Origin: Gammaproteobacteria bacterium
Lineage (GTDB): Bacteria; Pseudomonadota; Gammaproteobacteria; Steroidobacterales; Steroidobacteraceae
NCBI GenBank assembly: GCA_025355645.1
Contig: JANXZG010000076.1
Coordinates: 1 to 64,000, forward strand
Length of the DNA stretch: 64,000 nucleotides
Direction of reading: 5' to 3'
The notes under the pieces were generated by a model. That model ran no database searches, was not told the DNA's origin, and worked only from the letters and a program-made list of their open reading frames with translations. Shown here piece after piece: positions 1-64,000 of the stretch. Positions within the stretch are counted from its first letter, which is position 1. Every line of letters begins with the position of its first letter. Both the position numbers and the translations under genes were made by a program.

Positions 1-1459
1 ATGTGTCGTCGAGACCGGCAGTCCGAGGGCGTCAGCCAGGCCGATCGTGACGGCCGCCACCGTCTCCGCTGCCGCACCCTGACCGTAGGTCAGGTGCGAC
101 TTGCCAATCTTCTCGCCGACCGTGACGACAATCCGCCGCCAGCCGACCATGGTGCCGAGGCCAAGCGCCATGGCGACCGCTACCTTCACCCAGGTCGGAA
201 TGAAGCGCGTCGCAGCGTCGGTAGATTTATGGAATGCGATGATCGGCTGCAGTTCCGTGGCGCTCATCGGCACGGACTTTTTCCTGTCATTGAGCTTTAG
301 CGCCTCGCTGACGACATACAGGTCGTTGCGGATATTGCTGACCTCGTTTCCGGGCACCGTTGCAAAGGAGTCATAGCTCGCGACTTTGGATTCGAGTTCC
401 TTAATGTAAGCGCTAAGGGCTGCGCCGGTTTGAGCATGCCACTGTTTCGTGCGCACTGCCTCATCGACGATTGCGCGTACGTCATCAAGCGGCGCGGCGC
501 CCTGCGGGAAGCGCGCATCGAGCACCTGCAAGACGGTGTTAGCATTACTGCGAAAGCCGGTCAGCATCGAGGGGTCCGGCGTGCGGTTCAGCGCGAAGGC
601 AGCCGGCACGACGCCAACGAGGATCAGCATGATCAGGCCCATGCCCTTCTGACCATCGTTTGAGCCGTGAGCGAAGCTCACACCCGTGCAGGTCGCGATC
701 AGGGTGGCGCCGGATCCACCAGGGCGGTGCCTTATCCGGTTCCGGCTCCTTGAAAAGCGCCGGATTTCGCACGACCAGCTTGAGCAGCAGCAGCAATAGG
801 GCAGCGACGACAAATCCAACAAGGGGCGATATCACCAGTGCCATGCCGACTTCGCGAGCCTTGGCCCAGTCAACGCCGCTGGTCACGGCCCCGGCGGGAG
901 CCAGGAACTGGTTGCATAATCCCACGCCGACGATCGAGCCGATTAAGGTGTGAGAGCTGGATGCCGGCAACCCTAACCACCAGGTGCCGAGGTTCCAGAT
1001 GATCGCGGCGGCCAGCAGCGAGAACACCATCGCCATGCCTGCTGTGCTATTGACCTGCAGGATCAGTTCCACCGGAAGCAGCGACACGATTCCCCAGGCG
1101 ACTGCACCGCTTGCCATCATGACGCCAATGAAGTTCCACAGGCCCGACCACATGACGGCGTACTGCGGCGAGAGCGATCTTGTATAAATGACGGTCGCCA
1201 CCGCGTTGGCCGTGTCATGGAAGCCGTTGACGAATTCGAAGCCGAGCGCGATCAGTACCGCGAGCAGCAGCAATACCCATGGGGCGGCCGAGGTGGAGGA
1301 ACTCACCTCTTGTACGAGCTGGTAGCCGATGTAGCTAAGCCCGGTCAAAATGATAGCGATGAAAATCAGGGTGGCCCCCACACCGGGACCCTTGGCATCA
1401 AGCAGCGGGTGAGCGGACTCGATGGGCTGGCGCAATACGGAATGGGTTTCAGTATTCAC
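1..1459 (-). pseudogene. Pit-family inorganic phosphate transporter, frameshifted and 3'-truncated by window edge
   Basis: Low-affinity phosphate (metal-phosphate):proton symporter of the inner membrane. The N-terminal part (ORF 545-1459) carries the first Pit signature, GFHDTANAVATVIYTRSLSP, in a set of hydrophobic segments. After residues PPWWIR that ORF goes out of frame near base 709. Removing one base lets translation continue in the next frame with no stop to base 1, and recovers the second Pit signature (GSNDGQKGMG), a hydrophilic loop, and a membrane region ending in LPVSTTH. The lesion is therefore a +1 insertion around 706-712, in a GC-rich GGCGCCGG run. The true C-terminus lies left of base 1. 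The start at 1459 (MNTETHSV) suits the family. This could be a real pseudogene or a sequencing/assembly error; the rest of both halves looks intact, which slightly favours an error or a recent mutation. Confidence 0.85.
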
Positions 1460-1592
1460 GTTCTAATTACCTGACGGGAAAATGTCCCGCATCATAGGCA
1501 GAGATATATGACGCTTTTATTACCCCGATAACGAATGGCGGTTATGATGCTCGCCGGCGAGCGATATCGAATGGGGATCAAAGGAGACTACA

Positions 1593-2027
1593 ATGGCAAA
1601 TGAATCTGTCTATCACGGCAGCTGCTTCTGCGGAGAAGTGAAGTTCCAGGTCACCGGTGAGCCAGAGGCGATGGGGTACTGCCATTGCGAGTCTTGCCGG
1701 CATTGGTCAGCCGGGCCGGTCAACGCGTTTACCTTGTGGAAACCGACAGCCCTTAAGGTTACCCATGGCACGGAGTCCATTGGTACTTACAACAAGACGC
1801 CGATTAGTTTTCGCAAGTGGTGCAAGAAATGCGGTGGACATCTGTTCACGGATCATCCGACGATGGGGCTAGTGGACATCTATGCGGCGATGATCCCGAA
1901 GCTCAAGTTTACGCCGGGCGTGCATGTGCATTACCAGGAGACTGTCCTGCGTATTCACGATAGCCAGCCAAAAATGAAGGACATGCCCAAGGAAATGGGC
2001 GGTTCAGGCGTTACCCTGAGCGAATAG
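1593..2027 (+). CDS. GFA/CENP-V family zinc-binding protein
   Basis: A 144-residue protein of the glutathione-dependent formaldehyde-activating (GFA) fold. The sequence shows the family's zinc-binding cysteines: GSCFCGEVKF near residue 10, CHCESCRHWSAGP around residues 31-42, and a CKKCGGHLF pair near residue 80. Length and cysteine spacing match typical single-domain GFA proteins. Despite the family name, most members have no proven formaldehyde activity, so only the fold is called. AAGGAG sits just upstream of the ATG, which supports the start. It stands alone, downstream of and divergent from the broken pit gene and convergent with the cysteine synthase. Confidence 0.85.
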   Translation: MANESVYHGSCFCGEVKFQVTGEPEAMGYCHCESCRHWSAGPVNAFTLWKPTALKVTHGTESIGTYNKTPISFRKWCKKCGGHLFTDHPTMGLVDIYAAMIPKLKFTPGVHVHYQETVLRIHDSQPKMKDMPKEMGGSGVTLSE

Positions 2028-2099
2028 AGCAGGCTTGGCATCCGCTTGCGCCATCGGGATCAAGCGATAGGCCGATCGATAGGGATGGGCAGCAGTAGA

Positions 2100-3086
2100 T
2101 TACTGCCCAATGGCATCAATCAGCCCCCGCTCGGTAAGCCAGGTGCGGTTGTAGAGTCGCGATGCGTATTTAGCTCCGCCGTCGCACAGGATGGTGACGA
2201 TGGTGTGTCCGGGCCCCAGCTGTTTCGCAATACGCAAGGCGCCTGCGACGTTGAGGCCAGCAGTGCTGCCGAGCAGCAGCCCTTCCTCGCGCAGCAGCCG
2301 GTACAGGGTCTGCAGCATCTCAGCATCGGGTATACGCATCGCATCATCAATGGGCGCGCCCGCCAGGTTCGCCGTAACCCGCCCGGTGCCAATTCCCTCG
2401 GTAATGGATGAGCCACCATCGGACTTGAGCTCGCCATCCTTGATGTAGTGATACAGCGAACTGCCGGGCGGATCGAGCAACACGATCCGAACGGCACTGG
2501 ATTTAGATTTTAGGAATCTTGCCACGCCAGCGAGCGTCCCGCCCGTGCCGGTCGCTGCACAGAATGCGTCGATCTTGCCATCCGTGTCAGTCCAGATCTC
2601 AGGACCGGTGCTCTCGAAGTGAGCGTCCCGGTTTGCCGTATTGTCGAATTGATTTGCCCATACCGCGCCCGGCAATTCCTGCGCCATGCGCTCGGCCACT
2701 TTCTGATACTGATTGGGATTACTGTAAGGCACCGCCGGTACCCTGCGCAGCTGCGCGCCGAGCGCCTCGATAATCTGGTATTTTTCGCTTGCCTGATTGT
2801 CGGGCATGACGATCACGCAGCGATAGCTGCGGGCATTGCAGACATGCGCGATGCCGATGCCGGTGTTGCCCGCGGTGCCCTCGACCACCGTGCCGCCTGG
2901 GCGCAGCACGCCGCGCCGCTCCGCGTCGAGAACGATCCATTTTGCGGCACGATCCTTAACGGAGCCGCCCGGATTCATGAACTCCGCCTTACCCAGGATT
3001 TCGCAACCCGTCTCATCGCTCAAACGGCGCAGGCGAATAAGTGGCGTATTTCCCACTGCCCCAGTAAACCCGTCAGTGGTGTTCAT
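2100..3086 (-). CDS. Cysteine synthase-like PLP enzyme (MCY1-type)
   Basis: Fold-type II PLP enzyme expected to make cysteine from an activated serine and sulfide in the cytoplasm. The PLP lysine lies in NPGGSVKDRAA near residue 44. The substrate-binding loop reads EGTAGNTGIG, the phosphate-binding loop TGTGGTLAG, and the late active-site loop GSTAGLN instead of the classical GISSGA. The EGTAGNTGIG and ITEGIGTGRVT stretches are the pattern of the fungal-type MCY1/YGR012W cysteine synthase group more than of enterobacterial CysK, so no symbol is given. The 328-residue length is normal for that group. The start at 3086 has no obvious ribosome binding site and follows an AT-rich spacer. No sulfate assimilation genes are nearby. 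Confidence 0.88.
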   Translation of the reverse strand: MNTTDGFTGAVGNTPLIRLRRLSDETGCEILGKAEFMNPGGSVKDRAAKWIVLDAERRGVLRPGGTVVEGTAGNTGIGIAHVCNARSYRCVIVMPDNQASEKYQIIEALGAQLRRVPAVPYSNPNQYQKVAERMAQELPGAVWANQFDNTANRDAHFESTGPEIWTDTDGKIDAFCAATGTGGTLAGVARFLKSKSSAVRIVLLDPPGSSLYHYIKDGELKSDGGSSITEGIGTGRVTANLAGAPIDDAMRIPDAEMLQTLYRLLREEGLLLGSTAGLNVAGALRIAKQLGPGHTIVTILCDGGAKYASRLYNRTWLTERGLIDAIGQ

Positions 3087-3120
3087 AAAGTGTTATTTAT
3101 CAATTTGTTATAATAAATAT
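3086..3120 (+). promoter_or_regulatory. AT-rich divergent promoter region with consensus -10 box
   Basis: The spacer between the cysteine synthase and the small secreted protein is far richer in A and T than its surroundings. It contains a perfect TATAAT on the plus strand at 3109-3114. The expected -35 position (about 3086-3091) is a poor match to TTGACA, so sigma-70 use is inferred only. A transcript from about 3121 would leave a leader of roughly 125 bases before the ATG at 3248. The same tract probably also drives the cysteine synthase on the other strand. Confidence 0.35.
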
Positions 3121-3247
3121 TTAAAGTAAAACAAAATATAACTTGAGGGCAAAAGCCGCGGAGCGCATGGACTATCATGGCTGCAAGAGGCGATCTTGGG
3201 AAGCCGCCTCCCGCACTCGTCACATCAAATAATCCTAAGGAGTACCT

Positions 3248-3601
3248 ATGAAATTCCGCACCCTATTGGCCGCCGGCGCCATGTGCATTTCCATCGTCGC
3301 AGCTGCCGGAGCCGCGCAAGCCGCGGACGTCAGGATGTTTGTGCACCATCAGGTTAACGACTATGCGACGTGGAGAAAGTCCTATAATTCATTCGCACCC
3401 ATACAGAAAAAGCATGGAGTCATTTACCAGGCTGTGTACCAGTCTACCGACGATCCGAACGACATTACCGTCGTTCACGACTTCCACACCTTGGATGCAG
3501 CCAAGGCGTTCGCAGCCTTGCCTGAGCTGAAGGCGGCGATGGAAAAGTCCGGGGTCAAGGGTGCGCCGCAGATCTGGTACACGACTCGCAGTTTGAAATA
3601 G
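3248..3601 (+). CDS. Small secreted protein, probable dimeric alpha/beta-barrel (ABM-like) fold
   Basis: The protein has 117 residues and begins with a clear Sec signal peptide (MKFRTLLAAGAMCISIVAAAGAAQAA) with an AQA-A cleavage site. The mature part is about 90 residues (VRMFVHHQVNDYATWRKSYN, then ITVVHDFHTLDAAKAFAALPELKAAMEKSGV). It has the beta-alpha-beta rhythm, HDF strand and 'AKAFxxxPELKAAMEKSGV' helix typical of small antibiotic-biosynthesis-monooxygenase-like dimeric barrels. Periplasmic location is inferred; no catalytic role can be assigned. AAGGAG precedes the ATG at good spacing. It probably forms a two-gene unit with the following NTF2-like gene. Confidence 0.7.
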   Translation: MKFRTLLAAGAMCISIVAAAGAAQAADVRMFVHHQVNDYATWRKSYNSFAPIQKKHGVIYQAVYQSTDDPNDITVVHDFHTLDAAKAFAALPELKAAMEKSGVKGAPQIWYTTRSLK

Positions 3602-3632
3602 AACTAAAAATCGATCAACTTAAGGGGACTAT

Positions 3633-4085
3633 ATGAAACACATACGGACATGGTGCCTACTCGGGTTGCTATCGCTGGCGGGCGCGGTAGTGGTGCAGGC
3701 ACAGCAGGCCGCTGGGACAACTGAAAAGGCCGTCCTTGCACTTGAAAACCAGTGGTTGAAATCGCAAAAGACGAACAATCCTGACCTCGTGGCCCCGCTG
3801 TTTGCCGACAAATTTATTTCAACCGGAAACGACGGCAAAGTCATGAACAAGGCGGATAGCATTGCCGATGCCAAAGCGACGAAATTAACCTTTGCCGAGT
3901 ATGAAGACGTGCAAGTCACGGTGTTTGGCGACACGGCAATCGCTACGGGCGGCGCCCGCGAGAAGGGGACGGATTCAGCGGGCAAGCCCTTGGATATCCA
4001 TGACCGCTTTACCGATACCTGGGTCAAGATGCCAGACGGAAAATGGCAATGCGTAGCGACTCACGTGTCGTCAATAAAAAAGTAG
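3633..4085 (+). CDS. Secreted SnoaL/DUF4440 (NTF2-like) protein
   Basis: A 150-residue protein with a signal peptide (MKHIRTWCLLGLLSLAGAVVVQAQ). The mature domain has the NTF2/DUF4440 pattern: an opening helix (EKAVLALENQWLKSQKTNNPDLVAPLFADKF), a middle strand with ATGGAREKG, and the closing HDRFTDTWVKMPDGKWQCVATHVS stretch that is very characteristic of DUF4440 proteins. Such domains bind small ligands or act as simple isomerases or cyclases; no substrate can be inferred. The ATG has AAGGGGA upstream. It lies 31 bases after the ABM-like gene and is followed by a strong intrinsic terminator, so the two genes likely form a short operon. Confidence 0.8.
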   Translation: MKHIRTWCLLGLLSLAGAVVVQAQQAAGTTEKAVLALENQWLKSQKTNNPDLVAPLFADKFISTGNDGKVMNKADSIADAKATKLTFAEYEDVQVTVFGDTAIATGGAREKGTDSAGKPLDIHDRFTDTWVKMPDGKWQCVATHVSSIKK

Positions 4086-4111
4086 TAGCCGTCGATCGGC
4101 TGATCGAAGCT

Positions 4112-4136
4112 GGCCGCCACAGGGCGGCCATTTTTT
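4112..4136 (+). terminator. Rho-independent terminator
   Basis: A perfect 7-bp stem, GGCCGCC paired with GGCGGCC around a four-base loop, is followed after one base by six T residues on the plus strand. It closes the two-gene unit of small secreted proteins. The opposite strand has no T run after the stem, so it works one way only. It sits at the 3' end of the convergent amidohydrolase gene. Confidence 0.85.
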
Positions 4137-4138
4137 GA

Positions 4139-5875
4139 TCAATGCGGCGCAGCGCGCTCGAACGCAATTTTTCCCTGGAAGATCGTGGTATCACAGACCA
4201 TATCCTTCAGGTGAGTAGTGGGAATGTTGTAGGGGTCGCCATTCCAGATCGCGATATCCGCGAATTTGCCGCGCTCCAGCGAGCCGGTTTGCTTCTCAAT
4301 GAATAACTGCCGTGCGGCCCATATGGTGTAGGAGCGCAAGGCTGCGTGGACATCGACCGATTGTGCCGTCCCAAAGGGCGTCTTGCCATTCGTTCCCATT
4401 AGCGTTTCGCGTGCGACTGATGCCCACAGTCCATAACGCGCCGCGATGGGCGCGACGATGGCATCGGACCCGCCCGCCCAGATCATGCCTTTATCAAGAT
4501 AGCTGCGCAAAGGGATCATGCGCGGATTGCGTTCAGGCCCATATGCAATCGCGTAGGCATCGCCCAGCCACCATAGAAACTCTGCCTGCGTTTCCGGAAT
4601 TCCGGAATCGAATCGTCGTTGCAGATCTGCCATCACGGCAATGGCATGATCGGTCGGCAGGTTAGCGTGGATAATGGCCAGGCGCAGGCCCTTTGCTGGC
4701 GTCAATCGCAGCGCCTCGGCATAAGTGTCAACGACCCAGTCGATTGCCCGGTCGCCAACTGCATGAGTGCCGACGCTCACGCCGGCAGTGACGAAGTACT
4801 CAACCTGGCGGCGGTACAGCTCCGGGTCGATCGCCGGGGAGCCCTTGTTGCCCACGTCGACGTCGGTGAAGGATCGGTTCCAATCGGCGTACACCCAGCC
4901 GGTTCGCCCGGCGCCGCTGCCATCCATGTAGATTTTTGCACCACAAACGCCGAGGGTGGGATTTCTCAAAGCCGTGACGTCGCGCTGCGCGGCGCGGATC
5001 TGCGCCAGCGTTGCCGCCGCCCCGTCCGGCAGCGCAGCTGTGTGGAAAAGCGTACACACGTATTCATTCAGCCCACCGCCCGCAGCAGCGCTGCGGTATG
5101 CCTCCCAGTCCTGCTGATCGATGTCCGGATCCTTGAAACCCGTCATGCCTTCCGAGTGCGTCATCTGCAGCATGCGGTCGATGGCTTGCCGCCGCTGTTC
5201 CGCGGAATATTGCGGGACCACCGCGATCATCGAGTCCATTGCGGACTCCTTCAGAATGCCGTCGGGCAGCCCATCGGCGCCGTGTTCGATGATGCCCGCG
5301 GCGGGCGCGGTCGTGGTCGCACCGATACCGGCGAGTTTCAATGCTGCGGAATTGGCGACGCCGAAGTGCCCGGTCGTGTTATAGAGCCAGACCGGGTTGG
5401 CCGGCGCGGCGCGGTCGAGCTCCGCCGCGGTCGGATAACGGCGTTCGGACATCTTGGCCTCGTCCCAGCCGCCGCCGAGGATCCACTCTCCCGGCCGGAT
5501 ATTTGCCGCGCGGCCTGCGACGGCATCCAGGACATCCTGCATCTTGCGGGCAGTGTTCAGGTCGATTTCGAACAGGACCGATAGCCCCATGCTCAGCACA
5601 TGGGCGTGAGCGTCGATTAGGCCGGGCGTGGCGCCGCGGCCCTGCAGATCTATCACATGCGTGCTGGGTCCGACGAAAGCCTGAATCGACTGGTCGCTTC
5701 CAACCGCGATGATGCGGCCCGCGCCAATCGCCAGCGCCTGCACTACATGATCCTGGGCGTCCATCGTGATGATCCGGCCATGCAGCAGCACGAGATCCGC
5801 GATGGGCCTCGCATGCAAGGGAATGGCGCCGCCGAGCATTGCGCAAAGCGCCAGGATTTTTACGGATCGGGTCAT
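4139..5875 (-). CDS. Exported metal-dependent amidohydrolase (YtcJ/amidohydrolase_3 type)
   Basis: A 578-residue hydrolase of the urease-related amidohydrolase superfamily with an N-terminal signal peptide (MTRSVKILALCAMLGGAIPLHA), so probably periplasmic. Metal-site and family motifs are visible: DAHAHVLSMG near residue 90, GGGWDEAKM, NTTGHFGVANSAAL, GTHAVGDRAID (metal histidine), an IIHANLP histidine, and AGGSDAIV near the C-terminus, followed by the usual FADIAIWNGDP segment. These match the YtcJ-like group whose substrates are mostly unknown. The start is fixed by a strong AGGAGG six bases before the ATG. It is divergent from the glutathione transferase gene with only 65 bases between them. 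Confidence 0.88.
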   Translation of the reverse strand: MTRSVKILALCAMLGGAIPLHARPIADLVLLHGRIITMDAQDHVVQALAIGAGRIIAVGSDQSIQAFVGPSTHVIDLQGRGATPGLIDAHAHVLSMGLSVLFEIDLNTARKMQDVLDAVAGRAANIRPGEWILGGGWDEAKMSERRYPTAAELDRAAPANPVWLYNTTGHFGVANSAALKLAGIGATTTAPAAGIIEHGADGLPDGILKESAMDSMIAVVPQYSAEQRRQAIDRMLQMTHSEGMTGFKDPDIDQQDWEAYRSAAAGGGLNEYVCTLFHTAALPDGAAATLAQIRAAQRDVTALRNPTLGVCGAKIYMDGSGAGRTGWVYADWNRSFTDVDVGNKGSPAIDPELYRRQVEYFVTAGVSVGTHAVGDRAIDWVVDTYAEALRLTPAKGLRLAIIHANLPTDHAIAVMADLQRRFDSGIPETQAEFLWWLGDAYAIAYGPERNPRMIPLRSYLDKGMIWAGGSDAIVAPIAARYGLWASVARETLMGTNGKTPFGTAQSVDVHAALRSYTIWAARQLFIEKQTGSLERGKFADIAIWNGDPYNIPTTHLKDMVCDTTIFQGKIAFERAAPH

Positions 5876-5940
5876 GAAGAGCCTCCTGACAGTGTGAAAA
5901 GCAGTCTAGCCCATTTCAGGGCATGCAATAATCCACCGCT

Positions 5941-6537
5941 ATGATCACGCTATTTCACCGCCCTAAGACCCGTTCCTCGCGATTCATTTTCCTGCTTGAG
6001 GAACTCGCGGTCCCTTACGAGATCCGGATTGTCACGACGCGAAATCGTGATGGAACCGGCGCGGTGGATCCAGCCAACCCGCATCCTCACGGCAAAGTGC
6101 CGGCACTATCGGACGATGGCATCATCGTGTTCGAATCCCCTGCCATAGCGCTGTACTTGACCGACCGGTTCCCTGAAACGGGGCTCGGGCCAAAAATAGG
6201 CGCGCGCGAGCGTGGTCCGTATCTATCATGGCTTAGCTACTACACCGGCGTACTGGAGCCTGCATTCATGTGCAAGTTCATGGATGTCGAGGTGCCGCGT
6301 GGCACCGCCGGGTGGGTCGCGGTGGAGGAGGCGATGCCGGCCGTGATTGACGCGCTGACCACGAGGCCCTATTTGCTTGGCGAGCGCTTCAGCGCCGCCG
6401 ACATTCTCTATGGCACAACCTTTGCGATGTTCGGGCAAAGTCCGATGATGCCGAAATCACCCATCATCGAAGCCTACGTCCAGCGAATCGTATCGCGGCC
6501 CGCATATTCACGTGCGCAAGCGCGCGATGCTGGGTAA
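5941..6537 (+). CDS. Glutathione S-transferase family protein
   Basis: A cytosolic GST of 198 residues. The thioredoxin-like N-terminal domain starts MITLFHRPKTRSSRFIFLLEELAVPYEI and includes the cis-proline HGKVPAL and the glutathione gamma-glutamyl contact ESPAIALYLTD. The helical C-terminal domain has the N-capping box region LLGERFSAADILYG. Probable role is conjugation or reduction of an electrophile, with substrate unknown. It lies 11 bases upstream of a GT4 glycosyltransferase on the same strand, so the two may be cotranscribed, although no functional link is obvious. Confidence 0.88.
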   Translation: MITLFHRPKTRSSRFIFLLEELAVPYEIRIVTTRNRDGTGAVDPANPHPHGKVPALSDDGIIVFESPAIALYLTDRFPETGLGPKIGARERGPYLSWLSYYTGVLEPAFMCKFMDVEVPRGTAGWVAVEEAMPAVIDALTTRPYLLGERFSAADILYGTTFAMFGQSPMMPKSPIIEAYVQRIVSRPAYSRAQARDAG

Positions 6538-6548
6538 GTGCAGGCTCG

Positions 6549-7721
6549 ATGCACGCGGTTATCCTGAACTGGCAGCTCGGCACCAATTTTGGCTGGGGGC
6601 TTCTGGGCCTGAATCTGTTCGCACAGTGGGCCCACGATCAGGAGCTGCAGCCGATCATGGGCATGCCGATCAAGCAGGACCAGCTCTATGGCGTCGATCC
6701 TTTGCGCCACTCACGCATCTGGCCTTCTGCGCAGGCATCGAACGAGTTTCTCACCGCATTAGGGGATGTCGATCCGACGCGGGCAATCAATGCGATCCAG
6801 ATCGATTGCATCGGCAATGATTTTGAGTCCGCGACCCCGCGGCGCTCGCGGCGCATGATCGGCCGGACCATATTCGAGACCTCGGCAACGGCCCCGGCGC
6901 GCGAGTTACTGAAAAAGTACGACCTGCTGCTGACGGCATCGAGCTGGAATGCGGCGATGCTGAAGCAGGCTACGGGGCGCGACGCCGCGATCATTCACGA
7001 GGGAGTCGACCTGTCGGTGTTTTGCCCGGCGCCGCGCTCGGGTTGGCTTGATCCGGATCGCTTCTACATTTTCTCGGGCGGCAAGGTCGAGTATCGCAAG
7101 GGGCAGGATCTCGTATTGATGGCGTTCAGGCGCTTTGCATCCCGTCATGCGGATGCGATGCTGGTCACTGCCTGGCACTCACCTTGGCCGCAATATTCAG
7201 TGGGGTTCCGCGGCCGGCTCGACGCGTCGATAAATCTAAATACTGCTGGCATGCTCGATGTGCCGCGATGGGCGGTCGAGAACGGCATCAGCGCGCGGCA
7301 GGTGCTCGATGTAGGCCGCATCGCGAACATCTTGATGCCTGGGGTATTGCGCGAGATGCACGTGGTCCTTCAGCCTTCAAGAGCCGAGGCCTGTACCAGC
7401 CTGCCAGTCAAGGAAGCTATGGCCTGCGGCCTGCCGGTAATCGCGGCGCTTAACACCGGGATGCTGGATATCCTGACCGACGACAATTGTTTGCCGTTGC
7501 GCCGCCAGGGCGCTGTCGTGCCAATCAATAATCTCGGTACCGACGGGTGGGGCGAAAGCGATATCGAGGAAATTGATGCAGCGCTGGAATCTGTGTATCA
7601 GGATCGGAACGCAGGTGCGGCCACTGGCGTGCGAGCGCGGCAGTACCTGATCGATAATGGCCGGTCCTGGCAGCAACATGCGGCAAGCCTGAAGCAATGG
7701 GTCCTGGCCAATGCCGCGTAA
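6549..7721 (+). CDS. GT4-like glycosyltransferase
   Basis: A 390-residue GT-B fold glycosyltransferase. The N-terminal half opens with MHAVILNWQLGTNFGWGLLG, a stand-in for the usual glycine-rich acceptor loop. The nucleotide-sugar half has FYIFSGGKVEYRKGQDLVLMAF and the donor-binding PSRAEACTSLPVKEAMACGLPVI, with two glutamates eight residues apart, as in several GT4 subgroups, rather than the classical seven. There is no signal peptide or membrane segment, so it is cytoplasmic. No polysaccharide genes are nearby; the acceptor is unknown. The start has only a weak ribosome binding site, but the preceding ORF ends 11 bases upstream, which limits alternatives. Confidence 0.8.
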   Translation: MHAVILNWQLGTNFGWGLLGLNLFAQWAHDQELQPIMGMPIKQDQLYGVDPLRHSRIWPSAQASNEFLTALGDVDPTRAINAIQIDCIGNDFESATPRRSRRMIGRTIFETSATAPARELLKKYDLLLTASSWNAAMLKQATGRDAAIIHEGVDLSVFCPAPRSGWLDPDRFYIFSGGKVEYRKGQDLVLMAFRRFASRHADAMLVTAWHSPWPQYSVGFRGRLDASINLNTAGMLDVPRWAVENGISARQVLDVGRIANILMPGVLREMHVVLQPSRAEACTSLPVKEAMACGLPVIAALNTGMLDILTDDNCLPLRRQGAVVPINNLGTDGWGESDIEEIDAALESVYQDRNAGAATGVRARQYLIDNGRSWQQHAASLKQWVLANAA

Positions 7722-7733
7722 TGCCCGGCACTG

Positions 7734-9596
7734 CTAGCCGGTAATTTGCCGCACAGCCCGATGCGCAGAATCGATCGCATAGTGAGCGTAAGCCATCCAA
7801 GCCGCATCCGACCCCGCAAAATGAATATGCCCCAGAGGTGCGGAACTCGCGGTCTTCTCACGCTCTGCCTGCGCCATGTCATCGTAGAGCGGGCTGGCGT
7901 CATAGGCGTAGCCGTGACCCCAGCGGTTGACCGTGATCGCGGCAATGTCCCGGTCAGCGTCGAAACCCCCTGGGCCCAGTATGCGTGTCAGCTCGTCGCG
8001 TGCGTGTGATTCAAAGTCCGCGAACGGTTGTGCATAGAGTATTGCGCGGGCGGCACGCAGGTTGGCGCGCAGATCCTTGACCGGTCCATCGATCCAGGGC
8101 ACGTGATTCATGTGCACGATGATCGGCTCGTCAGGGCGAGTAGGGCATTGGTAATCACGCAGGCTGACGGGATAGTCGAGTTTCATGTTCGAGTAGAACC
8201 CGGCCGGATTGTTCACGCTGTGTATGCCTTGCCTGACCCATGCACGCCAGTTGCGCAGCGCGACGTTGACGTACACGAGCGGCGCCTTGACCTGATCGGA
8301 AACCGCCTTGCGTTGCGCGGCGCCCAACTCCGGGCAGATATAGGGCAGCATCGCCGAGTAGCCCGCATAGACCGCATGGTTTGCGGATACGCGCGTGAGC
8401 TTCTCGCCCTGGGCGTACAGCACGTCGACCCCCGTAGCATTATTCGCAATCGCAACCGCGGTTGAGGCGAGCCGCAGGCGCACATCGTTACCTGGCACGT
8501 CGAGCTTACCGTAATCAAAGCGAGCGCTGGCTATGTCCTCCATGCCATGTCCGGGAGCGACGCCCGGAATCAGTTCGCGCACGAACAGGCGCGCCAGTGA
8601 GGCGTTGCCGTCCGGAAAGTGGTGGATATACGGATCGCCCTCATAGGAGCCCTCCGTTGGCAACTTGAGGCCGAGCCCCTGGAAGCCGGGGTACTCGCAT
8701 GTCCAGGCGTATAGCGCCGGAACGGACCCGGACTTGTATGCGAATAGATCAAGTGTGCGTCCGTCGAACATAGCCATCGAGCGCTCGTCGAGCGCGAAGT
8801 AGCGCCTGACATAGTCGTGGTAGGAGGTCATCTCGAGCAGCCGCATCTTCTGCCCGGCGCTCTTTCCCGCCAGTACATCGCGGTCATCGGTAAATAGCGC
8901 GAGCAATCGCGCTTTCTGCGACTCATCGACGGGCCAGTCGGCGATGAAGGCTGCGATCGGCCGGCCGTTGTGCAACTTGGCGGGCACGTCGCTTGGCAGA
9001 GAGCGCATAGGATCGCCCGAGACCAGTTTGTCAGCACCAAACATTTCGCGAGGGAAAAAGAGGCCCGATGACAGCCCGAGGCTTGGATACAGATTTACGT
9101 TGAAGGCTGTCTCGAACCGATCGAAGTTCACGCCCAAACTCTCGAGGCACGCGCGTGCGCCTTTGGACCAGCGCGTATTGGGCCCTTCCATCGACTCGCT
9201 GCCGCCGTAACCGAGCAAGAAACGGCCGTCGACGTTGAATTCGTTACGCCGCGCATGACCCCCAAAGTCATCGTGGTTATCTATGATCAGGACGCGTGTC
9301 TTTGGGCGCGCCTTGCGCGCATAGTGAGCTGCAGCGAGGCCGCCGATGCCGGCGCCGATCACAACAAGATCAAAATGTTCTGCGACGGGCTCTTTGCCAA
9401 GCTCATAGCGACGGCCATCACGCACGCCGTGCGCGACCTTGAAATCCGCAGCCTGGCTGCCGCCAAAGCCCGTGCGGGACGGAGGATACTCAGCGTCCGC
9501 AGCATGGCCGCGCCCGGGCACGGACAGCGCGCCGCCGATGACGATTGCGCAAGCGATGCCGTCGATGAATTCGCGCCGCGTCACGCCATCAGTCAT
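7734..9596 (-). CDS. Tat-exported FAD amine oxidase, spermidine dehydrogenase-like
   Basis: A 620-residue flavoprotein. It begins with a twin-arginine signal (VTRREFIDG, then a hydrophobic stretch to GHAADA), so it is exported folded. The FAD dinucleotide fold VVIGAGIGGLAAAHYARK occurs near residue 79, followed by DNHDDFGGHARRNEF, the second FAD contact common in amine oxidases. The C-terminal FAD-binding part contains GHIHFAGSDAAWMAYAHYAIDSAHRAV. Overall length, the FGGHARRNEF box and the Tat signal match periplasmic spermidine-dehydrogenase-like proteins, but the polyamine substrate is inference. It is convergent with the glycosyltransferase (12-base gap) and divergent from the old yellow enzyme (58-base gap). 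Confidence 0.82.
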   Translation of the reverse strand: MTDGVTRREFIDGIACAIVIGGALSVPGRGHAADAEYPPSRTGFGGSQAADFKVAHGVRDGRRYELGKEPVAEHFDLVVIGAGIGGLAAAHYARKARPKTRVLIIDNHDDFGGHARRNEFNVDGRFLLGYGGSESMEGPNTRWSKGARACLESLGVNFDRFETAFNVNLYPSLGLSSGLFFPREMFGADKLVSGDPMRSLPSDVPAKLHNGRPIAAFIADWPVDESQKARLLALFTDDRDVLAGKSAGQKMRLLEMTSYHDYVRRYFALDERSMAMFDGRTLDLFAYKSGSVPALYAWTCEYPGFQGLGLKLPTEGSYEGDPYIHHFPDGNASLARLFVRELIPGVAPGHGMEDIASARFDYGKLDVPGNDVRLRLASTAVAIANNATGVDVLYAQGEKLTRVSANHAVYAGYSAMLPYICPELGAAQRKAVSDQVKAPLVYVNVALRNWRAWVRQGIHSVNNPAGFYSNMKLDYPVSLRDYQCPTRPDEPIIVHMNHVPWIDGPVKDLRANLRAARAILYAQPFADFESHARDELTRILGPGGFDADRDIAAITVNRWGHGYAYDASPLYDDMAQAEREKTASSAPLGHIHFAGSDAAWMAYAHYAIDSAHRAVRQITG

Positions 9597-9654
9597 GATA
9601 TTTCCGGATTGTTGTTATGAGTATCTGAGCGAATATTACTATAAAGTGAACCGT

Positions 9655-10752
9655 ATGAATGCCCCGCTGTTCACGCCGCTGCACATCGGCGATCTGCAGT
9701 TGCCGAACCGCATCGTGATCGCTCCGATGTGCCAGTATTCGGCCGCGGACGGCTCGGCGAGCGACTGGCACATGATGCATTTGGGAAATCTCGCCCTATC
9801 CGGGGCCGGCTTGCTGATCGTGGAGGCCACCGCCGTATCCGCGCAAGCCCGTATTTCGCCGCAGGACCTGGGGCTCTACAACGATGCCAACCAGGCCGCA
9901 CTCGGGCGCGTGCTTGCTGCTATCCGGCGCTATTCACCCATTCATATGGCGATACAGCTCGCGCACGCGGGACGCAAGGCATCGATGCGGGTTCCCTGGG
10001 AAGGCGGTGCGCAGCTTGCCCCGGATGCACAGGATGGATGGCAGAGTGTTGCGCCATCGGGGGTGCCGCATGCGCCCGGCCAGAATCCGCCGGTCTCGCT
10101 CGATCGGGCGGGCCTTATGCGAGTGCGGGAAGAGTTCGTGGCGGCGGCGCGCCGGGCCGTGGATCTGAAGTTCGAAGGCATCGAACTGCATGGCGCGCAT
10201 GGCTACCTGCTGCATGAATTTCTTTCGCCGTTAGCGAATCGGCGCAGTGACGAGTACGGCGGCTCCCTGGAAAATCGCATGCGATTTCCGCTGGAGGTAT
10301 TCGATTCGGTGCGAGCGGCGACACCTGCGAACATGCCGGTATGGATGCGCATTTCGGCGACCGATTGGATGCCCGCTAGCTGGGACATTGCGGAGGCAGT
10401 GCAGTTCGCCCGGGCCCTTGAGCTTCATGGCTGCGCGGCCGTGCATGTGTCGAGTGGCGGGATCTCGCCACAGCAGGCGCTGATAGCGAAGCCGAGTTAT
10501 CAGGTTCCGTTTGCGCAACGGATAAAGGCTAATGTGCGGATTCCCGTCATCGCCGTGGGCCTGATCACGGAGCCCGCGCAGGCACAGGCCATCATTGCCA
10601 ACGGGCAGGCGGATGCGATCGCGCTCGCGCGTGCCATGCTCTACGATCCGCGATGGCCATGGCATGCAGCGGCAACGCTCGGTGCCAAGGCCTGGGCGCC
10701 GAATCAATATCTTCGCTGTCAGCCGAGTAACCTCAAACACCTGTTCGATTAG
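9655..10752 (+). CDS. Old yellow enzyme family NAD(P)H:flavin oxidoreductase (YqjM/XenA-like)
   Basis: FMN-dependent ene-reductase that reduces activated C=C bonds. The start used is the ATG at 9655 (MNAPLFTPLHIGDLQLPNR), because the longer ORF upstream overlaps the divergent gene and its spacer. Family motifs in order: IVIAPMCQYSA, HLGNLALSGAGLLIVEATAV, the substrate-site HAGRKAS, IELHGAHGYLLHEFLSP with NRRSDEYGGSLENRMRF, and the C-terminal FMN-binding IPVIAVGLI and ADAIALARAML. The catalytic-site CQYSA cysteine and the 365-residue length point to the YqjM/xenobiotic reductase A class. The M13 peptidase gene follows 11 bases later. Confidence 0.93.
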   Translation: MNAPLFTPLHIGDLQLPNRIVIAPMCQYSAADGSASDWHMMHLGNLALSGAGLLIVEATAVSAQARISPQDLGLYNDANQAALGRVLAAIRRYSPIHMAIQLAHAGRKASMRVPWEGGAQLAPDAQDGWQSVAPSGVPHAPGQNPPVSLDRAGLMRVREEFVAAARRAVDLKFEGIELHGAHGYLLHEFLSPLANRRSDEYGGSLENRMRFPLEVFDSVRAATPANMPVWMRISATDWMPASWDIAEAVQFARALELHGCAAVHVSSGGISPQQALIAKPSYQVPFAQRIKANVRIPVIAVGLITEPAQAQAIIANGQADAIALARAMLYDPRWPWHAAATLGAKAWAPNQYLRCQPSNLKHLFD

Positions 10753-10763
10753 GAGAGCACCGC

Positions 10764-12803
10764 ATGATGAACGCAAGTGTCCCATGGCTCGCCCTGGGAG
10801 CGGTACTCGCGCTATGCGCGTTCGCAGCTGCGGGACTCGACACCGCCGCCATGGACCGCTCAATCATCCCAGGGAACGATTTCTATGCGTACGCGAACGG
10901 CGCGTGGGTTGCGGTCACGGACATTCCGCCCGATCGCGGCGGTATTGGAAATGACGATATCATCCGCGACCGCACCGAGATCCAGATAGCCGCGATCGTG
11001 CAAAAGGCCGCAAAATCGACGGCCCCTGAGGGCACTGACCTGCGCTTGGTGGGCGATTACTATGCGGCATTCATGGATCAGGACGGGATTGAGGCGCGTG
11101 GCCTCGCGCCGCTCTATATCTTGCGCACGGAAATCCAAGCCATCAGTGACCGGCATGAGCTCGCGCGCTATTTGGGAGAAACTCTGCGGGCCGACGTGGA
11201 TGTGCTGAATGCGACCAGCGTGGTCACCGATAACTTGTTTGGCCTGTGGATTGCCCAAGACTTCGATCAACCCGGGCGGTATGTGCCATTTCTCTTGCAG
11301 GGCGGCCTCGGCATGCCCGATCGCAGTTATTATTTGGACCCTGCTCCAGCGCTGGCCGAGGTTCGCGGGAAGTATGCGACCCATGTCGCCGCAATGCTCT
11401 CACTGGCCGGTATTGTCAAACCCGTCGCCCGGGCGCAGCGAGTTGTCGAACTCGAGCGACGCATTGCCGCTGTGCACGCAAGCCGCGCAACCACCGAGGA
11501 CCTGACGAAAGGAAACAACCGCTGGCAGCGCGATGATTTTCACAAGAACGCGCCTGGCCTGGACTGGGAGGTGTTCTTTACCGCAGCGCATTTGCCCTTC
11601 AGCCAGCGCGACTTTATCGTCTGGCAACCCGCCGCCGTTGCAGGTATTTCTGCGCTGGTGGCCAGCGAACCGCTGTCGACCTGGAAGGACTACTTGTATC
11701 TGCATGCGATCGAGCGCCGCGCCGCTTATTTGCCGAAAGCATTTGTGGATCAGAACTTTACATTCTACCGGCAGACGCTCCTGGGCGAGCAGGAACAGCG
11801 GGCGCGCTGGAAGCGAGCTATTGCGGCGACCGATAACGCGCTTGGCGATGCGGTCGGTCGGCTATACGTGACGGTTTATTTTCCGTCCGCCGCTAAGGCG
11901 CGCATTGAAGCGATGGTCGAGCAGTTGCGCGGCGCCTTCAGTCGGCGAATCGAGCAGCTCGACTGGATGGCGCCGGCGACCAAGGCGAGCGCCCAGGCCC
12001 GGCTAGCGCAACTTAAAATAGGCGTTGGCTACCCTGATCAATGGCGGGACTACGCCGGCCTCAGGATCCTGCGCGACGACGCCTATGGGAACGCTGAACG
12101 CGCCGGATTGTTTGAGTATGGCCATCAGCTGGCGAAACTCGGTCACCCGGTCGATCGTTCCGAATGGGTCATACCGCCGCAGAAAGTCGATGCGGTGAAC
12201 CTGCCGGCCATGAATGCGATCAATCTGGCGGCGGCAGAGCTGCAGCCGCCAAATTTCGATCCCAATGGCGACTCCGCGCAGAACTACGGAGCGCTGGGAG
12301 CGACGATCGGCCACGAAATCTCGCATAGTTTCGATGATGAAGGGGCGATGTTCGATGCGGGCGACCGCCTGCATAGCTGGTGGAGCGAGGCGGACCTGGC
12401 ACATTTCAGGGCTGCCGGCGAGCGCCTGGTTGCGCAGTACGACCGGTACCAGGCCCTGCCTGATCTTGCCGTCAATGGCCGCCTGACAATCAGCGAGAAC
12501 ATTGCAGATCTGGTGGGCTTGCTGCTTGCGTTCGATGCCTATCACCACGATGTGCAGGGGCACAGCGCGGATCTGATCGACGGGTTTACAGGCGACCAGC
12601 GTTTTTTTATTGCCTACGCTCAGTCATGGCAGTTGAAGCAACGCGAGCCGGCGCTTCGCGAGCAGCTACTCGGCGATGGCCACGCGCCGGATCAGTTTCG
12701 CGCGCTAACAGTGCGCAACGTGGACGCCTGGTACGAGGCTTTCCAGGTGAAGGCCGGGCAGGCGCAGTATCTTGCGCCCGCGGAACGCGTGCGGATCTGG
12801 TGA
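10764..12803 (+). CDS. M13 family zinc metallopeptidase (neprilysin-like), secreted
   Basis: A 679-residue endopeptidase with an N-terminal signal sequence (MMNASVPWLALGAVLALCAFAAAG). The zinc site is complete: HEISH near residue 517 within IGHEISHSFDDEGAMF, and the third ligand in LTISENIADLVGL near residue 577. The long N-terminal helical cap typical of M13 is present (GNDFYAYANGAWV near the start). The C-terminus ends in APAERVRIW, the conserved tryptophan tail of the family. It likely degrades peptides in the periplasm or outside the cell. AGGAG precedes the ATG. It is separated from yfcF, on the other strand, by four bases. Confidence 0.95.
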   Translation: MMNASVPWLALGAVLALCAFAAAGLDTAAMDRSIIPGNDFYAYANGAWVAVTDIPPDRGGIGNDDIIRDRTEIQIAAIVQKAAKSTAPEGTDLRLVGDYYAAFMDQDGIEARGLAPLYILRTEIQAISDRHELARYLGETLRADVDVLNATSVVTDNLFGLWIAQDFDQPGRYVPFLLQGGLGMPDRSYYLDPAPALAEVRGKYATHVAAMLSLAGIVKPVARAQRVVELERRIAAVHASRATTEDLTKGNNRWQRDDFHKNAPGLDWEVFFTAAHLPFSQRDFIVWQPAAVAGISALVASEPLSTWKDYLYLHAIERRAAYLPKAFVDQNFTFYRQTLLGEQEQRARWKRAIAATDNALGDAVGRLYVTVYFPSAAKARIEAMVEQLRGAFSRRIEQLDWMAPATKASAQARLAQLKIGVGYPDQWRDYAGLRILRDDAYGNAERAGLFEYGHQLAKLGHPVDRSEWVIPPQKVDAVNLPAMNAINLAAAELQPPNFDPNGDSAQNYGALGATIGHEISHSFDDEGAMFDAGDRLHSWWSEADLAHFRAAGERLVAQYDRYQALPDLAVNGRLTISENIADLVGLLLAFDAYHHDVQGHSADLIDGFTGDQRFFIAYAQSWQLKQREPALREQLLGDGHAPDQFRALTVRNVDAWYEAFQVKAGQAQYLAPAERVRIW

Positions 12804-12807
12804 CGCC

Positions 12808-13425
12808 TTAAGGATCGGGGCGCTGCAGCTGCGCCCATTGCTGCACTGACGGGCGCGCCCACTGCGAGCGGGCGTACTGCTCCATGCGGGCAGGCACGGC
12901 ATCGCCATTCGCGATGAGCCGATACAGCATCAGCGCAAGGTCCGTATCGGCAATCGACCAGTTACCGAACAGGTGCTCACTCCCTCGCGGGAGCAGCTCG
13001 TCCGCAGCCTCAACCAGCAATCGCGTCGCGGCGCGTGCGCCATCCGACAGGGCCTTGGCGCTGGGCCGGAAGAAAATAACATGGGTCGGGCGTTCGTCGC
13101 GAATCGGCATCAGGTCGCTGCGCAGCCAGGCCTGGATCTGGCGCGCGCGGGAACGCGCCTTGAGCTCTGCCGGATAGATCCGTATCTGTGGATAGGCCTC
13201 ATCCAGATATTCGTCAATCGCGGATGACTCCGACAGCGCGAACTGGCCGTCGACTAAGGTGGGGACCCGATGCGTGAGCGAGGTTTTGGCGAAGCCAGTT
13301 TCATGATTGCGGCCGGCCTCTAAATCGACTGTCAGCATTTCGAAGGCCAGGGACTTCTCGCGCAGCGCCACGAACACCGACATGGCGTACGGCGAGGCGT
13401 ACAGGGAATCAACATATAGTTTCAT
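12808..13425 (-). CDS. yfcF: Glutathione transferase YfcF-like
   Basis: A 205-residue GST resembling E. coli YfcF through most of its length: the opening YVDSLYASPYAMSVFVALREK, the cis-proline RVPTLVD, FALSESSAIDEYLDE, and especially RARQIQAWLRSDLMPIRDER with the later LFGNWSIADTDLALMLYRL. YfcF acts on glutathione and peroxide substrates and contributes to oxidative-stress tolerance in E. coli. Its ATG overlaps the stop of the upstream GH5-like gene (ATGA), so the two are translationally coupled despite unrelated functions. Confidence 0.92.
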   Translation of the reverse strand: MKLYVDSLYASPYAMSVFVALREKSLAFEMLTVDLEAGRNHETGFAKTSLTHRVPTLVDGQFALSESSAIDEYLDEAYPQIRIYPAELKARSRARQIQAWLRSDLMPIRDERPTHVIFFRPSAKALSDGARAATRLLVEAADELLPRGSEHLFGNWSIADTDLALMLYRLIANGDAVPARMEQYARSQWARPSVQQWAQLQRPDP

Positions 13426-14555
13426 GGCACGACTCCGCGCGGCGCCCGCGAGAGGCGCAGAATCAGGTCCGTTTCGGCCTGGCGGTACGGCGTGCCGTCG
13501 GTGTGCAGCACCTCATGGAACCACAGCGCCGGTTGCTCGCGTGTGTAGGGCCTGCGCCAGGAATCCCAAGGCAGGCGTGTCTGCGTCTTGCCGTCGACAA
13601 ATCCCCAGTTGATCATCGCGACGTTATAACGCTTGCCGATCGGCAGCGATAGGTCAAAAGTCGAGCCATTGCCACGCGCCATAAATTCGGTGCAGAAAAT
13701 AGGACGGCCATATTTGCGCAGCTGCAGAATACGTCGCTCGAAGACTTCGGGCCAGTTGTAATCGTGAAACGAAGTCACGTCCGATTGCTCAATCTGGATC
13801 CTCTCGATTGGCGCCAGCTTGTCGATGGACCAGTCGTCGTGGTCGTGAACGCCACTGGTGAGAGGCTGGATGGGGCTTTCCGCGCGTGCCCATTCGAAAA
13901 CCTGCGGAAGCAGGCGCTCCACGTACTGATCCTTGTTCGGTTCAGCCGGGTAAGTCCCCATCGCATCGTTGTCGGGCTCGTTCCAGACGTCCCACCCCAG
14001 CACCCGCTCGTCCTTTGCGAACGCGCCTACCACCGCTTCGACATAGGCTCGAAGTTTCGGATAACTGGACTCATCTTCAAGGCTCTCGCGTCCCGGTGCC
14101 TGGACCCATCCGGAATTGTGCACGCCGGGTATAGGCGGGTGTTGCGGCCCGAGCCGGGGCTCCGGGTCCCAGCAGCTGTCGAAGAGAACGAAAAGCGGCT
14201 TGATGTTGTGCTTCGCCGCGATCCCCAGGAACGTGTCCATGCGCTTGACGAATCCAGCCGGATCCTGATCGAACAGAAGATTGTGAAGGAACACACGCAT
14301 CGTATTCATGCCAATCGCCTGCGCCCAGCCGAGTTCCCGATCGATCGTCGCAGGCTCGAATGTTTCGGCCTGCCACATCTGCAGCTCATTGATCGCGGTA
14401 GCGGGGACGTAGTTGCTGCCCACGCGCCAAGGCTGCGTTTCATACCACGCATTTGCCTGGGCGACCGTCCAGCGCTCGCGTGCTCCGGCAGTCCCCTGTA
14501 GCAGCAGTACGAGGAGCGCCGCCGCCGCAACCTGAACCGATGACCGCTTCGACAT
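13422..14555 (-). CDS. Secreted GH5-like (clan GH-A) glycoside hydrolase
   Basis: A TIM-barrel glycosidase of 377 residues with a signal peptide (MSKRSSVQVAAAALLVLLLQGTAGA). The ORF track begins at 14618, but AAGGAG lies just before the ATG at 14555 and that start gives the clean signal peptide. The clan GH-A acid/base glutamate is visible in GWDVWNEPDND and the nucleophile in GRPIFCTEFMARG; NTMRVFLHNLLFDQD and INWGFVDGKTQTRLPW are further family landmarks. It resembles GH5 proteins annotated as cellulase or 1,4-beta-xylanase, but the substrate is not proven. Its stop overlaps the yfcF start. Confidence 0.85.
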   Translation of the reverse strand: MSKRSSVQVAAAALLVLLLQGTAGARERWTVAQANAWYETQPWRVGSNYVPATAINELQMWQAETFEPATIDRELGWAQAIGMNTMRVFLHNLLFDQDPAGFVKRMDTFLGIAAKHNIKPLFVLFDSCWDPEPRLGPQHPPIPGVHNSGWVQAPGRESLEDESSYPKLRAYVEAVVGAFAKDERVLGWDVWNEPDNDAMGTYPAEPNKDQYVERLLPQVFEWARAESPIQPLTSGVHDHDDWSIDKLAPIERIQIEQSDVTSFHDYNWPEVFERRILQLRKYGRPIFCTEFMARGNGSTFDLSLPIGKRYNVAMINWGFVDGKTQTRLPWDSWRRPYTREQPALWFHEVLHTDGTPYRQAETDLILRLSRAPRGVVP

Positions 14556-14616
14556 AGCGCTCTCCTTTATGGGAATTATAGCTGGTATTCTTTGTTGCGC
14601 CGCCCCGGGAATGCAC

Positions 14617-15837
14617 ATGAGCCATCCATATCTTACCGAACTTATCGCTCGCCATACGCCGGGCCACGCGCTGCCACGAGAGTTCTACACGGACCCGCGC
14701 ATTTTCGACGCCGACATGGAGCGAATACTGCTGAGGCATTGGTTCTGCGTAGCCCACATGAGCGATCTGCCGCATGCCGGGGATTTCCTGGTGGTCGAAC
14801 TCGGAGCCGAATCGGTGATCATCGTGCGCAACCGCAACGATGAGATTCGCTCGCTCGTGAATGTATGTCGGCACCGCGGGTCGCGGATATGCGCAGCAAA
14901 GGCCGGCAAGGCCGCGGCTGGCCGGTTCACCTGTCCCTATCACGCCTGGACCTATGATCTGAACGGACGCCTGATTGCGGCCCAGCAGATGGGTGAACCA
15001 TTCGATCGGGCGCAGCATGGACTAAAAGCGTTACAGGTCCGTGTCGTTGCGGGTCTGATATTTACGACATTTGCCGCGACGCCGCTGGATTTTACGGGCG
15101 CCGAGCGGGCGCTAGCGCAGAGTGCGCGCGTTCACGGCTGGGCGCAGGCGAAGGTGGCGCACCGGCGCACGTACAGCATACAGGCGAACTGGAAGCTGGC
15201 CGTCGAGAACTACATGGAGTGTTATCACTGCCAGCCAGCCCATGCTGAATTTTCCCGGCGCCATGTCTATGCGCGGCCCGCGCGCCAGGGCGAGTCCCTT
15301 GAGCGGGAAGGGCGCCGGCGCGCCGAGGCGCTCGGCATCTTCATACCGGATATTGACCAGTACGCCGGCGCTGCGCCCAAGGGCAGCGAACTGGTGTCGC
15401 TGTTTCGCAGTGCCCTTGAGGAAGGTGTCGAGAGTGGAACGCCTGACAGCCGACCTATTGGCCGCCTGATGGGGCAATTCTCGCGGCACGATGGCAACTC
15501 AACCTACATAGATATAGGGCCTGTCAGTGATTTTCTGGCCTATGCCGATCACGGGGTCATTTATCGGTTCATTCCGCGCTCGGTGCTGCAGACCGACATG
15601 GAAGTCATCTGGCTTGTGCACGAAGAGGCCATCGAGGGCGCGGATTATGATGTGGAGCGGCTCACCTGGCTCTGGCACCTGACGAGCCTCGAAGACAAGA
15701 AAATCGTTGAGCAGAATCAGGCGGGCGTGAATTCGCAATTTTTTACGCCCGGACCCTATTCGATGCGGGAACCGCATCCGAAGCGTTTCGTCGAGTGGTA
15801 CCTGCGCGAACTTCTGGAAGGGCCCGATGGCGCTTGA
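14617..15837 (+). CDS. Rieske non-heme iron oxygenase, alpha subunit (GbcA/CntA-like)
   Basis: The terminal oxygenase of a two-component Rieske monooxygenase, about 406 residues. The [2Fe-2S] ligands are C84-x-H86 in VCRHRGSR and C106-x2-H109 in CPYHAWTYDLNG. The mononuclear iron histidines are H204 and H209 in ENYMECYHCQPAH, with an aspartate in SLEDKKIVEQNQAGV. The overall pattern is closest to the quaternary-amine group (glycine betaine or carnitine oxygenases), so an N-dealkylating or amine-oxidising role is plausible. ATGs at 14611 and 14617 both fit; 14617 has better spacing from GGGA. It is the first gene of an operon, overlapping the next by 11 bases. No matching reductase is in the window. 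Confidence 0.88.
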   Translation: MSHPYLTELIARHTPGHALPREFYTDPRIFDADMERILLRHWFCVAHMSDLPHAGDFLVVELGAESVIIVRNRNDEIRSLVNVCRHRGSRICAAKAGKAAAGRFTCPYHAWTYDLNGRLIAAQQMGEPFDRAQHGLKALQVRVVAGLIFTTFAATPLDFTGAERALAQSARVHGWAQAKVAHRRTYSIQANWKLAVENYMECYHCQPAHAEFSRRHVYARPARQGESLEREGRRRAEALGIFIPDIDQYAGAAPKGSELVSLFRSALEEGVESGTPDSRPIGRLMGQFSRHDGNSTYIDIGPVSDFLAYADHGVIYRFIPRSVLQTDMEVIWLVHEEAIEGADYDVERLTWLWHLTSLEDKKIVEQNQAGVNSQFFTPGPYSMREPHPKRFVEWYLRELLEGPDGA

Positions 15838-16957
15838 ACGGTTCGACAGCACTGCCCAACTGCTGCGGCACAAGAAGTCCGATTTGCCGGTATTTTGCAT
15901 CTATCCGGAGCGCCTGCGCGAGGCGGCGCGCGACTTCCTTGCCGGATTCCCGGGCGAAGTGCTGTATGCGGTCAAGGCTAATCCGCACCCCCTGGTGCTC
16001 AAGAGCCTGGTCGAGGGCGGCATCCGCGCTTTCGACACCGCCTCGATCGCCGAGATGCAGCTCGCCAGGCAGGCACTGCGAGGGGCGCATTGTTCGTACA
16101 ACCACCCGGTCAAGCCGCGGCCTGCGATTCTTGCCGCCTACCGCGATCATGGCGTCCGCGACTTCGTGGTCGACCATCCAGCCGAACTCGAGAAGCTTTT
16201 TGACGTGGTGGGCACCGACATCATCGTGCAGGTCCGCATCGCCGCACCCAATCCACAGGCAACCATCAGCTTCAATTCAAAATTTGGCGCAGACCCTGAC
16301 CTCGCGCTCGCCTTGATGAAATCGGTCAGGGCGCGCGGGGCGACCGCCGCCATGTCGACCCACATCGGCTACCAGACAACGGATCCGCATAGTTTTGCCC
16401 GTGTCTTGCAGCTGATCGCTGCTCTGGTCGGGACCTCAGGTATCAGGCCCGCCTATATCAATATTGGCGGAGGCTTCCCGAGCGTGCTGATGCCAGACGG
16501 GCTAGTGCTCAGCGATTTCTTTAAGGCGATTCGCTTGGCGCATCGCGGTCAAAAGGAAATTGCCGCGGTACCGCTCAAGTGCGAGCCCGGCAGCGCGCTT
16601 GCGCACCCGGGCGCGATCGTGCTTGCGCAGGTCGTGCTGGTCAAGGAGGATGCGGTGTACCTGAACGATGGCATCTACGGCGCGCTGGTTGAATTCATTC
16701 ATTCCAGGATCCAGACCCCCACGCGGGTGCTGACGCCCGCCGGCGTCGCGCGAATCGGCCAACTGCGGCCGTACACGCTGTTTGGCCCGACCTGCGATTC
16801 CTATGACCGGGTTCCGGTAGAATTCTCGCTTCCTGCTTCAATCTGCGAAGGCGACTGGCTGGAAATATCTATGATGGGAGCGTATTCGAACGTGCTGATC
16901 ACGGACTTCAATGGCCTGGGTGAGCATGAATATGCAATCCTTGGCGAGCCCGCGTAG
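15827..16957 (+). CDS. PLP-dependent ornithine/diaminopimelate decarboxylase-fold enzyme
   Basis: A fold-type III PLP enzyme of 376 residues. The PLP lysine is K50 in YAVKANPHP, the strand with [12 protein letters not shown] follows, and the phosphate-binding glycine loop is [10 protein letters not shown]. The C-terminal barrel has [10 protein letters not shown] (cysteine-aspartate active-site pair of ornithine decarboxylases) and MMGAYSNVL. This fits a decarboxylase of a basic amino acid or related compound, giving an amine. Its ATG lies inside the end of the Rieske gene and it is 11 bases before nitrile hydratase alpha. Being trapped between an oxygenase and a nitrile hydratase suggests a dedicated pathway role rather than housekeeping polyamine synthesis. 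Confidence 0.88.
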
Positions 16958-16968
16958 AGGTTCTCCGC

Positions 16969-17604
16969 ATGTCGCACGATCACCCTCTCGATCACGATCA
17001 CAACCGTAACCACGCGCAGGGCGGACACAGTGAGCTTAGCGCGGTCGAACTGCGAGTGCGCGCGCTCGAGTCCGTGTTGAGCGCGAAGGGCTACGTTGAT
17101 GCGGTGGCACTCGACCTGCTGATCGATACCTACCAGACGAAAATTGGTCCACGCAACGGCGCGCGCGTGATCGCGCGCGCCTGGGTGGACAGCCGCTACC
17201 GCGAACGGTTGCGCCGGGATGCGACAGCCGCAATCGCTGAACTCGGGTATGGGGGACGTCAAGGCGAACATATGATCGCGGTGGAGAACACCCCGCAGCA
17301 ACACAACCTGGTCGTCTGCACGCTATGCAGCTGTTACCCTTGGCCGGTGCTTGGCCTGCCGCCGGTCTGGTACAAGAGCGCCCCTTACCGCTCGCGCGTG
17401 GTGCGCGAGCCGCGCGCGGTGCTGGCGGAGTTCGGCGTTCAGTTGCCGGCTGCCACAGCGATCCGCGTTTGGGATTCCACCGCAGAAGTTCGTTACCTGG
17501 TCATACCGATGCGCCCCGGTGGCACGGATACCCTTGACGAGAGTGAGCTCGCCGCGCTTGTGACGCGTGACTCGATGATAGGCACGGCACTATGTCATAC
17601 GTGA
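16969..17604 (+). CDS. nthA: Nitrile hydratase alpha subunit, cobalt type
   Basis: Catalytic subunit that hydrates nitriles to amides in the cytoplasm. The metal-binding claw is [20 protein letters not shown] (C117, C120, C122). Threonine in the C-T-L-C-S-C motif and the following tyrosine mark the cobalt type rather than the iron type (CSLCSC). The 211-residue length is normal. It opens with a His-rich stretch ([20 protein letters not shown]), longer than usual, which might help bind metal but is not proven to. Overlaps the beta subunit gene by 13 bases. Confidence 0.96.
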
Positions 17605-18251
17605 ACCATGCTGACCTTGGGGGTCTAGAGGGCTTTGGCCGCGTGGTCATGGATGACGATGAGGAGCCGTTTCACGGCGAATGGGAATCGCGCGTTCATG
17701 CGCTTGCCCTCGCGATGGGCGCCACCGGCTGCTGGAATCTCGATATGACGCGTTCCGCGCGCGAAACGCTGCCGAATTATGATCACCTGAGCTACTACGA
17801 AAAATGGCTTGCGGGCCTTGAGAAATTGCTGCTGGAGAAAAGCCTGGTGACGCATGACGAACTTGCCGCGGGTCGGGCGCGAGAGGCGCCTTTACCCGTT
17901 GCGCAGGTGCTCCGTGCCGATCAGGTACCTGCCGTTCTTGCCAGGGGGGCGCCGACCATGCGGCCGGCCAATGACGCAGCCAGGTTTCAGTGCGGGGACA
18001 AAGTTCGCACGCGCGCAGAGGCAGTATCGCATCACACGCGGCTACCGGGATACCTGCGCGGCAAGCCCGGAGTAATCGAACGCGTGCATGGTGCCCACGT
18101 ATTCGCTGATAGGCACTCGCAGGGCAGGGGCGAGGATCCCGAATGGCTCTACACGGTGGCTTTCGAGGCGGCCGCGCTATGGGGCCAGGAGGCAAAGCCG
18201 GGGGACAGCGTGTCATTTGATGCCTGGCAGCCGTATCTGGAGCGCGCGTGA
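17592..18251 (+). CDS. nthB: Nitrile hydratase beta subunit
   Basis: The structural partner of the alpha subunit, 219 residues. The N-terminal helical half shows family features: [30 protein letters not shown] and [17 protein letters not shown]. The C-terminal SH3-like half has [23 protein letters not shown], the conserved [18 protein letters not shown] and [16 protein letters not shown]. The intact two-half architecture separates it from the short activator that follows. Start lies within the alpha gene and the stop TGA overlaps the next ATG by one base, so alpha, beta and activator are translationally coupled. Confidence 0.96.
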
Positions 18252-18571
18252 TGCCAGAGTTAGTAACGCCGCAGGAACGCGTCTTTTCAGCGCCTTGGGA
18301 GGCGCAGGCATTTGCGATGACCTTGTCGCTCGCCGATCGCGGGCTGTTCACCTGGACCGAATGGGCAGCGGCGCTTGCTGCGGCAATCAGCCGCGCTCCG
18401 GAAGATGATTATTACTGCCAATGGCTGACGACACTGGAAGGATTGATCACCGCGAAGGGGATCGCGACGAGCGAGGAGCTCGGCCGCTATCAGCGCGCAT
18501 GGGACAACGCGGCGCGCCGCACGCTACACGGTGCGCCGATCCTGCTGAATCAGATTGACCTGCCCCGATAG
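18251..18571 (+). CDS. Nitrile hydratase accessory (activator/metallochaperone) protein
   Basis: A small protein of about 106 residues homologous to the N-terminal half of the beta subunit: FSAPWEAQAFAMTLSLADRGLFTWTEWAAALA and DYYCQWLTTLEGLITAKGI. In cobalt nitrile hydratases such proteins (P14K/NhlE-like) deliver metal by swapping alpha subunits. The ATG at 18251 overlaps the beta stop; the ORF track also counts the preceding GTG. It ends the operon. No amidase or cobalt transporter follows, which is unusual for a nitrile-degrading operon. Confidence 0.88.
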   Translation: MPELVTPQERVFSAPWEAQAFAMTLSLADRGLFTWTEWAAALAAAISRAPEDDYYCQWLTTLEGLITAKGIATSEELGRYQRAWDNAARRTLHGAPILLNQIDLPR

Positions 18572-18620
18572 CCGGGAACAGGTTGGATTTGCTTTCACCG
18601 GCAGGTGTCTTTATAAACGA

Positions 18621-18637
18621 TGCTCGCGGCGCGAGCA
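18621..18637. repeat. Short inverted repeat after the nitrile hydratase operon
   Basis: TGCTCGC and GCGAGCA flank a three-base centre. No T run follows on either strand, so this is not a standard intrinsic terminator. It lies 50 bases after the activator stop and 31 bases before the start of the phosphoesterase pseudogene, close to a TTATAAA tract. It could be an operator-like site or a hairpin that stabilises the operon's 3' end. Confidence 0.3.
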
Positions 18638-18668
18638 CGACATCCCCGTACCGCGCGGAGAATATCGA

Positions 18669-20055
18669 ATGCATTTATTCCAATCTTTACGACAGGCCGA
18701 ACGCGCCCTCGCTGCCGCCTTCCTGCTGATTTTCTGCGGCTTCTCGAGCTACGGTGCCTACTTACGATCCACTGAGTAAGCAGCTGAGCATCCCGTCGGT
18801 CGCCATTGGCAGCATCACATTCGCCGACATGGTGGTCACCGAGGCAGGCATAGTGCAGCGCCCAAGCGGCACATCGCCGAACGGCTAGTCAGGATTTTTA
18901 CGATCCCGCCAGTAATCTGGCGACCGTTCCTAGCGTGTCTGTCGGAACCGCACATTATTACAACGTTACCGTCACGGTTTCCGCACTCAATTCCATCAGC
19001 AGCGTCACTGGTGCGGATAGTTACGACGGGGCGTTCTTGACGATTCCTTCGGTTCAGGTCCTGGGTGGGCCAAGCTACAAAAATGTGGGAATTACCGTCG
19101 GAAGCGTCGTCAGCGTGGCAGGCGGCATGCCAAAGGCAGGCCAGGATGGGTACGATCCAGCCAACCGGCAACTCAGCATCCCGGCGGTTCAGTTTGCTGG
19201 CAAGGTCTACACCAATGTGAGCGCTACGGTTGGGTTGGTGGTATCGTTCTCCGCGCGTTTTGGACAGGTTGCCTTTGTAGTCGAAGAAAGCGCCAATTAC
19301 GCCGACGTGGTGGGCAGCTCCGCGATGCCCTGCCTGAATTCACTGATCACAACGTACGGGCTGGCCACGCAATATTACGCGAACACCCATCCATCGATAG
19401 GCAACTACGAAATGCTGGTTACGGGCCAGATTCTGACCAACAATAACGCTGAAACACTGGCGTCTTTTCCGATTACTGCCGATAGCATTGTTAACGAATT
19501 ATCTGCGGCCGGAAAGAGCTGCAAGGCGTATGCGGAAAACATGCCAATGGCCGGTCATCGGCGGCAACGACGGACAGAATTATATTGTGAACCATGTCCC
19601 ATTGGCCTACCTGGCCGACGTACAGGGTAACGCGGAAGTCGCGGCGGCCGGTCTGCAGCCCTTCACAAGTTTGCCGTTGACGTCGCGGCGAATCAATTGC
19701 CGAATTTTTCATTTGTAACGCCAAATTCCTGCGATGATGCGCAGGTCTGTACGCTCAGCACTGCCGACACCTGGTTGCAAACCAACGTACTGCCGCTGTC
19801 GGCCAGTGCGTCCTTTCAGAATGACGGATTGCTGGTCATCCTGTTCGAAGAATCAGCGAGTGACAACACGCAAGGTGGCGGCCGGGTGGCAGCCGTGCTG
19901 ATAAGCCCGGCGTTTCCAAACCAGGATATCAATCCACCACGCTTTTTCAGCATTAAAGCACTTTGCGCCTGGCACTCGAGGGACTCGGCGTACATGTTCT
20001 GCCCGGCGCCGCATCGACCGCAACTGCGATGTGGGAATTTTTCAATTTTCCCTGA
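18669..20055 (+). pseudogene. Decayed secreted phosphoesterase (PF04185-like) with N-terminal repeats
   Basis: Remains of an exported alkaline-phosphatase-superfamily phosphoesterase. Reading across frames gives a signal peptide (MHLFQSLRQAERALAAAFLLIFCGF), four repeat units, then phosphoesterase segments VAFVVEESANYADVVGSSAM, YANTHPSIGNYEMLVTGQ, VNHVPLAYLADVQGN, LPNFSFVTPNSCDDAQ, FQNDGLLVILFEESASDNTQ and a C-terminus AMWEFFNFP. To read them together the frame must change near 18755, 18885, 19550, 19665 and 19920, and a TAA interrupts ...LFQH-STLRL (about 19953). At least five frameshifts plus one nonsense change mean real decay rather than a single sequencing error. A GGAG box is present before the original ATG. 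The end lies 30 bases from the convergent CocE-like gene. Confidence 0.88.
18760..19262 (+). repeat. Four tandem ~42-residue coding repeats (YDP...L-IPSV...Y-NV-VTV)
   Basis: Within the pseudogene, four degenerate units follow one another: YDPLSKQLSIPSVAIG..., YDPASNLATVPSVSVG...YYNVTVTV, YDGAFLTIPSVQVLGG..YKNVGITV, and YDPANRQLSIPAVQFAG..YTNVSATV. Each is about 42 codons and looks like a beta-rich module. Repeat 1 and repeat 2 are now in different reading frames. They probably served as a surface or linker domain before the catalytic domain. Confidence 0.7.
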
Positions 20056-20084
20056 GTCCCTTAGACGCGCACGGGAAATCGCTG

Positions 20085-22145
20085 CTATTGGTGGTCTCTT
20101 GGAATATCCTCCTGCCATTCCTTTGTTCGAAATACCACCCCGTCGCGCAGCAGAGTCCGCGAGTAGTGATAGAAAAAGGTCTTCTCGTCGCTGGTGACAT
20201 CGAGCCGCCCGAGCCACCTGAGTACATGCCCAGGGACCGCCTGGTCGTAACTCGAATCGCCCTGCACGCGCGCGCGCTCAGGATGTGCATCGTCAATATC
20301 GTAGGTCAAGCGCTCGCTGTGATCGAAACGTCCCCAGGGATAATTGGCATTCGCCTTGCCCTGCCATACGACCGTCTTGTGTCCATGCACCTCGTCACTG
20401 AACTCAGTCCACTCGCCGGGCCACGCGGAGCCGCCTTCTGCGTTGCCCTTGACCCAGTCCGGTGTTTCGATGGGCTCGACTGCCGCGAATGCCTTCACGG
20501 GGGTGCCGTGCAGTGGTACCCGCGGCAGCACGACGGACGATGGGCCCGCGCCGCCCAATACGAGCGTCGTGGTTAACGGATACGGAGTCGGCCAGTTCAT
20601 GGGCCATAGGGCATTGGAGACCGCAACGCGTATTCGGTGCCGCGCGGGGAACACCCAGGTGGCCAGATGCAGTTTCAGGGACAGCGGATACACCTGGTTC
20701 GGAATCAGGTCGACCGGGTCCGACATCGATTGGCGCTGCGCGCCATTTAAACCCGCGCCGGTGACCAGCGTGACCTCGCCATCGGGCGCTACGTCGGAAA
20801 GGCGCACGAACCAGTCAGCGAGTGGCGCGCTGCTCGACGCTTCCAGGGTTACCTGCGGCAGGCCCATTATCGCAAGGTCCTCGCTCAGGGGCGCCGAATC
20901 GTAGGTCAGGCTGTAAGCATCGATCGAACGCTGGTCCGCGTTCAGCTCTCCCCACCAGAAGCCGGCTTCGACGCCCATCGATGGCGTATTGCGCAGCTCA
21001 TCGCGCCCGCTTTGCGCATGATCGGCGGACAGCTTGTGATCAGGCTGTAGAAACAGTGTCCTCGGCGCGAGCTGTGCCGGCGGCCAGCTCTCTGCGCGCC
21101 ACTCGCCGGGAATGTCCTGCGACTTCGAGCCGGGCGCATGCGCATGTTGCTGATAGATGATAAGCCGCGGGCCGTCCATCACACCGTTCTTCTTGCCCTT
21201 GAGCCAATAGTCAAACCATCGCACGGCCTGATCTCGCCATTCTACCAGCGGTCCGTAGTCGGCTTCGTTTGGAAAACCATGATTCCACGGTCCGATCCAT
21301 GCCTTGATCGGAGATTTCACTTGCTCGAGCATGCGGATGATGCCGTCGCGATATCCGTCCTGCATGCCGCCGATCAAAAAGGCCGGAACCTGCATCTGTT
21401 CGAGCGGCCTTAAGGGCGAGCGCCAGAAAATGCCGTCGCGCTGATGCTTCATGTAGCTCAGCGACCAGGGTTCGGAATTCATTCGCGGGCCAATGACCGA
21501 TTCATCGAGACTGAAGGCTGGCGCCCCCGGGCGTCCCTGATCAAGATCCATCGTCAGTTCGAATTCGTCGACGTGAAAAACGCCATCCATATAGTGCACG
21601 TCTTCCTTATAAAGCTCCTCGGTCGCCGCGCAGGCAAGGATTGCCTTGAGTGCGGGAGGATTTCTGAGCGCCATCTGGATTGAATTAAACCCGCCCCAAG
21701 AAATGCCCAGCATGCCGACGTTGCCGTTCGACCAGGTCTGACGGGCGAGCCAGGCGATGATCTCATCACCGTCCTGCTGCTCCTGAGCAGAGTATTCACG
21801 GTCCGGGGGCGTGCCTTCACTGTTGCCAAATCCGCGGATGTCCACGCGCGCGCCCACATATCCGTGCCTAGCGAAATAAGAATGTGTGCCGAAGTCACGC
21901 GACGCCTCGTCGTCATCCTTACGATAGGGAAGATACTCGAGCAGGGCGGGGAAGTGCGCAGCGTGCGGAGCGCCCTCGGGCATATAAAGCGTCACGGCGA
22001 GGCGCACGCCGTCATGCATTGGAATCCAGGCCTTTTGCACGCGTACGCCATACAGGGGCGATGGCACGGGCTGACTCGTGGCTGCCGCACCGGCACTTCC
22101 CGCACAGGCCAGCAACATAAAACTAGCGATAGCCCGGTACAACAT
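20085..22145 (-). CDS. CocE/NonD family serine hydrolase (X-Pro dipeptidyl-peptidase-like), exported
   Basis: A 686-residue alpha/beta hydrolase with a signal peptide (MLYRAIASFMLLACAGSAGAAA). The nucleophile is Ser149 in GMLGISWGGFN; an acid candidate lies in IGGMQDGYRDG and the histidine in WIGPWNHGFPN, the order expected for the S15/CocE group. RVDIRGFGNSEGTPP is another family hallmark. The C-terminal jelly-roll domain (X-Pro dipeptidyl-peptidase C-terminal type) has FPARHRIRVAVSNALWP and the motif PLSEDLAIMGLPQV. It could be an acyl ester hydrolase, an acylase or a dipeptidyl-peptidase; the substrate is unknown. Only 38 bases separate its start from the divergent permease. Confidence 0.9.
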   Translation of the reverse strand: MLYRAIASFMLLACAGSAGAAATSQPVPSPLYGVRVQKAWIPMHDGVRLAVTLYMPEGAPHAAHFPALLEYLPYRKDDDEASRDFGTHSYFARHGYVGARVDIRGFGNSEGTPPDREYSAQEQQDGDEIIAWLARQTWSNGNVGMLGISWGGFNSIQMALRNPPALKAILACAATEELYKEDVHYMDGVFHVDEFELTMDLDQGRPGAPAFSLDESVIGPRMNSEPWSLSYMKHQRDGIFWRSPLRPLEQMQVPAFLIGGMQDGYRDGIIRMLEQVKSPIKAWIGPWNHGFPNEADYGPLVEWRDQAVRWFDYWLKGKKNGVMDGPRLIIYQQHAHAPGSKSQDIPGEWRAESWPPAQLAPRTLFLQPDHKLSADHAQSGRDELRNTPSMGVEAGFWWGELNADQRSIDAYSLTYDSAPLSEDLAIMGLPQVTLEASSSAPLADWFVRLSDVAPDGEVTLVTGAGLNGAQRQSMSDPVDLIPNQVYPLSLKLHLATWVFPARHRIRVAVSNALWPMNWPTPYPLTTTLVLGGAGPSSVVLPRVPLHGTPVKAFAAVEPIETPDWVKGNAEGGSAWPGEWTEFSDEVHGHKTVVWQGKANANYPWGRFDHSERLTYDIDDAHPERARVQGDSSYDQAVPGHVLRWLGRLDVTSDEKTFFYHYSRTLLRDGVVFRTKEWQEDIPRDHQ

Positions 22146-22183
22146 GCCTATACTCCCATAACGACACCCATACTATATACGCC

Positions 22184-23656
22184 ATGACACAAACCGTTCT
22201 GCAAAAACTGACACGAACTAAAGCTGTCGAGCGCATGCCGGATGCGACGGAGGAAACGAGTAGCGGAGGGCTCGGGCGAACCCTGGGCCTGTTCAACCTG
22301 ACAATGATCGGCGTCGGCGCCACGATTGGCACCGGTATTTTCTTCACGATGGTCGAAGCCGTCCCTAAAGCGGGACCTGCAGTGATTATCTCCTTTCTAA
22401 TTGCCGCGACTACCGCGGGCCTCACGGCACTTTGTTATGCCGAACTCGCCGCGCGGATTCCTGCTTCGGGCTCCTCTTATTCATTTGCCTACGCGACAGT
22501 TGGTGAGTTCGCCGCATTTATCATGGCGGCCTGCCTGCTGCTGGAGTACGGTCTTGCCGCGAGCGCGACGGCGATTGGCTGGTCTGCGTACCTGAACAAT
22601 TTCCTGCAGAACGCTTTTCACGTGCAGATCCCGCACAACCTTCGCATGCCAATGCTGGTCTCCGGCGAGCATGGCGCCGAAATTCATGCCGGGCAGTTCA
22701 ACCTGCCGCCCATGCTGCTGGTAACCCTTTGTGGGATCATGCTGGCGCGCGGCACCAAGGAGTCGGCCTCGATGAATGCCGCCATGGTGATGATCAAACT
22801 GGCGATCCTCGCTTTCTTCTGCGTGGTCGCATTTTCCGGATTCGATTCGAAGAATTTTGAGCCGTTCGTCAACACCGACAATAGCCGGGGCTTTGCCGGC
22901 ATGGTCGGTATCACTGCCGCAGCCGGCACAGTGTTCTTCTCGTTCATTGGCTTGGATACCGTTGCCTGTGGCGGCGAGGAAGTTAAAAACCCCAAGCGCA
23001 ATGTGCCCATCGGCATCATCGCGGCGCTGTTGATCGTGACGGTGTTCTATTTGTTTGTCGCAGTTGCGGCACTTGGCGCGCAGCCCGCGGCAAAGTTCGC
23101 CGGGCAGGAGGCCGGCCTGTCGGTCATCCTGCAGCAGGTCACAGGCCACGCTTGGCCAGCAATCGTGCTGTCGGCGGGCGCAGTCATCTCGGTGTTCAGT
23201 GTCACTCTCGCGACAATTTATGGCCAGACCCGCATTTTGTTTGCCATCAGCCGCGATGGATTGATGCCGAAGGTCTTTCAGAAGGTCAACGCGCGCACAC
23301 TGACGCCGGTCGGGAACACGATCATCGTGTGTATAGGCGTTGGACTCGTCGCGGGGCTGGTTGACTCAGAATTCCTGTGGGACATGGTTAGTATGGGAAC
23401 CCTGACCGCGTTCAGCGTGGTGGCAATTGCCGTCCCGGTACTGAGGTACAAGCAACGGGCTGCGCCACAGTCCGGCTTTCGCCTGCCATTCGGCCCTTAT
23501 GTCGTCCCGGGCCTCAGCGTCCTGGCCTGCCTATACATCATGAAGGACCTGTCGCTGACGACTGTGCACGTATTTACCATCTGGATGACCTGCGCCGTCT
23601 TGATTTACCTGGTTTACGGGTTGCGTAATTCGAATTTGAACCGGCCGACGCATTAA
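22184..23656 (+). CDS. APC superfamily amino acid permease (cationic amino acid transporter type)
   Basis: Inner-membrane amino acid transporter of 490 residues with about 12 hydrophobic segments. The first transmembrane helix has the APC substrate-binding signature MIGVGATIGTGIFF. YAELAARIPASGSSYSFAYATVGEF, FFSFIGLDTVACGGEEVKNPKRNVPIGI and the later YGQTRILFAISRDGLMP are diagnostic of the CAT-like subgroup. The adjacent CocE-like hydrolase could release amino acids or acyl-amino acids, but that link is inferred from the divergent arrangement only. Confidence 0.93.
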   Translation: MTQTVLQKLTRTKAVERMPDATEETSSGGLGRTLGLFNLTMIGVGATIGTGIFFTMVEAVPKAGPAVIISFLIAATTAGLTALCYAELAARIPASGSSYSFAYATVGEFAAFIMAACLLLEYGLAASATAIGWSAYLNNFLQNAFHVQIPHNLRMPMLVSGEHGAEIHAGQFNLPPMLLVTLCGIMLARGTKESASMNAAMVMIKLAILAFFCVVAFSGFDSKNFEPFVNTDNSRGFAGMVGITAAAGTVFFSFIGLDTVACGGEEVKNPKRNVPIGIIAALLIVTVFYLFVAVAALGAQPAAKFAGQEAGLSVILQQVTGHAWPAIVLSAGAVISVFSVTLATIYGQTRILFAISRDGLMPKVFQKVNARTLTPVGNTIIVCIGVGLVAGLVDSEFLWDMVSMGTLTAFSVVAIAVPVLRYKQRAAPQSGFRLPFGPYVVPGLSVLACLYIMKDLSLTTVHVFTIWMTCAVLIYLVYGLRNSNLNRPTH

Positions 23657-23693
23657 TTTCCCGTCGGGGCGGATAATTAATTATATTGAACAC

Positions 23694-24476
23694 GTGGCCA
23701 CTGCACCTGCCTTGTTTGTATCTCACGGCGCGCCTACGTTCGCGATAGAACCAGGGGATCTGGGTCCGAAACTCGAGGCCTTTGGTGCGCAGCATGCCGA
23801 CATCAGTGCCGCCCTCGTGGTTTCCGCGCATTGGCAGACGCGCGCGGTAGAGGTCATGACCACGGTCGCCCCGGCCACGGTCCACGATTTTGGCGGATTT
23901 CCGGATGCGCTATATCAGCTGCGCTATCCGGCGCGAGGCGCGCCGGAATTGGCGGCCGAGGCTGCCGAACTGCTGAGCGACTCCGGATTTTCGGTAAGCG
24001 CATCGTCGCAACGGGGCCTGGATCACGGCGCCTGGGTGCCACTGCAATTCCTGTGGCCCAAGGCCGATATACCGATCTTCCAGGTCTCCATGCCGTTTGA
24101 CCTTGATGCGCCAGGAGCTGAGCGCATTGGCGCGGCCTTGGGGCCCTTGCGCTCGCGCGGCGTCATGATCCTGGGTTCCGGCAGCTTGACCCATAACCTG
24201 GGCGAGTTCCGACCGGGCTCCGTGCAGGCCGCGGCCTATGTGCGCGAGTTCCGCGACTGGATACGCGGTGTGGTCGAGCGCGATGATTTGGGATCGCTGC
24301 TTAGGTACCGGGAGCTTGCACCGCATGCCACGCGCGCGCATCCCACCGAGGAGCATTTCCTGCCGCTGCTGGTTGCGATGGGTGCGCGCCTGAGCGGTGA
24401 TCACGTCGAGGTCCTGGAAGGCGGCATTGAATATGGCATCTTGTCCATGGACTCCTTCGCGTGGACCGGGAACTGA
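23694..24476 (+). CDS. DODA-type extradiol ring-cleavage dioxygenase (YgiD-like)
   Basis: A 260-residue class III extradiol dioxygenase-like protein. Metal and catalytic histidines are visible in FVSHGAPTFAIE, VVSAHWQTRA, RGLDHGAWVPL and HPTEEHFLPLLVAMGA, with LGSGSLTHNLGEF between. This is the pattern of 4,5-DOPA dioxygenase/YgiD zinc or iron proteins. It would open a catechol ring next to one hydroxyl; the physiological substrate is unknown. The start is a GTG at 23694, the only start that gives the conserved ALFVSHGAPT near the N-terminus. The M61 gene begins four bases after its stop. Confidence 0.9.
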   Translation: MATAPALFVSHGAPTFAIEPGDLGPKLEAFGAQHADISAALVVSAHWQTRAVEVMTTVAPATVHDFGGFPDALYQLRYPARGAPELAAEAAELLSDSGFSVSASSQRGLDHGAWVPLQFLWPKADIPIFQVSMPFDLDAPGAERIGAALGPLRSRGVMILGSGSLTHNLGEFRPGSVQAAAYVREFRDWIRGVVERDDLGSLLRYRELAPHATRAHPTEEHFLPLLVAMGARLSGDHVEVLEGGIEYGILSMDSFAWTGN

Positions 24477-24480
24477 GGAC

Positions 24481-26358
24481 GTGAGGCGCCGGCATTGGAT
24501 TTCAGCTGCGCTACTTCTGACTGCACTTACGGGGGTCACAGCGCGGGCGAGTGATATCACGATGCGCGTGGATGCCCACGATGTCACGCGCAACCGGGTC
24601 CATACCGATCTGGTAATTGCCGCAAGTCCCGGCCCGGTGACGCTGGTCTTCGCGAAGTGGATTCCCGGCGAACATGCACCAACCGGCTCGCTGGATTCCC
24701 TGATTGGACTTGAGATCAGCGTCAACGGCGCGCCCATCGCCTGGTCCCGCGATCCGCTGGATCTTTACTCACTGCGGGTCACCGTGCCGCCCGGCGCCGA
24801 CCATCTGGACGTGGCGATCGAATCCGGATTGCCGACCGAGGGCGCTCTGTATACGTCCGGCCAAACCAACTCATCGCGCCTGGCCATTATTTCCTGGAAT
24901 GAGTACCTGCTTTATCCGAAGGGCATTGATGCGGACAAGCTGACGGTCGATGCCAGCCTGATGACGCCTGCCGGCTGGACCGTGGCGTGTGCGCTGGATG
25001 GTAAGCCCGGGACCGGCAACTCCGTGAGGTTCGAGAAAAGCTCGCTGGCCCGTTTGATCGACTCACCCGTGCTGATGGGCCGGTATTCCAAGGTCGTGGA
25101 ACTGAAGGGAGCGGACCCTGCGCCAACCTTGCGCCATACAATGTACTTCATGGCCGACAGCGAAGGGGCAATTGAACTGCCGGAGGATTTTGCGCGAGGC
25201 TACAACCGCTTGGTCAGCGAGAGCGGCGCTTTGTTCGGCTCGCGGATGTATCGGCACTACACCTGGCTGGTTTCCTTGTCGAACCATGTTGCCCACTTCG
25301 GACTTGAGCACCACGAATCGAGTGATGACCGCCTCGCTGAGGGGATGCTAAGTGCGGAGGACCTGCGGATGGAGCTGGCCGCGCTTCTGGGACATGAATT
25401 CGTGCATAGCTGGAACGGCAAATACCGCAGGCCGCGGGGCCTGCTCAGTCCTGATTTCCAGCAGCCGATGGACGGATCGCTCTTGTGGGTGTACGAGGGC
25501 ATGACGAATCTTCTCGGATTTGTTCTGCCGACTCGGGCCGGGCTGATTACGCAGGAGTATTACCACGAACGGCTCGCGGTCTCAGCGAGCGTGCTCGAGC
25601 TCGAGGTGGGCGCGCGCTGGAGGCCCCTTGCCGATACTATTGCTGCCGCGCAGCTGCCGCGCAGCTCCGTGTGGCAGTCGAGCCGGCGTAGCACCGATTA
25701 CTATGCGGCATCGGATTACCTGTGGCTAGACGTGGATGCGGAGCTGCGCGCTCGCAGCCAAGGGCGCGTGACCCTGGATGACTTCGTCAGGCGTTTCTGT
25801 GCAGGAGTCAGCGGCGCGCCGCAGGTCAAGCCGTATGTGGAGCAGGACATCTACAATCTGCTCGGTGAACTCGCGCCCGGCGACTGGCGCTCATTCATAC
25901 GTCGTCACCTGGACCAGACCGGCACGATGGCACTGTTCGCTGCGCTGGACCGCACCGGCTGGAAGCTCGGTTATACGGCGGTCAGAAACGTCGCGCTTGC
26001 GACAGACGACCGGCGCCGGCAATCCACGAACCGACTGGCATCGATCGGGTTCATGCTTGACCCGGACAACCGGATTATTGACGTGATCGACGATCGGGCC
26101 GCGGCGCGAGCCGGAGCAGGGCCCGGCATGAAAATAGTCGCCGTCAATGGCCAACGCTTCTCGACAGTGGTGCTTGACGATGCGATTACCGCGGCACAGC
26201 GAACACGCCAACCAATTTCGCTGCTGGTCGAGAAAGCCGATTACTTTCAGACGCTGCGCGTGGAGTACTACGACGGCTTGCGCTTTCCGCACCTGGTGCG
26301 GATCGAAGGCCGCCCGGACGAACTCGATGCCGTGCTCGCGCCACGGACGGAACACTGA
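24481..26358 (+). CDS. M61 family glycyl aminopeptidase with C-terminal PDZ domain, exported
   Basis: A metallopeptidase of about 625 residues. The ORF track extends upstream into the dioxygenase gene, but the GTG at 24481 gives a clear signal peptide (RRRHWISAALLLTALTGVTARA) and follows the previous stop by four bases. The zinc motif HEFVH is near residue 305 in ALLGHEFVHSWNGKYRRP, with the M61-specific WNGK, and the downstream YEGMTNLLGFVLPTRAGL. A PDZ domain near residues 520-600 starts IGFMLDPDNRIIDVIDDRAA and has GPGMKIVAVNGQRF. M61 enzymes remove N-terminal Gly/Ala in vitro. Likely periplasmic peptide turnover. Confidence 0.92.
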   Translation: MRRRHWISAALLLTALTGVTARASDITMRVDAHDVTRNRVHTDLVIAASPGPVTLVFAKWIPGEHAPTGSLDSLIGLEISVNGAPIAWSRDPLDLYSLRVTVPPGADHLDVAIESGLPTEGALYTSGQTNSSRLAIISWNEYLLYPKGIDADKLTVDASLMTPAGWTVACALDGKPGTGNSVRFEKSSLARLIDSPVLMGRYSKVVELKGADPAPTLRHTMYFMADSEGAIELPEDFARGYNRLVSESGALFGSRMYRHYTWLVSLSNHVAHFGLEHHESSDDRLAEGMLSAEDLRMELAALLGHEFVHSWNGKYRRPRGLLSPDFQQPMDGSLLWVYEGMTNLLGFVLPTRAGLITQEYYHERLAVSASVLELEVGARWRPLADTIAAAQLPRSSVWQSSRRSTDYYAASDYLWLDVDAELRARSQGRVTLDDFVRRFCAGVSGAPQVKPYVEQDIYNLLGELAPGDWRSFIRRHLDQTGTMALFAALDRTGWKLGYTAVRNVALATDDRRRQSTNRLASIGFMLDPDNRIIDVIDDRAAARAGAGPGMKIVAVNGQRFSTVVLDDAITAAQRTRQPISLLVEKADYFQTLRVEYYDGLRFPHLVRIEGRPDELDAVLAPRTEH

Positions 26359-26360
26359 TT

Positions 26361-26957
26361 CTAAGCGAGGTCTGCGGCCAGGGCGCGGCTTGTCGCGGCG
26401 CTCGTTGTCACCTGATATCGATAGGCGTCATGATCCACGCCTAATTCCACCAGAGCGCCTCGCTTCAGCGCTGCACAGGCATGCGCGCTCAGCTCGAAGC
26501 GCAGGAAGTGCACGGCCGAGGTCTTGGTGGCGTTCTCGCGCTGCAGATCTTCATCCGCGATGGCGAAGACTTTATCGCTTCCGGCGCTGAGCCAGCAGCG
26601 CCTCTCGAGCCCCTTCAGAAGTACTAGCGCGCGATGCCGCTCATCGGCGTCTGTATACTCGATCAATAAGGTGGCTTTCAGATTGGCGCCATCGGGGATC
26701 AGCGGATTATAGGATTCAAGCTCATCGGCGATCCCCTCGGGCTCGAAAATGCGCTCGGTACGCAGCATCTCTTGTACCTGGTATTGCACCGTGAGCCGGT
26801 CTTCGAAACACCAGGTCGTATGCGGGCCAACGCCGATGTTGCGCAGCTTCTTGTGTTCTAGCACGCGCGCCCGAAATGCCGGACGTGTCCGTGCGTAATG
26901 CTCAAGGCTAAACAGGTCGTCGGCCTTAAGTGTACGGTCAGGCGTCGCTGTCGTCAT
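26361..26957 (-). CDS. DUF3501 family protein
   Basis: A 198-residue cytoplasmic protein with the DUF3501 pattern: RARVLEHKKLRNIGVGPHTTWCFEDRLTVQYQVQEMLRTERIF and, at the C-terminus, AVHFLRFELSAHACAALKRGALVELGVDHDAY. Function is unknown. It is the third gene of a conserved trio with the Fe-S protein and rubrerythrin; the gap to the Fe-S gene is nine bases. Members of this trio are thought to act together in peroxide or oxygen stress, which is inference from gene order. It is convergent with the M61 gene with only two bases between stops. Confidence 0.9.
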   Translation of the reverse strand: MTTATPDRTLKADDLFSLEHYARTRPAFRARVLEHKKLRNIGVGPHTTWCFEDRLTVQYQVQEMLRTERIFEPEGIADELESYNPLIPDGANLKATLLIEYTDADERHRALVLLKGLERRCWLSAGSDKVFAIADEDLQRENATKTSAVHFLRFELSAHACAALKRGALVELGVDHDAYRYQVTTSAATSRALAADLA

Positions 26958-26966
26958 GGCTTGCTC

Positions 26967-28292
26967 CTAGATTCCGTAGGCGAGGCGTAGCAGCGCGAGC
27001 GGATGCGTCGGTGCTTGCGTGCCGGCCATGCCGTTTTCGATCTGGTGGCCCGCCATCGGGCAATCGCTTGAAAAATAGGCCGGTGCCATCTTCTCTACGC
27101 GTTGCATGACCGGTCTGCCAATTTTCATGGAAACCGCGTGGAATTCCTTTTTTACCGCGTAGGTGCCGTTGTGCCCCGAACAGCGTTCGATCAGGTCAAT
27201 GGTGGTCCCGGGTATCAGCTTCAGCATATCGCGGGTCTTGAGCCCAATGTTCTGCACCCGCAGGTGACAGGGCGCGTGGTAGGAGACTTTGCCGAGCTCG
27301 TGTTTGAAGTCCGTGCGCAGCCTGCCGGCCTTGTGCCGCAGCATCAGGTATTCGAACGGGTCGAATATATGGTCCCTGACCTTGAGTACCAGCGGATCGT
27401 CCGGAAAAAGCAGTGGCAGCTCCTGCTTGAACATCAGCACGCAGGAGGGAATTGCGGCGACGAAATCGTAGCCTGCATCAATTTTCGCGATCATCTCGGG
27501 CACATTGATGCCCTTAAGCCGCTCGATTGCTTTCAAGTCTCCAAGTTCGAGTTTGGGCATGCCACAGCATTTCTCCTTCCTCGTCAGCGTGACTTCAATG
27601 CCGTTGTGTTCGAGCACCGCCACGAGGTCAGCATCAATGTCCGGCTCGTTGCGGTTGCAGTAACAGGTTGCAAAGATGGCAACTTTGCCGCGCGTCTCGT
27701 TGGTCGGTATGGCTTCAAGCACGGGTTTATCGCGGCGCCTCTCGCGGCGGCGAAAGGTGTCGCTGTGATATTCGGGTACCGGCGCATCCCGGTGCACGCC
27801 GAGGGTCTTCTCCAAGAGCGCGCGCCCGGAGCCGGAACGATTGGCGGCATTGACGATTTCTGCCATGACGGGGATGCCGGCGATAGAGCCCACGAGGTCG
27901 GTCGCGGATAATACCCGATCACGCAGGGAAGTATCTCCGCGTTCGAATTTCACCGCCTTGGCACGCAGCATCAGGTGGGGGAAGTCGACGTTCCACGGAT
28001 GCGGAGGCACATACGGGCACTTCGTCATGTAGCACATGTCGCACAAGTAGCAGTTGTCGACAACCTCCCAGTAGACCGATTTCGCAACGCCGTCCACTTC
28101 CCCGGTGGACGAGGCGTCGACCGCGGCGAACAGGGTCGGAAACGAGTTGCACAGGTTGAAGCAGCGCCGGCAGCCATGACAGATATCGAAGACCCGTTCG
28201 AGTTCCTTGAACAGGGACGGCTCGTCATAGAAATCCGGCCCCTTCCACTCTACCGGATGGCGAGTTGGGGCTTGCAGGCTGCCTTCAGTCAT
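26967..28292 (-). CDS. GlpC/HdrD-like iron-sulfur oxidoreductase subunit
   Basis: A 441-residue protein with two ferredoxin-type [4Fe-4S] motifs near the N-terminus (CHGCRRCFNLCNSFP and CYLCDMCYMTKCPYVPP). These are followed by two CCG-type cysteine-rich domains of the heterodisulfide reductase family (KCCGMPKLELGD, and CHLRVQNIGLK with RCSGHNGTYAVKKE). There is no flavin or transmembrane domain, so it should pass electrons between soluble partners. Lying between rubrerythrin and DUF3501, it is a good candidate electron donor to rubrerythrin. This is inferred from the recurrent gene order, not shown. Confidence 0.9.
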   Translation of the reverse strand: MTEGSLQAPTRHPVEWKGPDFYDEPSLFKELERVFDICHGCRRCFNLCNSFPTLFAAVDASSTGEVDGVAKSVYWEVVDNCYLCDMCYMTKCPYVPPHPWNVDFPHLMLRAKAVKFERGDTSLRDRVLSATDLVGSIAGIPVMAEIVNAANRSGSGRALLEKTLGVHRDAPVPEYHSDTFRRRERRRDKPVLEAIPTNETRGKVAIFATCYCNRNEPDIDADLVAVLEHNGIEVTLTRKEKCCGMPKLELGDLKAIERLKGINVPEMIAKIDAGYDFVAAIPSCVLMFKQELPLLFPDDPLVLKVRDHIFDPFEYLMLRHKAGRLRTDFKHELGKVSYHAPCHLRVQNIGLKTRDMLKLIPGTTIDLIERCSGHNGTYAVKKEFHAVSMKIGRPVMQRVEKMAPAYFSSDCPMAGHQIENGMAGTQAPTHPLALLRLAYGI

Positions 28293-28357
28293 GGTTTCGC
28301 CTTGCCGGCCGGGGCGTTATGCGCGCCCAGGCCAGCGAATATCTTGCGGGAATGGCT

Positions 28358-28771
28358 TTACAGGCTATCCAACGCCTTCGTGAAACGGTTCGCATGTGAG
28401 CGCTCGGCCTTCGCCAGCGTCTCGAACCAGTCGGCAATTTCCGCGAAGCCCTCGTCGCGGGCCGACTTCGCCATGCCCGGATACATGTCCGTATATTCGT
28501 GGGTCTCACCTGCGATCGCCGCCTTCAGGTTGTCACTGGTCGGTCCGATAGGCAAGCCAGTCGCCGGGTCCCCGACCGCCTCGAGATATTCAAGGTGGCC
28601 GTGTGCGTGGCCAGTCTCGCCCTCAGCGGTCGAGCGGAAAACGGTGGACACGTCGTTATAACCCTCGACGTCGGCCTTGGCCGCGAAGTAGAGGTATCGA
28701 CGGTTCGCCTGGGATTCGCCCGCAAACGCGTCCTTCAGATTCTTTTCAGTCTTGCTGCCCTTCAGATCCAT
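28358..28771 (-). CDS. Rubrerythrin (erythrin domain only)
   Basis: A diiron four-helix-bundle protein of 137 residues. Iron-binding glutamates are visible in KDAFAGESQANRRYLYFA, in RSTAEGETGHAHGHLEYL and again in AIAGETHEYTDMYPGMAKSARDEGFAEIADWFETL. It lacks the C-terminal rubredoxin domain of classical rubrerythrin, so an outside electron donor is needed, plausibly the Fe-S protein encoded downstream. Likely peroxide reduction in the cytoplasm. It is the first gene of the trio, with a 65-base gap to the Fe-S gene. Confidence 0.93.
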   Translation of the reverse strand: MDLKGSKTEKNLKDAFAGESQANRRYLYFAAKADVEGYNDVSTVFRSTAEGETGHAHGHLEYLEAVGDPATGLPIGPTSDNLKAAIAGETHEYTDMYPGMAKSARDEGFAEIADWFETLAKAERSHANRFTKALDSL

Positions 28772-29148
28772 GGTGCTCTCCTGTAATAAATCTTGCCTTA
28801 GCGGTTTATCCGCACCGGCACGGCAAGACTACGCCGATTGCAGCTAGGCAGTAGTCGGTTTTTCCTATGACGGCGATTGAGGCGCTCTATCGGGACCTTG
28901 GACAGTCCTAATTTTTGTATCGCCGCGGCGGTGCACAGTAAGGGACCGAAAGCGTCTCAACGAGGAGCGCCAGCAGGCCGCGAACCGCATCCAGTCGCTT
29001 GCGGGCGACCTCGTACAGGACATTCAAAGAGTTGTATTTGGTGCCAATCGTACGCAGTCAGCGCCCAATTCTGTTTTACGGTGGTGCGGGTATTGAGGTG
29101 CGGGGCCCACGAGAACGCCAGCAGCTTACGGGCCGATCCTTGCGCTGA
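28772..29148. other. Intergenic region, no convincing gene
   Basis: A gap of about 375 bases between the rubrerythrin start and the end of the downstream flavoprotein. It must hold the rubrerythrin promoter on the minus strand. On the plus strand, roughly 28947-29096, one frame reads a short charged helix-like peptide (RKRLNEERQQAANRIQSLAG) ending at a TGA, without a plausible start. It may be a remnant of a lost gene. I see no RNA gene or hairpin-plus-T terminator. Confidence 0.4.
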
Positions 29149-31608
29149 TCAGGCGCGGATGCGGGCATTCTTGGGATCGTAGAATGCTTCCAGCTGAACA
29201 TCGATCGGGTGAGTCGCCCACGCGACTTCCACGCTCCACCGCCCGGTCTGCAGCCACTCGCGGGTCACGCCCTGATCGCAGTGCACATAGCCCATGCCAA
29301 GTGAGCGTCCGACACGATGTCCCCACGCACCTGATTTGATTGAGCCGACCAGTACGCCGCCCCGCAGCAGCGGTTCTTCATGAAACAGCAGCGGCGCGGT
29401 GCCCGATGCATCCAGCAGCGCGACCTGCACCAGGCGCTTTGGCAAGACGCCCGCCGCTTTTTGCTTCAGCAAAGCCGCGCGCCCGATGAATCCGCCGGGT
29501 TTGTCCCAGGCGATCGTGAACGCGAGTCCACTCTCGAGCGGCGTATCCGCATCGCCTATGTCATGTCCCCAACTGCGATAGCCTTTCTCGACCCGGCATG
29601 CGCCCAGGGCATAGTAGCCGGCGTGCGCAAGTCCGAAGGCCGCCCCGGCTTCAACCAGCCGCTCGTATACCTCGAGCAGGTGCTCAGTCGGCAAGTACAG
29701 CTCGTAGCCGAGCTCGCCCACGTACGTGATCCGGCTCGCCCGAACGCGCGCGTAGCCGAAGTCGATTTCCCGGGAGTGCGCAAAGGGTAGCGTGTCGCCC
29801 GACAGATCGGCGCCGGAGATCTTCTCGAGCAGCGCACGGCTGTCAGGGCCCATAATGCTGAGCATCGCGATCCCGGAGGTGACATCTGTGAAAGTACAGC
29901 GGTCAGCCTCGCCTAGATGCCGGCGCAGCCACGCGAGGTCACGCACTTGCGCCACCGCCGCGGTGACGACAAGGTACTCATGTGCCGCGATGCGCGTGAC
30001 CGTGAGGTCCGCCTCGATGCCGCCATGATCGTTGAGCCACTGCGTATAGACGATGCGACCCGGCGCGACATCCATGTTCGCTGTAGACAGCCGGTTCAGC
30101 ACGCGGCAGGCATCGGCTCCCTGCACCAGGTATTTGGAAAAGCTCGATTGGTCGTAAAGCGCCACGCGATCGCGGGTGGCGAGGCACTCCCTGGCACAGG
30201 CCTGATGCCAGTGCTGGCGACCGTAGCTGTAACGGTGCTCCGCTACTTCGCCGTCCACCGCATACCACATTGGCCGCTCCCAGCCGGCGGTCTCGCCCAT
30301 GCAGGCGCCGGCGGCAATCAGGCGATCGTGCAGCGCCGTGCGACGCACGCCGCGAGCGGTGGTGCAATGGTAGTAGGGCCAATGCATGGCGTACAAAAGG
30401 CCCAACGTCTCGACCGTGCGGTCGCGCAGGTAATGCCTATTGGCCTGGAACCGCAGCGCGCGACGGATATCGACGCCGTCAAGGTCGGGCGGTGGGCGCC
30501 GGTCGCGGATCCATTCGGCCATGACCTTGCCCACGCCGCCGCTTGCGGCGATACCGACGGAATTGAAGCCGGTCGCGACAAACAGGTCACGAACCTCGGG
30601 CGTCTCGCCAATGTAATAGCGATCATCGGGGGTGAAACTTTCCGGGCCGTTGAAAAAGAGCTGAATTCCCGCCGTAGCGAGCACGGGCAGGCGCCGCACT
30701 GCGGCGTTCAGGATTGGTTCGAAATGCTCGTAGTCTTCCGGCAATGTGTCGAAGCAAAAATCTTCCGGTATGCCGTCCATGCCCCAGGGCTTTGCGACCG
30801 GCTCGAAGCAGCCCATCAGGATCTTGCCGGCGTCCTCTTTATAGTAGGCACACTCGTCCGGCACGCGTAGCACCGGCAACCCGGTCGGCAGCCCTTCGAT
30901 CGGTTCGGTAACGATGTAGAAGTGCTCCGCCGCGTGCAGCGGTACCGTCACGCCGACCGCAGCCGCAAGGTCCCTCGACCACATTCCGCCGCATATCACG
31001 ACAATATCCGCGCTGATGATGCCGGCTTCCGTCTCAGCTCCCGAGGCCCGTCCGCCTTCTACCCGGATGCGGTCAACCCGGGCGTTCTCGACAATACGGG
31101 CACCGCGCATCTTTGCGCCTTGCGCGAGCGCGCGGGTCGTATCGACGGGGTTTGTCTGGCCATCCTTCGGCAGGAATATGCCGCCCTTGAGATCGTGCAC
31201 GCTGAGCATCGGCCAGCGCTCCTTGATCTCCCCAGGCGAGAGCACCGCAACTTCCAATCCGAAGTTCTTGCCCATCGATGCTCCGCGCCTCAGTTCCTCC
31301 AGGCGAGCCTCATTGGTCGCCACGCTGACGGCGCCATGCTGGCGAAAACCTGTGGCCTGGCCGGTCTCCGCTTCGAGGCTCGCATACAGGCCGGATGTGT
31401 ACTTTGCCAACTCGGTCAGCGTTCGCGTCGCGCGCAACTGCCCGACCAGCCCCGCCGCATGCCAGGTGGTACCGCAAGTGAGCTGCTTGCGCTCGAGCAG
31501 CACGACGTCGGTGATGCCGAGCTTCGTTAAGTGGTAAGCGATCGAACAACCGGCGATGCCACCGCCGATGATCAGCACATTGGTATGGGCAGGGATTTTT
31601 GCCGCCAT
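29149..31608 (-). CDS. Dimethylglycine/sarcosine dehydrogenase-like flavoprotein with GcvT domain (paralogue 1)
   Basis: An 819-residue two-domain enzyme. The N-terminal FAD domain starts VLIIGGGIAGCSIAYHLTKLG, and H50 in GTTWHAAGLVGQLR aligns with the histidine that binds FAD covalently in dimethylglycine dehydrogenase. The FAD domain closes with VATGFNSVGIAASGGVGK. The C-terminal half is a GcvT/aminomethyltransferase-like folate domain (YDQSSFSKYLVQGADA, GELGYELYLPTEHLLEVYERL, LGACRVEKGYRSWGHDI). It would demethylate an N-methylated amino acid and pass the one-carbon unit to tetrahydrofolate. It follows its paralogue by eight bases. Substrate not determined; no electron-transfer flavoprotein genes nearby. 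Confidence 0.9.
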   Translation of the reverse strand: MAAKIPAHTNVLIIGGGIAGCSIAYHLTKLGITDVVLLERKQLTCGTTWHAAGLVGQLRATRTLTELAKYTSGLYASLEAETGQATGFRQHGAVSVATNEARLEELRRGASMGKNFGLEVAVLSPGEIKERWPMLSVHDLKGGIFLPKDGQTNPVDTTRALAQGAKMRGARIVENARVDRIRVEGGRASGAETEAGIISADIVVICGGMWSRDLAAAVGVTVPLHAAEHFYIVTEPIEGLPTGLPVLRVPDECAYYKEDAGKILMGCFEPVAKPWGMDGIPEDFCFDTLPEDYEHFEPILNAAVRRLPVLATAGIQLFFNGPESFTPDDRYYIGETPEVRDLFVATGFNSVGIAASGGVGKVMAEWIRDRRPPPDLDGVDIRRALRFQANRHYLRDRTVETLGLLYAMHWPYYHCTTARGVRRTALHDRLIAAGACMGETAGWERPMWYAVDGEVAEHRYSYGRQHWHQACARECLATRDRVALYDQSSFSKYLVQGADACRVLNRLSTANMDVAPGRIVYTQWLNDHGGIEADLTVTRIAAHEYLVVTAAVAQVRDLAWLRRHLGEADRCTFTDVTSGIAMLSIMGPDSRALLEKISGADLSGDTLPFAHSREIDFGYARVRASRITYVGELGYELYLPTEHLLEVYERLVEAGAAFGLAHAGYYALGACRVEKGYRSWGHDIGDADTPLESGLAFTIAWDKPGGFIGRAALLKQKAAGVLPKRLVQVALLDASGTAPLLFHEEPLLRGGVLVGSIKSGAWGHRVGRSLGMGYVHCDQGVTREWLQTGRWSVEVAWATHPIDVQLEAFYDPKNARIRA

Positions 31609-31616
31609 AGTATTCT

Positions 31617-34049
31617 TTACGCGCGCAGCCGCAGGTTGTCCGGATCGTACAGCGGTTCGGTGCCGACCACCGCGCGCCGGCGCTCCCCCAGTATCTCAAT
31701 GGAAAGCTCCGTGCCTGCACCCGCAAGATCGCTGCGCACATAGGCAAGGGCGATGCTCTTGCCAATCCGGTAGCCAAAGCCGCCGGAAGTGACCAGGCCG
31801 ACGACTTCATCGCCTTGGAAAACGATCGAGACCGCAGCGGCGTCCGCGTCCATCGCATCGACGATCAGCGGCACGAAGCGCTCCTTAGGACCGGCCGCAG
31901 CCTCGCGTTGCAAGGCTGCCTGCCCGATGAAGCCGCCTGGCTTGTCGAGCACGACAAAACGGTCGAGCGAGGCGGCGAACGGCGTGTAGTCACGCGTCAG
32001 GTCACTCTTCCAGCCACGATAGCCCTTCTCCAGGCGCAGGCTGTCCATCGCGTACAAGCCGAAATCAGCGATCCCCTGCGCAACGCCCGCAGCCCAGATG
32101 CTGTCGTAGACCTGGGCGAGCTGCCCCGTCGGTACGTGCAGTTCCCAGCCAAGCTCCCCGACATAGTTCACGCGCATTGCGATCACCGCTACGCCGGCGA
32201 CCTCGATGCTGCGTATGCCAAGCCAAGGAAACGATTCGTTATCGAGCTTCGCGCGGGTCAGCGGCGCGAGCAGCGCTCGCGAGCGCGGCCCGACGATGAT
32301 CAGCGTGCCGAATTCGGTCGACCGGTTTGCTATGTGTACGGCGTTCGGATCGGAGGGCAGGTGGTCACGCAGCCAGTCCCCGTCATGCAGCTCTCCAGCT
32401 GCCGTGGTCAGCAGCCAGTAGCGTCCGGGCGAGACGTGGCTGATGGTCATCTCAGCGACGATGCCGCCATTCTCGGCACAGAAATAATTCAACGCTGTGC
32501 GGCCTTCCTTCTTCGGCACGCGGCCCGCGACCATGTAATCGAGCCAGGCCGCGGCGCCGGCGCCCGTGACCTCGAATTTGGTGAAGCCGGGCAGGTCCAG
32601 CACCGCCACCCGGTTCTGGACGGCGTCGCATTCGCGGCGCACGGCCGCGTGCCAATGCGGCCTGCGGAAGGACCAATCGGGTCCGACCTTCGGATCCGTG
32701 ACTTGCGGAAAATAAACGGCCCGTTCCCAGCCCCCGCGCGCGCCGAAGACCGCGCCCTTGGCAGCCAGCCGGGGGTAGGCGCCTGAGCAGCGCAGCGGCC
32801 TGCCCGCCGTACGCTCTTCCTGAGGAAAACCGATACCGTATTCGTTCTCGTAGGTCTCGATTGCCTTCGCGATGGCGAATTCCTTGCCCGCGTAGTCCCC
32901 GTAGCGGCGTCCATCAAAGGCCCACATGTCCCATTCAGGCGCGCCGTGCACGAGCCATTCGGCCATGCATTTGCCGGCGCCGCCGGCCTGCACGATCCCG
33001 AATGTGAATGCGCAGCAGTGAAAGAAATTGCGATGGCCTCGAGCGGGCGAGATCAGCGGATTGCCATCGGGCGCGTAGGGAATCGGGCCGTTGATGATCG
33101 ACTTGATGCCAACGCTACCGAGCAGTGGGGTGCGCTCGCAGGCTGCGGCGATGTAGTTCTCGATGCGGCCGAGGTCGTCAGGAAACAACTCGTTCGCAAA
33201 ATGATCGGGAATGCCGTCCAGCCAGTGCGCACGCGCAGTATTCTCGTAGGGGCCCAGCAGCAGGGCATAGCGCTCCTGGCGCAGGTAATAACTGACATCA
33301 GGATCGCGGATGATGGGCACACGATTCTCGCCACGCTCGCGCAACGCATCGATTTCTTCCGTAATCAGGAACTGGTGCGAAAGCGTGACGATCGGCAGGT
33401 ACTCGCCGATCAACGCTGCAATCTCGCCGCCGCGATAGCCCCCGGCATTGACCACATATTCGGCGCTGATCGCCCCCTTGTCGGTCTCGATGCGCCATTC
33501 GCCCGTCGGCTGCTTCCTGATACCCGTGACGCGCGTCTTGCGATTGACCTCGGCGCCAAGATCGCGCGCGCCTTTGGCCATGGCCTGCGTCATCTGCGCC
33601 GGATCGATGTCCCCATCAAAGGGGTCCCACAAGCCTGCGCGAATGTCATCGAGTTCAAGGAACGGGTGGCGAGCGTGGATATCGGCCGGCGACATCATCT
33701 CGAAATCAATTCCCTGGGCACGGGCCTGGGAAGTGACGTGCCGGAATTCATCGACTCGTTCCGGCGTGTGCGCGAGGCGGATACTTCCGGTCGGATGCCG
33801 GTTGATCTCGTAGCCTGCATCCTGCGCAAGGGTTGAATACAACGCAGTTGAGTAGCGGTGCAGCTTCAGCAAGTTCCAGGAGGTAGAGAAGTTGGGACAA
33901 TTCCCAGCGGCGTGCCAGGTCGACCCGGAAGTCAGTTCGTCCCGTTCCAGCAACACCACGTCAGTCCAGCCGAGCTTAGCCAGGTGATACAGCGTGCTGC
34001 AGCCAACCGCTCCGCCGCCGATGACCACGACCCTCGCATGCGTCTTCAT
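31617..34049 (-). CDS. Dimethylglycine/sarcosine dehydrogenase-like flavoprotein with GcvT domain (paralogue 2)
   Basis: An 810-residue paralogue of the next gene. FAD fold VVVIGGGAVGCSTLYHLAKLG; covalent-FAD histidine candidate H46 in GSTWHAAGNCPNF; FAD-domain end FGIVQAGGAGKCMAEWL; GcvT half with LDLPGFTKFEVTGAGAAAWL, YVGELGWELHVPTGQLAQVYD and YAMDSLRLEKGYRGWKSDL. The two copies differ clearly around the active site (TWHAAGN versus TWHAAGL), so they may demethylate different substrates or act in sequence. AAGGAG supports the start. Transcribed first in the two-gene operon, divergent from the MttB-like gene. Confidence 0.9.
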   Translation of the reverse strand: MKTHARVVVIGGGAVGCSTLYHLAKLGWTDVVLLERDELTSGSTWHAAGNCPNFSTSWNLLKLHRYSTALYSTLAQDAGYEINRHPTGSIRLAHTPERVDEFRHVTSQARAQGIDFEMMSPADIHARHPFLELDDIRAGLWDPFDGDIDPAQMTQAMAKGARDLGAEVNRKTRVTGIRKQPTGEWRIETDKGAISAEYVVNAGGYRGGEIAALIGEYLPIVTLSHQFLITEEIDALRERGENRVPIIRDPDVSYYLRQERYALLLGPYENTARAHWLDGIPDHFANELFPDDLGRIENYIAAACERTPLLGSVGIKSIINGPIPYAPDGNPLISPARGHRNFFHCCAFTFGIVQAGGAGKCMAEWLVHGAPEWDMWAFDGRRYGDYAGKEFAIAKAIETYENEYGIGFPQEERTAGRPLRCSGAYPRLAAKGAVFGARGGWERAVYFPQVTDPKVGPDWSFRRPHWHAAVRRECDAVQNRVAVLDLPGFTKFEVTGAGAAAWLDYMVAGRVPKKEGRTALNYFCAENGGIVAEMTISHVSPGRYWLLTTAAGELHDGDWLRDHLPSDPNAVHIANRSTEFGTLIIVGPRSRALLAPLTRAKLDNESFPWLGIRSIEVAGVAVIAMRVNYVGELGWELHVPTGQLAQVYDSIWAAGVAQGIADFGLYAMDSLRLEKGYRGWKSDLTRDYTPFAASLDRFVVLDKPGGFIGQAALQREAAAGPKERFVPLIVDAMDADAAAVSIVFQGDEVVGLVTSGGFGYRIGKSIALAYVRSDLAGAGTELSIEILGERRRAVVGTEPLYDPDNLRLRA

Positions 34050-34167
34050 TCACTAAAACTCCTTACCCGATGCCACATTGTGGCGAAGCGCGCACCGCAG
34101 GTCGAGTCTTTCGCTGCGCCCGGCCAATTTGCGTTATCCTTAATGGTCTGCTTCAGGAGCTTGGTGT

Positions 34168-35739
34168 ATGGAAGAAGTCGAAGCGAAAGTTGGCCGCCGC
34201 ACCAGTGCTCGCGAGACGCGACGCGCGGCGCGCTCGTCGCCCCTGCCCGACAATATCCGACCCGTTCGTCCCGGCATGACCGGCGGCAATTACAAACCGC
34301 TGGCCGCCGCCGATGTGCTGCGGATCCACCACGCCGCACTGGACGTACTTGAGAACATAGGCCTTGCCGATGCAACGCCGAGCGGCATCGACTACATGAC
34401 CCGGGCTGGCGCCGTACTGTCCCCCGAGGGGAGGCTGCTGTTCCCGCGCGCACTGATCGAAGATACAGTCGCGAATGCCCGGCGCCATTTCGTGTTGCAT
34501 GCCCAGGATCCCAAGCACGACATGGAACCCTGGGGATCACGGGTGTATTTCGGCACCGCGGGCGCCGCGGTGCACATCGTCGACGCGGAAGCCAAGACCT
34601 ACCGGGATTCCACCACAAAGGATCTGTACGATATCGCTCGCGTCGTCGACACCCTCGATCACCTGCATTTTTACCAGCGTTCCGTCGTCTGCCGCGACCT
34701 GGCGCTGCCCCTGGAGATGGACGTCAATACGGCATACGCCTGCGTGTCGGGCACGACCAAGCATGTCGGTACGAGCTGGGTACTGCCCGAGCACCTCGAA
34801 AAGAGTTTCGAGATGCTGCACCTGATCGCCGGAGGCGAGGAGAAATGGCGCGAGCGCCCGTTTGTCAGCCAGTCGAACTGCTTCGTTGTCCCGCCGCTTA
34901 AATTCGCATTCGACGCCTGCCTATGCCTCGAAGTCGCCGTGCGCGGCGGCATGCCCGTGCTGTTGCTCTCCGCCGGCCAGGCCGGGGCCACGGCGCCGGC
35001 GGCGCTTGCGACCGCGCTCGTTCAGGAGACCGCCGAATGCCTCGCAGGCCTTGTCTACGTCAATTCGATCAAGCGCGGCGCCCCGGCCATCTTCGGCACC
35101 TGGTGTTTTGTGTCGGACTTGCGCACTGGCTCCATGTCGGGCGGCAGCCCAGAACAAGCGCTGCTTTCTTCCGCGAGCGCCCAGATTGCGCAGTTCTACG
35201 ACCTGACTGGCGGGACCGCGTCAGGCATGAGCGATGCGAAATTGCCCGACATGCAAGCGGGATATGAAAAAGCCTACAACCATGCGCTAGTCGGCAACGC
35301 CGGGGCAAACCTGATCTATGAATCAGCGGGCATGCTCGCCAGCCTGCTCGGCTTCTCGATGGAAGGGCTGATCATCGACAATGACCTGATCGGAGCGGTT
35401 CTGCGCACCGTCAAGGGCATCGAGGTTACCGACGAGTCGCTGTCACTAGAGACGATACGCAAGACGTGCATGGAGGGGCCGGGCCATTACCTGGGTTCCG
35501 ACCAAACCTTGCAGCTTATGCAAAAGGAATATATCTACCCGTCGATCGGCGATCGCTCGAGTCCGAACGAATGGGTCGAGAAGGGCCGCCCGACCACAGT
35601 CCAACATGCGAGGCGCAAGCTCGACTCGATCCTGTCGAATCATTACCCGACGCATATTTCGGATGCGGTGGATGACGCGATCCGGGCGCGCCTGCCGATC
35701 CGCTTGCCGCGTGAGGCGATGCGCCCCCCTCAGAAGTGA
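34168..35739 (+). CDS. MttB-family (trimethylamine methyltransferase-like) protein, non-pyrrolysine
   Basis: A 523-residue TIM-barrel methyltransferase homologous to MttB. Recognisable stretches include YKPLAAADVLRIHHAALDVLENIG, GTAGAAVHIVDAE, MPVLLLSAGQAGATAPA and DAKLPDMQAGYEKAYNHALVGNAGANLIYESAG. The frame has no internal TAG, so it belongs to the non-pyrrolysine group, some of which demethylate glycine betaine or other quaternary amines. No corrinoid protein or activating enzyme gene is adjacent, so the methyl acceptor is unclear. A divergent spacer of 118 bases faces two dimethylglycine-dehydrogenase-like genes, supporting a shared role in N-methyl compound breakdown. Confidence 0.88.
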   Translation: MEEVEAKVGRRTSARETRRAARSSPLPDNIRPVRPGMTGGNYKPLAAADVLRIHHAALDVLENIGLADATPSGIDYMTRAGAVLSPEGRLLFPRALIEDTVANARRHFVLHAQDPKHDMEPWGSRVYFGTAGAAVHIVDAEAKTYRDSTTKDLYDIARVVDTLDHLHFYQRSVVCRDLALPLEMDVNTAYACVSGTTKHVGTSWVLPEHLEKSFEMLHLIAGGEEKWRERPFVSQSNCFVVPPLKFAFDACLCLEVAVRGGMPVLLLSAGQAGATAPAALATALVQETAECLAGLVYVNSIKRGAPAIFGTWCFVSDLRTGSMSGGSPEQALLSSASAQIAQFYDLTGGTASGMSDAKLPDMQAGYEKAYNHALVGNAGANLIYESAGMLASLLGFSMEGLIIDNDLIGAVLRTVKGIEVTDESLSLETIRKTCMEGPGHYLGSDQTLQLMQKEYIYPSIGDRSSPNEWVEKGRPTTVQHARRKLDSILSNHYPTHISDAVDDAIRARLPIRLPREAMRPPQK

Positions 35740-35759
35740 AAAAACGCAACTTGCCTGCG
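35739..35759 (-). terminator. Possible weak terminator of the kdp operon
   Basis: Read on the minus strand, CGCA and TGCG can pair around a short loop and are followed by six T residues. The stem is only four or five base pairs, so termination would be weak. It lies about 110 bases after the kdpE stop and abuts the convergent MttB-like gene. Confidence 0.3.
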
Positions 35760-35867
35760 ACTACCGCGCGCGGGCAGCATCCGATATGACGAAGCAGCGC
35801 AGCAGGCACGCATTCGCATGTTCTAGAGTCCGCAACCGCTCACGCCATGTTGCACCGGTGAAATTAT

Positions 35868-36569
35868 CTAAACTGGCTCATCCGTCTGCAGCCGGTAGCC
35901 GACGCCTGCCTCGGTGATTAGGTAGCGCGGCTGTCGCGGGTCCGGCTCGAGTTTCTGGCGCAGCATCTTAATATAGCTGCGCAGGCCGCGGCTATCGCCC
36001 AGCCGGTCCGGTCCCCAGGCTTCGCGGATCAGCTGGTTCTGCGTCACGATCATACCGGCGTTGCGCGCAAGGGACTCGATGACCCGGTACTCGAGCGGCG
36101 TCATGTGCAAGCTCCCCGCGGGACCCTGCGCACAGCGCTTGGTAAGATCAACCGAGATGGGCCCGAGCCGCAGCAACGGCAGCTGGTCTGCTGCGCGCGA
36201 GTTGCGGCGTAACGCGGCGCGTACGCGAGCCAGCAGTTCTGGCGCGCTGAACGGCTTCGCGACGTAGTCATCCGCGCCTGCATCAAGCGCGGCGATCTTG
36301 TCCGTTTCCATCGTGCGCGCGGACAGCACCAGGATGGGCAGTGGTGAAAAGCGGCGAATTTCCCGGATCACGGACAGACCATCCTGGTCCGGCAGCCCGA
36401 GATCGACGACCACGAGGTCAGGGCGATGGTTGCGCGCTTCGATAGCGCCGCGCGCCGCGCTCTCGGCGTCCACTACCCGGTACCCCTGGCTCTCAAGCAG
36501 CATGCGCAGCACGCCGCGGATGCCGGCATCATCCTCCACAATCAGCACCAGGAACATCGCCTGGGTCAC
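35868..36569 (-). CDS. kdpE: KdpE response regulator
   Basis: OmpR-type response regulator of 233 residues controlling the kdp operon. The receiver domain has the acidic pair in IVEDDAGIR, the phosphorylated aspartate in LVVVDLGLPDQDG, a conserved serine in ILVLSART and lysine in YVAKPFSAPEL. The C-terminal winged helix has MTPLEYRVIESLARNAG and RGLRSYIKMLRQKLEPDP, ending in EAGVGYRL. The start overlaps the kdpD stop by four bases. KdpE is normally activated by KdpD at low potassium. It is the last gene of the operon. Confidence 0.95.
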   Translation of the reverse strand: MTQAMFLVLIVEDDAGIRGVLRMLLESQGYRVVDAESAARGAIEARNHRPDLVVVDLGLPDQDGLSVIREIRRFSPLPILVLSARTMETDKIAALDAGADDYVAKPFSAPELLARVRAALRRNSRAADQLPLLRLGPISVDLTKRCAQGPAGSLHMTPLEYRVIESLARNAGMIVTQNQLIREAWGPDRLGDSRGLRSYIKMLRQKLEPDPRQPRYLITEAGVGYRLQTDEPV

Positions 36570-39256
36570 GCGGCAGGTTCCGCCACCGGCAGCGTGAATA
36601 CGAAGCGGGCGCCTCCGCCGAAGCGCTCGAGTGCGCTGATCTTGCCACCATGCGCGTTGATAATGGCTCGGCAGATCGCAAGTCCGAGTCCTGCGCCCCC
36701 GACGTTGCCCTCTTCACGCCCACGCTGAAACTTTGCGAACAGCTTTTCCCGGTCACCCTCGGGCAGGCCGGGGCCGTTGTCCTCGACGCTGACGCTGACT
36801 GTGTCACCGATCGCTTCGGCCGTGATCCGGATCTGGGTCTGCGCGGGGGTGTGTTTGACGGCGTTCTCCAGCACGTTGACCAGGACCTGGGTGACCAAAG
36901 GCGCATCCACATGCACCGGCGGCAGCTCCGCCGGCAGCGCGACGTCTACGATGCGTCCACCGAGCCGACCTTCCAGCCTCGCGAGCGCCGTGCCAACCAA
37001 ATCGTCAACGGTCTGCCAGTCGCGGCGCAGGCGCACTTCGCCGGACTCGAAGCGCATCAGGTCAAGCACATTCGATATCAGCTCGGACATTTCATGCGCC
37101 TTGGCATCGATCGAATGAACGAGCTGCGCGCGCGCCGCCGGATCGAGCTTCAGATCCGGATCGTTCAATGCACTGCTCGCACCGGTAATGACCGCGAGCG
37201 GCGTGCGCAGGTCGTGGGAGATCGACGCGAGCAGGGTATTCCGCAGACTTTCAGTCTCGGCTGAGACACGCGCATGTTCCGCGTCCTCGGCGAGCTTCGA
37301 CCGCTCGATCGCGAGCGCGATCTGTCCTGCAAAGGTCTCCAGCAGGTGGCGCTGCTCGGGCAGCAGCAGCCGGCGTCTCTGTGTCGGCCGCACGGCGAGC
37401 ACGCCTAAGGTGCTGCGCGTTCCCGTGAGCGGCAGGTACTGGGCTGGTGCCGCGGGCAGTGTGTCGGTGCCAAGCCCGGCTGGCCGGCCATGGTCAAATA
37501 CCCATTGCGCGACCGACAGGTCCGGCTTTGGCAGCGCCCCAGACGGCGCTTCGCCCTTCGGGAGCGCGAGCTGCCCGTGCGCATCGGGCATCAGGATGGT
37601 CGCGCTGCTCGCAAAGGTCTCGGCCAAGTGCTTGATCGCGACGCGCGCCAGGTTATTGAAGCTGCGCGTCACGGCGAGTTCCCGGCTCATTGCGTACAGC
37701 AGGGAGGTGCGCCTCTCGCGCGCCCCGGCGACTCGCGACTGGGCGCGAACGCTGGCGACGAGGTTCGCGATGACCAGCGCGATCACGAGCATCACGCCGA
37801 ACGTCAGCAGGTACTCGAGGTTGTTGGTCGAGAAGGTGTAGCGGGGTGGCACGAAGCAGAAATCGAGTGCCACGACGTTGCTGACTGCGGTCAGGCTCGC
37901 GGGCCCTCGCCCCAGGCTGCGCGCCGCCACGGTCGCGCCCAGCAGGTACACCATCACGAGATTCGTCAGGTTGAAATACGGGTACATCAGGAAGGCAAGC
38001 CCGGTGCAGGCCGCCGTGATCGCAAGCGCGGCCCAGTACCTCTCCCAGCGCATCTTCTTTGGGCCACTGTCAGGTAGATCGCGAGGCTGCGGAGCCGAGC
38101 CATCGCGGCGGGCTATTACGGAAACATCGAAACCTGAGCCGTGCCGCACGAGCTCGGTGGCCGTTGAGCGGCGCAGCCATGCGCGCCAGCCCGAACGCTT
38201 GACTTCACCGACCACGATGCGCGTGACGTTGCGCAGGCGTGCGTATTCGATCAGCACATCGGCCGCCGACGGACCATCCAGCGTGACCGTCTCGGCACCG
38301 AGCGATTCAGCCAGGCGCAGCACGTCGATCCGGCGGTTGCGTTCGCGCTCCGAGAGCTTCAGCAATGCCGGTGTCTCGACCGAGACCACCATCCATTCCG
38401 CGTCCAGTGCATCGGCAAAGCGCTTGCCGAAGCGCACCAGTTGTTCAGCCTGGTCATCCGGAGCGACCGCGATCAGGAAGCGGTCGCGCGCGAGCCAGGG
38501 TTGTGAGATGCGTTCCTTTCCCTGATATTCCAGCGCATCAGCGTCGACCCGATCGGCCGTGCGACGCAATGCCAACTCGCGCAGCGCCAGCAGGTTCGGG
38601 GTGCGAAAAAAGCGCTCGGTTGCCGTGCTGACCTGGTCGGCGAGGTAAACCTTGCCGGATCTGAGGCGGGCGAGCAGGTCATCCGGCGTCAGGTCGATCA
38701 GCTCGACTTCGCTGGCCTCGTCAAAGATGCGATCGGGAATCGTCTCTTGCTGGCGCACGCCGGTGATGCCGGCAACCACGTCGTTCAGGCTTTCCAGATG
38801 CTGGACATTCAGCGTAGTCCAGACATTGATGCCTGCGTCCAGCAATTCCTCGACATCCTGCCAGCGCTTGGCATGCCTTGGGCGCGGCTCACCTTCCGCG
38901 ATGTTCGAATGTGCGAGCTCATCGACGAGGATGATCGCGGGCGCGCGGCGCAGCGCCGCATCGAGGTCGAATTCGCGCCGGGTGATGCCCTTGTAGCGTA
39001 CCTCAAGAAACGGCAAGGTCTCGAGGCCCTCGAGCAATCGCTCGGTCTCGATGCGCCCATGAGGTTCAACGTAGCCGGCCACAATGTCGGCGCCGCCTGA
39101 CTTGGCAACGCGCGCCGCCTCCAGCATCGAGAAGGTCTTGCCGACGCCGGCTGAGGCTCCAAAGAAAATATGCAGGCGGCCGCGTCGCGCGCGCTCTTCC
39201 TCTCGCTGTACCTCAGCCAGCAACTCATCCGGGTTCGGGCGATCGTTCTCAGCCAT
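36566..39256 (-). CDS. kdpD: KdpD sensor histidine kinase
   Basis: An 896-residue potassium/turgor sensor kinase. The N-terminal KdpD domain has a Walker A motif (FFGASAGVGKTFSML) and the family signature HAKRWQDVEELLDAGINVWTTLNVQH. A universal-stress-protein-like domain follows (FLIAVAPDDQAEQLVRFGKR), then four closely spaced membrane segments (DUF4118) near residues 405-500, a GAF-like region, and the kinase core. The core carries the phospho-histidine in LASISHDLRTPLAVITGASS, the N box in LVNVLENAVKHTP and G boxes in VEDNGPGLP and GGAGLGLAICRAI. Architecture is complete and typical. Nineteen bases separate it from the upstream outer-membrane barrel. Confidence 0.96.
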   Translation of the reverse strand: MAENDRPNPDELLAEVQREEERARRGRLHIFFGASAGVGKTFSMLEAARVAKSGGADIVAGYVEPHGRIETERLLEGLETLPFLEVRYKGITRREFDLDAALRRAPAIILVDELAHSNIAEGEPRPRHAKRWQDVEELLDAGINVWTTLNVQHLESLNDVVAGITGVRQQETIPDRIFDEASEVELIDLTPDDLLARLRSGKVYLADQVSTATERFFRTPNLLALRELALRRTADRVDADALEYQGKERISQPWLARDRFLIAVAPDDQAEQLVRFGKRFADALDAEWMVVSVETPALLKLSERERNRRIDVLRLAESLGAETVTLDGPSAADVLIEYARLRNVTRIVVGEVKRSGWRAWLRRSTATELVRHGSGFDVSVIARRDGSAPQPRDLPDSGPKKMRWERYWAALAITAACTGLAFLMYPYFNLTNLVMVYLLGATVAARSLGRGPASLTAVSNVVALDFCFVPPRYTFSTNNLEYLLTFGVMLVIALVIANLVASVRAQSRVAGARERRTSLLYAMSRELAVTRSFNNLARVAIKHLAETFASSATILMPDAHGQLALPKGEAPSGALPKPDLSVAQWVFDHGRPAGLGTDTLPAAPAQYLPLTGTRSTLGVLAVRPTQRRRLLLPEQRHLLETFAGQIALAIERSKLAEDAEHARVSAETESLRNTLLASISHDLRTPLAVITGASSALNDPDLKLDPAARAQLVHSIDAKAHEMSELISNVLDLMRFESGEVRLRRDWQTVDDLVGTALARLEGRLGGRIVDVALPAELPPVHVDAPLVTQVLVNVLENAVKHTPAQTQIRITAEAIGDTVSVSVEDNGPGLPEGDREKLFAKFQRGREEGNVGGAGLGLAICRAIINAHGGKISALERFGGGARFVFTLPVAEPAA

Positions 39257-39275
39257 TAAACAAGTATAACGGACG

Positions 39276-41222
39276 TTAGAATTTGACCATTACACCGGCC
39301 CCCCAGACGACCTCGCGAGTGCGGAGGTCGGGAAACCAGTCACCCGAAGCGCAGTCACCTGAGTTCGGGTCGGTCGCTCCACCGGCCGCCCCATTCGCCT
39401 GTACGCAACTGGCCGGGGAACCATTGTTACCGGTGGTCCCCCCCGAGTAGGGCGGCGTCATGCCACCCGATCCGCTCCAGTACGGAACGTTGGAATGTCT
39501 GAATGTCAGCTCCGTCCACCAAGTGATCCAGTCCTTGGGCATATACTGGAGGTTAACTTGCGAGTCCCACTGGTAAAGTTTCTGCCCGGGTTGTTGCGTG
39601 AAGTAGGGGGTGCCGGTTGCCGCTGTCGCGCCATTGATCGGTGGCGTCAGGGCAAGGTAGCGACCCGGGTTGTTCATGAATCCGCCGCCGAAAGTCACGG
39701 CATACAAATCGTGGTTGAACCAGGTCCGGTCGTACAGCATTGCGCCAAAAAAACTTTCCTTGTTTGGACCGCCCGAACAGTTGACCCCGCCGCCGTATTC
39801 GCAGCCGATGTCGACAGTCAGGCTGAACGCCATTTTGGATATACCGGCGCCGCCGTTATTGCGTGCATCGTAATACTTGACCAGCAAGCTGTCGTCTTCA
39901 TGAACACGGGTAACCTTCGAGTAATTGACGGTCGGCCCCGCACCCACGAGCGATCCAGCAGGTGCATTTGGATTGCCGCCATTTAGCGGCTGGCACAGCG
40001 TGTCCTGGGTACCGAGACCATTGCTGGCGCTGCTCTGGCAGTTCAGATTGTCCTGTCCCACGGCATAGCTGTTGAATACCAGTTTCAGGGAATCATTGGG
40101 GATCCACAGGATCTGGCCGCCCAGGCCCGGTTTGCTGTTGAACTTGTTGTATGACTGCCAGCCGTTGATAAGCCACGGTTCTATCTTCAGCGTCTGTGTC
40201 GGCCACCACTGTACGCGAAGGCCATTAAAAAACCACGGCGTGTTGGACGACACGAACGAAGGCTGATACGTCCAGTTGTCAAAATTATAGTAGCTGAATA
40301 GGCCAATGTAGGACACGAAAATGCCGGCATCGACGTTCAAGCCGTGATTGACGTCGAAGTGGTACCCGGCGCTCGCCTCTGAGAAATATTTATAGGCGCC
40401 CTGGGTATCCCACTGACCGACCGCCGCACTCGCGTCATTGCGCGGCGTCGTCGTTGCAAAATCACCGAACATGGTCAAAAAACGCGCTCTTACATTCTGC
40501 CAATGAAAATCGCCGCCAAAGCTCACTTGTTCAATCTGAAACTCACCGGAGCGAAACTCCTCGGTCGAGCCCGATATCGTATGATCTTGCGGGTGATTGC
40601 CGCTCTGTAGATAATTCATGTCGAAGCGGATCTCGGGCGTAAAAAATTTTGTATCAAAAATAGGCGCTTTTTCCCGCGTAGTACCGTTCATCCAGCCGAC
40701 ATCACCCACCGCAAATGGTGTCTGCAGGTCGACCTCGGGGCTCGCCGGGGGGCTCTGTAGCGCCGCGGGAATCAACTGGGCAATCGCCGTGCCTGGGGTC
40801 GGTGCTAGCGGCACGGCAGCGAGCACCGCGGCTGCTGCGCTGGGGGCAATGTCGGCGACACCCATGACGATGTCAGTACGCGTGGCTTTGCCGACAACTA
40901 CTACGACCGCAGGCTGACTGCTTTGCGCAGCGCCATCGACCTGTGCAGTCAGCGACCATTCCCCCGGGGGCAGGTCGGCGAACGCGTACATGCCGTCACT
41001 TCCGGAAATCGTCGCGCGAATGCTGTCACCGTCGGCTCTGATTGCCGTCACGGTTGCGCCGCCGACGGGGATCCTGGTGGAATTCTTTACAATTCCTACG
41101 ATCGCTCCGACGGATACTTTGGCGACGATGGCCGTGGGTGCCTGGCCATATGCCGGGAATGTTGTTATCCAGGCGGCCAGAAGGGATATTAGATAGCCGG
41201 GCAGGTTTTTCGGAAGCTTCAT
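39276..41222 (-). CDS. Outer-membrane beta-barrel (BBP2-like) with N-terminal carboxypeptidase-regulatory-like domain
   Basis: A 648-residue exported protein with signal peptide (MKLPKNLPGYLISLLAAWITTFPAYGQA). Residues about 35-115 form an Ig-like carboxypeptidase regulatory domain (GAIVGIVKNSTRIPVGGATVTAI, DGMYAFADLPPGEWSLTAQV). The rest has the alternating aromatic pattern of a porin-like barrel, for example WFFNGLRVQWWPTQTLKIEPW and WWTELTFRHSNVPYWSGSGG, ending in VVWGAGVMVKF with a C-terminal phenylalanine. Its place between kdpC and kdpD, on the same strand with short gaps, suggests an outer-membrane pore or sensor co-expressed with potassium uptake. The potassium role is inference. GGGAG precedes the ATG. 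Confidence 0.82.
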   Translation of the reverse strand: MKLPKNLPGYLISLLAAWITTFPAYGQAPTAIVAKVSVGAIVGIVKNSTRIPVGGATVTAIRADGDSIRATISGSDGMYAFADLPPGEWSLTAQVDGAAQSSQPAVVVVVGKATRTDIVMGVADIAPSAAAAVLAAVPLAPTPGTAIAQLIPAALQSPPASPEVDLQTPFAVGDVGWMNGTTREKAPIFDTKFFTPEIRFDMNYLQSGNHPQDHTISGSTEEFRSGEFQIEQVSFGGDFHWQNVRARFLTMFGDFATTTPRNDASAAVGQWDTQGAYKYFSEASAGYHFDVNHGLNVDAGIFVSYIGLFSYYNFDNWTYQPSFVSSNTPWFFNGLRVQWWPTQTLKIEPWLINGWQSYNKFNSKPGLGGQILWIPNDSLKLVFNSYAVGQDNLNCQSSASNGLGTQDTLCQPLNGGNPNAPAGSLVGAGPTVNYSKVTRVHEDDSLLVKYYDARNNGGAGISKMAFSLTVDIGCEYGGGVNCSGGPNKESFFGAMLYDRTWFNHDLYAVTFGGGFMNNPGRYLALTPPINGATAATGTPYFTQQPGQKLYQWDSQVNLQYMPKDWITWWTELTFRHSNVPYWSGSGGMTPPYSGGTTGNNGSPASCVQANGAAGGATDPNSGDCASGDWFPDLRTREVVWGAGVMVKF

Positions 41223-41266
41223 AAATCTCCCAGGTGTTTGCCAATGGCCGAAAATGGCATGCGACC

Positions 41267-41838
41267 TTAGCGCAGCTGATCCAGCGCGAGATTCAGCTCG
41301 AGTACATTGACGCGCAGCTCGCCAATCAGCCCGAAGAGCTTTCCCTGTGTATGCGTTGCCACCAGTTTCTCGAGATTGGCGGGCGCAGTGCCACGCGCGT
41401 GCGCAATGCGCGCTATCTGGTAGCGCGCTGCTGCCGGACTGATGTCAGGATCGAGCCCGCTCGCCGAGGCACTCACCAGGTCCACGGGCACCGGCGCGCG
41501 ACTGGCAGGAGCGTCGGCACGCAACGCGGCGACATGGCGCTTCACCTGATCGATCAGCGCAGGATTCATGGGGCCCAGGTTTGAGCCCGACGAGGCAATG
41601 CCGTTATAGGGTTCCGGTAAGGTCGCGGACGGACGACCCCAGAAGTACTTTGCATCGGAAAAATTCTGGCCGATCAGGCTCGACCCCACGGCCTTCCCGT
41701 CTCGATACAGGAGGCTGCCGGTCGCCTGATGCGCGAATGCCAGGCGCGCAAGGCCGGTGATCAGCAGCGGATAAGCGATTCCAAGCAGGCAGGTCATCGC
41801 CAGGAGCAGACACAGGGCGGGGCGGATCAGGCGCAGCA

Positions 41839-41842
<4 letters not shown>
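41267..41842 (-). CDS. kdpC: KdpC, potassium-transporting ATPase subunit C
   Basis: A 191-residue single-span subunit of the KdpFABC pump. N-terminal membrane anchor [28 protein letters not shown] is followed by the conserved [33 protein letters not shown], then [12 protein letters not shown] and, at the C-terminus, [23 protein letters not shown]. Length and motifs are typical. The start overlaps the kdpB stop (ATGA). Confidence 0.97.
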
Positions 41843-43902
<2,060 letters not shown>

Positions 43903-43907
43903 GGGAA

Positions 43908-45644
43908 CTACCGCGCAGCCATCAGGAAGTAATGCTCGACCAGCGGACCGAGCGCGAGCGCCGGCACATAGGTCAGCACGCCGATCAGCAGGATCGAGCC
44001 CAACAGCAGCGATACAAACAGCGGGCCGTGTGTCGGCATCGTGCCCTCGGTAACCGGGATGCGCTTTTTTGCGCCGAGCGAACCTGCGATCGCAAGCGTT
44101 GCAATCATCGGCCAGAAGCGCCCGAACCACATCGCGATGCCCGTCGCGATGTTATAAAAAGGCGTGTTGGCTGACAGGCCTGCGAAGGCGCTGCCATTGT
44201 TGTTCGCCGCGGAGGAGAACGCATACAGGATCTCACTGAATCCATGCGGACCTGGATTGGCGATTCCCGCGACGCCGGCGCCGCACATGACAGCCACCGC
44301 AGTTCCCAGCAGGACGACGAATGGCGTTGTCAGGATGAACACCGAGGCCATCTTCATCTCGTAGGCCTCGATTTTCTTGCCGAGATATTCAGGTGTGCGC
44401 CCGATCATCAGGCCTGCAATAAAGACACCCAGGACGGCGAACATCAGGATCGAATAAATCCCGCTGCCCACCCCACCGGGGGCGAGCTCACCCAGCTGCA
44501 TAAAGAAGAGTGGCACGAAGCCGCCGAGCGGCAGCATCGAATCGTGCATGGTGTTGACTGCGCCGCAGGAAGTCGCAGTTGTGACCGCGACGAACAGCGC
44601 TGAGGCGGCAATGCCGAAGCGTGTCTCCTTGCCCTCCATATTGCCACCTGGCTGGCCAGCGCTGGCGCTCTGGTCTATCTGCTGCGCAGTAAGCAATGGA
44701 TTGCCGCGCTGCTCGCTGTGAAATGCTACCTGCGTCAACGTGACGAATAGCACCAGCATGGCGGCTAGCAAAGCCCAGCCCTGGCGGGTGTCGCCAACCA
44801 TCCTGCCAAAAGTGTAAGTCAATGAAAACGGGATCAGCACAATGGCCAGCATCTCGAGGAAATTGGTCAGCGGCGTCGGATTTTCGTAAGGGTGCGCCGA
44901 GTTCGCGTTGAAAAACCCCCCGCCATTGGTGCCGAGCTCCTTGATGGCCTCCTGTGAGGCAACCGGGCCCATCGGCAGCGTCTGCGTGTGTAACAAGCCC
45001 GACTCGATCGGCGCGACCCCTTTGTAGGCCTCGAGGTTCTGGATCACGCCCTGGCTCGCGAGCACAAGCGCCAGCAGCATGGACAGGGGCAGCAGCACAT
45101 AGAGCGTTGCGCGCGTGAGATCGACCCAGAAGTTTCCAATCGTCGCAACGCTGTGCCGGGCAAACCCGCGGATCACTGCGACTGCCACCGCGATGCCGGT
45201 CGCCGCAGACAGGAAATTTTGCACGGCGAGACCGGCCATTTGCACAAAGTAGCTTTGGGTCGATTCGCCGGAATAGCCCTGCCAGTCGGTATTGCTGACG
45301 AAGCTGATGGCCGTGTTGAACGCCGAATCGGGGCTGACGGCGGAAAAATGCTGCGGGTTCAGCGGCAGGAACCCCTGCAGGCGCTGCATTGCGTACAGGA
45401 GCACGATACCCAGGACGTTAAAGAGCAGCATCCCCAGCGTATAGCGCGACCAGCTCATCTCGACGGACGCATCAATGCCGCACAGCCGGTACATCAGCGT
45501 CTCGACGGATCCCCCGATCCGGCGCGCGAAATTCGGCTTGCCCTCCATCACGTCTGCGATGTAGCGGCCGAGCGGCTTAACGCAGAGCAATACTATTCCC
45601 AGGAATACGATCAACAAGATCGTGAAGGAGGTGCCCGGACCCAT
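43908..45644 (-). CDS. kdpA: KdpA, potassium-binding channel-like subunit
   Basis: A 578-residue membrane protein related to K+ channels. Selectivity-filter-like stretches are present: [60 protein letters not shown] and [15 protein letters not shown], one in each of four repeats, within at least ten hydrophobic segments. The start ATG overlaps the kdpF stop (TGATG). Forms the KdpFABC complex with the neighbouring products. Confidence 0.97.
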
Positions 45645-45733
45645 CAGAAGCGCTCAGCGTTCAGCAGCGCGTAGATCAGGTAGGCGACGAGCGCAATGCA
45701 GAGCAGGCCCAGTAACCAGTAAGTCGCGCTCAT
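45644..45733 (-). CDS. kdpF: KdpF, small lipid-like stabilising subunit
   Basis: A 29-residue peptide missed by the ORF track: MSATYWLLGLLCIALVAYLI followed by YALLNAERF. It is one transmembrane helix ending in the ExF-type tail usual for KdpF, and it overlaps kdpA by the TGATG junction. KdpF stabilises the KdpABC complex in the inner membrane. Confidence 0.88.
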   Translation of the reverse strand: MSATYWLLGLLCIALVAYLIYALLNAERF

Positions 45734-45813
45734 GACATGCGGTTAAATGCCCCGACCAGCGCGTGAGTCACGAGGTAGAGGGCGGCCAGGATCAGCAGGT
45801 AAGCGGCGTCCAT
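45730..45813 (-). CDS. 27-residue membrane micro-protein preceding kdpF
   Basis: A short ORF reading MDAAYLLILAALYLVTHALV then GAFNRMS. It is a single hydrophobic helix with a basic tail, and its stop overlaps the kdpF start (ATGA), so the two are translationally coupled. Similar tiny ORFs occur upstream of kdpF in other proteobacteria. Function is unknown; possible roles are a second Kdp-associated helix or a leader that sets kdpF translation. It is the first gene of the kdp operon. Confidence 0.65.
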   Translation of the reverse strand: MDAAYLLILAALYLVTHALVGAFNRMS

Positions 45814-45851
45814 CCGTCGCACTGTAGCGCGGATTCCGTGATAAACCTGTG

Positions 45852-45886
45852 AAAAAAACCCCCCAGGACGCCCCGCGGTGTCCTGG
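45852..45886 (-). terminator. Rho-independent terminator after the SYLF gene
   Basis: On the minus strand, CCAGGAC and GTCCTGG form a perfect seven-base stem around a ten-base loop, followed by GGGG and seven T residues. It lies 13 bases past the SYLF gene stop and insulates the kdp operon, whose first ORF starts about 40 bases further on. The kdp promoter must fit in or overlap this short stretch. Confidence 0.8.
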
Positions 45887-45898
45887 TACGATGCGCGC

Positions 45899-46735
45899 TT
45901 ATTGGCTCTGCGACTGCAATGCCTGCGGTTGGCTCTCGAGCGGATAGGTGCGCGCCGGGTCCGTGGTGGAAGGGCTCGGGGCCGCTTGGACCGGCGGTGC
46001 ATTGCCCTGCGTGGCTGAAGGCGCGGCCGCCTGGCCGGTGTTCGTCGCCTGCGCAATGCGCGCCAGGAATCGCTGCGCGGCCGCCGGCGCTTTGGGCGAT
46101 TGTGCCGAGAGTATTTCCGTCGTCGTCACATCGGCCTTGCCATACAGGGCCGCATTGGCGGAGTGATTAATTGTAAGGACGCTGCCGTCCAGCGCGATCC
46201 CGCCAAAAAGGCCGCGCGATCGGGCGTACGAATAGATTTCGCTATTGAACTGAATATCGGTCGCCGCGGAGCCCTGGCGCCCCACGGGTCCCGCCGCGAC
46301 GGACGCATCGGCGCCTAGGGTCAGCTTGCCACCCGCTAGGCCTTCGACCCCGGCCTTGGTCGCAAACACAAGGATTACGTCGGAGTTCTGCGCACCGGCC
46401 TGGAACCCAACACTTCCGCCGGTCAAGGACACCAGCACCGGGTTGCTCCATGGCGCATTCAGGGTGTCGCGCACGACCAGCACGCCGCTGCCACGGCGCC
46501 CGCCCAATACGAAGGCCACCTTGGTCACATCGGGGATCACGGCAATTCCGTAGGCGCGCTCGAGCAGATAATCTGGCACGCGCTGATCGGGCATTCCCTC
46601 GATTTCATCGAGCACCTGCGTCGCCGTCAGCAAGCGCGCTTCCTCGCGGCCACCAGCCGCTGCGTTTTGCGCGAGCCCCACGGCTGCGAGCAGACCTGCA
46701 GCGATGCAGCTGTATTTTCTGATGATCGTGTTCAT
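45899..46735 (-). CDS. Exported SYLF (Ysc84) lipid-binding domain protein
   Basis: A 278-residue protein. The ATG at 46735 is preferred over the ORF track start because it begins a signal peptide (MNTIIRKYSCIAAGLLAAVGLAQNAAAG). The SYLF/Ysc84 domain follows: YLLERAYGIAVIPDVTKVAFVLGGRRGSGVLVVRD, PVLVSLTGGSVGFQAGAQNSDVILVFATKAGVEGL, and IYSYARSRGLFGGIALDGS. Such domains bind phosphoinositides in eukaryotes; bacterial copies are periplasmic of unknown role. The last 50 or so residues are a Pro/Ala/Gln-rich tail. Followed by a strong terminator. Confidence 0.9.
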   Translation of the reverse strand: MNTIIRKYSCIAAGLLAAVGLAQNAAAGGREEARLLTATQVLDEIEGMPDQRVPDYLLERAYGIAVIPDVTKVAFVLGGRRGSGVLVVRDTLNAPWSNPVLVSLTGGSVGFQAGAQNSDVILVFATKAGVEGLAGGKLTLGADASVAAGPVGRQGSAATDIQFNSEIYSYARSRGLFGGIALDGSVLTINHSANAALYGKADVTTTEILSAQSPKAPAAAQRFLARIAQATNTGQAAAPSATQGNAPPVQAAPSPSTTDPARTYPLESQPQALQSQSQ

Positions 46736-46824
46736 TGATATGCGCCCCCTTGTACATGCAAGACCCGCTCGCAACGGGATAGTTCCGCTAGCTTAACGCG
46801 TCACGGCCGCATAAAGTATTGGTA

Positions 46825-47751
46825 ATGCACAGAGTAATTGTCATTGGACATCGCGGCGCGAGCGGCGAGCGGCCCGAGCATACCCTCGAATCCTACCGCC
46901 TCGCGATAGAAGAAGGCGCCGATTTCGTCGAACCGGATCTGGTCATGACCAAGGACGGCGTGCTTATTGCGCGCCACGAGCCGGAGATTGGCGGCACGAC
47001 GAATGTTGCCGAGCTGCCGCAGTTCGCGTCCCGGCGCCGCTCCCAGCTCATCGACGGCGAGCAGATGGACGGCTGGTTTACCGAGGACTTCACGCTCGCG
47101 GAGATCAAGAGCTTGCGCGCGCGCGAGCGCTTGCCGCAGATCCGTCCGGCCAACGTCGCATACGACGATCAGTTCGAGGTGCCGACCTTCGAGGAGATCC
47201 TGCAGCTGGTCGCGAAGGAAAACCGTGACCGGCGAGGCACGGTCGGGATCTACCCCGAAACCAAGCATCCGGAGCATTTCCGACAGCTCGCGTTGCCGCA
47301 AGAGGGCTTGGTGCTGCAGATGCTGGCGCGCCATGGCTATGCCGAGCCGGGTTCACGGGTGTTCATCCAGTCGTTCGATCCTGCGAATCTGCGAATGATG
47401 CGCGCCATGACCAGGCTGCCGCTGGTGCAGCTGCTGGAGCACGAACTGGGCGACCTTAATGTTATTGCCGAATATGCCGACGCGATCGGCATCAGCAAGC
47501 CGCTGGCGACAGCGGAGGGCGTGCGCGCCGCGCGCGCGGCCGGCCTCGCGGTGCACGTCTGGACGTTCCGCGCCGAAAATAAATTCCTTCCAGCGGAGCT
47601 GCGCATCGGCCCCTCCATGTCGGCGCACGGCAAGCTCGAAGAGGAGATCGACCGGTACCTGGCCCGTGGCATCGATGGCTTCTTTACCGATCACCCGGCA
47701 ATCGGCGTGCACACCCGCGATGCCTGGGCTCAGAAGAACATCGACATGTAA
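46825..47751 (+). CDS. Glycerophosphodiester phosphodiesterase
   Basis: A 308-residue GDPD-family TIM barrel that splits glycerophosphodiesters to glycerol-3-phosphate and an alcohol. Active-site residues are visible: HRGASGERPEHT (catalytic histidine), GADFVEPDLVMTKDGVLIARHEPE (metal glutamate, aspartate and second histidine), and VGIYPETKHP. The longer ExD region and the HEPEIGGTTNVAELPQF insertion match the GlpQ-like subgroup. No signal peptide is visible, unlike periplasmic GlpQ, so it may be cytoplasmic. The last 22 bases overlap the convergent DUF3570 gene. Confidence 0.92.
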   Translation: MHRVIVIGHRGASGERPEHTLESYRLAIEEGADFVEPDLVMTKDGVLIARHEPEIGGTTNVAELPQFASRRRSQLIDGEQMDGWFTEDFTLAEIKSLRARERLPQIRPANVAYDDQFEVPTFEEILQLVAKENRDRRGTVGIYPETKHPEHFRQLALPQEGLVLQMLARHGYAEPGSRVFIQSFDPANLRMMRAMTRLPLVQLLEHELGDLNVIAEYADAIGISKPLATAEGVRAARAAGLAVHVWTFRAENKFLPAELRIGPSMSAHGKLEEEIDRYLARGIDGFFTDHPAIGVHTRDAWAQKNIDM

Positions 47752-48905
47752 AGCTGATAGATCATCGCATCGAACTTATAAAGCGGCTCGTCGCCGGCTG
47801 TATAGGCAGGCGGTCCATAGTCCTTGATGTCGCGAAAATCACCGTACTTGATCTGAACGCGGCTGATGTCGAGCGTGGCGGTGCCGCGCTTGAAGAACTT
47901 CCAACCCTCAGGCAGGAACGCGTAGGTCGCCTTCGCGCCCACGGTCACGTTTTTCTGCGCTGCGAGTTCCTTGTCGCGCGCCATGAAATTCTGCGCATTT
48001 GCCTGCGAGAACAGGTCGCTGTAAAAATTCGCATGTCCCTGCTCGTACAGACGCACGCGTCCTTCGAGGATCCAGATGTTGCGGATCGGGTGCGTGTAAT
48101 CGAATTCGGCTGTCCCCGAGGTGATGCCCCAGGTATCGCGGAAATACCGGTATGACACCGTCGCCGCTGCACGATAGGGCAGATAGTATTTGGCGCGCGC
48201 CTCGACCGCAGTGCTGGTGCGCGTAAGCGGATATATCTGCGTGCCCAGTGAGTAGAATTTCGGTGGGTCAACCGCATCCCGGAAACGGATGAAACGATAC
48301 GGATTCGCAAGATAGCCGGCATCCGTGATCACATCCAGGGTCACGCCGCCTATCAGGTTCCGAGTGATGATCTGCGAGAGGCCGAGGCTGTAGCTGTGCG
48401 TCTGCGAGTTGCCGACCCAAGCGACGTTAGGCACCAGCGCCGTGCCATTGTTCTCGCCGATTTTGTTACGCGTGCTGCCAAACCCCAGCGTAACGGTGGT
48501 CAGGTCGCCGAACATGTCCTGGCTAATCTGGAAGTGCGGCGTATTCGAGATGTAGTCACGCTCGGTGCTCTGCGTGAACCCGAGCGCATAGGTCGTCTTG
48601 TTACGGATGTACTCGACGTTGACGGTCTTCTGGTGGCGCTCGTCCTTTATTACGCTTGCGTTGCTCAGCACGTCGACCGAGGCGCCGCTGACCTTGTCGA
48701 TGAAGTAATCGGCCTCGATGCCAAGATTTTCCGTGATTCTCTTCTGCACCAGCGCCGACTCACCGGTGATGGTCATGCCGCCGCCGCTGTACCGGCTGAA
48801 GAACAGGTCGGCCCGATCATCGGGCAATACGCCGGCCCAAGCGCCATGGGCGGTTGCCAGCAGGGCGATGCCCGCCAGTGCGCGCATGAACCGGATCAAT
48901 TGCAT
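47730..48905 (-). CDS. DUF3570 outer-membrane beta-barrel protein
   Basis: A 391-residue protein with signal peptide (MQLIRFMRALAGIALLATAHGAWA). DUF3570 features include DLFFSRYSGGGMTITGESALVQKRI near the N-terminus, IEADYFIDKVSGASVDVLS, and YRFIRFRDAVDPP. The rest alternates aromatic and polar residues as a barrel should and ends in MSMFF, a C-terminal phenylalanine suitable for BAM recognition. Last gene of the minus-strand arm, overlapping the DUF4266 gene by ten bases. DUF3570, DUF4266 and a TlpA thioredoxin recur together in other bacteria, often with an FMN transferase (ApbE), which is not seen here. Function unknown. Confidence 0.9.
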   Translation of the reverse strand: MQLIRFMRALAGIALLATAHGAWAGVLPDDRADLFFSRYSGGGMTITGESALVQKRITENLGIEADYFIDKVSGASVDVLSNASVIKDERHQKTVNVEYIRNKTTYALGFTQSTERDYISNTPHFQISQDMFGDLTTVTLGFGSTRNKIGENNGTALVPNVAWVGNSQTHSYSLGLSQIITRNLIGGVTLDVITDAGYLANPYRFIRFRDAVDPPKFYSLGTQIYPLTRTSTAVEARAKYYLPYRAAATVSYRYFRDTWGITSGTAEFDYTHPIRNIWILEGRVRLYEQGHANFYSDLFSQANAQNFMARDKELAAQKNVTVGAKATYAFLPEGWKFFKRGTATLDISRVQIKYGDFRDIKDYGPPAYTAGDEPLYKFDAMIYQLYMSMFF

Positions 48906-49123
48906 CCGCAGCCGCCGCCCGCCGCCCCGGTGCCGCCACGGGAACCCTCGCGCGATTCGTAAATGTGATCGAGCAGGGCCGAGGAGATCGCATCGCGATC
49001 CCAGGCCATGATTGGATCGGCAAGCCGGTCGCGCTCATAGGGCTTGACCCAGGGCTGGATGCTGCTGCAGCCGCCGAGGAGAAGCAGCGCGACGAGTAAT
49101 GCCGGATTGCGAACGCCGCGCAT
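48896..49123 (-). CDS. DUF4266 small lipoprotein with cysteine-rich tail
   Basis: A 75-residue lipoprotein with lipobox LLLLGGC, so it is anchored by a lipid on Cys18. The conserved core WVKPYERDRLADPIMAW and a short helix lead to a glycine-rich C-terminus ending GGGCGCN. Two extra cysteines at the very end are typical of DUF4266 and could bind metal, receive a modification, or be kept reduced by the thioredoxin encoded three bases upstream. Function is unknown; the redox link is inferred from gene order. Confidence 0.88.
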   Translation of the reverse strand: MRGVRNPALLVALLLLGGCSSIQPWVKPYERDRLADPIMAWDRDAISSALLDHIYESREGSRGGTGAAGGGCGCN

Positions 49124-49126
49124 GGC

Positions 49127-49633
49127 TTACTCCCGGATCAGCTGGCGAATGCGGTCCTGGTACTCGTTCTCGTCGCCGGGCTTGTAGCCACGGTGCAGGA
49201 AGCGCACGTTGCCCTTGCGGTCGATCAGCACCGTGCTCGGCATTTCATCGACGTGGTAGGCCTTGCTGACCTGGCTCGCCGGGTCGAGCAGCACGGGGAA
49301 GCTGACCGGCTTGCGCTCAAGCAGCTGCTTGACTGGCGGTGCATCCTTGTCGACATTGACGCCGATCAGCGTGAAGCCCGCCGGCTTGTATTTGCGGTAC
49401 ATCTGCTCGAGCAGCGGCATCTCCTGCTGGCAGGGCCCGCACCAGGTCGCCCAGAAATTAAGCATCACGACCTGGCCCTTGTACTGGCTCAGGCTCGCGC
49501 TCTGTCCATCCAGCTCACTGAGCGTGAATGGCGGTGCCGGGCCAGTGGCATCGGCGCCGATTGCGGCGACGGTTGCGAGCAGCGCGAGCGCGACAAAACT
49601 GCGCCGTATTGAATTGGGTTTTACCTTGAACAT
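49127..49633 (-). CDS. TlpA-like periplasmic thioredoxin (active CGPC)
   Basis: A 168-residue thiol-disulfide oxidoreductase. A signal peptide (RRSFVALALLATVAAIGADA) is followed by the thioredoxin fold, with catalytic C65 and C68 in FWATWCGPCQQEMPLLEQ and a cis-proline in DEMPSTVLIDRKG. The central insert typical of TlpA/ResA reducing proteins is present (GVNVDKDAPPVKQLLERK). GGAGG supports the start. It lies directly upstream of DUF4266 and downstream of the small barrel, so it probably reduces cysteines of exported partners, for example cytochrome CxxCH motifs or the DUF4266 tail. Confidence 0.93.
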   Translation of the reverse strand: MFKVKPNSIRRSFVALALLATVAAIGADATGPAPPFTLSELDGQSASLSQYKGQVVMLNFWATWCGPCQQEMPLLEQMYRKYKPAGFTLIGVNVDKDAPPVKQLLERKPVSFPVLLDPASQVSKAYHVDEMPSTVLIDRKGNVRFLHRGYKPGDENEYQDRIRQLIRE

Positions 49634-49650
49634 GGATCAGGCCTCCGGAA

Positions 49651-50319
49651 TCAGTAGAAGACAGTCAGCCCCAGGGTCGCCTCGACGTTGTGCGTGTTTT
49701 TTTCCGTGCCGAAAAGCGCGGATTCATAAATGTGATCGCGCACGTCCAGGTGCAGGGCCAGCCAGTGAGTAATCAGCACACGCTCCCCCACGCCAAAATT
49801 AAGGGCAAAGTGATTGGTCTCGGCAAATTTCACGGCGCCCATGCCCACTACTGCATATAGCGCGGTATTAAAGGCGCGACCCTTGCCGAGGTACACCTCA
49901 CCAGGAAGGATGTTGTAGCCGACATCGAGGTCGTAGTATGTGAACTGGCGCCCGGACCCGCCAAGGACCGTGATCTGCGGAAAAACTTCTTCGAGGCTGC
50001 TGGTCCCTGCCTTGGAGCGCGCCACGGCACCCTCGAGGAAAATGCTTTCGGTCACGTGGTAGGTACCCGTCGCCCCGTAGATCGGGTTCGTGCCGAAGTC
50101 CTCGATCGACAGTGCGCCGTAGTAGACGCCGAGCTCGAAGTCCTTAGCCCTGATCTTCGGTGTCTTGACGACGCGCCGGTCGACCTGCGGCTGCACGATC
50201 GGCGGCTCATCCTGCGCCGATTCCACCACGGGAGGAGGGCCCTTGTCGGGGCGATGGAACCAGCCGCAGCCGGACAGCAGCGCCGCTGCTAAAAGAACAC
50301 TGCCAAGCCGAGTTTCCAT
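49651..50319 (-). CDS. Lipoprotein-anchored outer-membrane beta-barrel (OMP_myx_plus-like)
   Basis: A 222-residue protein with lipobox AALLSGC and a proline-rich linker (KGPPPVVESAQDEPPIVQPQV) before a small eight-strand-like barrel: FELGVYYGALSIEDFGTNPIYG, FTYYDLDVGYNILPGEVYLG, FALNFGVGERVLITHWLALHLDVRDH and a C-terminus ATLGLTVFY. The last segments resemble the outer-membrane barrel domain first seen in myxobacterial envelope proteins. An N-terminal lipid anchor plus linker on a barrel is uncommon and suggests a peptidoglycan- or partner-reaching segment. The start overlaps the end of the SH3-barrel gene by 31 bases. Confidence 0.82.
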   Translation of the reverse strand: METRLGSVLLAAALLSGCGWFHRPDKGPPPVVESAQDEPPIVQPQVDRRVVKTPKIRAKDFELGVYYGALSIEDFGTNPIYGATGTYHVTESIFLEGAVARSKAGTSSLEEVFPQITVLGGSGRQFTYYDLDVGYNILPGEVYLGKGRAFNTALYAVVGMGAVKFAETNHFALNFGVGERVLITHWLALHLDVRDHIYESALFGTEKNTHNVEATLGLTVFY

Positions 50320-51023
50320 TCTTCCAGTTCCTCATTCTTGTTCAGGTTGTTAAAAACCACATAGGATCGCCAATCGAAGCGCCACATGAATCGCTCGCTG
50401 AGGAAGCCGCGGGCGCCGAGCGAGGCATAGACCATTTCATTGCCCTTTTCCAGCGGCGCCGGGGGCACGACTGTCACCACGTGCTGGTAACCCGTGCCGA
50501 TGCCGGCGGTCGGCGAGAACCACTTCCACTCCGGCACGAAGGTATGGCGCAGCCCGATCGTGCCAATGGTGCGATTGTCCAGAGTGCCGTACGACTCCTG
50601 CAGCGCCACCTCAATGTCGAGACTGTCGGTTAGGCCGAAATCGGCATAGGAGGTCACCAGGTTCGAGCGGTTGTAGACGCCGTAGCCGGCGCCGAACTCC
50701 CAGCGATGCGTGGCAAATTCCGGGTAGGGCGGAATGGGTGCTGGCTCGCCCGAGACCATCGTCGTGCGTGCCAGATCGGCACGGCGCACCCAGCCTTCCT
50801 CACCGCGCGGCGCGCGTACCCGGTACCAGTCGGTGCGGCTGTACAGCACGGTCACACTCTCGCCGCGCGCTACTACATAGAACACCGGGTAGCCGCGCCC
50901 CGGCCCCGTATGCATCTCCAGGTAGGGGTCGGTGACGATGAGTTCGAGAGCCGGATCCTTGGCGTGTGCGAGGCCCGATAAACAGGCTTGCAGAACCATG
51001 ATTAGCGTTAACAGCCGTACCAT
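50289..51023 (-). CDS. SH3b domain fused to an outer-membrane beta-barrel
   Basis: About 244 residues. The ATG at 51023 (MVRLLTLIMVLQACLSGLAHA signal peptide) is chosen; the longer form would overlap the upstream gene. Residues about 25-85 are a bacterial SH3 domain (YLEMHTGPGRGYPVFYVVARGE, WYRVRAPRGEEGWVRRADL), which usually binds cell-wall peptide. The rest is a small barrel (WEFGAGYGVYNRSNLVTSYADFG, YASLGARGFLSERFMWRFDWRSYVVF, LGLAVFF) closely related in pattern to the following gene's barrel. An SH3-barrel fusion could tie the outer membrane to peptidoglycan. It starts four bases after the HzsA-like gene. Confidence 0.82.
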   Translation of the reverse strand: MVRLLTLIMVLQACLSGLAHAKDPALELIVTDPYLEMHTGPGRGYPVFYVVARGESVTVLYSRTDWYRVRAPRGEEGWVRRADLARTTMVSGEPAPIPPYPEFATHRWEFGAGYGVYNRSNLVTSYADFGLTDSLDIEVALQESYGTLDNRTIGTIGLRHTFVPEWKWFSPTAGIGTGYQHVVTVVPPAPLEKGNEMVYASLGARGFLSERFMWRFDWRSYVVFNNLNKNEELEEWKLGLAVFF

Positions 51024-51027
51024 CCGG

Positions 51028-53808
51028 TCAGTTCGCGGCCGGGGCAACGAACGGATCGTTATAAAACTGACCGCCGATATCCAGCCATTCAGAAATCAAT
51101 CGCAACTCCGCCGGCGTCATGTAGCCAAAATGCGTTCCGCTTGCCGCAAACTCGCCAAAGAACCTTGCCGATCCCGTGGCGCTACCCGCCATCATAGTCC
51201 CCGCGACCGGCACCGTGACCATGGTCGTTGTCGGCAGGCCCGTAATCGGATCCGGCGGGCCCGGAGGGCCGGGCACGATTAGATCCTGCAACACGCCCAT
51301 ATTAAGCGTCTGTTCGTTGTGAGGGAACAGCAATTCTTTGTAGGAGGTCACGACGGTTTGGTCGAGCACCGATGCGCTGCCAGTCAGGTCCAGCTGGCCC
51401 AGCGGCACCTGGATCACGCTCGGCGCATTCGCGCTCGCCGCCCCAATGGGATTGTGGCAGAGCACGCAGGTACGATCGGCCAGTACGGTCACGCCATCAG
51501 CCGCCAAGGTCTGTCGCGACAGGTTCCACACGTTCTGCAGGAACTCGGGTGTCGCCGCAGCGGCGTTTGCGTAGTGAATCGTCACGCGGCACTGGGCCGA
51601 CCAAGGTAGGCAGTTGCCGTTGAGCGGCGGCGGTTCCGATAACCCCACCGCGCCACTACCGGTGCTATCAGTGCCATAGGGATAAGAGATGATCGGGTCG
51701 GTGGATCCTGCCGGGAGGGTCACGCCGGTCGTCCAGATGGGCGTGTAGCTCACATCCGTGCTCAGCACCTGTGAGCAGGTGGCGGCGCTCTGGGATTTGG
51801 CGGTCGCGCCGCAGGTCGATGCGGCGAGCGCACTTGCCATCGTATCGCCCGCAGCACTCGCCAGCACGGCCGGATTCGAGTTCGGAAACGCAGCGCCGGC
51901 GGCCGCAGCCCCGGCATATATTGCTGCGCTAAGGCCCGAGCGGCCGTGCGAGGGATGCGCGCTGGTCGGTGTGCCCGCGTGGCAGCCATTGCACGTCTTG
52001 GTCTCACCCGGCATCACCTGCAGCCAGCTCTCGTGGCGTGCCGTGTTGCGCCGCGCATCGGCGCCCACAATGTCGATCGTGAACGGTACGTTGGCGGGTA
52101 CCTGGACCTGGACCGAGCCGTCCGGCTGGATCGGCGCATAGCCCAGGATCTCGCGCATGCCCATGCCCGCCGGGCCGAATGCGGAACCGTTTATCTTGCG
52201 CACCTTCTTGTCCGGTATCTCGACCGCCTTGACGATGCGAATGAACCGGTAGGGCCTTGCGTAGTAACTGGCCTGCGAAGGATCGGCGGTCGCGGCGATG
52301 CTCGGATTGGCGGTATCGAGCCCGTCGACATCGTAGATGCTGGTGATATTCAGCAAACCCACTTCCGCACCGGCGAGGTTCTGTTCGCTAGGGGTCGTCG
52401 GCATAAAATCCGGGATGAACGTCGGCGCCGGCGTCCGCGGCTGCATGATTACCGCGTCCAGGGTCATTAACTCAGTCTGCGCCGCGAGCACAGGATCGAG
52501 CGTGCTCTTGGCAAAATCATAGACCCACAGGGTGTACTGCGGAGGCGCGAGCATGACATTGGGGCCGCTGGTGTTGGCCGAGGTGCACACATTCGTTGCG
52601 GGCGGCGTCATCGTTGTATCCAGCACGAAGCACGGCGACCAGCTGACGACCATGCGGTTGGTGCCGTCATACAGCGGGTAAACGGACGCGAAGCGCCCGC
52701 CCAGCGAGGCAAGCTTTGGGTCCGTCGTGATGCCAAGCAAGGTCGCGCTCGCCTGGGCCGGGGCGCTCGCACCGGCGTCGGCGAGCACCGGCTGGTGGAT
52801 CTCGACATAGTTGTCGGCATCGATCAGCAGCGCATCGCCGCCTAATTGCGTGCCGGTGAAGGGCCGGTCAATGCTCAACACCCGGCCGTCCGGTCGTTGT
52901 CGGGCGTTCAGAAACTGGATGACCGTGTTGTTCGTGCCGGCACTGTTGGCGCCGGTCGCATGGCTCATCGCGCCGTAGTAAAGCTCGAGCCCCGTGCCAT
53001 CCGGGTTTACGCGATACAGGCTTATTTCGTCCTGCCCGTTGATCACTTCCCAGCGCGAGAACAGGACCTGGCCATTGTTCAGCACCGACGGGGAGAAGTC
53101 GTGGTTCGAGTTGAAGCTGATCTGGTGAATGCCGGTACCGTCCGCATTCATCACATGCAACAGGAAAATCGGCGACTGGCGATTATCGGTCTGCGCCGGA
53201 TATTGCGGCCGACCCTCATCGAGCAGGATCGCCTGCGTCGCCGTCTGCCGGGTCGAGGCGAATACGATGCGGCCATCCGGCAGGTAATGAGGGCTGACGT
53301 CATGCCCAGCGGTGATGTCATCATTGGTTAGCTGCGTCACCGCTTTTGCGATCGCGTCATATTGGTAGATGTGCCAGTTCGGCTGCTTGGGATCGTCATT
53401 GGCGCGATTCGGGTCTAGCGGCAGGCGCAGCGCGAACGCGACCTTGGTTCCGTCCATCGAGACATCGAGGTCGCGCACGTCACCCATGCCCGTGGTGATG
53501 CCGGCGGTGACATTGACCTCGACTCCGGCGGCGCTCGCTTCGCTGCGCACGTAGAGGTCGCCGCCCGTGGTCGAGGTGATCAGGTCACGCACGTCAATAT
53601 CCTTCATGGGATACGGACGCTTCACATAAGCCATCGGGAAATTTGTAGTGACGGCGATCAAGGTCTCGCCGCCTGCCACACCTGGCGCATGTCCACTTGC
53701 GGCACTGCTGCAACCGGTCTCTATCAGTAGCGGCAACAAAACAGGAATGAGAACTACCGCACACGTAGCGACTGCATGGCGCACCGATCGAGAAAAAAAT
53801 ATGTTCAT
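51028..53808 (-). CDS. HzsA-like lipoprotein: TolB-type beta-propeller plus c-type heme motifs
   Basis: A protein of about 926 residues. The ATG at 53808 is preferred since it gives a lipoprotein signal (VLIPVLLPLLIETGC). Propeller blades of the PD40/TolB kind are visible, such as DVSPHYLPDGRIVFASTRQ and DFSPSVLNNGQVLFSRWEVI. Two heme-binding motifs occur in the C-terminal half: CNGCH near residue 606 and CVLCH near 781. This order (propeller, middle domain, cytochrome) resembles proteins related to the hydrazine synthase alpha subunit. No other anammox gene is present, so hydrazine chemistry is not implied. It starts the minus-strand arm and faces a divergent cytochrome gene. Confidence 0.8.
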   Translation of the reverse strand: MNIFFSRSVRHAVATCAVVLIPVLLPLLIETGCSSAASGHAPGVAGGETLIAVTTNFPMAYVKRPYPMKDIDVRDLITSTTGGDLYVRSEASAAGVEVNVTAGITTGMGDVRDLDVSMDGTKVAFALRLPLDPNRANDDPKQPNWHIYQYDAIAKAVTQLTNDDITAGHDVSPHYLPDGRIVFASTRQTATQAILLDEGRPQYPAQTDNRQSPIFLLHVMNADGTGIHQISFNSNHDFSPSVLNNGQVLFSRWEVINGQDEISLYRVNPDGTGLELYYGAMSHATGANSAGTNNTVIQFLNARQRPDGRVLSIDRPFTGTQLGGDALLIDADNYVEIHQPVLADAGASAPAQASATLLGITTDPKLASLGGRFASVYPLYDGTNRMVVSWSPCFVLDTTMTPPATNVCTSANTSGPNVMLAPPQYTLWVYDFAKSTLDPVLAAQTELMTLDAVIMQPRTPAPTFIPDFMPTTPSEQNLAGAEVGLLNITSIYDVDGLDTANPSIAATADPSQASYYARPYRFIRIVKAVEIPDKKVRKINGSAFGPAGMGMREILGYAPIQPDGSVQVQVPANVPFTIDIVGADARRNTARHESWLQVMPGETKTCNGCHAGTPTSAHPSHGRSGLSAAIYAGAAAAGAAFPNSNPAVLASAAGDTMASALAASTCGATAKSQSAATCSQVLSTDVSYTPIWTTGVTLPAGSTDPIISYPYGTDSTGSGAVGLSEPPPLNGNCLPWSAQCRVTIHYANAAAATPEFLQNVWNLSRQTLAADGVTVLADRTCVLCHNPIGAASANAPSVIQVPLGQLDLTGSASVLDQTVVTSYKELLFPHNEQTLNMGVLQDLIVPGPPGPPDPITGLPTTTMVTVPVAGTMMAGSATGSARFFGEFAASGTHFGYMTPAELRLISEWLDIGGQFYNDPFVAPAAN

Positions 53809-54063
53809 AGCGGGCATTCCGATCGCGCCGATGACCTGTTCAACCATCATCTCGCGATATTTGCATACAATCTGTTAAGCGACTCACGGTACTGGCGCGG
53901 CATTTGCGATGAACTGCCGATCGTGGCAAAGCATATAGGCGCAGTAATTTGCGCCGTAATTGTCGCGAAAACACGACGTCAGGCCCTTGAGACAGTTCTG
54001 CAAGCTTGCACTGCCCCGTATATTGCGGTCGTCGAAATTCACATCAGTCGAGTGGACGGACAG
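53809..54063. promoter_or_regulatory. Divergent control region with inverted repeat
   Basis: A 255-base spacer between the two exported-protein operons. It holds an inverted repeat, GGCGCA-GTAATT-TGCGCC, at 53938-53955, a plausible operator for a dimeric regulator. No regulator gene is adjacent. The ORF track extends the plus-strand ORF through this spacer, but the sequence there is not protein-like and precedes a good signal peptide start. Confidence 0.4.
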
Positions 54064-55257
54064 ATGAAGCAGAAATCGCCAACACGTCGGAGCATCGCGG
54101 TGACTACGAGGTCTGCACTGCTGGGTACGCTGGCCGCAAGCACACTGTGCCTGTGGCATGGCGGTGCCGGCGCGGCAGGCATCTCGAACGATCAGGCGCT
54201 GCGTATCTACAACCGCGTGGCAGGCATTCCTGCACCGGCGGCGAAGCTTACGCAAATGACCGCCGCAAGTGACCCGGTTGCGGCGGCGTTGATCGCCACG
54301 AATGATCCGTCTTTTTACAACAACACGGTGCGCAACCTGGCGGCGCCGTGGACCAATCGTGCGCAGACGGTGTTCGTCCCCCTGAATGATTACACCGCGA
54401 CCGTCGTCGGCATGGTGCGCGATGACGTGCCATTCAATCAGCTGCTGAGCGCTGACCTCGTCTACGTCGCCAACTCGAGCCTAGGGCTGCCCGGCTACTC
54501 GCTCGGCAACAACGACATGTACCAGGCCATGGACGACAACAACGTCGATCTGAGCCAGGGCCTGGTATCGGCCAAGCAGTCCGCGGTCTCGGGGCTGCCG
54601 GGCGCAGCGATCGCCGGGGTCCTGTCGACCCGCGGTGCCACCAGCGCATTCTTTATCAACGGCACCAACCGCGCGATGTTCCGCTTTACGATGATGAATC
54701 ACCTGTGCAGCGACCTGCAGACCATTATGGATACGACGCGCCCGCCAGACCGCATACGCCAGGATGTCACGCGCAGCCCGGGCGGTGACAGTAGCCTGTT
54801 CCTGAACAACTGTGTCGGCTGCCACAGCGGCATGGACCCGATGGCGCAGGCCTTCGCGTACTACAACTTCGACGAGACCACGATGGTGACGTCCTACACT
54901 CCGGGAAAGGTGCAACCGAAGTACTCGATCAACAATACCAACTTTCCGCAGGGCTTCGTTACGCCGGATGACAGCTGGTCGAATCGCTGGCGCAGCGGCC
55001 CGAATGCGGTCCTCGGCTGGAGCCCGGCGTTGCAGGGCAGCGGTAACGGGGCGAATTCACTGGGCGTGGAACTTGCCAGCAGCGCCGCATTCACGAGCTG
55101 CCAGGTGACCCGGGTCTTCAAGTACGTCTGCCTGCGGGCGCCGAGCACCCCGGCGGACAACTCGCAGGTCACGGCGATGATCGCCTCGTTCCAGGCGCAC
55201 AACTACTCGCTGCGCCAGGTGTTCGCCGAGTCGGCTGCCTTTTGCATGGGGAACTGA
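54064..55257 (+). CDS. Exported c-type cytochrome-like protein, distantly DUF1592/1588/1585-like
   Basis: A 397-residue exported protein. Start at ATG 54064 gives a signal peptide (MKQKSPTRRSIAVTTRSALLGTLAASTL...GAGAA). One heme motif, CVGCH near residue 250, is set in LFLNNCVGCHSGMDPMAQAFAYYNFDE. This recalls the CxxCHxxxDPxGFALENFD block of planctomycete/myxobacterial DUF1588 cytochromes. VPFNQLLSADLVYVANSSLG and the C-terminal YSLRQVFAESAAF resemble the DUF1592 and DUF1585 blocks. Those resemblances are by eye and distant. Two bases separate it from the diheme LamG lipoprotein gene. Confidence 0.7.
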   Translation: MKQKSPTRRSIAVTTRSALLGTLAASTLCLWHGGAGAAGISNDQALRIYNRVAGIPAPAAKLTQMTAASDPVAAALIATNDPSFYNNTVRNLAAPWTNRAQTVFVPLNDYTATVVGMVRDDVPFNQLLSADLVYVANSSLGLPGYSLGNNDMYQAMDDNNVDLSQGLVSAKQSAVSGLPGAAIAGVLSTRGATSAFFINGTNRAMFRFTMMNHLCSDLQTIMDTTRPPDRIRQDVTRSPGGDSSLFLNNCVGCHSGMDPMAQAFAYYNFDETTMVTSYTPGKVQPKYSINNTNFPQGFVTPDDSWSNRWRSGPNAVLGWSPALQGSGNGANSLGVELASSAAFTSCQVTRVFKYVCLRAPSTPADNSQVTAMIASFQAHNYSLRQVFAESAAFCMGN

Positions 55258-55259
55258 GC

Positions 55260-57722
55260 ATGACGGCTATCATTCGTGCGGGATTTACTGCTGCCATCGC
55301 GAGCCTTGCGCTTAGCGCCTGTGGCGGCGGCGGCGCGCCAACTACCGACACACCGACCTCGGCGCCAAGCAGTGGCGCCAGCTCCTACACCGGGCCTGCG
55401 CCCGCGACATCGGACGTGCAGGCGTTCGAGGTCAACTTCTGGAACAATGTTCGCAGCCAGAATCGCTGCGGCCAGTGCCATAACGCCACGACGCCCTCAC
55501 AACTGCCCAACTTCGCGCGCAGCGACAACGTGAACCTCGCTTATGCGCAGGCCAATACGGTCGTGAATCTCGGCCAGCCGGCCACTTCGATCATCGTCAG
55601 CAAGGTCTCGGGCGGCCATAACTGCTGGCTCGCGGACCCGAACGCCTGCGGCCAGATCCTGACCACCTGGATCAGCAATTGGGCGAATGCTACCTCCGCG
55701 GGTGGCAAGGGCACGGTCATACAGCTGGTCGCGCCGCCGATCCAGACTGTCGGGCAAAGCCTGAACTTCCCGGCATCGCCGAACGATTTCGGTGCGACCG
55801 TTTATCCTTTGCTGACGCAATATTGCTCGCGCTGCCACTCACCGACCGCAGCGGTGCCACAGTCCCCGTACTTCGCCTCACCGGTACTGGCGCAGGCTTA
55901 CCAGGCGGCGTTGCCGAAGATGGACCTGAACACGCCGACCAACTCGCGTTTTTATGAGCGCCTGGCCAACGAGAGCCATAATTGCTGGAGCAACTGCGCG
56001 AGCAACGCGGCCACCATGCTCGCCGCGATCCAGTCCTTTGCCGGCATGCTCACGCCCTCGAGCATCAACGGCTCGCTTGTGGTCAGCAAGGCGCTCTCCC
56101 TGCCGCAAGGCACGGTGGCGAGCGGCTCGAGTCGATTCGACGCCAACGTCATCGCCAAGTACGAATTTGAAACCGGCAACGGCTATACCGCCTACGACAC
56201 CAGTGGCGTCGACCCGGCGGCGGACCTGACCATCACGGGCAACGTGACCTGGGCCGGCGGCTGGGGCATCAACGTGGGTGCAGGCGGCAAGGCAAAGGCC
56301 AATACTGCCGCGAGTTCCAAGCTCTACGACATGATCCAGGCGACCGGCGAGTTCACGATCGAAGCCTGGGTCGCACCGGCTCTGGTGGCGGTCGACAACT
56401 CCTATATGGTTAGTTACTCGGGCGGCGATGCTACGCGTAACTTCACGCTCGGCCAGACCAACCAGGACTACGACTTCATGCTACGCAGCTCGAATTCCGT
56501 GGGCCTGAATGGCATGCCGCAGGCGCAGACGCCGGATGCCGCGATGCTGCTGCAGGCGAGCTTGCAACATGTCGTCATGACCTATGACCCGGTCAACGGT
56601 CGCCAGGTCTATCTCGACGGGGTCAATACCGGCGTGGTCGATGCGCAGGCTGGCGGGGTGATTTCCAACTGGGACAGCACGTTCGCGCTGGTGCTCGGCA
56701 ACGAAGTCTCCGGCGATCGATCCTGGCAAGGCCTGATCAAGTTCGTCGCGATCCACAACCGCGCACTGACCGCCGCACAGGCACTGCAGAACTACAATGC
56801 CGGCGTTGGCCAGCGTTACTTCATGCTGTTCGACGTGTCCGCCGTAACCGGATTGTCGCAGGCCTACGTGATGTTCACGGCTAGCCAGTTTGACAGCTCG
56901 AGCTACATGTTCTCCCAGCCTACCTTCATATCGCTCGATCCGACCGTCACGCCCGACAACATCAAGGTGCAGGGCATACGCATCGGCATCAACGGCACAA
57001 TACCCGCCGTGGGCCAGGCGTATATCCCGCTGAACACCACTGTCAGTGCGAGCAACTACACCCCACAGGGCGAGGTATTGTCCAACATCGGTACCGTCAT
57101 CGCCCTGCAGAATGGGCCGCTGACGGACCAGTTCTTCCTGACCTTCGATGTGCTGGGCGGATCGCAGGACATCGTCGTCGAACCCCCGCCGGCCGCGCCG
57201 CCGCCGCCACCGACGCTCGCTGCTGTATCGGATATCGGCATGCGCACCTTTGCGCAGGTCAACGCCACGATGTCGATGCTGACGGGCGTCCCGCTTTCCA
57301 ATCCCGCGGTCAGTGCGACCTACTTGTCGGTACAGGAGCAGCTGCCGACCACGGCGGTGCTGGAGAGCTTCCTCGCCGCGAACCAGGTGGGAATCGCACA
57401 GCTGGCGGTCCAGTACTGCAACACGCTCGTGAACACGCCGTCGCTGGCGGCCCAGGTGTTCCCGGGCGTGACCTTCGGTCCCTCGCTGTTCGCTTCGCAG
57501 AACGGCATCAATTCGGTCACCGGCAACCTTGCCATCATGGTGCTCGGCAATGGCCAGTTCGCGAGCCAGCCGGCAGCCTCGACCGTGACGACCGAACTCG
57601 GCGCTCTGATCGGGATCCTGTGCAGCGGCAGTTCACCATGCACCAACACGCCGCGAGTGCTGGCGGTCACGGCCGCAGCCTGTGCCGCGGTATTGGGTAG
57701 TGCGGATATGGAGATTGATTAA
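55260..57722 (+). CDS. Diheme LamG-domain lipoprotein
   Basis: An 820-residue lipoprotein (ATG at 55260; lipobox LALSAC, then a GGGG and Ser/Thr/Pro-rich linker). Two c-type heme sites lie in the N-terminal third: CGQCH near residue 70 and CSRCH near residue 189. Residues about 300-480 form a LamG/concanavalin-like lectin domain (IAKYEFETGNGYTAYDTSG, FTIEAWVAP, HVVMTYDPVNGRQVYLDGVNTG, WQGLIKFVAIHNRALTAAQAL). A further beta-rich region, a PPPAAPPPPPP hinge and an unassigned helical C-terminal domain follow. Heme plus LamG is reminiscent of planctomycete PSCyt-LamG proteins. Its TAA overlaps the next ATG by one base. Confidence 0.85.
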   Translation: MTAIIRAGFTAAIASLALSACGGGGAPTTDTPTSAPSSGASSYTGPAPATSDVQAFEVNFWNNVRSQNRCGQCHNATTPSQLPNFARSDNVNLAYAQANTVVNLGQPATSIIVSKVSGGHNCWLADPNACGQILTTWISNWANATSAGGKGTVIQLVAPPIQTVGQSLNFPASPNDFGATVYPLLTQYCSRCHSPTAAVPQSPYFASPVLAQAYQAALPKMDLNTPTNSRFYERLANESHNCWSNCASNAATMLAAIQSFAGMLTPSSINGSLVVSKALSLPQGTVASGSSRFDANVIAKYEFETGNGYTAYDTSGVDPAADLTITGNVTWAGGWGINVGAGGKAKANTAASSKLYDMIQATGEFTIEAWVAPALVAVDNSYMVSYSGGDATRNFTLGQTNQDYDFMLRSSNSVGLNGMPQAQTPDAAMLLQASLQHVVMTYDPVNGRQVYLDGVNTGVVDAQAGGVISNWDSTFALVLGNEVSGDRSWQGLIKFVAIHNRALTAAQALQNYNAGVGQRYFMLFDVSAVTGLSQAYVMFTASQFDSSSYMFSQPTFISLDPTVTPDNIKVQGIRIGINGTIPAVGQAYIPLNTTVSASNYTPQGEVLSNIGTVIALQNGPLTDQFFLTFDVLGGSQDIVVEPPPAAPPPPPTLAAVSDIGMRTFAQVNATMSMLTGVPLSNPAVSATYLSVQEQLPTTAVLESFLAANQVGIAQLAVQYCNTLVNTPSLAAQVFPGVTFGPSLFASQNGINSVTGNLAIMVLGNGQFASQPAASTVTTELGALIGILCSGSSPCTNTPRVLAVTAAACAAVLGSADMEID

Positions 57723-59335
57723 TGAGTAAGCATCCTAAGGATCCGGCCGCGAGCCCGCAACCGTATCGCCATCCTGACCACCCGCGCCCGCAAACACGGC
57801 GTGAATTTCTTGCGCAGGGATTCATTACAGGCTCCGCCACGGTGCTGGCGCCGGCGATGTTTGGCCTGTTCGCCTCGCCGCGCGATGCGCGCGCGCAGCT
57901 GGCATCCGACATCCAGACGGCCGTCACGGCCTGCGGCATCACGACCGGCGCAGGGCTCGTGCCCTTCATCTGCTTCGATCTCTCGGGGGGCGCCAATATC
58001 GCCGGCTCCAACGTGCTGGTGGGCGGGCCCAAGGGGCAGCTCGATTTTTTGACCGTCGCGGCCTACAACAAGCTCGGGCTGCCGGGCACGATGATCCCCA
58101 GCGCAAGCGCCAGCGGCACGCACGTCGATCCGACCTTTGGTCTGCGCTATCACTCCGACAGCGCGCACCTGCGCGGCATGAAGGCACGCACCGGCGCGCT
58201 GGCCATGGCCAACACCAACGGCACGGTCATACCGGCGCTCTCGCAGAACGATTCCAACGTCAATCCGCACAACCCGATGTATGGCATCTGGCAGGCCGGT
58301 GCGCGCGGCGCGCTGCTCGATCTGATCGGCACGGATAGCTCGGTCTCAGGTGGCAATTCGTTGGCGCCGATGACCATGGTCAATGCCCAGGCGCAACCGA
58401 CCAAAGTATCCGGCTCGGCCGATGTCATTGGCCTGGTTAATACCGGTCAATTGAGCACATTGCTGCCAAACCCCTCGGACGTCACCAACGTCATGGAATC
58501 GATGAAGCGCATCAGCGATGCCAAGTACGGCAAAGTCATCGCCTACGCCGATCCGACCGCCGATGCCGCTGCGAAGCAGATTCCGACCTGCAGCTACACG
58601 AAATCCGCGTACCTCATCAACAAGTACAGCAGCCCCTCCTCGATCAATCCGGACCTTGATACGGATGTGGTCGGCCCGAGTGGTATCTTCAATGCGACCG
58701 AATACCAGTCAACCCGGGAATATCAGGCGACTGCCGCGGTCATGAAGACCGTGATTGATGGCGATGCGGCCGCGGGCACTGTCGAGCTCGGCGGATTTGA
58801 CTATCATACCGGCGATCGTTCCACGGGCGAGGGCCGTGATTTCATCGCCGGCAACTGCATCGGCGCCTGTCTCGAGTACGCGGCCCGCAAGGGCAAACCG
58901 GTGATGATTTATGTATTCAGCGATGGCTCGCTCGCGAGCAGCGGCATGATCGACAATTCTCCCGGCGGCCGCGGCAAGGGCGTGTGGACGGCCGACAATT
59001 CCGACGTGGCTGCCACCTACTTCCTCGTCTTCAATCCCGCCGGCAAGCCTGTTCCGGCGCAGTCGAATGCCGAGATGAGCTTGCAGCTGGGCTATTTCGA
59101 TCCGGATGGATCGGTCAACATCAACGGCAGCCCCGCCGCCAACAATGTCTTCAACCTTGTGCAGACGGTGGTGCTGAACTACATGGCGATCCATAGCGCC
59201 AATGCGTCGGCCAATTTTCCGACGCTTTACCCGGCGCCCAACCTCAACAACACGCTCGGCAGCGGCTCCGCACTCGACGCCCTGATTTCGTTCCAGCCAC
59301 TTGCCGGGTTGGTCAACGGCAGAATCGTCGGTTAG
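57722..59335 (+). CDS. Tat-exported DUF1501-like protein
   Basis: A 537-residue protein with a twin-arginine signal (RPQTRREFLAQGFITGSATVL... to DARAQ) after an unusual 25-residue polar leader. The body suggests an alkaline-phosphatase/sulfatase-like fold of the DUF1501 kind: FICFDLSGGANIAGSNVLVGG, LRYHSDSAHLRGM, NPHNPMYGIWQAGARG, FDYHTGDRSTGEGRDFIAGN, MIYVFSDGSLASSG. Several aspartate/histidine clusters could bind metal. Folded export fits a cofactor or complex formed before transport. Coupled to the LamG cytochrome by a TAATG overlap, so the two products probably act together. Activity unknown. Confidence 0.75.
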   Translation: MSKHPKDPAASPQPYRHPDHPRPQTRREFLAQGFITGSATVLAPAMFGLFASPRDARAQLASDIQTAVTACGITTGAGLVPFICFDLSGGANIAGSNVLVGGPKGQLDFLTVAAYNKLGLPGTMIPSASASGTHVDPTFGLRYHSDSAHLRGMKARTGALAMANTNGTVIPALSQNDSNVNPHNPMYGIWQAGARGALLDLIGTDSSVSGGNSLAPMTMVNAQAQPTKVSGSADVIGLVNTGQLSTLLPNPSDVTNVMESMKRISDAKYGKVIAYADPTADAAAKQIPTCSYTKSAYLINKYSSPSSINPDLDTDVVGPSGIFNATEYQSTREYQATAAVMKTVIDGDAAAGTVELGGFDYHTGDRSTGEGRDFIAGNCIGACLEYAARKGKPVMIYVFSDGSLASSGMIDNSPGGRGKGVWTADNSDVAATYFLVFNPAGKPVPAQSNAEMSLQLGYFDPDGSVNINGSPAANNVFNLVQTVVLNYMAIHSANASANFPTLYPAPNLNNTLGSGSALDALISFQPLAGLVNGRIVG

Positions 59336-59418
59336 CGCGCGCGGCGCGTTGACACTGCCAGCCGCAGTGTGCGATTTTGCATAATCTGGGCGAGACCGGG
59401 GTGACCGGAGTGATAGAT

Positions 59419-59946
59419 GTGAATCCGCGCTGGCGCATCGGCGCGTCTTGGACCGGCTGCCTGAGCTTTGCGCTGGCGGTCGCCTCGATCTCCTGCGCAC
59501 TGGCGGCGCCGCCAACCGGCATGCTGGGCCGCGAAGCCCCCGATTTCACGCTGAAAAGCACTCGCGGTGAGAACCTGCGCCTGTCCGAATTCCGCGGCCA
59601 GGTCGTGCTGGTTAATTTCTGGGCCCGCTGGGCTGGGGATTCCCGGCGCGAGATCCCGGCGCTTGAGCGCATCCACAGCACCTACGCACGCGCCGGGCTG
59701 ATTGTGCTCGGTGTCTCCATTGAGGCAGACGCGCGGCGGGCTGGCGAGTTTGCGACATCCATGCACATCCCGTATCCCGTGTTGATCGATACTGACCCCG
59801 CACTCGGTCAGGAATATGTCATTCAGAAAATGCCAATGACTCTTCTTATAGACCGGGCCGGGATTGTTCGCTTTGTCCACGTCGGTTTCGAGAATGCCGA
59901 CGAGGCCGTGTATCTCGAGCAGATACGCGCTTTGCTGCGTGAATAA
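59419..59946 (+). CDS. TlpA-like thioredoxin-fold protein lacking both catalytic cysteines
   Basis: About 175 residues. The ORF track begins at a TTG, but GTG 59419 has GGAG nine bases upstream and gives a signal peptide (MNPRWRIGASWTGCLSFALAVASISCALAA). The fold is plainly TlpA/AhpC-like (LGREAPDFTLKSTRGENLRLSEFRGQVVLVNFW), with cis-proline in IQKMPMTLLIDRAG. The expected WCGPC is WAGDS (Ala72, Ser75), so it cannot do thiol-disulfide exchange through that site. The reading frame is otherwise intact, arguing for a retained structural or binding role. An active TlpA is encoded in the divergent arm. Confidence 0.88.
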   Translation: MNPRWRIGASWTGCLSFALAVASISCALAAPPTGMLGREAPDFTLKSTRGENLRLSEFRGQVVLVNFWARWAGDSRREIPALERIHSTYARAGLIVLGVSIEADARRAGEFATSMHIPYPVLIDTDPALGQEYVIQKMPMTLLIDRAGIVRFVHVGFENADEAVYLEQIRALLRE

Positions 59947-59960
59947 ACGATAGGTTAGTT

Positions 59961-60545
59961 ATGAAGCTGCACAATCGAATTATTGCCAGGGTTTTATGCG
60001 CAGGGCTGCTTGCTTGCCTGTCGACTAGCGCACAGGCGCAGGCCACAGCGCCGGCACCGGCGTCCGCTGCACCGGTGGTGGCGCCGGCTGCGGATGATAC
60101 GCGCACGCTGGATCAGGAAGTACAGGGCCTGAAGAAGGATGTCATCGACCTGAACAGGGATTTGTTCGTGCTGGAGGAGGAACTGCTCTTCCCAGCCAAT
60201 ACCCAGGTCGCCGTGTTCCTGTCGATGGATGTGGGCACATTCTTCACGCTCGATGCGGTCACCATCAAGATCGACAATAAAGAAGTGACCAACTATCTAT
60301 ATACCGCCAAAGAAGCAGACGCCTTGCTCAAGGGTGGCGTGCAGCGTGTCTATATCGGCAACCAGAAAGTAGGCAAGCACGAGCTGGTGGCCTTCTTCAA
60401 TGGCAAGGGGCCGGGCGAACTCGATTACCGGCGTGGCTCGACGCTGACTTTTGAAAAGGGTGTCGGCGCCAAGTACCTTGAGCTGAAAATCTCGGACCGC
60501 GTCAGTAAGCATCAACCTGAGTTCATCGTCAAAGACTGGGAATGA
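59961..60545 (+). CDS. Periplasmic coiled-coil protein of unknown family
   Basis: A 194-residue protein with a signal peptide (MKLHNRIIARVLCAGLLACLSTSAQAQA) and an Ala/Pro-rich linker. A coiled coil follows (TLDQEVQGLKKDVIDLNRDLFVLEEELL, residues about 48-75). The C-terminal beta-rich domain is about 115 residues (VAVFLSMDVGTFFTLDAVTIKID, GVQRVYIGNQKVGKHELVAFFNGKGP). I do not recognise the family. It sits 14 bases after the degenerate TlpA gene and three bases before the TPR gene, suggesting a periplasmic subunit of the same assembly, perhaps oligomerising through the coiled coil. Confidence 0.75.
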   Translation: MKLHNRIIARVLCAGLLACLSTSAQAQATAPAPASAAPVVAPAADDTRTLDQEVQGLKKDVIDLNRDLFVLEEELLFPANTQVAVFLSMDVGTFFTLDAVTIKIDNKEVTNYLYTAKEADALLKGGVQRVYIGNQKVGKHELVAFFNGKGPGELDYRRGSTLTFEKGVGAKYLELKISDRVSKHQPEFIVKDWE

Positions 60546-60548
60546 GGC

Positions 60549-62447
60549 GTGCGAGCACTGACTGACACAGTCCGCGCATTCTGCGTTATGGGCGGGCTGG
60601 CCTTGGCCAGTGCGCCTTCGACTGCGGCGAACCTGAAACAGGACCCGAACTCACTGACCTCGCGTCCGGTCGAAGATTTGCACTACGGCGACGTGCTGTT
60701 CTATTACTTCCAGAACGACTACTTCGCCGCGATCACGCGCCTGCTCGCCGCGCAGCAACTGCAGCGGCTGCACCACTCGGAGGGCGAGGCGGAACTGCTG
60801 CTCGGCGGCCTTTACCTGTCGCTGGGGGAACACAACGAGGCGGGACGCATATTCGACGCGCTGCTGGCAAGCAATGCGCCGCTGGCTGTGCGCAACCGTG
60901 CCTGGTACTACCTCGGCAAGCTGTGGTACCAGCGTGGTTACCTGGACGAGTCCGAGCGGGCGTTGCGCAGGCTCTCCGGCGACGTTGATCCGCGCATCGA
61001 TGCGCAGCGCTACATGCTGCTCTCGCAAGTCATGTTGCGTCAGGGACGGTATGACGATGCAATCATCGCGCTGCGCGCCTGGCACGGCGCGCCAGATTGG
61101 ACCGCTTATGCGCAGTTCAACTTAGGAGTCGCGCTGGTGCGCACCGGCCGGCTCGATGACGCGATACCTTTCCTGGATTCGGTCGGACGCCTGACGAGCC
61201 GCAGCGAGGAGCTGCTCGCGCTGAAGGACAAAGCCAACCTCGCCCTGGGGTTCGCCTTGCTGCAAGGCCAGCGCGGCAAGCAGGCAAAACCCATTCTGCA
61301 ACGCGTCCGGCTCGAGGGGCCCTCCTCGGACAAGGCCTTGCTCGGCGTCGGCTGGGCCGATGCGATGTCCGGCGAATACCAGCGCGCGTTGGTGCCGTGG
61401 CTTGAGCTGCGCAAGCGCAATCTGCTTGACGCGGCGGTGCAGGAGGCGTACCTGGCGGTCCCCTACGCCTTTGGCAAGCTCAAGGCCGACGGCCAGGCCG
61501 CCGAGTACTACACCTCGGCGATCGACTCGTTCGATATGGAGATGCAACGCATCGATGCCTCAGTCGCCGAAATCCGGGCCGGCCGGCTGCTTGATCGGCT
61601 GCTCGATGCCGATGCGCAAAAGAAGGTCAGCTGGGACTGGCAGCTGCAGAACCTGCCGAATGCGCCGGAGTCGCGCTACCTGTACGTGCTGCTCGCCTCG
61701 AACGAGTTCCAGGAAGGGCTGAAGAACTATCGTGAGCTCAATTATATGAGCCGCAACCTGCGGGACTGGCGTGACAGCCTGGTCGCCTTTGACCAGATCC
61801 TCGATACCAAGGACAAGGCGTACGCTCTGCGGCTGCCGAAGACCGATGCAATCATAGCGGGCACTGACCTTGGCGCGCTGAGTCGAAAGCGCGTGGAATT
61901 CGAGTCGCGCCTGAACGAGATCGAGAAGAGCCATGACGTCGCCGCCTTGGGCACGCCCGCGGAGCAGGCCACGTGGGCACACCTGCAAAGGGTCGAGAAT
62001 TATTTGGCGGCGCATCCGGAGGCTGCGATGACGCCAGAGATGCGCGAGAAATTCCGCTTGATGAAGGGCGTGATGCTGTGGCGCCTGTCGGAGAGCTTCA
62101 AGGCACGATTGTGGAATGAGCGCAAAGCCGTGCGCGAGCTGGCCGGATCATTGCAGGAAACCCAGGCGCGCGCCGCCGCGGTTCGGCAGGCACGGCAAAA
62201 CGTTCCGGTCGACACCGGCAGCAACGCGCAGCGGGTCACCTCGGTGCGCGAGCGCATGGATCTGCTGCAGGAGCGGCTCTCCGCCGTGGCCGTGCGCCAG
62301 AACCGTTATCTGCAGCAGCTCGCGGTGGATGAGCTGGAAGCACAAAAGCAGCGCATTGCGACCTATCAGGTGCAGGCGCGCTATGCGCTTGCCTCGATCT
62401 ACGATCGCGCCGTCGACCAGCAGAACAAGCCGAAGGCGACACCATGA
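60549..62447 (+). CDS. Exported TPR-repeat protein with C-terminal coiled coil
   Basis: A 632-residue protein starting at GTG 60549, with a signal peptide (ALTDTVRAFCVMGGLALASAPSTA). Helical tetratricopeptide repeats cover much of residues 40-300 (GEAELLLGGLYLSLGEHNEAGRIFDALL, RNRAWYYLGKLWYQRGYLDESERALRRL, YAQFNLGVALVRTGRLDDAIPFL). The last 150 residues are strongly coiled-coil (ERMDLLQERLSAVAVRQNRYLQQL). It is likely a periplasmic scaffold. Its end overlaps the next TPR gene by four bases (ATGA). No catalytic motif is visible. Confidence 0.85.
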   Translation: MRALTDTVRAFCVMGGLALASAPSTAANLKQDPNSLTSRPVEDLHYGDVLFYYFQNDYFAAITRLLAAQQLQRLHHSEGEAELLLGGLYLSLGEHNEAGRIFDALLASNAPLAVRNRAWYYLGKLWYQRGYLDESERALRRLSGDVDPRIDAQRYMLLSQVMLRQGRYDDAIIALRAWHGAPDWTAYAQFNLGVALVRTGRLDDAIPFLDSVGRLTSRSEELLALKDKANLALGFALLQGQRGKQAKPILQRVRLEGPSSDKALLGVGWADAMSGEYQRALVPWLELRKRNLLDAAVQEAYLAVPYAFGKLKADGQAAEYYTSAIDSFDMEMQRIDASVAEIRAGRLLDRLLDADAQKKVSWDWQLQNLPNAPESRYLYVLLASNEFQEGLKNYRELNYMSRNLRDWRDSLVAFDQILDTKDKAYALRLPKTDAIIAGTDLGALSRKRVEFESRLNEIEKSHDVAALGTPAEQATWAHLQRVENYLAAHPEAAMTPEMREKFRLMKGVMLWRLSESFKARLWNERKAVRELAGSLQETQARAAAVRQARQNVPVDTGSNAQRVTSVRERMDLLQERLSAVAVRQNRYLQQLAVDELEAQKQRIATYQVQARYALASIYDRAVDQQNKPKATP

Positions 62448-64000
62448 ACTCCAGCGGCCCAAGCCCGCAGGTCGTGCTGCTCGCCGCGATGCTGGCATCC
62501 TCGCTCGCCAATGCATCGCAGCAGCCGGCGACGATCAAGGACCTCGATAGCCACCAGGTCGAGGTCAAGCCGGATCCGCCGCAAGGAGTTGACACGGCCA
62601 AAACGATGGAGAGCTATCGGCGTTTTCTCGACCTGAATGCGGGCGATGCAAGCTTGCGGGCCGAGGCGCTGCGCCGCCTCGGGGATCTGCATCTGGAGAG
62701 CGCTGAATCGGCGCGCATCGAAGCGGAACTCGCCAACAACGAGGCACTGCACGCCAATGAGGCGATCACGCTGTACACGGCGCTCCTAAAGGCCTATCCG
62801 AATTTCGAACGCAACGACTCGGTGCTCTACCAACTCGCGCGCGCCTATGAGACGAGCCTGCAGCCGGTGCCGGCGCTTGCGACACTCGACCGCCTGGTAC
62901 AGGCCTATCCGGCGAGCCGCCTGGTTGATGAGGCGCAGTTTCGGCGAGGCGAACTGCTGTTTTCCGCAAAACAGTACCCGGCCGCGCAGCTCGCCTACGA
63001 AGCCGTGATCCACGCAGGCACGAACTCGCAGTTTTTTGTCCAGAGCGAGTACAAGCATGGCTGGGCGCTGTTCAAGCAAGGTGAGAACGAGCAGAGCCTG
63101 GCATCGTTTGGCGCGGTGCTCGATGCGCTGCTGGTCTCGAAGCGCGATGCGAATGCGCTGATCGAGGTCGAATCGCTGTCCCGCCCCAACCAGGAACTCG
63201 TCGAGGACACGCTGCGCGTGATGTCGATTACGTTCTCCTATGCCGACGGTCCGAAGACGCTGGATGCATTCCTCGCCAGCGGCAGGCCGCGCCCGTATGC
63301 CTATGTGCTATACGCGCGTCTAGGCGATCTGTACGCGGAAAAGGAACGATACACGGACGCTGCGGACAGCTATCGCGCGTTCGCGGCCCGCAACCGCAAT
63401 CATGAAAAAGCGCCGCACCTGCAGATGCAGGCGATCGAGGCCTATTCGCGCGGCGGCTTCCCACAGCTGGTGCTGCAGGGCAAGCAGGAATTCGTGGAAG
63501 ACTACTCGTTCGGCACGACTTACTGGCAAGGACGCGACCCCGATCACGAGACCAAGGTGGTTGCCGAGCTTAAGGCGAACCTGCATGATCTTGCGCAGCA
63601 CTTCCACGCCGAAGCCCAGCGCAGCAAGTCGGTTGCCGATTACCAGGAGGCGGCCAAGTATTACCGCAGCTACCTGACTTCCTTCCCCAAGGATCCGGAT
63701 GCTCCGGTCACCAATTACCTGCTGGCCGACACGCTGTTCGAGAGCCGCCAATACCTCGATGCCGCCAAGGAATACGAGCAGACGGCCTACGATTATGGCG
63801 GGCAGGGCAGGGCGGCAGATGCCGGTTATGCCGCGATCGTGGCCTACGGCAAGTATGAGGAGACGGCGAGCGCCGACGCGCGGGCCGAGGTGCACCGGCA
63901 AAGCGTCGACAGCTCGCTGAAATTTGCCACCTCCTTCCAGCAGCATCCGGAGAGCTCAACGGTGTTAATGCACGCGGCCAAGGATTTGTATTCCGCCGGG
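62444..64000 (+). CDS. TPR-repeat protein, 3' end beyond window
   Basis: Absent from the ORF track because it runs off the window, but open for 519 codons from ATG 62444. It begins with a signal-like segment (PSPQVVLLAAMLASSLANASQQ). Many TPR-like units follow, including YRRFLDLNAGDASLRAEALR, ITLYTALLKAYPNFERNDSV, YQLARAYETSLQPVPALATL and VTNYLLADTLFESRQYLDAA. Long exported TPR proteins of this style occur in myxobacterial gliding and related proton-driven envelope machineries, but that comparison is from pattern only. Coupled to the previous TPR gene by an ATGA overlap; further genes of the operon probably lie downstream. Confidence 0.85.
   Translation, partial: MNSSGPSPQVVLLAAMLASSLANASQQPATIKDLDSHQVEVKPDPPQGVDTAKTMESYRRFLDLNAGDASLRAEALRRLGDLHLESAESARIEAELANNEALHANEAITLYTALLKAYPNFERNDSVLYQLARAYETSLQPVPALATLDRLVQAYPASRLVDEAQFRRGELLFSAKQYPAAQLAYEAVIHAGTNSQFFVQSEYKHGWALFKQGENEQSLASFGAVLDALLVSKRDANALIEVESLSRPNQELVEDTLRVMSITFSYADGPKTLDAFLASGRPRPYAYVLYARLGDLYAEKERYTDAADSYRAFAARNRNHEKAPHLQMQAIEAYSRGGFPQLVLQGKQEFVEDYSFGTTYWQGRDPDHETKVVAELKANLHDLAQHFHAEAQRSKSVADYQEAAKYYRSYLTSFPKDPDAPVTNYLLADTLFESRQYLDAAKEYEQTAYDYGGQGRAADAGYAAIVAYGKYEETASADARAEVHRQSVDSSLKFATSFQQHPESSTVLMHAAKDLYSAG

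Follow-up and report, generated by a model that had tools for sequence, protein, structure and literature searches.

The three genes denoted here A, B, and C, which occupy positions 54064-59335 of the window (the entire 64,000-nucleotide stretch of Steroidobacteraceae DNA that was analyzed), raise the question of what function could bring together a monoheme cytochrome, a heme-containing LamG lipoprotein, and a Tat-exported protein in a gammaproteobacterium. The original prediction was that the trio may represent a divergent branch of a PSCyt-type system. For A, this view is supported by profile evidence, but B and C fail the profile tests for the respective families, and a different context emerges from the gene neighborhoods and the patterns of co-inheritance.

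Organization of the A-B-C locus

In the window sequence, A, B, and C are three open reading frames, all on the plus strand and each with the parts originally ascribed to it. The stop codon of A is separated from the ATG of B by a gap of 2 nt and the stop of B overlaps the start of C as TAATG; because of this spacing, we conclude that the three genes form one coupled operon. A promoter scan found none between A and the divergently oriented neighbor that encodes a protein related to the alpha subunit of hydrazine synthase (hereafter, HZS-alpha-like), and an Rfam search over 44-64 kb of the window yielded no match. The A-B-C order on the same strand is conserved in all 92 loci with enough flanking sequence, some of which come from the same genomes. 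This conservation, together with the co-occurrence described below, rules out a chance neighborhood of the three genes. Moreover, the conserved unit is considerably larger than the trio: it extends from about 47.7 kb past the end of the window, and the interval 54064-59335 leaves out most of it. The original prediction overlooked this main context, namely a flavinylation gene set on one side and an Agl/Glt-type motor core on the other.

Domain affinities of the A, B, and C proteins

Gene A (54064-55257, +) encodes an exported monoheme cytochrome that is assigned, from profiles and sequence, to a divergent DUF1592/1588/1585 type. The CVGCH heme motif (54811-54825, +) is followed by SGMDPMAQAFAYYNF, the conserved block to which attention had originally been drawn, and a single CxxCH is present in 106 of 106 homologs, compared to two in the canonical proteins, whose N-terminal heme domain is absent from A. 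The window protein scores 21.0 bits against DUF1585 (Pfam gathering cut-off 25.8); across the family, DUF1585 is matched by 30 of 37 members and DUF1588 by 28 of 37, mostly below the cut-off, and in a whole-genome search the A genes of about ten genomes pass the Pfam cut-off for DUF1585, with a best score of 31.2 bits. Profile-profile comparison with a reference set drawn from this order (11 DUF1592/1588/1585 proteins) produced a colinear alignment of 278 columns (95.4%, pair E 1.7e-8), versus at most 4% for unrelated control families; a second reference set gave 61%, again over 278 columns. A fold search of the PDB with the model of A found no relative among the solved structures. Given the family matches and the colinear alignment, the anticipated kinship with DUF1585/1588/1592 is supported, and we regard A as a divergent representative of this superfamily that has become shortened.

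Gene B (55260-57722, +, with an alternative TTG start at 55242) encodes, as judged by profiles and sequence, a lipoprotein with a lipobox, two CxxCH motifs, CGQCH (about 55467-55481, +) and CSRCH (about 55824-55838, +), and a Laminin_G_3 domain (about 56334-56780, +; E 1.6e-19). Both heme motifs are present in 108 of 109 homologs. When the heme regions of B were compared with PSCyt proteins by profile comparison, they aligned at CxxCH only (21 columns, 12%). The identification of B as a cytochrome of the PSCyt1/DUF1549-LamG type is thus unsupported, given that, outside LamG, the CxxCH motif alone aligns, and B can be described only as a LamG lipoprotein with two hemes. The predicted heme and LamG parts are thus present, but the suggested kinship with PSCyt proteins does not extend beyond the CxxCH motif and a LamG domain that is generic.

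Gene C (57722-59335, +), as judged from its structural model and motifs, encodes a Tat-exported protein with an alkaline-phosphatase-superfamily fold and a DUF1501-like order of motifs. The twin-arginine start (TRREFL) includes Arg26-Arg27, which are identical in 36 of 36 members, as are D86, D360, H362, D401, and D425. In PDB searches with the AlphaFold model (pLDDT 81), the top 50 matches all belong, by description, to the alkaline phosphatase superfamily; the best E-value is a modest 2e-3, and the top matches include TAB5 alkaline phosphatase, sulfatases, iPGM, and LtaP. PorX, which is among the matches, is presumably also a member of this superfamily. We take the metal-ligand positions of alkaline phosphatases to be occupied by D86 (which follows the first strand), by D360/H362, and by D401; one histidine usual in this metal site appears to be missing from C. 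The motif order of C, GG..N / SHND-like / GGxDxH / SDxG / DN, parallels that of DUF1501 (GG..N, SHND-like, GGxDxH, SDxG, D[HN]), with which C also shares the twin-arginine start, and the fold class of DUF1501 is likewise of the alkaline phosphatase type. At the level of profiles, however, C has no Pfam or NCBIfam match: PF07394 (DUF1501) is matched by 0 of 36 members at E-values up to 10, and the profile-profile comparison yields 4.4%. Thus, the Tat start, the predicted fold, and the motif order of a DUF1501-like protein are all found in C, but profile similarity to that family is not, so that C resembles an alkaline-phosphatase-fold protein and membership in DUF1501 is not backed by the sequence tests. 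DUF1552 was rejected as the identity of C as well (profile-profile 2.9%, no HXXSHH). A plasmid search for C found none.

A search of the host genome for DUF1501 detected a match at another locus only, and not C; this true DUF1501 gene (L073:8717-11498, -) lies on a different contig and is paired with DUF1800.

Among the closest known systems is the planctomycete-type pair formed by DUF1592-DUF1588-DUF1585 (PSCyt3) and DUF1552 (HXXSHH) proteins. A is colinear with PSCyt3, sharing a CxxCH that precedes (M)DP and a C-terminus resembling DUF1585, and in both cases an exported partner of the RR type is encoded nearby. In contrast, A is only about 400 aa long versus about 800, lacks the N-terminal heme domain, and is mostly single-copy; C is not a DUF1552 protein by profile, and B has no counterpart. 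Within these genomes, proteins of the DUF1585 type have as their canonical partner DUF1552 rather than DUF1501: canonical DUF1592/1588/1585 genes in this order adjoin DUF1552 genes, and a single genome can hold as many as about 16 such pairs. Five genomes (G020, G034, G045, G064, and G083; e.g., loci L293-L304) carry about 5-16 such pairs each, an expansion that is otherwise known from planctomycetes and is found here in a gammaproteobacterial order.

Redox proteins and predicted barrels upstream of the trio

Divergently from A, a lipoprotein gene (51028-53850, -) encodes the HZS-alpha-like protein, which contains PD40 propeller repeats, an HZS_alpha middle domain (E 1.1e-14), and two CxxCH motifs. 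These elements are shared with hydrazine synthase alpha, but the match is partial, with 30.7 of the 800 bits set for the NCBIfam equivalog, and no other hydrazine synthase subunits were identified in the cluster. Across A, B, and the HZS-alpha-like protein, five heme-attachment motifs are conserved.

Further along the minus strand, the neighborhood encodes a protein combining an SH3 domain with a predicted outer-membrane barrel (50289-51047, -), an outer-membrane beta-barrel of the TIGR04565 family (OMP_myx_plus; 49651-50319, -; 145 bits, cut-off 60), and a TlpA-like thioredoxin with a CxxC motif (49127-49633, -), recognized from its sequence and because it is homologous to the TlpA encoded in the block downstream. 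A small lipoprotein of 75 aa that ends in CxC (GGGCGCN) and belongs to DUF4266 (48896-49123, -; E 8.5e-24), and a predicted barrel of the DUF3570 family (47730-48905, -; E 1e-38) complete this part of the unit; the DUF4266 gene, lying between those for TlpA and DUF3570, is easily overlooked. A second TlpA/ResA-like redoxin (59377-59946, +) is encoded directly downstream of C.

DUF3570 is an experimentally proven substrate of ApbE and occurs in ApbE-DUF3570-thioredoxin-DUF4266 clusters (PMC8238504). In the window DUF3570 protein, an SGAS motif (about 48678-48689, -) corresponds to the published [S/T]GA[S/T] flavinylation site, which is present in 17 of the 38 DUF3570 ORFs examined, and DUF4266 accompanies DUF3570 in all 65 loci showing the latter. 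The window contains no ApbE gene; the host genome has two, both on other contigs. Among relatives, 28 loci contain an ApbE gene adjoining or close to C or the terminus of the core block. In most of these it immediately follows C, as in Microbulbifer and Marinobacter, and a few have it where the core block ends. Hence DUF3570, DUF4266, and thioredoxin are shared with the described flavinylation clusters (Meheust et al., 2021; PMC8238504), and ApbE is found beside C in many relatives, whereas the main text of that study mentions no TPR, ExbB, hydrazine, or DUF1501, and the link to PSCyt-like, HZS-alpha-like, and Agl/Glt components is not reported there.

Two second copies of A-B-C (L052:4706-9738 and L062:4687-9800) lack the HZS-alpha-like gene and have lost the first heme motif of B. 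Both adjoin multiheme cytochromes, with 9+5 and 21 CxxCH motifs, respectively, and this proximity is a further, separate argument that the trio has a redox role.

The Agl/Glt-type motor core

Downstream of the second redoxin, the window enters a conserved block with the order D-TPR-TPR-Agl/Glt. The first gene, D (59961-60545, +), encodes an exported protein and is followed by a TPR protein gene in a GltE/GltC-like position (60549-62447, +) and by the start of a gene for a 1065-aa TPR protein in a GltD-like position (62444-64000, +), both assigned by position and TPR content. Past the window end, the contig continues with a 165-aa gene and with AglR-, AglQ-, AglS-, and GltG-like genes. In this core, the MotA_ExbB domain is matched with an E-value of 1.5e-22 and two ExbD domains with 2.1e-14 and 1.6e-15, and the GltG-like protein passes the NF033768 (AgmX/PglI) threshold with 61.4 bits (cut-off 40). 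In Gammaproteobacteria, a core of AglRQS with GltD, E, G, and C has been described as a complex whose function is unknown; in Myxococcus, its relatives power gliding and the assembly of the spore coat (Luciano et al., 2011; PMC3169522). As in that core, MotA/ExbB, two ExbD, a TonB-like GltG/AgmX, and TPR proteins are clustered here; however, cytochromes are unmentioned in the main text of the earlier study (PMC3169522), whereas in the present case the core is associated with A-B-C, the HZS-alpha-like protein, and DUF3570. Neither D nor another exported, core-conserved protein (L072:5639-6136) matches a Pfam family, and one of the two could correspond to the additional core gene mentioned by Luciano et al. 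as absent from Myxococcales.

Co-inheritance of the trio and the core

The divergent HZS-alpha-like gene stands beside A-B-C in 89 of 92 loci, or in 90 when L141 is included, and the two true exceptions are the second copies. The full set recurs in Steroidobacteraceae, Microbulbifer, and Sedimenticola, and the part comprising A-B-C, HZS-alpha, and DUF3570 in Marinobacter, Alteromonas, and Gilvimarinus. The position of the core relative to A-B-C varies (downstream, upstream, or unlinked), yet the core is retained.

Among 246 genomes of the order, 133 encode both C and the GltD-like TPR protein, 2 only C, 30 only the TPR protein, and 81 neither (Fisher p about 1e-36, a value that ignores shared descent and comes from a set with many fragmentary genomes). 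The two genomes with C only are a 70%-complete bin (G188) and a 660-contig bin (G238). Phylum-wide, across 399 genomes, the core TPR protein is present in 8 of the 8 genomes with C versus 7 of the 391 others (15 of 399 overall; p about 4e-13, again ignoring shared descent). Of the 163 genomes with the core, 30 lack A-B-C, so that the trio is accessory. In five close relatives, the core and the barrels are kept but HZS-alpha and A-B-C are absent, and in nine other genomes HZS-alpha is present without A-B-C; presence is thus nested, with the core first, then HZS-alpha, and then A-B-C. In some of the core-bearing relatives without A-B-C (L286-L288, L242-L247), an ApbE gene immediately adjoins the HZS-alpha-like gene; others have lost HZS-alpha, and in these latter DUF4266 is mostly undetected.

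Functional models

With respect to the function of the trio, we tentatively propose as the likeliest reading, with confidence that falls somewhat short of even, that A-B-C constitute the outermost, electron-transferring and hydrolase-like head of a flavin/thiol/heme relay that is mounted on a proton-driven envelope complex of the Agl/Glt type. The proposal draws on heme sites, export signals, gene linkage, and nested co-inheritance, which are evident in the sequences, and on the predicted fold of C. Electrons would pass between the periplasmic thiols of TlpA and DUF4266, the flavinylated outer-membrane DUF3570, and the hemes of the HZS-alpha-like protein, A, and B, with these hemes placed at the outer membrane or cell surface, a localization assumed from the lipoboxes and barrels. 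There, C, perhaps held in place through the LamG domain of B, might bind or act on a substrate at the surface or outside the cell, and the AglRQS-GltG-TPR part could energize the assembly, movement, or export of the complex. Several points weigh against this proposal: the trio is accessory to the core, the co-occurrence figures ignore shared descent and include many fragmentary genomes, the flavinylation site is seen in only 17 of 38 DUF3570 ORFs, both ApbE genes of the host lie on other contigs, and the fold match of C is modest. We also consider a bolder version, which we regard as rather doubtful, namely a single gammaproteobacterial envelope machine in which the Agl/Glt-type, proton-driven motor core is joined, both physically and in function, to a flavin-heme electron relay that is located in the outer membrane and ends in A-B-C. 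If correct, this would be a redox-coupled motor or transporter of a kind undescribed so far, and it would for the first time assign a function to the Agl/Glt core of Gammaproteobacteria and to a PSCyt-like protein set.

The main rivals of the relay-on-motor proposal are a polymer machine and a plain electron conduit. Under the former, which we consider unlikely although it is a genuine contender, the core would move or export a polysaccharide that A-B-C modify oxidatively and hydrolytically, with LamG providing binding, the alkaline-phosphatase-fold protein acting as the hydrolase, and the cytochromes serving as the electron sink, comparable to Nfs and the spore-coat polymer of Myxococcus. The Laminin_G_3 domain of B and the alkaline phosphatase/sulfatase-type fold of C are consistent with such roles, but a search of the conserved block revealed no glycosyltransferase, polymerase, or glycoside hydrolase, a catalytic nucleophile could not be recognized in C, and the apparent lack of one usual metal-site histidine in C also counts against this reading. 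Precedents in favor come from Verrucomicrobia, in which PSCyt genes adjoin sulfatases and carry CBMs (PMC5615132), and from the Glt family itself, which includes the Nfs sporulation system (PMC3169522).

Alternatively, the trio might be part of a plain extracellular electron-transfer conduit, with the motor core a mere neighbor that shares its outer-membrane barrels. The three heme proteins, the DUF3570/DUF4266/TlpA set, and the location of the second A-B-C copies beside multiheme cytochromes would all fit a conduit; nevertheless, only five hemes are available, an MtrABC-like porin-cytochrome was not seen in the conserved block, and the near-strict co-occurrence with the core, even where the two are unlinked, makes this alternative distinctly improbable in our assessment. 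Least probable is that the trio works alone, as a branch of the planctomycete PSCyt/DUF1501 module in Gammaproteobacteria, with a historical link to the core: the relationship of A to DUF1592/1588/1585 and the layout reminiscent of PSCyt genes paired with DUF1501 or DUF1552 speak for it, but B and C fail the profile tests for those families and the trio is mostly single-copy and core-dependent, as opposed to the roughly 5-16 PSCyt/DUF1552 pairs per genome in several relatives.

PSCyt/DUF1585-type proteins, the gammaproteobacterial Agl/Glt core, and the DUF3570/DUF4266 clusters, all with open functions, are united here in one conserved gene set. Each of the parts is known or related to known ones, and no paper joining them was found in the open-licence literature. 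The set is present in culturable Marinobacter, Microbulbifer, Alteromonas, Paraglaciecola, and Gilvimarinus, so that a shared role can be tested in one organism.

Elsewhere in the window, N-terminal sequences suggest that the region 35868-45644 holds a KdpABC-DE cluster for potassium transport; its middle ORF (41839-44130) shows an odd overlap with the neighboring one.
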